From the IMG/VR virus record IMGVR_UViG_3300029448_000260, positions 1 through 30,147 of that record: a stretch of 30,147 nucleotides of DNA; one strand, written 5' to 3'. This document shows, piece by piece, positions 1-30,147 of the stretch; positions within the stretch are counted from its first letter, which is position 1; the number at the start of each line of letters is the position of its first letter. Below the pieces are notes generated by a model, which made no database searches, was not told the origin of the DNA, and worked only from the letters and a program-made list of their open reading frames with translations. Origin of the DNA: a virus. The position numbers and the translations under genes were made by a program.

Positions 1-680
1 TGCTTAAGAGGGGTACGGACGCCAGCCATAACAGGCGTTGGAATATTAATTTTAAACTGCGATATAGCGTCATAATATTTTTTAACATAAGTCATCCTTT
101 TGTTCTTTGGGTAATTAGCAAATACTGTAGCAGAAATCATCATGTACATAAATTGTGGTGTTTCAAATATCATATTTGTACTTCTATCTTGTACAAGATA
201 TTTGTCAATCACTTGTCTCAAACCAGCATATGTAAATGTATAATCTCTTTCATGGTTTAACCAGTTTTCCATTCTATCAATATCTCTTTTATCATAGTTG
301 TCCAATATAATTTTATCATAAACACCAAGATCAATACACTTTTTAATGTGTTCATAAAAGTGTGGGTGATCCCACAACTTACCTATAACTTGTTTTCTTA
401 AACTGTAAAGAAGTAATCTAGCAGCCACGAATTGATAATTAGGATTATCTAAAGATATTAGATCGGCTGCTGATTTAATTAGAATTTGTTGTATCTCATC
501 TGTTGTAATACCATCATAGAATTGTAAACCACTATTCATTTCTACTTGTGAAGCAGATACACTTGTTATGTCTTCACAAGCATACTCAACCATTTCATGT
601 ATCTTTTCAATATTAAGAGGTTCTTTACCTCTGCCGTTTCTTTTATTGACTTGTATTGAAGTGGTTGCTTGTGGCGCCAT
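1..680 (-). CDS. nrdA: Ribonucleoside-diphosphate reductase alpha subunit, N-terminal part (3' end outside window)
   Basis: Class Ia ribonucleotide reductase large subunit, which makes deoxynucleotides for phage DNA synthesis with an NrdB partner. The open frame starts at ATG 680 after a good AGGAGTTTTT ribosome site and runs off the left edge with no stop, giving about 226 residues. The N-terminus (VNKRNGRGKEPLNIEKIHEM) looks like an ATP-cone-type start. The fragment ends in the conserved PTPVMAGVRTPLK stretch that opens the catalytic barrel. The catalytic cysteines lie beyond the window. Nine bases separate it from the upstream primase stop, so the two genes are probably co-transcribed. nrdA is a standard auxiliary gene of T4-like marine phages. 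Confidence 0.95.
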   Translation of the reverse strand, partial: MAPQATTSIQVNKRNGRGKEPLNIEKIHEMVEYACEDITSVSASQVEMNSGLQFYDGITTDEIQQILIKSAADLISLDNPNYQFVAARLLLYSLRKQVIGKLWDHPHFYEHIKKCIDLGVYDKIILDNYDKRDIDRMENWLNHERDYTFTYAGLRQVIDKYLVQDRSTNMIFETPQFMYMMISATVFANYPKNKRMTYVKKYYDAISQFKINIPTPVMAGVRTPLK

Positions 681-689
681 AAAAACTCC

Positions 690-1691
690 TTATATTTTTT
701 TCCAGTATTTTAATTGTGTTAAAGCTGATAACTTTGAGTGAGTGTTATTACTTATAATAGTTTGTAAGTCTGTTTCACTAACACCTGACATTATTATATC
801 GTTAATGTCCTTATGTCGCATATCTTCAGGCCACACTACCAAGTTGTAATCTTTTTCTATCACTTTGTACATTCTATCTATAATTTCTTTATTACGAGGT
901 TCGTTGTCAAATATATATGTTATCTGGTCGTTAGGAATTGTATTTCTTAAAATTAAATCTGCTCCAGCAGCAGCAATACAATTATCAACAAAAAGGCTAT
1001 CAAGTGGACCCTCTGTGATGAAGATAGGTTTTTGAAAAGAAACTCTTTCCATGCCGTAAACTTTTTGTTTGTTTTCATCTAACTTTATCGTTAAATATTT
1101 TGGTTGTTCATTTCCAAAACTACGACCTTGAAAAGCAAATAGTTTGCCAGTCGTATCATAAAAAGGTATAATAAGTCTAGGATGATCTTTATAAACTTTG
1201 TAAGTATTAGGTTTTACTTTGTTTACTAAAGTCATAAACTTATCACACAGGTATAATATATTTTGATACTTTTTAGGTATCATTCGTTTGTTAACATAGT
1301 TTAAGACAGGATGATCTTCAGGCAATTCGCTTACTTTAGTTAGATCATCTAATATAGTTGTTTCTTTAAACTTTGTAGGTTTAAAGTCAAACTTCGGTTT
1401 TGGCGTCGCTGGAGCCGATTTTTTATATCTTTCTAAAAGATATTGTGAATACATTTGTTGGTCAATAAACTTGATAAAGTTAGCCAAGTTTTGACCATTG
1501 CCACAATTATGACATTTAAAGAACATATCATTTTTAACTCTGTAAAAATATGCTCTTGCTTTTAATTTTGATTTCTTAGAATCTCCACAGTGTGGACATC
1601 TAAAGTTAAACAGATAGTCACCCTTTTGTTTGAATTGACTTAATCTGCCAGATAGATTATTAATAAATTTTAGATCAATATAAGACGACAT
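690..1691 (-). CDS. 61: DNA primase, T4 gp61-like
   Basis: Primase that makes RNA primers for lagging-strand synthesis with the gp41 helicase encoded at 25111-26511. The 333 residues are close to T4 gp61 (about 340). An N-terminal zinc ribbon is visible with Cys32, Cys35, Cys60 and Cys63 (CPHCGDSK ... FKCHNCGNG), as in gp61. A Toprim-like catalytic core follows, with the acidic signature FITEGPLDSLF near residue 225 and YIFDNEPRNKEI further on. The ATG at 1691 has no clear ribosome site, but a sigma70-like promoter ends just upstream, so the transcript may be nearly leaderless. The frame ends 9 bases before nrdA. Family assignment is firm. Confidence 0.93.
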   Translation of the reverse strand: MSSYIDLKFINNLSGRLSQFKQKGDYLFNFRCPHCGDSKKSKLKARAYFYRVKNDMFFKCHNCGNGQNLANFIKFIDQQMYSQYLLERYKKSAPATPKPKFDFKPTKFKETTILDDLTKVSELPEDHPVLNYVNKRMIPKKYQNILYLCDKFMTLVNKVKPNTYKVYKDHPRLIIPFYDTTGKLFAFQGRSFGNEQPKYLTIKLDENKQKVYGMERVSFQKPIFITEGPLDSLFVDNCIAAAGADLILRNTIPNDQITYIFDNEPRNKEIIDRMYKVIEKDYNLVVWPEDMRHKDINDIIMSGVSETDLQTIISNNTHSKLSALTQLKYWKKI

Positions 1692-1703
1692 AGCAATAAT
1701 AGT

Positions 1704-1732
1704 AATATACTATATATGCTCAAAATAGTCAA
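1704..1732 (-). promoter_or_regulatory. Host sigma70-like promoter in front of primase
   Basis: On the minus strand a -35 box TTGACT (1732-1727) and a -10 box TATATT (1709-1704) are separated by exactly 17 bases, in the 43-base gap between the 1735-2163 gene and the primase. The same boxes with the same spacing occur in front of uvsX (27816-27844). The predicted start site near 1697 would leave a leader of only about 6 bases. The boxes are seen directly; promoter activity is inferred. Confidence 0.6.
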
Positions 1733-1734
1733 GG

Positions 1735-2163
1735 CTAACTGCCATTCATCATGTGAATTAAAGGCATAAGGTTTTTAGATACTGCCCACCCTATGACTAT
1801 GGCACCACCAAGTATTAACCATCTATATTTTTCTAATACCCCAACTCTATCATTTATTTCATTTCTGATAGATTTTAACTCACACATCAACCTTTTCTCT
1901 GATATTTCTATTTTCTCAGTCAACTCTTGGTTGACTTTATCAAGTTCATCTGCTCGTTCTCTTATCTTGTTAAAGATAACTTCATCTATCTTTTCTGATT
2001 GGGATAGTTTTTCTTCGTGTACTGCTAACATAGATTTAATAGATGTAGAAACATCTGTCAATTTATCAATAGCCGTATCTAAACGAGTATTAATAGAATT
2101 AACATTATTAACTTCTTGTTTAAGTGATTCGAGTTCTACTCTTATGTCTGTTATTTCTGCCAT
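1735..2163 (-). CDS. Coiled-coil protein with C-terminal membrane anchor
   Basis: A 142-residue protein of no recognised family. Residues 1-110 are highly charged and heptad-like, with repeated Leu/Ile spacing (VELESLKQEV, LDKVNQELTEKIEISEKRL), predicting a long coiled coil. Residues 113-132 (YRWLILGGAIVIGWAVSKNL) form one hydrophobic helix close to the C-terminus, so it is probably a tail-anchored membrane protein with the coil in the cytoplasm or periplasm. It lies between the cyclase end of the curli operon and the primase. A related coil-plus-helix plan appears in 10347-10790. No function can be assigned. Confidence 0.75.
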   Translation of the reverse strand: MAEITDIRVELESLKQEVNNVNSINTRLDTAIDKLTDVSTSIKSMLAVHEEKLSQSEKIDEVIFNKIRERADELDKVNQELTEKIEISEKRLMCELKSIRNEINDRVGVLEKYRWLILGGAIVIGWAVSKNLMPLIHMMNGS

Positions 2164-2305
2164 ACACTTATTTATGTCAATAGTTATTAAGTCTTAATTT
2201 TCCCTTTGGGATGTACGCCGACAATAGCGTCTTTATACTATATTGACTTTAACTATTGTATTATTATTTATTTTTATGCGACTTTGTAAACACGTTTCAA
2301 ATACA
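2164..2305. other. Non-coding gap with long-range inverted repeats
   Basis: About 140 bases with no convincing gene, one of the largest gaps in this densely packed window. CAATAGTTA (2178-2186) is the exact inverse of TAACTATTG (2250-2258), and GTCAATA (2176-2182) of TATTGAC (2241-2247). A small TCCC-TTT-GGGA hairpin lies at about 2199-2209. On the minus strand this hairpin is followed by AAAATTAAG, not a T-tract, so it is not a clear intrinsic terminator. The gap lies where the transcript of the curli/cyclase operon would be expected to end. Confidence 0.4.
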
Positions 2306-2419
2306 TCAATTGTCGCAACTTCCATAATTTAATGAGGGTCTTCTTTCGTCTTCGTTCTTTTTGTTTTCTAATTTTAAGCCAGTGTAAATTGAGTAAGTAA
2401 AGTTTTTCTTGTTTGTCAT
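2306..2419 (-). CDS. Possible small protein after the cyclase, 37 aa
   Basis: A short frame whose ATG (2419-2417) overlaps the TGA stop of the cyclase fragment in an ATGA junction, the coupling style used throughout this genome. It encodes 37 residues starting MTNKKNFTYSIYTGLKLENK and ending in GSCDN. The composition is ordinary and soluble, unlike the Lys/Arg/Leu-rich alternative frame on the same bases. No ribosome site beyond coupling was seen and no family is recognised. It could be chance. Confidence 0.35.
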   Translation of the reverse strand: MTNKKNFTYSIYTGLKLENKKNEDERRPSLNYGSCDN

Positions 2420-2952
2420 TTCTTAGTATCCTTTTTGCTAGTAGTCTTAACTTGCGTTGTTGAATTAAAGTCATAACCCTCCATAAGGTTTTGTACTGGT
2501 TTATAGATAGTCACTAACTCCTTTTTACCCTTAACTATTATATTGTCTAACTCTTTCGATTCTATATCTGTCAATTGATCTTTTGTGTATGAAGAATAAA
2601 TTAAAGGAGTAACATTACCATATTCATCTTTATAGTTTCTTGTAGCAGCTTCAAGTCTAGCTGCCAAGTTTACAGCGTCACCTATAACAGAATAATCAAG
2701 TCGGTTTTCACTACCCATATTACCGACAATACAAGTTCCTGTATTTACGCCAGAACCTATATTAATATCTGGAAGACCTTTTTCTTTAAATTCTTTTTTT
2801 AAATTATTTGTTTCTATGGCACATTCGATACCTGTTTTAACTGCCATTTCAGCATGATTAGAACAATCTAGCGGTGCGTTCCAAAATGCCATAATACAAT
2901 CACCCATATACTTGTCAATTGTACCACCGTTCTTTAATACTATCTTACTCAT
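2416..2952 (-). CDS. Class III adenylate/guanylate cyclase, catalytic C-terminal fragment
   Basis: The 178 residues match the second part of a class III nucleotide cyclase domain, which makes cAMP or cGMP from ATP or GTP. Visible are GGTIDKYMGDCIMAFWNAPL, with the second metal-binding Asp and a Lys at the position that usually specifies adenine, and YSVIGDAVNLAARLEA, with the Asn and Arg that stabilise the transition state. The first metal-binding Asp is missing because it lies in the preceding frame (2945-4273). The ATG at 2952 overlaps that frame's stop in AATGAGTAA, one base out of phase. Compared with intact CHASE2 cyclases, about 13-15 residues after the GFTPISE motif appear to be absent. 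It may be a translationally coupled second chain, half of a broken gene, or a sequencing artefact. Confidence 0.8.
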   Translation of the reverse strand: MSKIVLKNGGTIDKYMGDCIMAFWNAPLDCSNHAEMAVKTGIECAIETNNLKKEFKEKGLPDINIGSGVNTGTCIVGNMGSENRLDYSVIGDAVNLAARLEAATRNYKDEYGNVTPLIYSSYTKDQLTDIESKELDNIIVKGKKELVTIYKPVQNLMEGYDFNSTTQVKTTSKKDTKK

Positions 2953-4273
2953 TCTTATAGTATTCTGAGATAGGTGTAAACCCTACAATGTCCATAAACA
3001 AGAAAGACATTTCTTTTCTTTCGCCACCTAGTTTTAACTTTTCTGGATTCTTAACAAGTATAGCAACTTGTCGTGGATCTAAATATTTTTCAAACTGTTT
3101 TCTTATTTGTTGTTTTAATTTAAACTCTAAAACAAATCTGTTAAAGATACTATGTAAACCCACAAAGATAATTGTTATTAATATCCAACTTACATCTACT
3201 AACATTAAATTTTGTTGAAACAAATGATGAGAATAAACTATTGAAGCAACTGCTGAAAATATCATTGCTAAAGCAACAATATAATATGGTGTAAATCTTG
3301 TAAGTATTATAAGTGTAATACCTATTACAAAAGCAACTGCTAATTCTATAAGAAAAGATATATCTATTCTTTTAATTTGTTCACCTTGTAATACTGTATC
3401 TAAAGTAGAAGCAGTTAATTCATAAGCATATCTTTCACCTACAGGAGTAGCAATTATGCCACTTAATCCCTCTGCGTTCATACCTATTATAACTGTTTTA
3501 CCAGCAAACTTACTAAAATCATTTTCACTAGCAGATATAGTTTCATATTCTTTATTCCATCTTAACCATATTCTTGCGTTTGCGTCTGTTTTAATTATAG
3601 AAAAACCAGGTACTCTCATGGCTTGAACACCTGCCTCACCTGATTTAACTTGATAACTAGGGGCACCCATAGCAACTCTTATAACTTCTATTGCCATGGC
3701 AGGATATATGTCTTCACCTATTTTCATAAGTAAAGGTATTCTTCTTACAACACCATCTACTTCAGGTGCTGTATTAGATACTCCTACACCACTAGCATTA
3801 TGAAACTCTTTAATAGGTCCTAACATACCACCCCATTCAAATAAGAAAGGTAATGGGTCGTTTACTTTTGCGACACCTCTAGGTACACCGTTTTTGTTGA
3901 TTTGATTAGTTCCTGTTTGTGATATAACTATAGCATATTCTAATACACTTGTCAAGGCATTATCGCCACCTAGTCTGTCTGGCTCACTAAACAGTATAGG
4001 TAATACTATTACGCCTGCGCCTTGTTCTCTTAACTGTACTATTATATTAGCAAGTACGTCTCTTTTCCACGGCCATTGACCATACTTCTCAATTGCTTTT
4101 TCATCTATTGTAACTATACCTATATTTTCTGATACTTCTTTCTTTTCAGATTGTAATAATAAATCAAAAGACTTTAATCTTAATACTTCTTTTATCTGAG
4201 GATCTTTTACACCTATAAATGTTAAAACAAATAAAGTTATAAATGCGATTGTCCAATGAGTTATATATTTCAT
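2945..4273 (-). CDS. CHASE2-domain membrane sensor with start of a cyclase domain
   Basis: A 442-residue sensor protein. An N-terminal membrane helix (WTIAFITLFVLTFIGV, residues 7-22) leads to a long periplasmic CHASE2-type domain with VTIDEKAIEKYGQWPWKRDV and GVGVSNTAPEVDGVVRRIPL, both typical of the family. Two or three membrane helices follow (about 305-375), then QFEKYLDPRQVAIL and the opening of a class III cyclase domain, MSFLFMDIVGFTPISE, with the first metal-binding Asp. The frame stops after EYYKNE, in the middle of the catalytic domain; the rest is in 2416-2952. The ATG overlaps the upstream gene in an ATGA junction. CHASE2 cyclases often lie beside FecR-domain genes in bacteria, and a FecR gene lies two genes upstream here. 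Such sensors are rare in phages. Confidence 0.88.
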   Translation of the reverse strand: MKYITHWTIAFITLFVLTFIGVKDPQIKEVLRLKSFDLLLQSEKKEVSENIGIVTIDEKAIEKYGQWPWKRDVLANIIVQLREQGAGVIVLPILFSEPDRLGGDNALTSVLEYAIVISQTGTNQINKNGVPRGVAKVNDPLPFLFEWGGMLGPIKEFHNASGVGVSNTAPEVDGVVRRIPLLMKIGEDIYPAMAIEVIRVAMGAPSYQVKSGEAGVQAMRVPGFSIIKTDANARIWLRWNKEYETISASENDFSKFAGKTVIIGMNAEGLSGIIATPVGERYAYELTASTLDTVLQGEQIKRIDISFLIELAVAFVIGITLIILTRFTPYYIVALAMIFSAVASIVYSHHLFQQNLMLVDVSWILITIIFVGLHSIFNRFVLEFKLKQQIRKQFEKYLDPRQVAILVKNPEKLKLGGERKEMSFLFMDIVGFTPISEYYKNE

Positions 4274-4584
4274 AGTTCGTTTATTACTTGATTAAATGCT
4301 TCTTCGCCTAGTATGTTATATAATAACACACCTAAGAATATAAACCATAATAACCAAAACACATAATAGCCTAACTTTGTCCAACCTAGTCCTAATATCT
4401 TATATACTTTTTTCATAGGTAAATACTTTTCAAATAATGTAGTAATATCCCATACAAATTTAAGCATAAAAATCCACATTAATGCTCTAAAGTATTTGTT
4501 TTTTATATCAGACACTTTAAAATTTGCTTGTGCTTCTTTTACTTTTTTATTATGTGCTTTATATTTTTCCCAAAGTTTTTTCAT
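4270..4584 (-). CDS. Small two-helix membrane protein in the curli-like operon
   Basis: A 104-residue protein of no known family. The start chosen is ATG 4584, which overlaps the TAA of the previous gene as TAATG; a longer reading from 4611 would run into that gene. The N-terminus is basic (MKKLWEKYKAHNKKVKEAQ). Two hydrophobic stretches follow: ALMWIFMLKFVWDITTLF around residue 35 and YYVFWLLWFIFLGVLLYNIL around residue 73, rich in Trp and Phe. It lies between the large curlin-repeat protein and the CHASE2 sensor, coupled to both, so it may serve the export or signalling system. The role is unknown. Confidence 0.75.
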   Translation of the reverse strand: MKKLWEKYKAHNKKVKEAQANFKVSDIKNKYFRALMWIFMLKFVWDITTLFEKYLPMKKVYKILGLGWTKLGYYVFWLLWFIFLGVLLYNILGEEAFNQVINEL

Positions 4585-6008
4585 TAGTTTTGTGTTACCG
4601 TAGCTGAACAACTAGATGATGAACAACTTTGTATTAAATGATAGTTTTGATCGTTGCTACTATCTTGTGTTAATGTAACTGAGGACGGATTGCCACTTAA
4701 ATGTATCTTTGCGTCATGGCTACCTGAACCATCTTGTGTTACATCTATTGTATGACTATCTGTTAAATTTATATCTAAGAAATGACTACCTGTGCCTTTT
4801 TGATCTATTAAAACATTATTACTACTATCTACATCTAAAAACAATATTTTATTACCTGTTTCTTTTTGATCTATTGTCATGTTATTACTATTGCCATTTA
4901 CTGTAACTTTAGAATAATGGCTACCATTATTATTTAGGTGTATTTGTTCTAGGTCTAAAGTATTTGAGGCACCTGTAATATTTACAACGGCATTTTGATT
5001 TGTGTTTTGAACAATATCTACATCATTGGTATTACCATTTACATCAATACCTATTACATTACCATCATTTGTTTGTGTAAGTGTAATCTCATTATTATCA
5101 CCTTGTATAGAACCAGCATTTGTTAAATCTGAACCTATAATTAAATTATTATCGCCATCTTGTACAATATCTAAATCTAAACCATTACCTGATTGAGTTA
5201 AATAAATGTTATTTGTTGTGCTTGTTTTAGCTGTCGCTGTGTTTACCTCTGTTTGTTGTGATGAAGTTATACCAGCTTGTACAGACGTTATTGTTGAAAC
5301 AGTGCTTGTGGTTACATCGCTAATTAAAGAAGTTAAAAATTCTCTGTTATCTGCTGTGTAATATGATGAGTGAGAGGCAAAGTTTATATCTGTAAATACA
5401 ATTACTTTACCACCTGAATATTGACTATCTAAAGCGTCACCATCAAATAAAGCAACACCACATTGATTAGAGCTATTTTTTGCTAAACATTTACCATTAC
5501 TACCTAAACTAATTACACCTCCAGCGGCAAAGTTTAAATAATCCCAATCACTAGGTAAAGTAGATAATACAGTTGTTGTGTTTAATTTATATTCGTTATT
5601 ATTATAACCTATTGTAACACTTGTACTATATGTTATTGTATTATCACTAGTTACGTCTCTCACAAATGCTTGTATGGCATTGTTTCTATTTCTAAATGCT
5701 GAATTACTATTTTCACCATTTAAAACTATTGTACCACCATTTTGTAATATACTTTTATAATCACTGGTAGGTAATGATGTACCTGTACTATATCTTAAAT
5801 CTATAACTTGTTCATAACTAGACCAACTACTAGGTGCTGAAGTGCTACTAGATACTGTGTGACCTGCGTCTTCTAATCTATTTTTCCATTTGCTATGAGT
5901 GTTACCATAGTTCTGGTGCCATATTCTTATGTCTTCAGCTTTTACTTTATCAACAAAAACAAATAGTAAAATCCAGCCGACAAGTAGCCAAAATAAAATT
6001 TTATACAT
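4584..6008 (-). CDS. Secreted protein with C-terminal curlin-like repeats
   Basis: A 474-residue exported protein. Residues 1-24 are a signal peptide (hydrophobic ILFWLLVGWILLFVFV, cleavage probably after VKA). Residues 25-240 form a globular domain with RIWHQNYGNTHSKWKNRLED, QVIDLRYST, NGGTIVLNGEN and GGKVIVFTDINF, an alternating strand/helix pattern reminiscent of class I amidotransferase-like or ThuA-like folds; that resemblance is inference. From about 265 to the end there are about nine Asn/Asp/Gln-rich repeats such as LDLDIVQDGDNNLIIGSD and NDVDIVQNTNQNAVVNIT, close to curlin (CsgA/B) strand-turn repeats. It ends SCSATVTQN. A TAATG overlap joins it to the FecR gene. It is a likely substrate or cell-surface partner of the CsgG/CsgF pore at 7841-9159. 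Confidence 0.8.
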   Translation of the reverse strand: MYKILFWLLVGWILLFVFVDKVKAEDIRIWHQNYGNTHSKWKNRLEDAGHTVSSSTSAPSSWSSYEQVIDLRYSTGTSLPTSDYKSILQNGGTIVLNGENSNSAFRNRNNAIQAFVRDVTSDNTITYSTSVTIGYNNNEYKLNTTTVLSTLPSDWDYLNFAAGGVISLGSNGKCLAKNSSNQCGVALFDGDALDSQYSGGKVIVFTDINFASHSSYYTADNREFLTSLISDVTTSTVSTITSVQAGITSSQQTEVNTATAKTSTTNNIYLTQSGNGLDLDIVQDGDNNLIIGSDLTNAGSIQGDNNEITLTQTNDGNVIGIDVNGNTNDVDIVQNTNQNAVVNITGASNTLDLEQIHLNNNGSHYSKVTVNGNSNNMTIDQKETGNKILFLDVDSSNNVLIDQKGTGSHFLDINLTDSHTIDVTQDGSGSHDAKIHLSGNPSSVTLTQDSSNDQNYHLIQSCSSSSCSATVTQN

Positions 6009-7123
6009 TATTGTTGATTTATGGTAATGTAATTATCACCATCTCCTAATTGATAGTCCATAATTTCTGTATCGCCTTGTATTACGTTTATAATATAACC
6101 GTCTTCTTGGTTTAATCTTAATACAATATTATTATTTGCTTCGTCTGATCTCATCCATACCCATTGAGGATCCTCATCTAATAAAATAACACCAAACTCA
6201 TCTTGTCCTGTTTTAGTTTTACTCTTTTTATCAAACTCACTTTTCATTTGTATTGCTAATTGTTTATTTAATTCAGCTAAAATATCTTTTAAAAAGTTTT
6301 GTTCTAAAAAATCTAAATCTAAAGAACCAGCAAACTCGTCTTTTTCTTCTTCTAATAAATCAACTTCTAAATCATCAAACTTTAAAAAGTCAATATCTAA
6401 AGCATTAGCAATTACTTTTAGTTTCTTTTCTTTTTCTTCTTGTTCTTCAATCTCTTTTGGTTTACTAACAACTAATAAATTATTAATCATATTTTCATCT
6501 AAACCAAGTATAACAGGTTTTAAAGGTTTACTATCAGGAACATCAACTGTTGTTGCTTGAAAGGCTTGATTCATAATTACAAAACCTGCGTCTGTCTCTA
6601 CTTGAATTTCACCTACATAACACATGCCATCACTATCACAACTAGGTAATAATATAATTGTAGATGATCCTATTTCATCAACAGTCATGGCAAAATCTGT
6701 ACCTCTAACTGCTATCGTAGCAGTAGGTGTTGTAATTTTTACATTTTGTGCTGAAGTTTTTGCTATTTGACCACTAGCATATCTAACTGTTCCTAACGTT
6801 GCCTTTAGAGATAAGGCACCTGTCTTTGTATTAGGGTCGTATATAAATTCATCTATAACTAATTTACTATGTTCAGTTACATCAACTCTAGTATCATCTA
6901 TAAATTGTATGCCAACTTTACCATTACCTGTTTTTACTGTATCATAAGAAAACACATCAAGGCTTTGTTCTACAACAATATCCTTGTCGCCATCTTTCCT
7001 ATCTATTACAGCATTACCTTTATGTAAGGTTACTTCGCCTATTGAAGCAAAACTACTTACGCTTATTAGTAAAGTCGTAAGGATTAAGAGTATGAGCCCA
7101 ATTGTATACCTTAATATTAGCAT
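6008..7123 (-). CDS. FecR-domain exported protein with curlin-like tail
   Basis: A 371-residue protein with a signal peptide (LRYTIGLILLILTTLLISVSSFA). A FecR domain follows at about residues 30-190: TVKTGNGKVGIQFIDDTRVDV, SLKATLGTVRYASGQIAK and KITTPTATIAVRGTDFAMTV are the conserved strands. FecR domains act in the periplasm in signalling or as binding modules. Residues 225-300 are acidic and probably helical (EEQEEKEKKLKVIANALDID, LDLDFLEQNF). The last 40 residues (VLRLNQEDGYIINVIQGD, GDGDNYITINQQ) resemble one or two curlin repeats, which might let it join a curlin fibre. Its position between two curlin-repeat genes and near a CHASE2 cyclase suggests a joint sensing and surface-fibre unit. 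Confidence 0.85.
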   Translation of the reverse strand: MLILRYTIGLILLILTTLLISVSSFASIGEVTLHKGNAVIDRKDGDKDIVVEQSLDVFSYDTVKTGNGKVGIQFIDDTRVDVTEHSKLVIDEFIYDPNTKTGALSLKATLGTVRYASGQIAKTSAQNVKITTPTATIAVRGTDFAMTVDEIGSSTIILLPSCDSDGMCYVGEIQVETDAGFVIMNQAFQATTVDVPDSKPLKPVILGLDENMINNLLVVSKPKEIEEQEEKEKKLKVIANALDIDFLKFDDLEVDLLEEEKDEFAGSLDLDFLEQNFLKDILAELNKQLAIQMKSEFDKKSKTKTGQDEFGVILLDEDPQWVWMRSDEANNNIVLRLNQEDGYIINVIQGDTEIMDYQLGDGDNYITINQQ

Positions 7124-7172
7124 ATAAAATAATACCGAAGAATAAAATTATGTTTAATGTTCCTGCGTCCAT
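7053..7172 (-). CDS. Possible small membrane protein between curlin and FecR genes, 39 aa
   Basis: This frame begins at ATG 7172, one base after the TAA of the curlin-repeat gene, and encodes 39 residues: MDAGTLNIILFFGIILYANI, then a polar tail ending in TNKRK. One hydrophobic helix with a basic C-terminus is a plausible small membrane protein. It fills the otherwise unexplained 50-base gap before the FecR gene but overlaps that gene's signal-peptide codons by 71 bases in another frame. No strong ribosome site was seen. It may be real or chance. Confidence 0.3.
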   Translation of the reverse strand: MDAGTLNIILFFGIILYANIKVYNWAHTLNPYDFTNKRK

Positions 7173-7173
7173 A

Positions 7174-7857
7174 TTAGTCTGTTTGTGATATATCAATATC
7201 TGCGTTATCACCACTTGTTGTTAAAGTAATCATATTGTCATTTGTACCTGATTGTACAATATCGACATCTGCGATACCACCTGTGTGAGTGTGTATCAAA
7301 GTATGTCCGTTTACATCACCATTTCCGTCTATGTCAATTAAGTAATTGTTAGTATCACCATTTACTGTGATTGTTAATATCGCACTATTACCATCAACTG
7401 TAGCGGCAACAACGTTTGAATCAGAACCTGATTGACCAACTATATCAACATCTGCTGAAGTAGCTGATGATGTTTGACCTATATCTAAATCAATATCGTT
7501 TGAGTTACCAGTAAAGTTAATTACTGCGTTTGCTGATCCACATGATGAGTTACCACCTGTACTATCACAATTTAAATCAACGTCATTTGAGTTACCAACT
7601 AAATTAATAACACCAGTATATGTAGCACCGTTAATCTGATATTTGATAACGTTAGAGTTACCTATCTGATCTATGTTTAAAATAGTCGTAGCACCTGTTG
7701 AAGCAGACGCTGTTGTGCTATTACCAACGGTGTTATTTTCACCATCTTGTGTTATATCTAAATCAAGTGAAGCACCTGATTGAGTAACGTAAATATCGTT
7801 AGCATATGACAAAGAAGTCATCAACATTAACATAACGACACTAATTAGTTTGTACAT
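7174..7857 (-). CDS. Curlin-repeat secreted protein, CsgA/CsgB-like
   Basis: A 227-residue protein with a clear signal peptide (MYKLISVVMLMLMTSLSYA, cleavage after SYA). The rest is built of about eight strand-turn repeats of 23-30 residues: YVTQSGASLDLDITQDGENN, ILNIDQIGNSNVIKYQING, VINLVGNSNDVDLN, AVINFTGNSNDIDLDIGQ, and a final VDIVQSGTNDNMITLTTSGD. Regular Gln, Asn and Gly at turns matches curlin repeats, which fold into a beta-helical amyloid. An odd feature is Asp enrichment in place of much of the Ser/Gln, and one Cys pair (NCDSTGGNSSCG). Its start overlaps the end of csgG by 17 bases. It is the best candidate for the major subunit exported through CsgG. Confidence 0.85.
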   Translation of the reverse strand: MYKLISVVMLMLMTSLSYANDIYVTQSGASLDLDITQDGENNTVGNSTTASASTGATTILNIDQIGNSNVIKYQINGATYTGVINLVGNSNDVDLNCDSTGGNSSCGSANAVINFTGNSNDIDLDIGQTSSATSADVDIVGQSGSDSNVVAATVDGNSAILTITVNGDTNNYLIDIDGNGDVNGHTLIHTHTGGIADVDIVQSGTNDNMITLTTSGDNADIDISQTD

Positions 7858-8674
7858 TGTTGTGTATTCCTATTTCTTCTTTTTTAAATTTCCAGTATTG
7901 TTTTTGTTCACCTGCGTGAATAATCTCTAATATAGCAAATTCTATTGCTGTTCTAATAGCATAAGTTACAGGTTCATTTGTTGCGACACCACTTTCTAAT
8001 TCTACTGCCTTTGTGTTCATATCTACAAAGGTAAATATATCGCCACCTTTTGAGTGACTTGCGATAGTTTTAGTGACCTGTGTTGTCAATAAAATCTCAC
8101 CTGTTTGTACTGATACAAGTCTCATAGCAACAGTGACTTGATCTACTCTATATGATTCACTTAATCCTATACCAAGGTATCTAGCACCTTGACCACCTGT
8201 TTGTATATTACTATCAAATCCTACTATACCACCTTCGATAATAAGACCAGCGAACAATAAAGGTTTTAAAATATTACCTACTTGTTGTTCGCCATCGTAT
8301 AATTCTCTTGTTGATCTAATCAATTGTCTTTCTTTGACTAGATTATCTAAACCTTCTCTTTCAACAACTTGAAACCAATCGCCACCTGATACTTTTTTCA
8401 ATGCGTCTATAACAAATAAACTAGCACCTTGTGTTACAGCAGTTGACAATTGAGAAAATTTTGTACTTGGTTTTCTCTGACCTGTCTGGTCAGTAAATCT
8501 ATAAACTGCTACTGTTATAATAGGTTGATTATCTAAATCAGGTAAGTTAAAAAGTCTATCACTTGTAGTTGTTCCTTCTACATATGGTGATTTACCTTTA
8601 TATACTTTGTACTCTTTATTTGTGGCACAACCTGATAAAATCAGACCTAATAATATAACTAAAATTGTTTTCAT
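7841..8674 (-). CDS. csgG: CsgG-like outer-membrane curli secretion lipoprotein
   Basis: A 277-residue homologue of CsgG, the nonameric outer-membrane pore of type VIII (curli) secretion. It has a lipoprotein signal with lipobox LSGC (Cys16). The family's core follows: VAVYRFTDQTGQRKPS, STAVTQGASLFVIDALKK, WFQVVEREGLDNLVKERQLI, GFDSNIQTGGQGARYLGIGL, VDQVTVAMRLVSVQTGEILL and NEPVTYAIRTAIEFAILEII. These blocks occur in the same order as in E. coli CsgG (about 277 residues), so the gene looks full length. It starts 2 bases after csgF and overlaps the curlin gene. A phage could use it to secrete the adjoining curlin-like proteins or to open the outer membrane. CsgE, the usual periplasmic gate, is not seen in this window. 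Confidence 0.93.
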   Translation of the reverse strand: MKTILVILLGLILSGCATNKEYKVYKGKSPYVEGTTTSDRLFNLPDLDNQPIITVAVYRFTDQTGQRKPSTKFSQLSTAVTQGASLFVIDALKKVSGGDWFQVVEREGLDNLVKERQLIRSTRELYDGEQQVGNILKPLLFAGLIIEGGIVGFDSNIQTGGQGARYLGIGLSESYRVDQVTVAMRLVSVQTGEILLTTQVTKTIASHSKGGDIFTFVDMNTKAVELESGVATNEPVTYAIRTAIEFAILEIIHAGEQKQYWKFKKEEIGIHNNVQTN

Positions 8675-8676
8675 AT

Positions 8677-9159
8677 TTAAAACTTAAAGTCGCCTAATGG
8701 CACGGACATTGTAGTCGTTGTACCATCAACGTCTGTTATTGTTAATGTAATTATTTCTGTGCTCGTATCTTTTACCCAATAGATTTGAGCACCTTCAACT
8801 TCAGCAGTACCACTTGTAGGACAAGTAGTTGTACTACTATCACATGAAGTACCAAACATATTGTCAACCAATTGTTTAGATAGGTTGGCATAAATTCTAC
8901 TTTCAACGTTAGTTATAAACTTGTTGATAGTCTTATTTTTCTCTGCTCTTTCAGAGGCAGCTTTTGCTGACTTAATGTCATCAAATACTTTCTGTTCTCT
9001 TTGTACTTCTAATTGATTTATAGATAGCACGTGCTGAGAATACCCATTGCCGCTAAACGCTGGGTTTTTAAAATCGTGTACTAATTCCGATGCCAGTAAA
9101 TTGTATTCAAGGATAAATGTAAGGATCACTACTAACACCATGTTAAATGATGTTTTCAT
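8677..9159 (-). CDS. csgF: CsgF-like curli assembly factor
   Basis: A 160-residue exported protein with a signal peptide (FNMVLVVILTFILEYNLLA). The mature N-terminus SELVHDFKNPAFSGNGYSQH matches the CsgF segment that inserts in the CsgG channel (FRNPNFGG in E. coli). A charged helical part follows (QLEVQREQKVFDDIKSAKAA), then a C-terminal strand region (IYWVKDTSTEIITLTITDVD, TTMSVPLGDFKF) like the CsgF end. Two Cys occur in a Thr/Ser loop (SCDSSTTTC). CsgF couples secretion to nucleation at the cell surface. It is the first gene after a TATAAATA late-promoter motif and directly precedes csgG. There is no ribosome site in front of the ATG. Confidence 0.9.
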   Translation of the reverse strand: MKTSFNMVLVVILTFILEYNLLASELVHDFKNPAFSGNGYSQHVLSINQLEVQREQKVFDDIKSAKAASERAEKNKTINKFITNVESRIYANLSKQLVDNMFGTSCDSSTTTCPTSGTAEVEGAQIYWVKDTSTEIITLTITDVDGTTTTMSVPLGDFKF

Positions 9160-9164
9160 ACTAC

Positions 9165-9172
9165 TATTTATA
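9165..9172 (-). promoter_or_regulatory. T4-type late promoter motif in front of csgF
   Basis: TATAAATA on the minus strand lies inside the 14-base gap between the 9174 stop and the csgF ATG at 9159. The context ATTATAAATAGTA is repeated almost exactly at 16305-16312. In T4 the late sigma factor gp55 reads this box and transcription starts about 6 bases downstream, which here would be at or next to the A of the start codon. This implies late, possibly leaderless, expression of the curli-like operon. Confidence 0.65.
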
Positions 9173-9173
9173 A

Positions 9174-9428
9174 TTAATCTTGTTTAGGATTTTTCTTTTC
9201 GTTTTCTTTTATTGTCAAAACAGTGTCTAATTTTGACTTTAATCGTATAAGATCGTTGTCTAATCTTCTTATTTTATCTAATAAACTTATGAGAGCATTT
9301 GACGCTTCACTTAGTTTCTTTGTAACTTCTTGTGTAATAAATGTATAGATGAAATAGATAAACCAACCCATAGCAAGAGCAGCCAAAGTGGCAAAGCCAT
9401 ATTGATTTAGTATTTCAATTACAGTCAT
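9174..9428 (-). CDS. Small membrane protein with coiled-coil tail (paralogue 2)
   Basis: 84 residues. A hydrophobic N-terminal segment (YGFATLAALAMGWFIYFIYTFI, residues 10-31) precedes a heptad-like amphipathic helix (LSEASNALISLLDKIRRLDN, LIRLKSKLDTVL) and a polar end. It has the same plan and similar residues as the next gene upstream (9428-9709): N-terminal helix with Gly at the same place, then LDND/MNNDLI in the coil. The two are tandem paralogues. Small proteins of this plan resemble YvrJ/BhlA-type or holin-like proteins, but no function is shown. The ATG overlaps the upstream stop as TAATG. Confidence 0.8.
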   Translation of the reverse strand: MTVIEILNQYGFATLAALAMGWFIYFIYTFITQEVTKKLSEASNALISLLDKIRRLDNDLIRLKSKLDTVLTIKENEKKNPKQD

Positions 9429-9709
9429 TAATCTTTTCTAGCGTCATTCTTTCCGTCTGATCTAGCAATTCTATCTAAATCAGGTTTGATGTCAAGTGCT
9501 GAAGAAACTAAAGTGTCTATATGTATCAAATCATTATTCATTGTTTCAATTCTATTTTCTAAACTCATAATGATACCGTGTAGACCTTTAACAGAACCTA
9601 CAACACCTGCTAAAATATATTTTAAAATAATATAAATGAATACACCCATAACTGAAGCAGACGCTACAGGTAATCCAAACTCTATTAGTATTTGAAAAAA
9701 TAAATCCAT
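9428..9709 (-). CDS. Small membrane protein with coiled-coil tail (paralogue 1)
   Basis: 93 residues. The N-terminal helix (LIEFGLPVASASVMGVFIYIILKYILAGVV, residues 8-37) is followed by an amphipathic helix (GLHGIIMSLENRIETMNNDL) and a charged tail. It shares plan and motifs with 9174-9428 (FG/YGF...GxFIYxI, then NDLI), so the pair probably arose by tandem duplication. Stop and start overlap by one base with both neighbours. Candidates are holin/antiholin-like proteins or inner-membrane partners of the curli-like pore next to them. Neither role can be shown from sequence. Confidence 0.8.
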   Translation of the reverse strand: MDLFFQILIEFGLPVASASVMGVFIYIILKYILAGVVGSVKGLHGIIMSLENRIETMNNDLIHIDTLVSSALDIKPDLDRIARSDGKNDARKD

Positions 9710-10128
9710 TAAACTTTTGTTCTATTTTTTAAATGTGCTTTTTCAATAAGAGCTTTGTTTTGTCCATAGTAAGCAACAGCATGACCAACTTTACACATTA
9801 ATTGATTTACTGATTTACCATCACACCAAATGTCGCCAAGTATTCTACCAAACTTACCTTTTTCTTCGCCCTTGTAAGTTCTTATTGTGATTGATTTTGC
9901 TTTCTTTAATTGTTCTTGTAAAAATTTTTTAGATTTTAAACCGTATTTCTTTTCTACTAAATCTCTTGTTCTACTTTCAGGTGTGTCTATACCAAATAAT
10001 CTAACTCTTTGAGCAAATAATATATTAAAGCCCATATCTAAAATTACATCAATAGTATCGCCATCTACGACCTTCGTTACTCGTTTTACACGATAACTAA
10101 AGTCGGTCTTATCTCCTAATTTTGCCAT
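9709..10128 (-). CDS. Staphylococcal-nuclease-fold (thermonuclease-like) protein
   Basis: A 139-residue SNase-family nuclease that would cut DNA or RNA with Ca2+. The full active-site set is visible: VDGDT (Asp22, Asp24), RVRLFGIDTPES (Arg43, Asp48, Glu51) and GKFGRILGDI (Arg95), matching Asp19/21, Arg35, Asp40, Glu43 and Arg87 of the family. The C-terminal VNQLMCKVGHAVAYYG also fits. The ATG at 10128 follows a good GGAG site 8 bases away. There is no signal peptide, so it acts in the cytoplasm or after lysis. Its neighbours are small membrane proteins, suggesting a late gene cluster. Confidence 0.9.
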   Translation of the reverse strand: MAKLGDKTDFSYRVKRVTKVVDGDTIDVILDMGFNILFAQRVRLFGIDTPESRTRDLVEKKYGLKSKKFLQEQLKKAKSITIRTYKGEEKGKFGRILGDIWCDGKSVNQLMCKVGHAVAYYGQNKALIEKAHLKNRTKV

Positions 10129-10131
10129 TTT

Positions 10132-10344
10132 CTACTCCATTATTAAGGCTTTTATTGTCCATGAACCGTCTATATTTTGTTCTAACTCAGCCTTTGACTT
10201 TAGGCATTGATACCTAACACCCTCTGAATACTGCCTCTCTGCTGTTCTTTTACCTTTTAGGCAAACAGATAGACTTTCTTGTATTCTATGCTCCTTAATT
10301 TCCGAGTTGACGATCATTAACAAAGCCACTACTGTTTCTATCAT
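10132..10344 (-). CDS. Short protein with hydrophobic N-terminus
   Basis: 70 residues, unrecognised. The first 13 residues (MIETVVALLMIVN) are a short hydrophobic segment that could be a signal sequence or anchor; the rest is polar with two Cys (SVCLKG, YQCLKS) about 19 apart that could form a disulfide if exported. A C-terminal Trp (DGSWTIKALI) follows. It is placed 2 bases after the coiled-coil membrane gene and 3 bases before the nuclease gene, within a late-type cluster of small envelope-associated proteins. Confidence 0.7.
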   Translation of the reverse strand: MIETVVALLMIVNSEIKEHRIQESLSVCLKGKRTAERQYSEGVRYQCLKSKAELEQNIDGSWTIKALIME

Positions 10345-10346
10345 GT

Positions 10347-10790
10347 CTAGTGTCCGTTCTTAATTTCTCTATCAGCATCTTTTAATTTTTCAATATCTTC
10401 TAACATCTTCTCTACATCTTTTTGTAGTCTTTCAATGTTAACTTTGTTTGTCATATTTTGTTCAAGGTTTTGTTCTATTTTCTCCACTGATTTGTAGAGG
10501 TCCTCTATTAGCATAAATTGCTCACCGTCAGCAGGCAAAGCTCCCATTTCACCTCGTGGCCATTTAATTCTAAATTCTGTATTCTTTTTTAAATCGTTTT
10601 CTATTCTTTCTACATGGGCGTTCATATCTTTTTCAGATAGTTTGCTAGTAGTTTCTAACATGGTAATACGCTCTAACACACCAAAGTATGCCCAAACACC
10701 CACAGCGACAGCACCGATTATAGCAAGCATGTTTCTAACAGGCATACTAATAGCAGTGTTATCTGATATATCTAATCTATTTTTGCTCAT
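10347..10790 (-). CDS. Membrane-anchored coiled-coil protein
   Basis: 147 residues with GAGGAAAAAA before ATG 10790. One membrane helix (MLAIIGAVAVGVWAYFGVLE, residues 21-40) is followed by a long charged coil (LSEKDMNAHVERIENDLKKN and VEKIEQNLEQNMTNKVNIER), interrupted by a Trp/Pro-containing loop (FRIKWPRGEMGALPADGEQF). The layout suggests an inner-membrane protein with a periplasmic coil, similar in shape to spanins but without any family match. It overlaps the lipoprotein gene 10777-11163 by 14 bases, so the two are likely translated together. Confidence 0.72.
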   Translation of the reverse strand: MSKNRLDISDNTAISMPVRNMLAIIGAVAVGVWAYFGVLERITMLETTSKLSEKDMNAHVERIENDLKKNTEFRIKWPRGEMGALPADGEQFMLIEDLYKSVEKIEQNLEQNMTNKVNIERLQKDVEKMLEDIEKLKDADREIKNGH

Positions 10791-11163
10791 TTTTTTCCTC
10801 AGTCGGCTCGTAATACTCTTTATACTTATCTAATAAATCGTTTGTAATCTTTAATTGATTTCTAATACGAGCGAAGTTCTTTGCTAACAATTCAAAGTCT
10901 TTATCTGTTAGACCCCATAAAACAGGATCAATACCTTGTTCTTCTAGTTTCTTAAATACTTCGTCTGCGTTCTCACTAGTAATAATAATCCATCTTAGAT
11001 TTTCTAATTGTAGTGGTGTAGGTTTTTCTAAATTAAGTTCCTGTCTCTTTACTTCTTCTTTGAAGATAGTAAGTTTTTTAACACCAGAACAACTAGTAAG
11101 GAACGTAATTAGGATTAGCGATACTAGGACACTCTGTATTAATTTCAGATTTCTTTGTAGCAT
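10777..11163 (-). CDS. Lipoprotein, candidate outer-membrane spanin
   Basis: 128 residues. The signal (LIQSVLVSLILITFLTSC) ends in lipobox LTSC, so the protein would be lipidated and placed in the outer membrane. The mature part is charged and helical (EEVKRQELNLEKPTPLQL, DEVFKKLEEQGIDPVLWGLT, LAKNFARIRNQLKITNDLLD). Its first 71 bases overlap the end of the 11093-11560 gene in the +1 frame. A membrane-anchored coil protein followed by an overlapping lipoprotein is the arrangement of Rz/Rz1 spanin pairs, which fuse inner and outer membrane at lysis. The length is greater than usual Rz1 proteins, and the DPVLWGLTDKDFELLAKNF stretch may be a domain with another role. Confidence 0.75.
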   Translation of the reverse strand: MLQRNLKLIQSVLVSLILITFLTSCSGVKKLTIFKEEVKRQELNLEKPTPLQLENLRWIIITSENADEVFKKLEEQGIDPVLWGLTDKDFELLAKNFARIRNQLKITNDLLDKYKEYYEPTEEKNEQK

Positions 11164-11560
11164 TTAACTCTTTCTCAGTTAATGGTGATCCACTTGCTAT
11201 TTCAATACATCTTGTAGCAAGTGCTGAAGCACCGTTTGTTATTCTCTCTATCGCTTTTGTTTTAGCAATAGCGAGTTTACCTACGTCTCTATTCTTTTTA
11301 TTAAACCTTTTATCTAAATCTTCTAAGTCTTTTTTTAGAACAGAAACTAGTTCATTCATTTTTTTGTTAGCGTCTAGTATTTCTTGGAAATCTTTCTTTT
11401 GATTTTCTATGAGAGTTTGTTGTTCAGCGACAGCTGATTCTAATTTGACTTGATTTGCTTTTAATATAGCATTATCTGATCTTAACTTCATAACATACAC
11501 GCCAGCACCTATTACAGCACTGGCGAGTATTCCAATTAAAAATAATCTAATTCCTAACAT
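11093..11560 (-). CDS. Inner-membrane coiled-coil protein, candidate i-spanin (Rz-like)
   Basis: 155 residues. One N-terminal membrane helix (IRLFLIGILASAVIGAGVYV, residues 4-23) leads to a long periplasmic coil (LRSDNAILKANQVKLESAVA, then EILDANKKMNELVSVLKKDL). A C-terminal globular bit follows with RCIEIASGSPLTEKEL and two Cys. The pattern (helix, coil, C-terminal region containing Cys) is that of Rz-type i-spanins. Its end overlaps the lipoprotein gene by 71 bases in another frame, as in Rz/Rz1. It starts 2 bases after a holin-sized peptide gene. No sequence-level family match is claimed. Confidence 0.75.
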   Translation of the reverse strand: MLGIRLFLIGILASAVIGAGVYVMKLRSDNAILKANQVKLESAVAEQQTLIENQKKDFQEILDANKKMNELVSVLKKDLEDLDKRFNKKNRDVGKLAIAKTKAIERITNGASALATRCIEIASGSPLTEKELNATKKSEINTECPSIANPNYVPY

Positions 11561-11562
11561 GG

Positions 11563-11721
11563 TTAGTCTTTCTTACAAATGGATATAATCCCCCATATTA
11601 CAGCAGCCCATGCTAAAATGTTAACAAATGGACCTCCTAATATGATTAAACCGCCAAGAACAACCAGACTTGCGCCTGACCAACTTGACATTTCTTTTAC
11701 TCTATCTTTTAACCAATTCAT
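11563..11721 (-). CDS. 52-aa membrane peptide, holin-like
   Basis: This frame starts at ATG 11721 with a strong GGAGAACTT ribosome site and ends at 11563, two bases before the candidate i-spanin. It encodes MNWLKDRVKEMSSWSGASLV, then a Gly/Leu/Ile-rich stretch LGGLIILGGPFVNILAWAAV and a short basic end (ICKKD). It has an amphipathic N-terminus, then one or two tight membrane helices. Size, topology and position before the spanin-like pair are those of a small holin or a membrane accessory of lysis. Function is inferred from context only. Confidence 0.8.
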   Translation of the reverse strand: MNWLKDRVKEMSSWSGASLVVLGGLIILGGPFVNILAWAAVIWGIISICKKD

Positions 11722-11730
11722 AAGTTCTCC

Positions 11731-12306
11731 TTATTTCTTTTTGTCGTTCTTTCTATGACCATTCCAAGCAACCCAACCACCTAGTCTTAGTGACCAGTAT
11801 GCCAGATAGTTCATAAAATAGAAACCGTTAACTTCTATATTAATATCTCTAAAGATTTGATCTGCTTTCTTTTGATCTACTAATAGAAGCGAACCTTTTT
11901 TGTCGGTTCTTTTCAAAGCGGAATATTTGTACATATAATCATGTACTAAACCACCTACTAATAATACACCTACTGGTGAAAAAAATGTTCTCAAAAATTT
12001 CGGTATACTAGCACCGTCAAATTGAAACCCAGCAGGTATAATATATTCGTTCCCGTTCATAATGTATTTCCAATCTTGTGTTACTACCCAATTTCTAGTA
12101 GAGAGTAGCCACATTACAATACCTTTCCAAAATCCCTTACCTTTTGTAGCGATCTTAACAGGTTGTAAATGTGGTAATTCTTTATAGGCAAAAGTTATTC
12201 CTGGTTTTCTTTTGTCTAATAGGTTTATAATAAAACCTACGATCACTAATATAATTAAAAGTGACCATTGCCAAAACTTCATTGCCATTGCGATTAATAG
12301 TTCCAT
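11731..12306 (-). CDS. DUF1353-family membrane protein
   Basis: 191 residues. An N-terminal membrane helix (FWQWSLLIILVIVGFIINLL, residues 11-30) precedes a DUF1353 domain at about residues 70-170: WVVTQDWKYI, EYIIPAGFQFDGASIPKFLR, FFSPVGVLLVGGLVHDYMYK and ADQIFRDINIEVNGF. The invariant FDGASIP and HDY motifs are present. DUF1353 is widespread in phages and has been suspected of acting in host lysis or entry, but its function is not established. ATG 12306 has GTAAGGATT upstream. It is the first gene of the cluster leading to the holin-like and spanin-like genes. Confidence 0.85.
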   Translation of the reverse strand: MELLIAMAMKFWQWSLLIILVIVGFIINLLDKRKPGITFAYKELPHLQPVKIATKGKGFWKGIVMWLLSTRNWVVTQDWKYIMNGNEYIIPAGFQFDGASIPKFLRTFFSPVGVLLVGGLVHDYMYKYSALKRTDKKGSLLLVDQKKADQIFRDINIEVNGFYFMNYLAYWSLRLGGWVAWNGHRKNDKKK

Positions 12307-12308
12307 TT

Positions 12309-12965
12309 TTAATCCTTACTTTTTTTATTTGTATCAATATAACTTTGATATATCTTATGAGCTTGACCTAAGTCTTTTTTCTTTTGTGGGTCTTTTGCTC
12401 TTTGTGACGCTACTTTTGCTCTCTGTGACATAGCTATAGCAGCCTGTATCTTGTGAGCATGAGTTCTACCTGAGTTTTTAATTTTACTTACAGACTTTCT
12501 AGCAGTTTCGCCATCTGTAAAACCTAAACCGTGTATAGTACCTTTAGGGTCTTCGTCTGTATATAAATCACTATGTTTATCAGAACCTTGTTTTTGTCCT
12601 GGCTTTCTAGGTATTCTTTTTGCGTCTTCTCCAGCAAACAAAGGTGATTTAATTGTTGACATTGTTTTCTTAAATGCCTTATCTTTCAATGCTTTAATTT
12701 TTTTATCTAATGCTTTTAATTGTGCTTTAAGTCTTGCTGTATTAGCAGTAAGAAAAGGTTTAATTGTACCTTTGCCATGAGTAGTTGCGTTAGCAGTTAA
12801 AGGTAAACCTCTACTGCCTGAAGTTAATCCTACACCTCTACTATCTTTTCCGCCTTGACCTTTAGGTGGCACATCACCTAAACTTGCGATAGGAGTTACG
12901 TTATCACTAGGGTTGCCTAGTCTAACACCACCTATGTAGTTCATATATTCTTTAAAGGTTTTCAT
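12309..12965 (-). CDS. Basic low-complexity protein with MKTFKEY start, possible internal head or virion protein
   Basis: 218 residues, rich in Lys, Gly and Thr. The N-terminus MKTFKEYMNYIGG resembles the MKTYQEF start of the T4 internal-protein capsid-targeting peptide, although no clear (I/L)xE cleavage site follows. The middle is Gly-rich and disordered (SLGDVPPKGQGGKDSRGVGL), then a Lys-rich helix (RLKAQLKALDKKIKALKDKA), then repeated helical SQRAKVASQRAKDPQKKK. Such composition fits a DNA-binding packaged protein. It is joined to the next gene by TAATG. It has no recognised catalytic motif. Confidence 0.7.
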   Translation of the reverse strand: MKTFKEYMNYIGGVRLGNPSDNVTPIASLGDVPPKGQGGKDSRGVGLTSGSRGLPLTANATTHGKGTIKPFLTANTARLKAQLKALDKKIKALKDKAFKKTMSTIKSPLFAGEDAKRIPRKPGQKQGSDKHSDLYTDEDPKGTIHGLGFTDGETARKSVSKIKNSGRTHAHKIQAAIAMSQRAKVASQRAKDPQKKKDLGQAHKIYQSYIDTNKKSKD

Positions 12966-13312
12966 TAATTATCTACTTTATGACCTGCTCTCCACTGATA
13001 ACATGACCAGTATCTTGCTTTTGTTTTAGGACCTGGATTATCACAATTATGTCTTGCTCTAAAATTTCTTCGTCTAGCAGGATCGTCTCTTTTAATTGAT
13101 AGACCTGTTGTATCGCCAAATGATACTTTCTTTACTTTGTCGCCATCTTTTACATATACATAAAACTTTTTAGAACCACCTCTAATTGGGTCATTTAATT
13201 TTACTTTTTTACCTTGATACTCTGCCTCTTGTATACCTTCTTGTTCGTGTTCAAATATAACTTCATCACAAAGTTTATCTATTTCTTCAAACTCTTTAAA
13301 TGACTTAGGCAT
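12965..13312 (-). CDS. Conserved marine T4-like protein with RHNCDNPGPKTKARYWSC motif
   Basis: 115 residues with a strong AAGGAG site before ATG 13312. The N-terminus MPKSFKEFEEID is followed by a GIQE-A site (Glu29/Ala30) that fits the (I/L)xE rule for T4 prohead protease. Then comes a compact domain, YQGKKVKLNDPIRGGSKKFY, VKKVSFGDTTGLSIKRDD and ARRRNFRARHNCDNPGPKTK, ending ARYWSCYQW. I recognise this basic, Cys- and Trp-containing block as common in T4-like marine phages, often as a module attached to other proteins; its function is not known to me. A virion or head-interior role is inferred. Confidence 0.8.
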   Translation of the reverse strand: MPKSFKEFEEIDKLCDEVIFEHEQEGIQEAEYQGKKVKLNDPIRGGSKKFYVYVKDGDKVKKVSFGDTTGLSIKRDDPARRRNFRARHNCDNPGPKTKARYWSCYQWRAGHKVDN

Positions 13313-13655
13313 TATATTTCTCCTTGAAAGTTTTATATTCAGGTTCTACTTTAATTTCAGTTTTACCATATATATCTTCGTCTATTTTCATTTCAACTTT
13401 TTCTATACCTGAATTAATCTGTTTTAAAAGCATACTATTATTATCTTCGTTGGCTTTGACCATCTTACTAATTTTTTTAGTAATATCATCTTGTTCGTCA
13501 CCTTGTTTCTTTTTTCTTTTAACAATACTAGGCGCCATAGGATTAGCACCTGTAGGATTTAAATCTACACCGCCACCTGAAGCAGAATTAGCTGGTGCGT
13601 CTTCGTCCATCTTATTAATGATTTCATCCATCATTTCTTTATAATGTTTTGGCAT
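13305..13655 (-). CDS. Small acidic/disordered protein, probable virion-associated
   Basis: 116 residues with GGAGAAAGAAT upstream of ATG 13655. It starts MPKHYKEMMDEIINKMDED. A Ser/Gly-rich linker (NSASGGGVDLNPTGANPM) follows, then a basic patch (KRKKKQGDEQDD), a helix (NEDNNSMLLKQINSGIEKVE) and an acidic end. The NxxSGGGVDL linker type recurs in marine T4-like structural proteins as I recall them. It overlaps both neighbours by 8-17 bases. No enzyme motif is visible. Confidence 0.65.
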   Translation of the reverse strand: MPKHYKEMMDEIINKMDEDAPANSASGGGVDLNPTGANPMAPSIVKRKKKQGDEQDDITKKISKMVKANEDNNSMLLKQINSGIEKVEMKIDEDIYGKTEIKVEPEYKTFKEKYNA

Positions 13656-14124
13656 ATTCTTTCTCCGTAACTAGTTCACCATCTTTTTCATAAACATCAA
13701 TACCAAAACATGTACATACCACTTCATCATCAATTCTAAAATCAGGTGTATCACCTTCTTCTTTTAACATGTCAGTGTATTGATTAGTTTCTTTTAGATA
13801 GCTTATAACAGCAGATTCGATTGTATCTTTATGTTGACTATATGATTTATCTTCTTTAATTAATAACGCTAAAGCAGTAGCAAAAGAACCTAAACGACCA
13901 CCTAGACCTATTTTACCTAATATTCTTTTTAAGTTAAATATAAATCTATGTAGAAACGTATAGGACTGCCTTTGTTTTTCAGTTTTTAATTCTCTAAACT
14001 TAATCAGTGTTTTGCCTTTGTCATCAATAATACCTTCTCTATAAGCTTCTTGCCTATTAAAAGGTGTTACTAATAACTTAACAATACGATAAGTTATCAA
14101 TGAGTCAACTATTCTATTTGCCAT
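13639..14124 (-). CDS. Conserved hypothetical protein of T4-like marine phages
   Basis: 161 residues with AAAGGAACTGTA before ATG 14124. It is helical and basic in the first half (IVDSLITYRIVKLLVTPFNR, YTFLHRFIFNLKRILGKIGL), Gly-rich in the middle (GLGGRLGSFATALALLIKED), then acidic (KEEGDTPDFRIDDEVVCTCF) with a Cys-Thr-Cys pair. I recognise the general sequence type (ITYRIVKLLVTPFN, DAY/LHRF) from related phages but know no function. It is coupled with 14124-14486 by a shared base, so the two products may work together. Confidence 0.75.
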   Translation of the reverse strand: MANRIVDSLITYRIVKLLVTPFNRQEAYREGIIDDKGKTLIKFRELKTEKQRQSYTFLHRFIFNLKRILGKIGLGGRLGSFATALALLIKEDKSYSQHKDTIESAVISYLKETNQYTDMLKEEGDTPDFRIDDEVVCTCFGIDVYEKDGELVTEKEYAKTL

Positions 14125-14486
14125 TACAGTTCCTTTAACAGTTTTTCCACAGTGTAATCTACACTAACAAAATGTAATTCGTGTGGATAAAGATAACCTA
14201 AGTAATCTAATATCGTTCTTAGGATCGGCCAGTATTCTTTATCTACTTTATATAGTAGTAAAGTAACGGCTGCCTCTACACCAAAAACATTTTGTAATAC
14301 GATAATGTGATTTACGGCTAATCTAACCTTAATCTTTCTCGTTATCGCATATTTCTTAAATAACCTTTTAAGATATTTGAATCGTTTCAGATCATCATAA
14401 AATTCCTGCTCTCTTTGAAGAGTAGGATTATCATAAGAGTGTTGAGCGAACAATAGCCAATTATCTTTAGTTATTTTTTGAAACAT
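14124..14486 (-). CDS. Conserved hypothetical protein of T4-like marine phages
   Basis: 120 residues, mostly helical: MFQKITKDNWLLFAQHSYDN, FYDDLKRFKYLKRLFKKYAI, KIKVRLAVNHIIVLQNVFGV and AAVTLLLYKVDKEYWPILRT. Basic Arg/Lys patches in residues 30-55 could bind nucleic acid or the next gene's product. No membrane helix or catalytic motif is clear. It ends in a 1-base overlap with 13639-14124 and begins 3 bases after the 14490-14933 gene. Function unknown; related proteins are usual in this phage group. Confidence 0.75.
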   Translation of the reverse strand: MFQKITKDNWLLFAQHSYDNPTLQREQEFYDDLKRFKYLKRLFKKYAITRKIKVRLAVNHIIVLQNVFGVEAAVTLLLYKVDKEYWPILRTILDYLGYLYPHELHFVSVDYTVEKLLKEL

Positions 14487-14489
14487 CTA

Positions 14490-14933
14490 TTACACTAATT
14501 TAGCGTAAACTTTAGATGATCCGTTCTGTAAAAGTTCATGGTCTAATTTAATTTTTAAACCACCTTCTTTTTTGTGTGATATACCATCATCATTTACGTC
14601 TGATCCGTCAGTATCTTTTCCAAATCTACCTCCGAATTGCTTCACTTCAACTGTTTTAGAACCTTTGTCGCCGTCTAATGAACAATCAAAAGATAAACCT
14701 ATTCTACCTAGTTTTTCTTTCAATGTATCAACAGCATGCTGTGGTTTTAAATATTCCATATCAGCCACTGCGCCAACAAAAGCATTTACTCTTTTTAAGA
14801 CTGCTGGGTCATGTATATTATGAGCACCTATGTTACTGTCTTCGATAGAATTTTCCATTCCACCAACAGTACCAACTCCTTGTGCGTCACCTTTATAACC
14901 GCCTTCTTTTATATGTTGTTTAAAAGATTTCAT
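14490..14933 (-). CDS. Candidate packaged (internal head) protein with MKSFKQHIKE start
   Basis: 147 residues. The start chosen is ATG 14933, behind AGGAAGAGAA; a longer frame upstream lacks such a site and overlaps its neighbour. The N-terminus MKSFKQHIKE-GG closely resembles the T4 internal-protein targeting peptide MKTYQEFIAE-A, including an IxE cleavage site at Glu10. The rest has NSIEDSNIGAHNIHDPAVLK, KRVNAFVGAVADMEYLKPQH, a GRFGKDTDGSDVNDDG loop rich in acidic residues and KEGGLKIKLDHELL. No enzyme motif was seen. A head-interior or structural role is inferred from the N-terminus and neighbours. Confidence 0.75.
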   Translation of the reverse strand: MKSFKQHIKEGGYKGDAQGVGTVGGMENSIEDSNIGAHNIHDPAVLKRVNAFVGAVADMEYLKPQHAVDTLKEKLGRIGLSFDCSLDGDKGSKTVEVKQFGGRFGKDTDGSDVNDDGISHKKEGGLKIKLDHELLQNGSSKVYAKLV

Positions 14934-14943
14934 TTCTCTTCCT

Positions 14944-15150
14944 TTATTTGTACTTGTCTGATACTTTTTTAGTGCCATCAGCACGTGGTATCAAACCTTT
15001 TGCTTTTAAATGTGCTTTATCAGTAAAACCAGCCTTACCAGCTTTATGACGCTTCATTGCGTCTGCTGTGTTAGGTGCTTTTTCACCGATCAAGTCTTCC
15101 TCAAAATCACTGAGGTCTTTATCTTTACTATAAGTTTTAAATGTTTTCAT
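14944..15150 (-). CDS. Small basic protein with MKTFKTY start
   Basis: 68 residues. The N-terminus MKTFKTYSKDKDLSDFEEDL leads to an IGE-K site (Glu23) that fits T4 prohead-protease cleavage. The remaining 45 residues are basic: APNTADAMKRHKAGKAGFTD, then HLKAKGLIPRADGTKKV. This second part is a block I recognise as recurring in T4-like marine phages, sometimes fused to other genes. The basic character suits a DNA-associated internal head protein. It is spaced 2 bases from its upstream neighbour. Confidence 0.75.
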   Translation of the reverse strand: MKTFKTYSKDKDLSDFEEDLIGEKAPNTADAMKRHKAGKAGFTDKAHLKAKGLIPRADGTKKVSDKYK

Positions 15151-15152
15151 TT

Positions 15153-15380
15153 TTAACTCGTTGCTATGTTTAAAGCATTTTCTTTATCTTTTGTCATACT
15201 TGGTTTTTCGTTTAGTTTGACAATCATTTTTTCATTCTGTTGTATGGCACCATAAATCGCATTTAAAGTTCCGTTTAATTGCTTCAATGTTGCCTCAGTA
15301 TCACTAATGCTTTTCTTTGTTTTATCAAAGTCTGCTTGTAGTGTTTGTTTTTCATCTTGTAAATATTTTAATTCAATCAT
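15153..15380 (-). CDS. Small coiled-coil protein
   Basis: 75 residues from ATG 15380, which has TGAGG six bases upstream; the TTG at 15392 would use that same site as coding sequence and is unlikely. A single long amphipathic helix runs through LKYLQDEKQTLQADFDKTKK, ISDTEATLKQLNGTLNAIYG and QQNEKMIVKLNEKPS. It has no family match. It follows the virion-like gene 15399-15860 and may be a small structural or chaperone-like subunit. Confidence 0.7.
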   Translation of the reverse strand: MIELKYLQDEKQTLQADFDKTKKSISDTEATLKQLNGTLNAIYGAIQQNEKMIVKLNEKPSMTKDKENALNIATS

Positions 15381-15398
15381 TATGTACCTCAATCAATA

Positions 15399-15860
15399 TT
15401 ATGCTACAACGTAACCATTTCCTCCGATTACATTCCAATTACTATTTTTAAATAAACAAATTACACTTTCACCTGGTGCGTTCAAAGTAATAGTAGTATA
15501 ACCTCTTAAATTAGAAGGTGTAATTACTACGTTGTTTGTGCCAGATGTAGATGTGTTTAATATAATTTTAATTTGACCATCAGCACCATCAGCTAAAGCA
15601 CCAGCGTGTGTCGCTGAAGTTGCGTTTATTTCTGTGATTGCTGTAGTAACGTTAACTGCCGTGTTTGTTGAACCGTCAGCAGTAATAGATTGTGAAGTTT
15701 GTTTTAATCCTAACCAAGATGGTATATTATTAAATACATCTTCTGCTGTTACTTTTTTATTGATTGGTGTGCCACTTGGATCATCTACAACGTGAAACAA
15801 GTCGGCTGTTGCTAATGCGTCACCTAAATTAGTTAACGCTGTTATTTTTTTGTCTGCCAT
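15399..15860 (-). CDS. Probable virion structural protein (Thr/Ala/Asn-rich beta protein)
   Basis: 153 residues with a perfect AGGAG site and structured leader. It opens [20 protein letters not shown] and [20 protein letters not shown], a start typical of phage fibre and appendage proteins. The rest alternates strands rich in Thr, Asn and Ala: [60 protein letters not shown]. It ends in [13 protein letters not shown], a common last strand of head- or fibre-decorating domains. Exact role (fibre, decoration, neck) is unknown. Confidence 0.75.
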
Positions 15861-15876
15861 TTTTTTCTCCTGTTAA

Positions 15877-15910
15877 CCCTTTCGGGAATGCTACTCTAGG
15901 TAATGCCTAG
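15877..15910 (-). promoter_or_regulatory. Two small hairpins in the leader of 15399-15860
   Basis: In the minus-strand RNA, CTAGG/CCTAG with a 5-base loop (15910-15896) and CCC-GAAA-GGG, a GNRA-type loop (15886-15877), lie just upstream of the AGGAG site and ATG 15860. With the terminator-like hairpin at 15938-15953 they fill a gap of about 108 bases. They may protect the mRNA end or be processing sites. The structures are read by eye; no folding energy was computed. Confidence 0.4.
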
Positions 15911-15937
15911 ATCACTTTATTCATATAGTATATATAA

Positions 15938-15953
15938 GGGCGCCAAAGCGCCC
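15938..15953 (-). terminator. GC-rich hairpin, probable terminator after 15969-16247
   Basis: A perfect 6-bp stem GGGCGC/GCGCCC with a 4-base loop lies 16 bases after the stop of 15969-16247, in an otherwise AT-rich region. On the minus strand it is followed by TTATATATAC, a short U-rich run, so termination may be partial. It is symmetrical and could also act on the plus strand, but no genes are there. Confidence 0.6.
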
Positions 15954-15968
15954 CTATATTAATTGTTA

Positions 15969-16247
15969 TTATGTGTTACTTGTTAAACAAACTAATGTTT
16001 CACCTGTAACTCTGCTTGATCTTCCACCAGAACCAGTTGTTTTTAAAACCCAACCTTGGTGTGAACCAGCAATAATTTCTCCAGCGGCATAGTTAAATAA
16101 ACCTATTGTTGCGCCTGTTATAAAATTACTTGCGTCTGCGTCTTCAAATAAGTTTGTTCTATTCGCTGATGATGGTGCCAATTTAACACTAGCACAAGCC
16201 CATAATGGTGCTCCTGCTGCTGAATCGGCTGTTGTCCAACTTGACAT
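15969..16247 (-). CDS. Small virion-like protein, single-gene late transcription unit
   Basis: 92 residues, rich in Ala, Ser, Thr and Gly. It reads MSSWTTADSAAGAPLWACAS, then NRTNLFEDADASNFITGATI, GLFNYAAGEI and GWVLKTTGSGGRSSRVTGET, suggesting a compact beta domain like small head-decoration or tail-appendage proteins. A strong GGGGAGAG site precedes ATG 16247. It has its own late promoter (16305-16312) and is followed by a terminator-like hairpin, an arrangement for high expression, as expected for an abundant virion protein. No family name is claimed. Confidence 0.8.
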   Translation of the reverse strand: MSSWTTADSAAGAPLWACASVKLAPSSANRTNLFEDADASNFITGATIGLFNYAAGEIIAGSHQGWVLKTTGSGGRSSRVTGETLVCLTSNT

Positions 16248-16304
16248 AGTATTCTCTCCCCTTAATTATTGTTAATGGTACTCACTTTATTAATTTTGTA
16301 TTAC

Positions 16305-16312
16305 TATTTATA
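16305..16312 (-). promoter_or_regulatory. T4-type late promoter for 15969-16247
   Basis: TATAAATA on the minus strand in context ATTATAAATAGTA lies between the HAD-phosphatase gene stop and the 15969-16247 gene. The expected start site near 16299 gives a leader of about 52 bases that ends in GGGGAGAGAATACT before ATG. The same extended motif stands before csgF (9165-9172). Confidence 0.75.
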
Positions 16313-16319
16313 ATGGAGA

Positions 16320-16808
16320 CTACTTAAAACCGAGTTTTTTTAGTTGTGCGATTGTGTTTTGTGGTGTGGTATGTAGTATTCCTATGCCACCTCTAGCAGT
16401 AAATTGATCTGTATTTTTCTTATAATCGTCTATTAAAATAGCAGATTCGCCACCAAATTTAGCATAGTTTTGTTTTTGTACTCTTTTGACTAGATTTACT
16501 CTATTTTGACCTAAACTAATGTTTTTTTGACACCATCTTAACTTCCCTGGTTTACAGTTAGGATCGTGTACTTCTTCTACATGTGCTGATAAAATGTGAG
16601 GATTAAATCTTTTAATATAAGTCCATAATGTACGACCACCTTTTTGCCAAGGCAGTTCAGACCAAAATGTTCTATTGTTCTTTATAGGATCCCATTTTTC
16701 TGCTTTAGATTTATGCGACCACTGAGTTATAGGTACGCCTACAACTTGTTCAGCTTTCTTTTTGAAGTCGCATAGGACTCCATCCATGTCGCAATATATT
16801 CGTTTCAC
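16320..16808 (-). CDS. HAD-family 5'(3')-deoxyribonucleotidase-like phosphatase
   Basis: 162 residues. Motif I is IYCDMDGVLCDF with nucleophile Asp7 and Asp9; motif IV is ILIDDYKKN with paired Asp. HADs of this small class remove phosphate from deoxynucleoside monophosphates, which would help the phage balance nucleotide pools. The start is GTG at 16808 in a TAGTG overlap; the next ATG would remove Asp7, so GTG must be correct. Also visible are FWSELPWQKGGRTLWTYIKR and HILSAHVEE, where the Ser is motif II. It could also be a nonspecific phosphatase. Confidence 0.85.
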   Translation of the reverse strand: MKRIYCDMDGVLCDFKKKAEQVVGVPITQWSHKSKAEKWDPIKNNRTFWSELPWQKGGRTLWTYIKRFNPHILSAHVEEVHDPNCKPGKLRWCQKNISLGQNRVNLVKRVQKQNYAKFGGESAILIDDYKKNTDQFTARGGIGILHTTPQNTIAQLKKLGFK

Positions 16809-18277
16809 TAGTTTTTATAATCAACTTTTGGATCCGTGTCAACTACTGTCTTAGGTGAACCAGTTAACGCTTTGCCTTTTGATTTCTCTTTTTTTGTTTC
16901 TTTGTCATCAACAATATCTGGTTGTTTATCCTCTTTTTGTGTAGGGTCGTAACTATTTCTATATGTTGTTTGAGGTGCTGATAATCTATCAGTAGTTCTT
17001 TCAAGGTGTTCAATGTCAAAATCTTCAATATTACCGCCGCCACCTGGACCTATTTTTCTTCTATCTCTTGCCTTTTCTAATTCTTTTTCTACTTTAGCTT
17101 CAGCAGCTTTTTCAGACGGTGCGTCAATGACCATATGAAAATCATCCTCACTACTTATACCTCTGTATGATATTCTGCCTTCAACTTCCCACCTTGCTTC
17201 ATTCATCTTTTCTTCTTTTTTCATCTTATCTCTAAGAGCTTTGTAAGCAACACCTACTGTTAAAGGTATTTCACCTGTGTCAGGATTAGGTTCTGGTTTT
17301 ATAGCTTTGTTCTTTTCATTTTCAAGTTTTTGTTTTAACAACTCTACTTGACCTTGTAAAGTTATATTCTGTTTTTCTAAAGCGTCTGTATCTTTTTCTT
17401 TATCTAGTTTAATTTTTAACTTTTTAACTTGATCGCCGTCTTGTTCAGATTCAGTATCAGTAGAAGCATCTGTTTTAGCAGGTGGCGTTTTCATATATTG
17501 AGCATTCTTTTTAGTTTCTTCTAACTCATCACCAGCTTTTTGCCATATATTTTTTATTGTATCTTCAACTTTTAATTTAGGTTTAGGATCAACTACATCA
17601 TGTTCGCCTCTTTTAGGGTCTTTATAAGCAGCGTGTTTCTTTTTGTTCATGTCAGATACGTCTTCTTTTTTAGACTTTCTTAACATAGCAAAATCTTTTG
17701 CGTCTAAGTCACCGTCTTTATCTTTATCTAATTTCTTTTGACCACCTACTAGTTTTTCGTCCATTGCTTTTTCTAAATCTTTTGCTTGACCAGCATGTGC
17801 TTTAGTAGCTTTCTTTAATTGACCGATAACATCTTTTACAGTAGGGTTATCTTTAGAATCTAAGTCTTCTTTTTTCATTTTTTTAAGAATAACTTTTTGT
17901 AAAGCAGGTGGTAATTTTTTCTGACCAGCAGTTAAATCTTCACCTATTTCTGTATCATAATCATCTGCTTCTTTATCAGTTTGACCGCCGTCTGGCGCAC
18001 TACCTGGTCTTTTACCAGCGCCAGGTTTCATAACAGATTTTTTATGACCTGTCTTGTATGTGCCTCTTTTATCACCTACTTGTGGTCCAGAACCTGGTCC
18101 ACCTTCGTTCATAACTTTATTGAAAGCGTCACCTATTGAACCTTCTTTTGTACCAAAGTATGATGATGTTTTGTATTCTTTATTTTCTTTTTTTGGTTCT
18201 TCTTTGGGTGTATGTACTGATTTTACTACAGCAGACTCAATAGAACCCTCTTTTGTTTTTAAATATTTTTCACTCAT
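16808..18277 (-). CDS. Large disordered, charged protein with EF-hand-like loop; probable virion or scaffold protein
   Basis: 489 residues, extremely Lys/Asp/Glu-rich. The N-terminus has a tandem repeat, YLKTKEGSIESAV (5-17) and YFGTKEGSIGDAF (40-52), then VMNEGGPGSGPQ. A helical LPPALQKVILKKMKK follows at 123-137. Residues 184-195 (DKDKDGDLDAKD) are a canonical calcium-binding EF-hand loop with Asp at positions 1, 3, 5, 9 and 12. Later come a coil (KQNITLQGQVELLKQKLENE) and a small C-terminal domain (ARWEVEGRISYRGISSEDDF ... PSEKAAEAKVEKELEKAR) behind a KMNE-A site. I recognise the EF-hand-like LDKDxDG loop and GGPGSGPQ as recurring in marine T4-like phage proteins. Function is unknown; disorder and charge suit head-core or packaged proteins. 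Confidence 0.75.
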   Translation of the reverse strand: MSEKYLKTKEGSIESAVVKSVHTPKEEPKKENKEYKTSSYFGTKEGSIGDAFNKVMNEGGPGSGPQVGDKRGTYKTGHKKSVMKPGAGKRPGSAPDGGQTDKEADDYDTEIGEDLTAGQKKLPPALQKVILKKMKKEDLDSKDNPTVKDVIGQLKKATKAHAGQAKDLEKAMDEKLVGGQKKLDKDKDGDLDAKDFAMLRKSKKEDVSDMNKKKHAAYKDPKRGEHDVVDPKPKLKVEDTIKNIWQKAGDELEETKKNAQYMKTPPAKTDASTDTESEQDGDQVKKLKIKLDKEKDTDALEKQNITLQGQVELLKQKLENEKNKAIKPEPNPDTGEIPLTVGVAYKALRDKMKKEEKMNEARWEVEGRISYRGISSEDDFHMVIDAPSEKAAEAKVEKELEKARDRRKIGPGGGGNIEDFDIEHLERTTDRLSAPQTTYRNSYDPTQKEDKQPDIVDDKETKKEKSKGKALTGSPKTVVDTDPKVDYKN

Positions 18278-19521
18278 TATTTTTTACTCCCTCTAACTTT
18301 AGCGGCAAGGTCTTTGTCTGCCCCACCCCATGTACCTGAGGATTTAGTAACGAAAGAGTTAACTCTAGCAAGTGCCCATTGTTGTTGAGTAGCACCTGGT
18401 CTATGACCACCTTTCCAAGCAGCCATACCTCTATCATAAACTTTTTTTAATATTGAATAAGGCATACCTGTTTTGTTTGCCTTATTTTTGACTGCCGTAA
18501 TAGTTTCAAAAACTTTTCTGGCGCCAGCGTATCTATCTTCTTTCATAACGTCTCCGTCTTTTCCTATTAGTTTATAGCCCATTTGTGAATAAGTGCGCCA
18601 TTCAAAGTCGTTAATTTCTCTAACTTTGTCGCCCTTTTTGACCGTTAATTTTTTTTCTTCTAGTTGTTCTCTAACTGGCATACCTTTTTGTATCATACGA
18701 GATAATGCCAAGCCAGATAAGAAAGGTATTTTTTTCTTTCTTAAATCGTTTAAAAATGCGTCAGGTATTCTATCAAATATTTTTCTTAATTTATTTGCCT
18801 GATCTAATGATATTGTTTTGCCTTTTAAATCAGCATACTGTTTTGATAAAGTATCTAATTGTGATCTAGTAAACTCTTGTAAGTTTTCTTCTTTAACAGG
18901 TGGATTATATCTACCCATTTTATCAATAGTAAAACCTCTGCTTCTTAAATCTTGTGCCATCTTTTGTATTTCTGGTAAACTATCTGCGTCTTTAAACCCA
19001 GCATGTTGTCCGTGTTTACTATAAGAAATCATAAATGGTTTAATTTTTTCTTCTAAACTTTCGTTTGCTTTTTTCAAAGCGTCAGCAACTGAAGAGTTTT
19101 TAGATAAACCTTTTTGTAATTTTTCTATCTCATCTACAGCTTTTGTCATATTGCCAGCATATTTTTTAGCAATCTCTTTTGCTTTTGATACTAACGCAAA
19201 GCCTTCAGGTGTTTCTTTAATACCTTCTTTTTTCTTAACAATATTTGTTGCTGTAGCATATCTAACAGCATCGCCTTTTTCTTTACCATATCTATCTTTG
19301 AAATCTTTTTTAGGCAAGTCATCTGCCATCTTATGTACTTTTTTAATTTGACCTTTTGATAAGTCAGCTTCGCCCATAAGTTTTTTAGCGTCTGAGACTG
19401 ACATACCTAATTTTTTAGCTATGACTTCTATACTATCTTTTTCTTTACCTTTCATGTAAAGACTTCTAATCTTAACTTCTTGTAAAGATTGAGTAAGTGT
19501 TTTTCTATATCTACTATTCAT
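18277..19521 (-). CDS. Multi-domain charged protein with DUF5824-like C-terminus
   Basis: 414 residues from ATG 19521, which has an ideal AGGAGATAAC site; the longer frame from 19557 does not. The N-terminus MNSRYRKTLTQSLQEVKIRS contains an LQE-V site. Helical segments follow, including EVIAKKLGMSVSDAKKLMGE, like a small DNA-binding HTH, and KIFDRIPDAFLNDLRKKKIP. The last 80 residues, NKTGMPYSILKKVYDRGMAA, WKGGHRPGATQQQWALARVN and SFVTKSSGTWGGADKDLA, form a conserved domain I associate with DUF5824, frequent in phages and of unknown function. It ends overlapping the 16808-18277 gene by one base. Confidence 0.8.
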   Translation of the reverse strand: MNSRYRKTLTQSLQEVKIRSLYMKGKEKDSIEVIAKKLGMSVSDAKKLMGEADLSKGQIKKVHKMADDLPKKDFKDRYGKEKGDAVRYATATNIVKKKEGIKETPEGFALVSKAKEIAKKYAGNMTKAVDEIEKLQKGLSKNSSVADALKKANESLEEKIKPFMISYSKHGQHAGFKDADSLPEIQKMAQDLRSRGFTIDKMGRYNPPVKEENLQEFTRSQLDTLSKQYADLKGKTISLDQANKLRKIFDRIPDAFLNDLRKKKIPFLSGLALSRMIQKGMPVREQLEEKKLTVKKGDKVREINDFEWRTYSQMGYKLIGKDGDVMKEDRYAGARKVFETITAVKNKANKTGMPYSILKKVYDRGMAAWKGGHRPGATQQQWALARVNSFVTKSSGTWGGADKDLAAKVRGSKK

Positions 19522-19529
19522 GTTATCTC

Positions 19530-19904
19530 CTATAACGCTGAGTGTACTTCGTCCCAATTAGAGACTTTTCTTTTTAAATCTGACATTAGCATTTTTTCTA
19601 ATCTCTGTCTTATTTGAACAGCGTCATTACCTATAAATCTACCATAATTGTCATGTATAGTTTCAAGTGCTTTATAAGCCATTGCTAATTTACTATCTCT
19701 CAAAATTTGATCGGCTATGTATCGTCTTGCTTCAAAGTGATTATTACCAGCAGTTTTAGCTCTAATATATTGTAAATTAGTTTTACTTGCTACTGCTTCT
19801 TTTAAATTACTTTTAACTTCTTTAAACGTTTTCATATCGTCAAATTGTCCTTCATGTGGCGTATTTTCTAATATATCTTGTAAGAATTTATCAAGTCTAG
19901 GCAT
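19530..19904 (-). CDS. Small helical protein with internal MKTFKEV signature
   Basis: 124 residues from ATG 19904, with GGAG 10 bases upstream; it overlaps the preceding stop by 8 bases. It contains MKTFKEVKSNLKE-A at residues 24-37, the same targeting-like peptide seen at other starts in this region, with a good LxE-A site. Translation might therefore begin at Met24 (19835) instead, although that ATG has only a distant AAGGA. The remainder is helical: RAKTAGNNHFEARRYIADQI, LAMAYKALETIHDNYGRFIG and IRQRLEKMLMSDLKRK. No enzyme motif was seen. Confidence 0.7.
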   Translation of the reverse strand: MPRLDKFLQDILENTPHEGQFDDMKTFKEVKSNLKEAVASKTNLQYIRAKTAGNNHFEARRYIADQILRDSKLAMAYKALETIHDNYGRFIGNDAVQIRQRLEKMLMSDLKRKVSNWDEVHSAL

Positions 19905-22299
19905 TGTTGTCAATCTCCAATTTTTTCATCATCTTATCAACAACTTCGTCTAGTTTAGAACGCCATTGTTCTTTATATCTTGTCTTATATTTATCTAAAA
20001 CAGCATCTGAAACTGACCATTCTTGTATATCTTTTTTAGTTACAACAGGATCGTTGCCAAATACTCTTTTTAAGTTCTTTTTAGAATCACTAGGTTTGTA
20101 TGAGCTACCTCTAAATTTAGGGTCATAACCTGGCTCACCTGGTGTTATTTTGTTTGTATATTCAGCGTAATCGTGTCCTATGTCATATGCTTCAGGTATG
20201 TAACCCTCGACTTTTTTTGCGTCTTCTACTGACATTTCTTCTGGCACACAATTAGGCACAGTCTTTCCATTTTTCTTTTTCATTCCTACTTGTTTAAAAC
20301 CTTTCCAACAAGCTTCGTCCATACTCACTTCACCATACATTTGTTTAAACTTCTTAGTATGTTTACTAGGTTTTGTTTTAGCGTCTTTATCACCTGGCGC
20401 TGCCTTGTATGATGATGGTGAATCATCTGTTGTATCTTGTTTCTTAAAGAAAGCGTCTCGTTTACCTTTAGTATCTTTCTTTAAACCACTATAATATTTC
20501 TTAGGTTGAGAACCTTTTTTACTACCTATTGATTTATCTTGCGGTAGTCTTTTTGTATGTCCTGATTTTTCTTCTTTTTCTGATACAGCTTGGAAGCCGT
20601 AATCAACGTCTAAATTATATTCTCTCACTTCTACCTCTCTATCTGAAGCAACTGGCACACAATCCCATATCCAAGACTTGTGTAAATTATTTTCATTGTC
20701 TTCTACAACAATGTAATTAGTACCACGTCTTACAACTTTGCCTGTTATATCTTCTTTTATGTTGTTAATTTTGTCGCCTATATTAAAAATTTGTTCTCTT
20801 ACATATAGGTCTCTTATTTGATTTTGTTCAAATTCTTCTAAACTAGCTATAGGTTTATAATTATAACCTAAACTATAATTTAATGAAGCAGCCAGTTTCA
20901 TGCCTTGTCTAACTTGTTTCATTAAACCATCTGCGTCTCTGTATGATGTAGGTAATCCTTGTTTAAATTTTCTAATGTCTCCTTTTGAAGCAGCGTCTCT
21001 CATTTTACTAGCACTCATACCCATAGCACCTTCAGCGTCTGGATCTCTTTCGCCAGCAGATACTACATTTATGTTATCAAAATTATAATAACCATGTCTG
21101 CTTCTAACATCATTGTATTTGTTTAAGATTGTTTCAAACTCTCTAACTCTATCACTACCTACAACCATAAAGATTTCTGTAAAACCTTTTTTGTATAGAT
21201 TAGTAGCAATATCTAATATCATGTTAGTAGGATTTAACATTATCTTACTAGCATATTGAGGAAACATCTTTTTCATCACGTCTAGTTTTTGTCTAGGTGA
21301 TAAAGGATTCTTTTTAGGGTCTTCACTTCTACTTAAAAATATTCTGTAATCATTTGCTGATATACTTTTTACTTTTTTAATTAACTTCTCATGCCCTATT
21401 GTAGGTGGATTAAATCTACCGAATGTAAATGCGATTGTTTTTCTAGGTGCCTCATCCATAGAATCAATCTCATCATCTGTAACTTTACCATCTTCTAATA
21501 TTTCTTTTAATTTTTTATACATTTTTATATAATGATACTTTTCTAAGTATTTGTAAACAACATTTTTAGGCAACTTATGTTTTTTACCAAATGATTTTAT
21601 TTCATCTGGCGACATGTCATTAGCAAATGCGTCTTGTCTTTGTTTAAATACTTCATCGCCAATATCAACTAAAGTTTTGATACTGTCTTCTATCTCATAC
21701 AATTTTTTACCTATCAGTTCTTGTAAGTTTAATATATCATCATCTGATAGTTCAGTCAACTCTTTATAATCAACTAAATCTCTCTTTAATTCGCCTTGTA
21801 CAATGTCTAATTCTCTAACTCTTTTTTGAAACTCTGCCTCATACTTTTCAGGTTCAAAAGTTTGATCTTCAGGTCGTCTAATAAACTTATTTTCTTCTAC
21901 ATCAAATACACCATCTGCCATATCATCATTCTTTTTCTTTAGTTCAGGATCAGTGATGACATAATAATTAATAGGATGTTGTGTGCCTGGTACAAGTTTG
22001 CCGTTTATATCTTTTAAATTTTTAGCAATTGCTTTTCTCATAGGTTCTCTATCAGCAAGTGCCACATCAAATAGTACATTGATGTCTAAGTCTGCGTCTT
22101 CTCTATATCTTTTAGTTAAGATAGAACCTATTAGTGAAAATTTTTTAACAGGAGCATATTTTTCAAACTGTACTATTTGTTTTTTAATCATAGCAATAAT
22201 ACCAGCTTTTAATTTAGGATTTTCAGTATCAGCATTATCAAACACACCTTTAGCGTATGTTTTTCTAGGAATGTCTATGATACTTTCTGAAAAATACAT
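19897..22299 (-). CDS. Fusion of pol-beta-type nucleotidyltransferase and NMN-adenylyltransferase-like domain
   Basis: 800 residues from ATG 22299 (AGGAGTACGATA site, TAATG overlap with the kinase gene). Domain 1 (about 1-120): GSILTKRYREDADLDIN, with G58-S59 and D70-x-D72, the minimal pol-beta nucleotidyltransferase signature. Domain 2 (about 285-460): FTFGRFNPPTIGHEKL (HxGH-type signature at 294-303) and MSASKMR (428-434, like ISxTxxR), typical of NadM/NMNAT-like cytidylyltransferases that use ATP. A SMDE-A site stands just before this domain. The C-terminal 300 residues are Lys-rich, with DEACWKGFKQVGMKKKNGKT and VPNCVPEE, a block common in marine T4-like phages. The substrate is unknown: NAD synthesis, tRNA or nucleotide transfer are all possible. 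Confidence 0.85.
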   Translation of the reverse strand: MYFSESIIDIPRKTYAKGVFDNADTENPKLKAGIIAMIKKQIVQFEKYAPVKKFSLIGSILTKRYREDADLDINVLFDVALADREPMRKAIAKNLKDINGKLVPGTQHPINYYVITDPELKKKNDDMADGVFDVEENKFIRRPEDQTFEPEKYEAEFQKRVRELDIVQGELKRDLVDYKELTELSDDDILNLQELIGKKLYEIEDSIKTLVDIGDEVFKQRQDAFANDMSPDEIKSFGKKHKLPKNVVYKYLEKYHYIKMYKKLKEILEDGKVTDDEIDSMDEAPRKTIAFTFGRFNPPTIGHEKLIKKVKSISANDYRIFLSRSEDPKKNPLSPRQKLDVMKKMFPQYASKIMLNPTNMILDIATNLYKKGFTEIFMVVGSDRVREFETILNKYNDVRSRHGYYNFDNINVVSAGERDPDAEGAMGMSASKMRDAASKGDIRKFKQGLPTSYRDADGLMKQVRQGMKLAASLNYSLGYNYKPIASLEEFEQNQIRDLYVREQIFNIGDKINNIKEDITGKVVRRGTNYIVVEDNENNLHKSWIWDCVPVASDREVEVREYNLDVDYGFQAVSEKEEKSGHTKRLPQDKSIGSKKGSQPKKYYSGLKKDTKGKRDAFFKKQDTTDDSPSSYKAAPGDKDAKTKPSKHTKKFKQMYGEVSMDEACWKGFKQVGMKKKNGKTVPNCVPEEMSVEDAKKVEGYIPEAYDIGHDYAEYTNKITPGEPGYDPKFRGSSYKPSDSKKNLKRVFGNDPVVTKKDIQEWSVSDAVLDKYKTRYKEQWRSKLDEVVDKMMKKLEIDNNA

Positions 22300-23012
22300 T
22301 ATCGTACTCCTAATTTCTTCATTTGTAATTCTCTTGCTATCCAAGTCTTAGCAATTATATTATTTGGTTTTCTCATCAAGTTTGCTCTAACAAAGTTAGA
22401 GGCTTTTCTTAATGTATCAGTGACTAACTCTTGGTCACTTTTATTGTTATCTATGATTGCCATATTTGATCTACCAAATAGATACTGAAACTTACCTATA
22501 TTTTGTTGTACAGTGTTCCAACTATTCTTAACAACATACTCAGGTATTGATCTACTTCTAATTAAGTTTCTTTGTAGAGCAACATCTAAACTTGTGTTTA
22601 CAAATATCATATAACAATCGTATCCTAATACTTTACAAGCATTAACTTGTCTGTTTATTACATTATAATCTCTGCCTGTTGCGTCAACAACTAAACCTAA
22701 TCTACCTTTAACGTAAACATCTAATTGTGATGATGTTAAAGTTTTGGCTCTTTGTCGTACAATATTTCTAAAGTATTCTTCTTCATCTGGCATTTTTAAT
22801 GATAAGTTTGATTTCTTTAATCCTCTTTCAAAAGCATTATCAGAGTTAACAACTTTTAATCCTGTGCCAGCAAAAGCACTAGCAGTTACAAATGATTTAC
22901 CTGAACCAGGACCACCTGCTAAGAAAAATGCTTTGAATATACCTGGATCATAAACACCCTCAGTAAGCATTTTTTCAAAGTTTGTTTCTCTAATAAGTTG
23001 TCTTAACTTCAT
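22299..23012 (-). CDS. P-loop kinase (zeta-toxin/polynucleotide-kinase-like)
   Basis: 237 residues from ATG 23012 (AAAGGATA site, TAATG overlap). Walker A is AGGPGSGKS (about 32-40) after KAFFL; then VVNSDNAFERGLKKS, and LGLVVDATGRDYNVINRQVN as a Walker-B-like segment with an Asp. CYMIFVNTSLDVALQRNLIR looks like a lid with Arg residues. This is the plan of small-molecule or nucleic-acid kinases of the zeta-toxin/PNK group. MLTE-G at residues 15-19 could be a cleavage site. Neighbours are the ligase-like and nucleotidyltransferase genes. The substrate cannot be told. Confidence 0.85.
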   Translation of the reverse strand: MKLRQLIRETNFEKMLTEGVYDPGIFKAFFLAGGPGSGKSFVTASAFAGTGLKVVNSDNAFERGLKKSNLSLKMPDEEEYFRNIVRQRAKTLTSSQLDVYVKGRLGLVVDATGRDYNVINRQVNACKVLGYDCYMIFVNTSLDVALQRNLIRSRSIPEYVVKNSWNTVQQNIGKFQYLFGRSNMAIIDNNKSDQELVTDTLRKASNFVRANLMRKPNNIIAKTWIARELQMKKLGVR

Positions 23013-24235
23013 TATCCTTTTACCCAATCTTTTTCAGCAGTAAAGTTTGCTCTACTAAATTCTAATCTATCAACTAACTTAACAGCATTACCTTTATCAA
23101 CAGCAACAAACCCCTCTGGTGCCGTAACTTTATAACCGTTAGGTGTTCTTAAAAAATGTCCTATACTTTGTATTTGTGATAGTTTTGATACTAAAGAGTT
23201 CTTACATGTTTGTAAACTAACGTGAGAAGCTATTGCCATAACTAAAGCATTTTGATTTTTGTCTATAAAACTTAAACCATTTTTTAGTATTGTTCTATAT
23301 TTGTCTTTACCTGCTTCTGTTTTTCTAGCGTCTATCTCTTGTTGTACAAATGCTTCATAATAATTTCTAAACATTTCTTGTAGTGTTCTAACTTTTGCCA
23401 TACCACCTTTACTATTTCTAATATAGTAATTAAAAAATGTTTTTAATCTAAAACCTATTGAAAACTGATCTGAGGTAGACTTACTCATTTCATCTAAGAT
23501 AGGAGCAGCCTTAGAAAGTGAACCCTCTGCCTTTCTAATTAAAGCGTCAAAACTACTTAACTCTGATTTAGTAAACTTGGCACTACCTGATACATCTTTG
23601 TAAGCAGCGTCTGCTAAAAATACAGACGATATACCTGATTTACCTCTAACAGTACCGAAACCTGCCGTCATTGATGATAACGTTTTACCTGAGTATGATG
23701 TATGAAATACTATACCCATTTTTGCTCTAGTAATTCTTTTACCTATTGATGAGTTTACAGGCACAGCATATGTAATAGTATTAGGTGTAAAAGTAATCAT
23801 ACTATCACCGTCTATGTTTGCTGTTTTTAAATCTGATTTTGAAAATAGAAAATCGCCTTGTAATACACCAGAGATACCTAGTTTTGATAACTCTTTTAAT
23901 GCGATTGATAATTTATTTGCTAATTCACCTGAGTGATTTTTTCTTATATCTGCGTTAGTATAATTTACTTTAGGTGTTTTATTGAATACTGCTTTTGTGC
24001 CGACAAAGAATTTGCCGTTTTCTGGATCAATACCACATATTATAGCAGGTGCGCCGTCCCACTTCACTGTCATATTAACTTTTTTGCTAGATGACCCAGC
24101 AAGCATGTTTCTTATTGACTTTAAGAAGTTAACTGCGTTTCTACCACCTTTAGAACCTTTGTTTATTATATCGTCTTCTAAGTGTTCTAAATGTGTATTT
24201 CGTTCTTTTGTAATAAATCCTTTAAAACTAAACAT
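23012..24235 (-). CDS. DUF6267-like protein with ligase-type KxDG motif
   Basis: 407 residues from ATG 24235, preceded by GAGAGAGAA; the longer frame to 24334 starts inside unconserved sequence. The motif VKWDGAPAIICGID (Lys58-Trp-Asp-Gly61) has the KxDG pattern that carries AMP in DNA/RNA ligases and capping enzymes. FFVGTKAVFNK (77-86) and GVLQGDFLFS (123-132) lie where ligase motifs Ia and III would be expected, and AKMGIVFHT around 171-179 could stand for motif IV. I associate this family with DUF6267 of T4-like phages. Whether it truly is a nucleotidyltransferase is inference. The end is coupled to the kinase gene. Confidence 0.75.
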   Translation of the reverse strand: MFSFKGFITKERNTHLEHLEDDIINKGSKGGRNAVNFLKSIRNMLAGSSSKKVNMTVKWDGAPAIICGIDPENGKFFVGTKAVFNKTPKVNYTNADIRKNHSGELANKLSIALKELSKLGISGVLQGDFLFSKSDLKTANIDGDSMITFTPNTITYAVPVNSSIGKRITRAKMGIVFHTSYSGKTLSSMTAGFGTVRGKSGISSVFLADAAYKDVSGSAKFTKSELSSFDALIRKAEGSLSKAAPILDEMSKSTSDQFSIGFRLKTFFNYYIRNSKGGMAKVRTLQEMFRNYYEAFVQQEIDARKTEAGKDKYRTILKNGLSFIDKNQNALVMAIASHVSLQTCKNSLVSKLSQIQSIGHFLRTPNGYKVTAPEGFVAVDKGNAVKLVDRLEFSRANFTAEKDWVKG

Positions 24236-24290
24236 TTCTCTCTCATACATTCCATTACTATAATCAATTTTTCCATATAAATCAACTTGT

Positions 24291-24554
24291 TTATCTGTTA
24301 TATTTATAACATAAAAAGCTTGGCACCCCACCATTTTCTTGCCATACTTTATGTTTATTTTGAAATTGTACTAGTTTTTGTGCGTCTTCTTCAAAAAACA
24401 TTTCACTTACTATTGATTTTGTAGGGTATTCTACAACATGCCATACTATATTTTTACCTTTTTTGACCATCTTCTTACGATAAGATAAATTACGGTCTGA
24501 AGTATGAGGTCTTTTATCGCCTCTATGAAATCTAACTTTTTGTTTCTTTACCAT
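24291..24554 (-). CDS. Small basic conserved protein
   Basis: 87 residues starting at ATG 24554, which overlaps the last codons of the oxygenase gene. It reads MVKKQKVRFHRGDKRPHTSD, RNLSYRKKMVKKGKNIVWHV and VEYPTKSIVSEMFFEEDAQK. This looks like a compact basic domain, possibly RNA- or DNA-binding; I recall similar small proteins in cyanophages and pelagiphages without a known role. The 55 bases after its stop hold no gene. Confidence 0.75.
   Translation of the reverse strand: MVKKQKVRFHRGDKRPHTSDRNLSYRKKMVKKGKNIVWHVVEYPTKSIVSEMFFEEDAQKLVQFQNKHKVWQENGGVPSFLCYKYNR
24301..24308 (-). promoter_or_regulatory. Possible late promoter motif before the ligase-like gene
   Basis: TATAAATA on the minus strand 66 bases upstream of ATG 24235. 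The eight bases also encode residues near the end of the 24291-24554 protein, so they may be coding only. The flanks (GTTATAAATATAAC) differ from the ATTATAAATAGTA seen at the two better sites. Confidence 0.3.
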
Positions 24555-25114
24555 GCCCAACTAATCCAAGAATATCTTGTACCTTTCTTTACTGCGTTTA
24601 CTTGATGAGGATATAAAAAGTTAGCAGGAAATATTAACATATCGCCTTTCTTTAATTTAATCTCTTCATCTTCAAACATTAAAAACTCACCACCCTCAAA
24701 ATCATCATTTAAAACACCTAAGATACTTAATATAGGTACACCTTGTCTTGTGCCGTCAAACAATGAGTGTATATGATCGCAATGTGGTGCCATCAATTTA
24801 TTTTTAGTGTACTTATTAAATCTAGGTCCTGAGTAACCATTCCAACCTGTAAACCAAGGTGTATCAACATGATCTATATAATTTTGTAAACCTTTATAAA
24901 TTTTGTTCATTAAGATAGAAGTACCAGGTGTATTTTTCCAACTCATTTCTAACTCTTGGTTACCTGATACATTTATATACTCACCTGTTCTAGGATTATA
25001 AAAAGTATGTTCTTCAAAATCTTCAGGTTTTAAGTTAGATAATATTTGATCTGTTATATCATTTGAAACATAATTATCTAAATGTAATATGTATTGATTT
25101 AAAGATTTAATCAT
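24548..25114 (-). CDS. 2OG-Fe(II) oxygenase, prolyl-4-hydroxylase-like
   Basis: 188 residues. The double-stranded beta-helix core has metal ligands His111 and Asp113 (APHCDHIHS), His170 (FLYPHQVNAV) and the 2-oxoglutarate-binding Arg180 (GTRYSWISW). LNDDFEGGEFLMFEDE and KKGDMLIFPANF are family-typical strands. Such enzymes hydroxylate proteins or nucleic acids and are very common in T4-like marine phages. Its start overlaps the helicase stop in an ATGA junction. The substrate is unknown. Confidence 0.9.
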   Translation of the reverse strand: MIKSLNQYILHLDNYVSNDITDQILSNLKPEDFEEHTFYNPRTGEYINVSGNQELEMSWKNTPGTSILMNKIYKGLQNYIDHVDTPWFTGWNGYSGPRFNKYTKNKLMAPHCDHIHSLFDGTRQGVPILSILGVLNDDFEGGEFLMFEDEEIKLKKGDMLIFPANFLYPHQVNAVKKGTRYSWISWAW

Positions 25115-26511
25115 AATTTAAAATCACTAAATTTATCATAACTTTGATCTGGTGTAGGATACTCTTCTTTTGTTTCTTGTTGGTTACTGTCAACAATATT
25201 TTGAGCAGTGTTTTCTACATCATACAATCTCATTTTAGGTCTGTCAACACCTATAATAAATGATCTATTCATAGCAGGATCATTATATCTATTCTTTAAT
25301 TGTTTAACTTTCATTTGACCTAATGCCTCTAATTCTTCGTTTGACATGAGAGCAAACATAAAGTCAGCAGTTGCTGGCAAACCAAAACTTTCAGACGTAT
25401 CTTCTAATCCTATATCTGTACTTACATAACCTGTTCTAGTTGTTTGTGTAGCAGTGAATATAGGCATATCAAACTCAACAGCAAGACCTCTTAATTCTTC
25501 AGCAATTGCTTTGATGTAAAAATAAGATGATATATTACCACCGTTAAATCTAGCACTAGCACAAATATTTAAATAATCAATAAAGATAACTTGTGGTCTA
25601 AAACTTTTCTTTAACGCAAGTTCATTTAGTAAACTTCTAAAATGACCACTATGAGCAGAAGCAGTAGGATATTCTTTTATAATTAATTGACCAGTAGTTT
25701 TGCCTTGTAGTTTAGATAGTTTGTTATCATACAATTGTTTAGGCATTGTGTGTAAATCATCTATTGTTACGTCAAATAAATTAGCGTCTATTCTTTCAGC
25801 AATTCTTTCCTCAGCCATTTCTAAAGTAATATACAATACATTTAATCCTTGTGTCAAAAATGCTGAAGCAGCATGACACATAAACAAAGATTTACCAACA
25901 CCTGTACCTGCGAGAGCAACATTTAAAGTTTTACTAGGCACACCACCTTTTGTAATCTTATTAAAGAAAGATAAATCAAACTTATATTTCTTTTCTTTTG
26001 TATGGTACCAATCAAATCTAGCTTGAGCATCGCCGATATAATCATGCCCAATATGATTATCAAAACTAACTGCTAATGCCTCAGATAAGATATGTGGTAT
26101 TGCCTCTGGCGATCTTTTCTTATCTTTATTATCTAATATTTTAATACCATCTAATACAGCATTGTGTACAGCACGATCTTTACAAAACTTTTCAGTTGTA
26201 TCTAACAACCATTGTTGTTCAACTTCTTCATGTTGTAAAGTAGATAAGGTTTCTTTTACTTGTTTTAATTGTTCTTCGTTAATATCTTTTCTTTGATTAA
26301 GTTCTATTAATAAGGATTCTTTAGTAGGTAAATTTTTATATTCTTGTACAAACTTATTAATCTGGTCAAATAATAACTGTTCTTCTTTTTTATTAAAATA
26401 ATGTGATTTAACAAAAGGTAATGCTTTACGAGTAAAGTCTTCATTGAAGACTAGATTTCTCAATATAGTTATTTCAATTCTTTCGTTATTATTCAAAGAT
26501 GATAGAGCCAT
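25111..26511 (-). CDS. 41: Replicative DNA helicase, T4 gp41-like (DnaB family)
   Basis: 466 residues, near the T4 gp41 length. It has an N-terminal helical domain (about 1-150) and a RecA-like core with Walker A AGTGVGKS (201-208), YITLEMAEERIAERIDANLF, Walker B PQVIFIDYLNICASAR (about 305-320) and TATQTTRTG. It forms the hexameric fork helicase with the primase at 690-1691. It follows uvsX and the 26489-26809 gene, like the T4 uvsX-40-41 order. The start overlaps the upstream gene by 23 bases and has no strong ribosome site, suggesting coupled translation. Confidence 0.95.
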   Translation of the reverse strand: MALSSLNNNERIEITILRNLVFNEDFTRKALPFVKSHYFNKKEEQLLFDQINKFVQEYKNLPTKESLLIELNQRKDINEEQLKQVKETLSTLQHEEVEQQWLLDTTEKFCKDRAVHNAVLDGIKILDNKDKKRSPEAIPHILSEALAVSFDNHIGHDYIGDAQARFDWYHTKEKKYKFDLSFFNKITKGGVPSKTLNVALAGTGVGKSLFMCHAASAFLTQGLNVLYITLEMAEERIAERIDANLFDVTIDDLHTMPKQLYDNKLSKLQGKTTGQLIIKEYPTASAHSGHFRSLLNELALKKSFRPQVIFIDYLNICASARFNGGNISSYFYIKAIAEELRGLAVEFDMPIFTATQTTRTGYVSTDIGLEDTSESFGLPATADFMFALMSNEELEALGQMKVKQLKNRYNDPAMNRSFIIGVDRPKMRLYDVENTAQNIVDSNQQETKEEYPTPDQSYDKFSDFKL

Positions 26512-26809
26512 TTTTAAGTTGTTCTTCCACTAGTTCTACTAGTATATCACCAATATACACTTTAAATTCTTCCGTGTCAATGCTGGCTTTACTAGGGTTT
26601 GATAAAATGTCAAATGTAAATTTTAAAGGTATTTCGCCATCTGCGTTTTCTGTCTGAGAAAACTTAACGTGATTATACTTGTATATAATATTTTTAAACT
26701 TACCCTCAGTAAGTTTTATACAACTAAAATCATCACCTTCTTTTTGAGCAAAGACGTATCTTTTATTCTTCGTCTTGTCCGTATGTAAATTTTCTTTTGG
26801 CATGTTCAT
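26489..26809 (-). CDS. Small conserved protein between uvsX and gp41
   Basis: 106 residues from ATG 26809 (26803 is also possible). It occupies the place of T4 gene 40 but I see no clear relation to it. The core is strand-rich: [61 protein letters not shown] recall similar proteins at this position in cyanophages. It overlaps the end of uvsX by about 47 bases and the start of the helicase by 23, indicating strongly coupled expression. It is possibly a replication or recombination accessory. Confidence 0.75.
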
Positions 26810-27788
26810 CAATCTTATCTAATACTTCTTTTGTAAAATATTTTTCGGGATCATCATTGATGTTTTTACCAAACACTTTTGAACCATCAGGCATTTCATA
26901 TCTTGTAGATACTTTCTTAAATATACCTGCCTCTTCACCAAGTTGAAGAAGACCATAATACTTGTCTAATCCTTGCTTGTATGTTAGTTTGACATCAATT
27001 TGTGCGTTTTCTTTTGTTAAACGTGATTTATAATTTTTACAATGAATAATATTACCAACTACCTCTGTACCGTCTTTTTCTTTACGTTTACCTAGATAGA
27101 TGATTGATGAAGCGGCATATTTTAAACCTGAACCACCGCCCATTTCTTTTTGTGGAAACATAGAACCTATCACGTCATAAGTGTGATTGGTCATAATCAT
27201 AGGTATATTTGCTTTACCTAATTTAAGTGTTAAAACTCTAAACGTTGATTTGACTATTTGTGATCTAGTCATATCTCTCGTTTCTTTACCAGCGGCAGTA
27301 TCTTCCATTTCTTTTGTAGTAGATAACATTCCTAAACTATCTAATACAAACATCAAAGGTTTTCTTTTATCCTCTGGTTGTTCTAAATATTTGTCTATAA
27401 TTTTTATTGATTGACTTCTAAATTCTTGTACTGTAGCAACAGGCACTATAACCATTCTACTTGAATCGACGCCTCTACTCTCTATCATATCTTTTGAGAT
27501 AGCACTTTCTGACTCAAAGTAAATAACACCTGCGTTATCGTCTGTATCTAAAAAATGTTTAGCAATACCTAAGGCAAAAAATGTTTTACCTGTAGCGGCT
27601 TCACCAGCGATTGCTGTAATTTTGTTTCCAGGCATACCACCGTAGATACTACCTGATAATAAAGCATTAAATGAATAAGAGCCTGTGTCTATAAAACTTG
27701 TTACGTCTGCTGAATCAACACCGTCTGCTACGATTGTAGCGTATTCATTGCCTGTTTCTTTTATTATGTCTTTTAAAAAATTGCTCAT
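26763..27788 (-). CDS. uvsX: UvsX recombinase (RecA-like)
   Basis: 341 residues, slightly shorter than T4 UvsX (391). Walker A is GEAATGKT (62-69), then [11 protein letters not shown], Walker [13 protein letters not shown] and [18 protein letters not shown]. It coats single-stranded DNA and drives strand exchange for recombination-dependent replication and repair. ATG 27788 has AGGAG nearby, and a sigma70-like promoter (27816-27844) lies just upstream, suggesting early or middle expression. It is followed by the 26489-26809 gene and the helicase. Confidence 0.95.
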
Positions 27789-27815
27789 ATCAAACTCCTA
27801 TAATTTAATCTCATT

Positions 27816-27844
27816 AATATAACATATCTCATCTATTTAGTCAA
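27816..27844 (-). promoter_or_regulatory. Host sigma70-like promoter in front of uvsX
   Basis: TTGACT (27844-27839), a 17-base spacer and TATATT (27821-27816) on the minus strand, 28 bases before ATG 27788, with AGGAG between. Boxes and spacing are identical to the primase promoter at 1704-1732. The -35 box lies in the last codons of the upstream gene. Confidence 0.65.
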
Positions 27845-28490
27845 GGTTAGTCTTAAATTTTAGATTACCTGACACTGTAATTCGTTCTTCATCACTAGTA
27901 TAAAAAGGGTAAACAGCGTGATATTGACTAGCAGAGAACATAAGCATTTTACCTTCAAAACTTTTATCAACTGGTATCGAATCAAACATAGGTTCACCTA
28001 ATAAATCTGTATTTAAAAAACAAAGTTTAGATGTAGAGTTTACATTAAAATCACCTTGTGTATTCATTTCTGGAAATACTTTTAATTCTTCTTTTAAATC
28101 GTATGGTATTTTTACAAATATTATAAATGATATAAAACCTGTATGTTTATGAAAAGGATTAAACTCATGTTTCTTTTGATAATTAATCCATAATTTATCT
28201 AAAACAACTTCGCTTATTTCTGTATTATGTTTTGCTCTAGCAATCACAATATCATTCATTTTAGAAAAGTTTAATGATTGACTTGTAATCCATGTTGACA
28301 CTTCACCAGGTACATTTTTAAAACCATATTCTTTTTTAATATGACCTGCTAATTGTGTTTGAAAAGGTATTTTGTTAGAATCATCTTCTTCTTTTAAGAA
28401 GTTCATCACATATTCTGGTACTTCGGTATGACCCAACATTCGGGTGCCAAAGTATTCAATACTTTTTTCCCAATTCGTTTGTTCTTTCAT
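27837..28490 (-). CDS. Putative 2OG-Fe(II) oxygenase family protein
   Basis: 217 residues. It shows the pattern of the T4-like phage oxygenases: WINYQKKHEFNPFHKHTGFI (His114 or His116 as first ligand), SFIIFVKIPYDL, then GKMLMFSASQYHAVYPFYTS (His191) and EERITVSGNLKF (Arg203 binding 2-oxoglutarate). The Asp of the usual HxD is not evident, so the metal site may be atypical. It directly precedes uvsX; the substrate is unknown. The start overlaps the 28456-28812 gene by 35 bases. Confidence 0.8.
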   Translation of the reverse strand: MKEQTNWEKSIEYFGTRMLGHTEVPEYVMNFLKEEDDSNKIPFQTQLAGHIKKEYGFKNVPGEVSTWITSQSLNFSKMNDIVIARAKHNTEISEVVLDKLWINYQKKHEFNPFHKHTGFISFIIFVKIPYDLKEELKVFPEMNTQGDFNVNSTSKLCFLNTDLLGEPMFDSIPVDKSFEGKMLMFSASQYHAVYPFYTSDEERITVSGNLKFKTNLD

Positions 28491-28812
28491 AATCTTTTTT
28501 TGCTCTTAATATAACTTTTCTCGCTGTAGGCGATAATTGTTTAACATCTAATTTTCCATCTTCATACCACAACTGATATTTAGGATCTTTTGGTATCCAA
28601 TCTTCAGGTGGATCTTCATACTCGGCAGGATCAATTTTATTCCATAACTTATTTTTAATTTCATCTACACTAACCATACCGAAATCACTATACACTCTGC
28701 CATCAAATCTTTCTGACATCATGTTTATTTGTTCTCTATTGTATTCTACCTTTCGTTGGTAGTCCCAATATTCTTTTTTAGAATTATACTCTTTTGGTTG
28801 TATAGTCATCAT
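28456..28812 (-). CDS. Hypothetical charged protein
   Basis: 118 residues, unrecognised. It has an N-terminal Tyr/Lys-rich helix (YNSKKEYWDYQRKVEYNREQ), a middle with DFGMVSVDEIKNKLWNKIDP, an acidic Pro/Trp segment (EYEDPPEDWIPKDPKYQLWY) and a basic C-terminal helix (SPTARKVILRAKKDYERTNE). It is soluble, with no catalytic motif. The first two codons are both ATG, so translation may start one residue later. It sits between the methyltransferase and the oxygenase, overlapping the latter. Confidence 0.7.
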   Translation of the reverse strand: MMTIQPKEYNSKKEYWDYQRKVEYNREQINMMSERFDGRVYSDFGMVSVDEIKNKLWNKIDPAEYEDPPEDWIPKDPKYQLWYEDGKLDVKQLSPTARKVILRAKKDYERTNELGKKY

Positions 28813-28818
28813 AACTAT

Positions 28819-30147
28819 TTATTCAAAAAACTGATCTAATGTAGCAACTCTGCTGTTTCTAAAAAAGTCTAACTGATCTTTAGGACCAAAACACCAAACA
28901 TTTTCTATGAAAGTAGATGATACAAATTTTTTCTTTTCTTCTTCACTTTCAAATAGTTTGTCTGACTTAGGTCTTTGTCTAATCTTCATACCTATTTGAC
29001 CTAAAAACTTATCTTTAAATCTATCAACTAACTCATCACCACTTCTATATCTTTTACCTTTAACCGTAGGGTCCATAATGTTTACAAAATTATATGTCGC
29101 ATATTTGTCAACTATCTCAGCAGTTTTTAAATAAAAGTTATCACGCCACTTTTCATATGTATCATACTTATGCCAACTTTGATTTTCTTCTTCATCATAT
29201 CCTGCGTTATATTTTTCAGTAGAGAAATAAGGGGGACTAGTAAATGCCACATCAAATTTACCTGTACATAAAGGGTCGCCACGAGTTACATGTTTCAAAC
29301 TTAATTGTATTTGATTTAAATCCTCAGAACCCATTTTAAATATACTAACATGTTTATTACCTAATATGTTAAAGTAGTGTTCGTGTTCATGTATTTTAGG
29401 ATCATTACAACCATTTAACTTTTCATAGTATATACATTGTTCTTTATATCTTTCAAACGTATTAGGATTAGGATCACAACCTACATAAAAGAAAGCTTTA
29501 GAAGCATAAAACCCAGCAAGTCTATCGCCCCAACCACAACTAGTATCTAATACATATCTTGCGTTAGTCATATCATAGATAGTTTTTGCTACAACAGGTT
29601 TAAATTGTGTAGCAATATATGTACCTAATCTAATGACTTCTATATAACTTTCAGGTGATAAATCTGCTTTACTATTTACACCACGCCATAACCCACCTAG
29701 TGTTGACCATATTTCTTTTGGTGTGCCTTTTTCCCATGTCTCTTTAGGTGATTTAATTTTATATGTACCACAATCTAATCTTAAATCTTGGTGAAAAGCA
29801 TTTGATATATCGTTAAATTGAGAAGACGCCTCAATCAAACCTAAACCATATTTACTATATGGGTATTTGTAATCATCATATTTTTCAAAGACATGATTTT
29901 GATTCTGATCTTCAGGTGTACAAATCTTTGATGTATCAAAGTTAATTAAGTCATAAAATACTTCTCTAACTTTTTCTTTTGTTATAGTTCTTAGAGGAAA
30001 TTTAGGTTTTTCAGTAGCAATATATTCTGATAAAGTCTCTCTAAAAACTTCTTTTGTATAAGTGTCCGTAAGTCTCTTAAATTGTATTGAATCACATACA
30101 GGTAATTTATTTTCATCTGAAAATGTATGTAATTCTTTATATAAATT
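28819..30147 (-). CDS. DNA methyltransferase (N4-cytosine/N6-adenine type), 5' end outside window
   Basis: The open frame runs without stop from 28819 to the right edge, 442 residues; the TTG near 29838 is not the start, since in-frame coding continues upstream (KYPYSKYGLGLIEASS). Motif I is VLDTSCGWGDRLAGFY (S-adenosylmethionine binding), followed by YVGCDPNPNTFERYKEQCIY; motif IV is VAFTSPPYFSTEKY, the SPPY catalytic loop of N4-cytosine or some N6-adenine methylases. Motif I precedes motif IV. The N-terminal 110 residues are helical and charged. It probably modifies phage DNA or protects it from restriction. No paired endonuclease is seen. Confidence 0.88.
   Translation of the reverse strand, partial: NLYKELHTFSDENKLPVCDSIQFKRLTDTYTKEVFRETLSEYIATEKPKFPLRTITKEKVREVFYDLINFDTSKICTPEDQNQNHVFEKYDDYKYPYSKYGLGLIEASSQFNDISNAFHQDLRLDCGTYKIKSPKETWEKGTPKEIWSTLGGLWRGVNSKADLSPESYIEVIRLGTYIATQFKPVVAKTIYDMTNARYVLDTSCGWGDRLAGFYASKAFFYVGCDPNPNTFERYKEQCIYYEKLNGCNDPKIHEHEHYFNILGNKHVSIFKMGSEDLNQIQLSLKHVTRGDPLCTGKFDVAFTSPPYFSTEKYNAGYDEEENQSWHKYDTYEKWRDNFYLKTAEIVDKYATYNFVNIMDPTVKGKRYRSGDELVDRFKDKFLGQIGMKIRQRPKSDKLFESEEEKKKFVSSTFIENVWCFGPKDQLDFFRNSRVATLDQFFE

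Follow-up and report, generated by a model that had tools for sequence, protein, structure and literature searches.

The DNA analysed here, referred to as the window, is a stretch of 30,147 nucleotides from a T4-like marine virus that infects SAR11-type bacteria and carries virus-borne curli export machinery (Table 1). The hosts of these phages are the ocean's most abundant bacteria. An ORF check of the window recovered, in place and on the minus strand, every gene named in a sequence-only reading of it, and a Pfam profile search matched CsgF, CsgG, two curlin-repeat proteins, FecR, CHASE2 and a class III cyclase domain. The core of that reading, a phage-borne curli secretion system with a FecR/CHASE2-cyclase arm and T4-type phage genes on both flanks, was thus upheld. 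A synteny comparison recovered the cassette order in 39 other, independent viral contigs as well as in the phages HTVC008M and Melnitz, and independent contigs carry identical junctions; therefore, a chimeric assembly of the window was ruled out. CsgG, CsgF, FecR and the cyclase all match PHROG entries, with E between 1e-65 and 1e-172, which indicates that phage families of these proteins already exist. Among 50,697 phage records, TMcc2, encoded upstream of the cassette, was found in none but the six that bear csg genes. These data suggest that the locus is a pelagimyophage-type curli (type VIII secretion) cassette.

Table 1 Features of the curli cassette and its surroundings in the window.
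Feature	Position	Strand	Evidence
Remainder of class III cyclase domain (3' piece of broken gene)	2416..2952	-	PF00211 (Guanylate_cyc) E=3.3e-11; phrog_35576 positions 467-625
Deletion scar, single AGAAT; relatives have 53 bp more	2951..2955	-	76-nt spacing in window against 129 nt for five relatives
CHASE2 sensor with first portion of cyclase domain (5' piece of broken gene)	2945..4273	-	PF05226 E=2.9e-42; phrog_35576 positions 3-449
Small two-helix membrane protein, 113 aa, contig-specific	4270..4611 (probable ATG start 4584)	-	No tblastn relative in fetched loci or phage collection
CUR2: signal peptide, head (~26-240, Rossmann/GATase-like), curlin beta-solenoid body (~265-474)	4584..6008	-	PF07012 5.1e-7; AlphaFold2; head exchange
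FecR-domain protein, secreted, one curlin-like repeat at C-terminus	6008..7123	-	PF04773 E=2.8e-9; conserved tail
CUR1, first secreted curlin-repeat protein (CsgA/B-like)	7174..7857	-	Curlin_rpt 0.0044 (under Pfam cut-off); motif excess; HTVC008M orthologue annotated CsgB
CsgG lipoprotein pore, lipobox LSGC	7841..8674	-	PF03783 E=3.4e-52; phmmer 9.8e-44 to solved E. coli CsgG
CsgF	8677..9159	-	PF10614 E=8.9e-14; E. coli CsgF residues F7, P10, F12 conserved
T4-type late promoter core TATAAATA	9165..9172	-	Exactly 5 nt upstream of csgF ATG; consensus match
TMcc1, 84 aa, paralogue of TMcc2	9174..9428	-	phrog_18771 E=2.6e-29; adjoins csgF in most relatives
TMcc2, 93 aa, one TM and coiled coil (phrog_18771), cassette-linked	9428..9709	-	PHROG E=1e-32

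The components of type VIII secretion were then considered one by one. Pfam, phmmer and the lipobox agree on CsgG as the outer-membrane lipoprotein pore, and both Pfam and an alignment to E. coli CsgF recover the CsgG-binding N-terminus of CsgF. In E. coli CsgF, mutation of F7 or F12 abolished CsgG binding (PMC6957492); the direct alignment with this protein suggests that the residues needed for CsgG binding are kept in phage CsgF, while a comparison of CsgF with solved structures gave no usable match. In most phages, Y replaces the pore residue N17, a substitution that E. coli CsgF tolerates (PMC6957492). The periplasmic plug CsgE, already reported missing from the window by the sequence-only reading, was indeed absent there and was found in none of eight records, including the complete HTVC008M and Melnitz genomes, with a positive E. 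coli control. Loss of CsgE lowers curli export in E. coli. According to PMC9599517, CsgE is also absent from alphaproteobacterial systems, so it is not universal. The missing plug would suit an uptake pore, in which an open CsgG admits nutrients or siderophores into the infected cell, as raised in PMC7029224 and PMC9599517. However, such a pore leaves CsgF, the curlin proteins and the head exchange described below unexplained, and this FecR, a secreted protein that lacks a sigma-factor partner in the window, is no evidence for iron regulation; we consider this explanation quite improbable.

The export substrates are represented by two curlin-repeat proteins. CUR2 scores above the Pfam cut-off and CUR1 below it, but the curlin core motif GxxNx[hydrophobic]x[hydrophobic] occurs in four copies in each of them, a count reached in none of 2000 shuffles. 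The curlin-like tail claimed for FecR held in the alignment, where one repeat-like end with its N and Q positions is conserved, but the motif test alone was not significant for it; the AlphaFold2 model of FecR had a pLDDT of 37.

By sequence comparison, CUR2 consists of a conserved curlin body, predicted by AlphaFold2 as a beta-solenoid (pLDDT mostly 73-88), and an exchangeable head. When head types were clustered after removal of the shared linker, the head proved to be putatively Rossmann-like and apparently non-catalytic (window), PA14 (HTVC008M), a mini form or lacking, and the FecR tree of 95 loci requires at least 25 changes of head type. The window and locus L037 agree at 69% in the head and 60% in the body, compared with 33% and 88% for the window and L009. 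Loci L011 and L012 have different CUR2 genes between flanks that are 98-98.7% identical (DNA) on both sides. Over 10.8 kb, only 21 sites separate L012 from L013, and 16 of these fall within the 622-bp head. PA14-type heads occur in HTVC008M and in 17 further loci (E=2.7e-6, 2.6e-8 and 2.6e-10 in three loci), and all 18 contain DDG. The window lies outside this PA14-headed class, its head matching no Pfam family; the best Foldseek matches, obtained on a low-confidence model, were GATase/ThuA-like folds with E of at least 1.3e-3, and in a comparison with class I glutamine amidotransferases the elbow reads GEN and lacks the nucleophile Cys. In some relatives, CUR2 is present solely in the mini or headless form, indicating that the head is not essential. 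As a separate matter, a SoxYZ-like identity of a gene inserted in locus L100 was dropped, as Pfam gave no support on the fragment tested.

The promoter core before csgF bears on the timing of expression. NATAAATA is the late promoter reported for T4-like cyanophages (PMC2984593), and in HTVC008M it stands exactly 5 nt before 9 of 197 starts (0.2 expected), including those of csgF, the baseplate wedge, the tape measure and the DNA end protector; the csgF promoter core is thus common to tail and baseplate genes. By this consensus match, the csgF cassette is predicted to be expressed late. Late expression, together with a spanin-like gene nearby in the window, would also suit a CsgG repurposed as a lysis pore (pinholin-like or secretin-like), the other proteins being secondary (PMC9004378). 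Nevertheless, CsgG keeps the lipoprotein signal of an outer-membrane curli pore and aligns lengthwise with solved CsgG, CsgF retains its CsgG-binding residues, and a lysis pore explains neither the curlin genes that come next in nearly every readable locus nor the diversification of their heads. A lysis pore is therefore improbable in our view, and the late opening of the outer membrane offered by the sequence-only reading is less likely than fibre export.

The cyclase is broken in the window. Although the catalytic residues of a class III adenylate cyclase (both metal Asp, Lys and N-x3-R) are present, they are spread across two frames with about 17 codons lost, instead of lying in a continuous catalytic domain. 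The two cyclase frames named in the sequence-only reading do not reflect how the operon is built; they are one gene, intact in 26 relatives, split by a 53-bp deletion with a 5-bp direct repeat. With 17 codons gone and the relatives intact, a programmed frameshift or a two-subunit cyclase was ruled out. Because the cyclase is broken in the contig as assembled, the suggested change of host cyclic nucleotides cannot apply there. If the deletion were real, the cassette might be decaying in this virus, and the direct repeat fits such a loss. Against this, all other genes are open and conserved, the cyclase of locus L044 is likewise interrupted beside otherwise intact genes, and the deletion may have arisen in assembly, since a search with an exact 33-nt probe adjoining it revealed no further contig of this population. 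Decay is the least probable of the alternatives weighed here.

A question raised by the above findings is what such a cassette does for the virus, since three papers have left the function of phage curli open between fibres, pore and uptake. We infer export, fibre formation, adhesion and signalling as follows. Late in infection, the phage would make an outer-membrane CsgG pore capped by CsgF, through which the two curlin-repeat proteins would be exported to the surface of the infected cell. CUR1 would serve as the conserved subunit of the fibre, and CUR2 would add a binding head on its curlin body, Rossmann/GATase-like in the window and of the PA14 lectin type in HTVC008M. As this head appears to be swapped by recombination like the tail-fibre tips of phages, its target is probably a variable feature of other cells or particles, and the result would be cell aggregation, 'sibling capture' or a coat on the surface. 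FecR and the CHASE2 cyclase would form a periplasm-to-cytoplasm sensing arm, the cyclase being broken in the window contig. On balance, we lean towards a late-expressed fibre-export cassette that presents a rapidly changing binding head at the surface of the infected cell, which is consistent at the sequence level with the gene identities, the conserved order, the CsgF-CsgG contact residues, the late-promoter core and the head exchange. Head exchange on a conserved fibre body and the late promoter together point to a surface-displayed adhesive role late in infection and narrow the choice toward surface-exposed recognition; among the roles first suggested, they would favour the gathering of cells. 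On the other hand, CsgE is missing, a folded head could pass through the narrow CsgG-CsgF pore only in an unfolded state, and Melnitz cultures showed no clumping (PMC9004378); the CUR2 of Melnitz is headless.

The same fibre apparatus might instead coat the infected cell and block adsorption of other phages (superinfection exclusion). Such a coat, proposed in PMC9599517, fits all the gene identities; yet superinfection exclusion usually acts early, in contrast to the late-promoter core of csgF, and repeated exchange of binding-type heads is more easily explained by a variable target than by a passive coat, making this reading unlikely. Returning to fibre export, we offer a bolder version only tentatively: amyloid fibres built on the dying cell, with swappable adhesin heads traded between phages like tail-fibre tips, may net the next hosts late in infection, from an mRNA that may be leaderless because the T4 late promoter ends 5 nt before the ATG.

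With regard to known systems, no bacterial source of the whole cassette emerged: a FecR scan of 84,980 genomes, limited to two peptide patterns, yielded three binned contigs with curli genes (L044-L046) that themselves look like phage, and the bin of one of them includes four csgF contigs. CsgF occurred in 7 of 385 alphaproteobacterial genomes, and none of five inspected bacterial csg loci, a small sample, had FecR or a CHASE2 cyclase within ~10 kb. A Salmonella phage record with csgG (OR851715) is a 1.5-kb unverified fragment and probably host DNA. Bacterial FecR-CHASE2 cyclase pairs also resemble part of the cassette: an Acidobacteria MAG (L047) has FecR followed ~0.6 kb on by a CHASE2 protein, but no csg genes were seen there, and phage FecR differs by its curlin-like tail. 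The Escherichia coli csgBAC/csgDEFG system shares the CsgG pore, the CsgF motif and curlin repeats with the phage cassette, which lacks CsgC, CsgD and CsgE and adds FecR and the CHASE2 cyclase; phage CsgF is ~20% identical to its E. coli counterpart.

The statement that pelagimyophages carry curli genes was correct, as PMC7029224, where the cassette was first seen, PMC9004378 and PMC9599517 show. The suggestion that the full combination may be undescribed was wrong: following the other two, PMC9599517 reports the pelagiphage order CsgF-CsgG-CsgA/B-FecR-(CsgA/B)-(AC), the last being an adenylate cyclase, without CsgE, as in the window, and most of this set is already annotated in the Melnitz record. 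The window differs from that cassette in its broken cyclase, unique small membrane gene and Rossmann-type CUR2 head. PMC9599517 also states that a histidine kinase precedes the cassette in podophages, while upstream in the window lie the 84- and 93-aa phrog_18771 proteins, too short for a kinase. New here are the exchangeable CUR2 head and the late-promoter core before csgF, neither mentioned in the parts of PMC9599517 consulted, and the retention of CsgG-binding residues in CsgF. The cassette of HTVC008M (gp011-gp019, NC_020484) has the same order and the same TATAAATA-N5-ATG at csgF, but its cyclase is intact, its CUR2 carries a PA14 head, and it sits between the ssDNA-binding protein and tail genes, whereas the cassette of the window lies before the primase.

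All eight ORFs that the sequence-only reading had placed in the curli-like cassette are present in the window, and CsgF, CsgG, FecR, CHASE2, the class III cyclase domain and curlin repeats were all recognised by Pfam. CUR1, the first secreted curlin-repeat protein, fell under the Pfam cut-off for curlin repeats; its curlin core motif was in excess at a level matched by 0/2000 shuffles, as was that of the body of CUR2, the second such protein (0/2000). T4-type genes surround the cassette (ribonucleotide reductase (RNR), primase, DnaB-type helicase, UvsX, tail assembly chaperone and a spanin-like protein). An IMG/VR scan with the CsgG protein as query gave 39 loci, and the order TM/coiled-coil genes, csgF, csgG, CUR1, fecR, CUR2, CHASE2-cyclase was largely conserved. 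The downstream junction (DUF7201, primase, RNR) is the same in the related loci L005, L009 and L011-L013, and the upstream spanin gene recurs in L009, L011 and L012. Because gene order and flanking junctions recur in other IMG/VR loci, a chimeric assembly of the window was ruled out. A FecR profile matched at least 596 viral stretches.

Several side observations concern this setting. The DUF7201 coiled-coil ORF and the primase ORF jointly match one 461-position family, phrog_451, and apparently unrelated small membrane proteins fill the CUR2-to-CHASE2 gap in different phages. In a divergent clade (L035, L038, L039), the pair of TM/coiled-coil genes has the opposite orientation and sits downstream of the cyclase, still linked to the cassette. 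One Rhodobacteraceae bin (G005) holds four different phage-like contigs with csgF (C129, C173, C200, C240), so bacterial bins include phage curli cassettes as contamination; an unverified 1.5-kb 'Salmonella phage' with csgG (L043, OR851715) is probably host DNA.

Coordinates of features in the window and in related sequences
Feature	Sequence	Position (strand)
Cassette, eight ORFs	window	2416-9159 (-)
DUF7201 and primase ORFs	window	690-2163
T4-type late-promoter core	window	9165-9172
Small membrane protein, CUR2-CHASE2 slot	window	4270-4611
Small membrane protein, same slot	L002	8054-8269
Small membrane protein, same slot	L012	11315-11545
Small membrane protein, same slot	L014	4945-5127
Inserted secreted protein	L100	5094-5837
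Start codons with NATAAATA 5 nt before	HTVC008M	6280, 7562, 19456, 31132, 49760, 75559, 142360, 16007(-), 18916(-)

CUR2 consists of a signal peptide, a head and a curlin body. In AlphaFold2 models, the body forms a repeated beta structure (pLDDT mostly 73-88) and the window's head an alpha/beta fold of lower confidence, whose top Foldseek matches, weak but consistent, were GATase/ThuA-like proteins (E=1e-3); the nucleophile Cys of the GATase type is absent. A PA14 head scored above the Pfam cut-off in the complete phage HTVC008M, L012 and L038, and all 18 PA14-type heads carry the DDG motif, which is also found in the PA14 domains of yeast flocculation lectins. Among 101 loci, duplicates excluded, the CUR2 slot holds 34 Rossmann-type heads (as in the window), 18 PA14-type, 20 headless and 24 mini curlin proteins; three loci have an inserted gene and two lack CUR2, including L120, a head cluster of its own in the original tally. 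In L100, L101 and L104, an additional secreted 247-aa protein lies between FecR and CUR2; in L100 its signal peptide resembles that of CUR2, it appears SoxYZ-like by eye, and the fragment tested had no Pfam match.

Exchangeability of the CUR2 head between related viruses is shown in four ways by sequence comparison. First, head and body identities conflict: 69% and 60% for the window and L037, 33% and 88% for the window and L009, and 81% and 48% for L012 and L038. Second, the DNA flanking CUR2 on both sides is 98.0-98.7% identical between L011 and L012, yet CUR2 is headless in one and PA14-headed in the other. Third, 16 of the 21 differences between L012 and L013 (10,775 sites) lie inside the 622-bp head region. 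Fourth, a quick FecR tree of 95 loci requires approximately 25 changes of CUR2 type, against a minimum of 3 for four types. The portions of the main texts of PMC7029224, PMC9004378 and PMC9599517 considered here make no mention of head exchange.

Among 46 loci examined, a T4-type late-promoter core, TATAAATA, precedes the csgF ATG by exactly 5 nt in 17 besides the window; 15 further loci carry NATAAATA, which PMC2984593 reports as the late promoter of T4-like cyanophages, 4-5 nt before the ATG. In HTVC008M, which encodes a late sigma factor and a late-promoter transcription factor, NATAAATA lies exactly 5 nt before 9 of 197 start codons (0.2 expected, far beyond chance), including those of csgF, a baseplate wedge gene, tail-tube cap, tape measure and DNA end protector. 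In T4, transcription starts about 6 bp past the end of the late-promoter element; with this spacing, mRNAs behind NATAAATA-N5-ATG might start at the ATG, and pelagimyophages may make leaderless late mRNAs. ATAAATA is rare in the whole window (7 copies, 25 expected), all 7 on the coding (minus) strand.

Most likely, the cassette encodes a curli exporter that would be made late in infection and would put fibres bearing a variable binding head onto the infected cell surface; export, fibres and adhesion are what we infer. The putative signalling arm of FecR and the CHASE2 cyclase would relay the state of the periplasm, and the curlin-like FecR end suggests contact with curlin subunits. The window's cyclase is split: two conserved motifs lie 76 nt apart, versus 129 nt in 5/5 relatives measured, and the 53 bp absent remove ~17 codons and shift the frame. 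A single AGAAT is left at the deletion site, and in relatives the sequences on either side of these 53 bp point to a 5-bp direct repeat, making slippage or assembly collapse possible. The gene is uninterrupted in 26 relatives and interrupted in L044 too; a probe search for a second contig of the window's population as a check on the deletion found none. The window's cyclase would most likely be inactive, or else the deletion is an artefact.

The suggestion that the full combination may be undescribed does not hold. The parts of the literature considered report csgF/csgG in pelagimyophages, with 'sibling capture' proposed (PMC7029224); the set in the OM43 phage Melnitz, with a lysis pore proposed (PMC9004378); and CsgF, CsgG, CsgA/B, FecR, a second CsgA/B and adenylate cyclase, without CsgE, in podo- and myophages (PMC9599517). 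The set is complete in both HTVC008M and Melnitz. PMC9599517, in the part considered, places a histidine kinase before the cassette, whereas the window has two TM/coiled-coil paralogues there, which at 84 and 93 aa are too short to be that kinase; among 50,697 phage records, this pair occurs only in the six with csg in a full phage genome. Compared with E. coli CsgF, the aligned phage proteins keep F7, P10 and F12, while N17 is Y in most. In E. coli, F5D, F7D and F12D abolish CsgG binding and N17Y, at a pore position, retains curli formation (PMC6957492). Phage CsgF and CsgG thus probably still fit together, which speaks against the lost CsgF-CsgG interaction put forward in the part of PMC9004378 considered.

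Follow-up and report, generated by a model that had tools for sequence, protein, structure and literature searches.

DUF6267, a candidate polynucleotide ligase family encoded with a kinase and a double nucleotidyltransferase in marine T4-like phages

Few viruses of the sea are as abundant as T4-like cyanophages and pelagiphages. In T4, tRNA repair relies on a kinase and ligase toolkit, Pnkp (pseT) and Rnl1, and a phage RNA-repair set combining a kinase, an RNA ligase and the pol-beta nucleotidyltransferase (NTase) RlaP has also been described (PMC7824862). Here, we analyze a viral DNA of 30,147 nucleotides (the window; IMG/VR record IMGVR_UViG_3300029448_000260), on the minus strand of which three coupled open frames encode a protein of the Pfam family DUF6267, annotated as of unknown function, a P-loop kinase and an NTase fusion. 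The features are the following:

23012-24235, minus strand: DUF6267 protein of 407 aa with the predicted fold of a ligase-type covalent nucleotidyltransferase (PF19782, E 5e-124; AF2 pLDDT 85.7)
24203-24235, minus strand: possible leader MFSFKGFITKE, ahead of the conserved NTHLEHLED domain start (extension compared among homologues)
24053-24064, minus strand: motif I, KWDG (K58, W, D60, G61), with the predicted adenylylated lysine; K58, D60 and G61 invariant in 52/52 homologues
23849-23860, minus strand: motif III-like QGDF; Q126 and D128 invariant (52 homologues)
23105-23116, minus strand: motif IV-like EGFV; E374, G375 and V377 invariant (52 homologues)
23066-23080, minus strand: motif V-like KLVDR; K386 and R390 invariant, a KxK without the second lysine
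22299-23012, minus strand: P-loop kinase (PNK/PSTK/Zeta group) with 237 aa, counted from its TAATG start (AAA_33, 4.5e-12)
22959-23012, minus strand: kinase leader MKLRQLIRETNFEKMLTE, immediately before G-V-Y-D-P-G-I-F-K (leader comparison)
22893-22916, minus strand: Walker A, GGPGSGKS (sequence reading)
19897-22299, minus strand: pol-beta NTase, TxGH cytidylyltransferase-like domain and DUF5824/Cys-motif tail, 800 aa from its TAATG start (Pfam, PHROG)
22084-22128, minus strand: pol-beta NTase signature GS...DxD (G73, S74, D85 and D87, TTG numbering), invariant in a 19-homologue alignment
20665-21450, minus strand: cytidylyltransferase/NMNAT-like domain, FGRFNPPTIGH (PF01467, 2.7e-6; PHROGs cytidyltransferase, 5e-70)
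16320-16808, minus strand: HAD-type 5'(3')-deoxyribonucleotidase-like protein (phrog_2643, 1e-28; PF06941, 1.4e-4)

In the junction sequences, GATAATGAAG and GATAATGTAT, the stop codon of one gene and the start codon of the next share a TAATG (at 23012 and 22299), and a sequence-only reading that had claimed a trio joined in this way was right about both junctions, the three frames and, apart from HxGH, the motifs in them. The same gene set was found again in dozens of independent contigs and is therefore not due to chance. Over many loci compared, the order uvsX-gp41-[nuclease]-DUF6267-[kinase]-cytidylyltransferase is conserved, with the DUF6267 gene shortly after that of the gp41 helicase and between uvsX and gp61, and relatives keep the ligase-like, kinase and NTase genes linked. 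In several lineages the DUF6267 gene is preceded by a PD-(D/E)xK-like nuclease gene, recognized by the invariant E, D and SxK of this signature, and it is usually followed by the cytidylyltransferase gene. The HAD gene at 16320-16808 belongs to the same gene run and is a possible phosphatase partner of the kit; in HTVC008M this same gene likewise comes after the operon.

The KxDG protein had been called ligase-like by eye, with Lys58 as the key residue and a nucleotidyltransferase core as the fold to be expected. The start at 24235 does place the KWDG lysine at position 58. Across 52 divergent homologues, motif I (K-x-D-G), motif III (Q-G/A-D), motif IV (E-G-x-V) and the V-like K-x-x-x-R are all invariant, and motifs I, III and IV and the V-like lysine stand in the correct order. 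AF2 models were obtained for two proteins with about 30% identity, the window protein (407 aa, pLDDT 85.7) and its Syn9 homologue (320 aa, pLDDT 87.3), and both favored such a core. In VIA-align, ligases filled the top 20 rows for the window protein, the best being the Naegleria gruberi RNA ligase (Z 8.0, 182 aligned, 4.0 A), and all 50 rows for the Syn9 homologue (best Z 8.6, 176 aligned, 4.0 A; T4 Rnl1 Z 7.5, T4 Rnl2 Z 6.5); over both models the Naegleria enzyme scored Z 8.0-8.6 and fungal Trl1 about 7, Z 8-8.6 being the upper edge of the range that VIA-align terms common. In plain Foldseek the list for the window protein had nothing but noise at its top, and for the Syn9 homologue the first 22 matches were ligases or capping enzymes; the Foldseek E-values are non-significant for both models (best ligase, 0.13). 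Both models place ligases above capping enzymes. The ligase-like call for DUF6267 is supported at the level of the predicted fold, because the structural matches are dominated by ligases and the motifs are invariant.

In its predicted core and in the order of motifs I (KxDG), III and IV, DUF6267 is like the N. gruberi RNA ligase, T4 Rnl1, T4 Rnl2 and Trl1, and its segment N-terminal to motif I aligns from NgrRnl residue 143. Unlike the ATP-dependent RNA ligases, it has a helical insert (residues 215-352, approximately) between the third and fourth motifs, K-L-V-D-R in place of KxK and an N-terminal HLEHLED, and it shares with them no detectable sequence-profile similarity. Searches of PDB (phmmer and profile) and of NCBIfam with DUF6267 gave no ligase link, PF09414 (RNA_ligase) was absent from the families reported in a Pfam scan of 52 members, one of which matched RNA_lig_T4_1 weakly (0.0093), and hhalign of DUF6267 with an alignment of T4 Rnl2 detected no relation, its match having E 0.27 and lying outside the core. 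No C-terminal ligase accessory domain was recognized in DUF6267.

We consider it likely that DUF6267 is an unrecognized family of polynucleotide ligases with the covalent nucleotidyltransferase fold, which would act in end repair together with the kinase and the NTase. Computation supplies a ligase-type predicted fold, catalytic positions that do not vary, conserved gene linkage and, in the Kyanoviridae checked, the lack of any other recognizable ligase; ligase activity, substrate and cofactor we infer. AMP from ATP or NAD+ would be loaded on Lys58 and then transferred to a 5'-phosphate, and sealing of the nick or break would follow, while the PNK-like kinase would supply the 5'-phosphates and the pol-beta NTase would restore the 3' ends. 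The substrate would most likely be RNA (tRNA) cut by host defences, and nicks in DNA close to the replication fork are a further possibility. The end-repair toolkit proposed in the sequence-only reading agrees with the kits described in phages (PMC7824862), but its likeness to T4 is one of toolkit and not of close sequence relation, as the negative Rnl2 comparison indicates. For a near-universal family of unknown function there is in this way a concrete prediction of an enzyme, down to the lysine of its active site; the activity, if true, would fill the cyanomyovirus ligase gap, add a divergent family to the ligases of molecular biology and suggest that RNA or DNA end repair is a core need of marine T4-like phages.

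DUF6267 is carried by nearly all T4-like cyanophages on record, about 99% (371, 61 and 24 records named Synechococcus, Cyanophage and Prochlorococcus, respectively, vs. 374, 61 and 24 with UvsX), and exactly one such gene was found in 10/10 Kyanoviridae records searched. PF01068, PF01653 and PF09414 had no match in 10/10 Kyanoviridae records, which thus hold no recognizable DNA or RNA ligase, and neither gp30 nor LigA was found in 10/10 Kyanoviridae genomes. The gp30 ligase has been reported missing from cyanomyoviruses, a gap noted since 2010, and a host ligase has been suggested as a possible stand-in (PMC2984593). DUF6267 may be the ligase that marine T4-like phages were believed to be missing. 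It could even be, as a tentative alternative, the replicative DNA ligase of the Kyanoviridae, sealing Okazaki fragments and recombination nicks, with the kinase and the NTase added later. This literature gap, the near-universality of the gene, its position just after gp41 and the nuclease-like gene often found upstream would all suit that role, to which are opposed the nearest folds, those of RNA and not DNA ligases, the fact that no OB-fold or DNA-binding domain was seen in DUF6267, the better fit of a kinase and a pol-beta NTase to RNA repair, and the host ligase, which could do the job. As a replacement of gp30 everywhere DUF6267 was rejected: in Vibrio phage EniLVp02 a divergent DUF6267 occurs alongside gp30 and an RNA ligase, so that in this phage it is not a simple replacement. 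In viral contigs, a scan that used the Vibrio homologue as query detected no relatives.

The partner enzymes bear on the end-repair reading as well. The GGPGSGKS kinase claimed from the motif is confirmed by its open frame and by matches to AAA_33 (4.5e-12) and Zeta_toxin (1.3e-7); phrog_505, polynucleotide kinase (1.3e-6), indicates a PNK-like P-loop domain, and the PDB search returned L-seryl-tRNA(Sec) kinase (5e-5). Like T4 Pnkp, it has an RN..R...P lid-like stretch, seen by eye; unlike Pnkp, its 237 aa contain no HAD domain by Pfam, and the HAD nucleotidase is encoded on its own, further down the gene run. In the fusion protein, Pfam matched CTP_transf_like (2.7e-6) and NTP_transf_2 (4e-4), and all 19 homologues of the N-terminal domain matched NTP_transf_2 and Polbeta. 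As in RlaP-type repair (PMC7824862), a pol-beta NTase adjoins ligase-like and kinase genes; unlike RlaP, it forms one polypeptide with a TxGH cytidylyltransferase, and the Pfam scan matched it to the general NTP_transf_2, Polbeta and MTPAP-like palm models only. The fusion of a pol-beta NTase with an adenylyl/cytidylyltransferase had been read correctly, but the motif given as HxGH is T-I-G-H, that is TxGH.

The cytidylyltransferase/NMNAT-like enzyme is named NMNAT in the cyanophage literature (PMC9602691), its gene usually adjoins DUF6267, and the phrog_455 profile covers both proteins. The operon could be seen as an NAD+ module in which the NMNAT-like enzyme and a ribosyl-nicotinamide-type kinase, adjoining as the two activities of NadR (NMNAT and ribosylnicotinamide kinase) do, regenerate NAD+ for an NAD+-dependent DUF6267 ligase. 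We regard this as unlikely: unlike in NadR, the proteins are separate, the motif is not HxGH but TxGH and the kinase falls with the PSTK, Zeta and PNK families and not with NadR; DUF6267 comes closest in fold to ATP-dependent RNA ligases and has no recognizable Ia NMN-binding domain, and the DUF6267-cytidylyltransferase fusion implied by phrog_455 is absent among 296 homologues.

The enzymes of the predicted repair kit might also be packaged. Kinase and NTase homologues bear short, variable N-terminal leaders with an [IL]xE-type end at the domain border: [ILVF]xE closes 37/37 distinct kinase leaders and [IL]xE stands at the mature domain border in 20 of the 22 NTase leaders. DUF6267 is looser, its extension being present in homologues from non-cyanobacterial phages and absent in those from cyanophages. 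These putative capsid-targeting leaders are like those of T4 IPI-IPIII and of Alt, the injected ADP-ribosyltransferase of T4, in having bulky residues around positions 4 and 7, [IL] at 8, E at 10 and the domain-border site; unlike these, they stand on repair-type enzymes. Related cytidylyltransferases with such leaders have been detected by others in S-SM1, S-SZBM1, S-SCSM1 and S-CREM2 virions, and DUF6267 is missing from the protein list of the S-SZBM1 virion. When a strict leader pattern was run on the full S-SZBM1 proteome, 15 of 218 proteins had it vs. 7.4 expected, and only two of the 15, the cytidylyltransferase being one, are virion-detected, so that this genome-wide test is weak; the conserved leader border in orthologues is the stronger evidence. 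By analogy, the repair kit may be injected with the phage DNA, and we infer in-virion delivery for some of these enzymes. It is conceivable, and we propose it with reserve, that marine T4-like phages have an unrecognized ligase family and that in heterotroph phages the nuclease, ligase, kinase and NTase of this operon all bear capsid-targeting leaders, are packed in the head and enter the cell with the genome as a ready-made end-repair kit; if functional, the leaders would let repair enzymes arrive with the infecting DNA before phage gene expression. Quite improbable is a non-ligase DUF6267 using its nucleotidyltransferase fold for RNA capping or protein AMPylation in host takeover. In its favor, capping enzymes share the fold and occur among the Foldseek matches and the neighbouring enzymes' leaders recall T4 capsid targeting and Alt; against it, ligases outrank capping enzymes in both models, the genomic neighbours are a nuclease, a PNK-like kinase and a pol-beta NTase, and cyanophage DUF6267 proteins have no leader. 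The start of UvsX resembles the leader string too.

The window, an IMG/VR virus record of 30,147 bases, comes from a T4-like phage close to the Kyanoviridae; its uvsX, gp41-like helicase and primase-like genes were identified by eye and from their similarity to annotated relatives. The three minus-strand genes picked out by the sequence-only reading, encoding a KWDG protein (23012-24235), a kinase (22299-23012) and a double nucleotidyltransferase (NTase; 19897-22299), are real, and their translation is likely to be coupled, because the junctions GATAATGAAG and GATAATGTAT overlap as TAATG, confirmed at 23012 and 22299. The numbering of the KWDG lysine as Lys58 agrees with a start at 24235; the HxGH motif reported in the second half of the double NTase is instead FGRFNPPTIGH, a TxGH form.

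The KWDG protein belongs to Pfam DUF6267 (E 5e-124), a family of unknown function on which our literature search found no papers. In an alignment of 52 homologues, with identity down to 30%, 38 positions are invariant, among them K58, D60, G61, Q126, D128, E374, G375, V377, K386 and R390, whose order is that of covalent-nucleotidyltransferase motifs I, III, IV and V, but with a single lysine in motif V. Comparison of DUF6267 with ligases by sequence alone reaches no ligase. The AlphaFold2 model of the window protein is confident (pLDDT 85.7, pTM 0.80) and its first 20 VIA-align rows are ligases, including Naegleria gruberi RNA ligase (Z 8.0, 182 residues aligned), TbREL1 (7.2), Trl1 (6.9) and T4 Rnl2 (6.5). 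As a test, we modelled the Syn9-type protein, a divergent homologue whose helical insert is far smaller (pLDDT 87.3), for which ligases or capping enzymes are the first 22 Foldseek hits, with E-values that are non-significant for both models, and ligases occupy 50/50 VIA rows (T4 Rnl1, Z 7.5); the best Z, 8.6, is again with the N. gruberi enzyme, and single values of 8.0-8.6 can be common. The alignments behind the two models have some members in common and, therefore, the models are not fully independent. Nevertheless, the uniform list of ligases from two divergent models, together with the invariant motifs, argues strongly for a predicted ligase-type fold, bearing out at the fold level the ligase-like assignment first made by eye. 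As modelled, DUF6267 is a new and widely distributed family within a known superfamily, and the prediction is open to direct biochemical test.

The conserved linkage to be looked for in relatives was also upheld: the order uvsX, gp41 helicase, (nuclease), DUF6267, (kinase), cytidylyltransferase recurs in many viral contigs, although these phages are related and part of the linkage is thus shared descent. Cyanophages mostly have just DUF6267 and the cytidylyltransferase; a nuclease and a kinase are added in the HTVC008M group, and in the window's group the kinase and an extra pol-beta domain are present and the nuclease is absent. Upstream of DUF6267 there is often a nuclease-like gene; in one large cluster of these upstream genes, to which several others link weakly by profile comparison, only four columns are invariant (E, D, S and K), arranged as D...SxK, which is typical of PD-(D/E)xK enzymes.

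Matches to AAA_33, Zeta toxin, a polynucleotide-kinase PHROG and, among PDB entries, L-seryl-tRNA(Sec) kinase place the kinase in the PNK/PSTK/Zeta group. In the relatives' loci L024, L030, L031, L056 and L072 its position is taken by a different P-loop protein of ~405 aa, starting MNIILIGGPGSGKS, and in Agrobacterium phage Atu_ph07 (L088:5293-7629) a kinase homologue is part of a fusion that has the leader MKWNDLNE and, as its N-terminal domain, an apparent ADP-ribosyltransferase. In the NTase fusion, the N-terminal domain has an invariant GS...DxD signature, with 19/19 homologues matching general pol-beta NTase models, and the middle domain is cytidylyltransferase/NMNAT-like. One relative of the double NTase (L069:4198-7278) bears an additional N-terminal PAP2 phosphatase domain (PF01569, 2.5e-9). 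Proteins that otherwise differ share a motif like CWKGFKQVGMKKKNGKTVPNCVPE in their tails (window 19897-22344; L299:8304-9677), a virion-detected one (SSZBM1_139) among them.

According to a 2010 review, the gp30 DNA ligase is missing from cyanomyoviruses or is too divergent there to be seen (PMC2984593). Each of the 10 Kyanoviridae records searched has one DUF6267 gene and none matches the ligase families PF01068, PF01653 or PF09414; in 11 further metagenomic records, many incomplete, PF01068 has no match and PF09414 one. By name, DUF6267 and UvsX are counted in 371 and 374 Synechococcus records, respectively, and both in 61 Cyanophage and 24 Prochlorococcus records. Ligase replacement is not the whole story, since one Vibrio phage encodes gp30, an RNA ligase and DUF6267.

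As for the substrate, the nearest folds to the DUF6267 models are RNA ligases, and the operon shares a kinase, a ligase or ligase-like protein and a pol-beta NTase with the RNA-repair set of jumbo phages, in which nucleotide restoration by RlaP NTases precedes ligation (PMC7824862). For this operon, RNA end repair is favoured; a role on DNA is possible, and the site of DUF6267 within a run of replication genes and its near-universality would fit such work.

The enzymes might also travel in the virion. Kinase homologues have hypervariable N-termini with [ILVF]xE directly ahead of GVYDPGIFK in 37/37 distinct leaders, and the leaders of the NTase homologues, for example MRFKDYVLE and MKFKDYIKE, stand ahead of SIIDIPR (20/22). 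Many of these fit the pattern of T4 IPIII, whose head targeting lies in the first ten residues, mainly positions 4 and 7, with processing at 8 and 10 (PMC9026906), as do the leaders of the cytidylyltransferases of S-SM1 (MKKFSAFLNE) and S-SZBM1 (MRFRQFIIE), both detected in virions (PMC3037559; PMC9146016). We only infer packaging, because DUF6267 leaders are looser, ending in E or D, and absent from cyanophage homologues, the S-SZBM1 DUF6267 protein is not among the virion-detected proteins (PMC9146016), the pattern is only weakly enriched in a genome-wide count, and the virion studies themselves caution that such enzymes may be carry-over.

Elsewhere in the window, several small proteins at 12309-19913 have capsid-targeting-like leaders (e.g., MKSFKQHIKE, MKTFKEY, MPKSFKEF), which suggest that packaged proteins are encoded here as a block. 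The short protein encoded at 12965-13312, which has a Cys motif (RARHNCD...YWSCYQWR), is very similar to one of HTVC008M (L086:10438-10839). Two adjoining frames at 2416-4273 jointly resemble a CHASE2-adenylate cyclase, which a stop or frameshift may have divided. Finally, genes at 4584-9159 resemble, by eye, parts of a curli system:

Curli-like features of the window, assigned by eye
7174-7857 and within 4584-6008, curlin-type repeats
6008-7123, FecR-like protein
7841-8674, CsgG-like lipoprotein
8677-9159, CsgF-like protein
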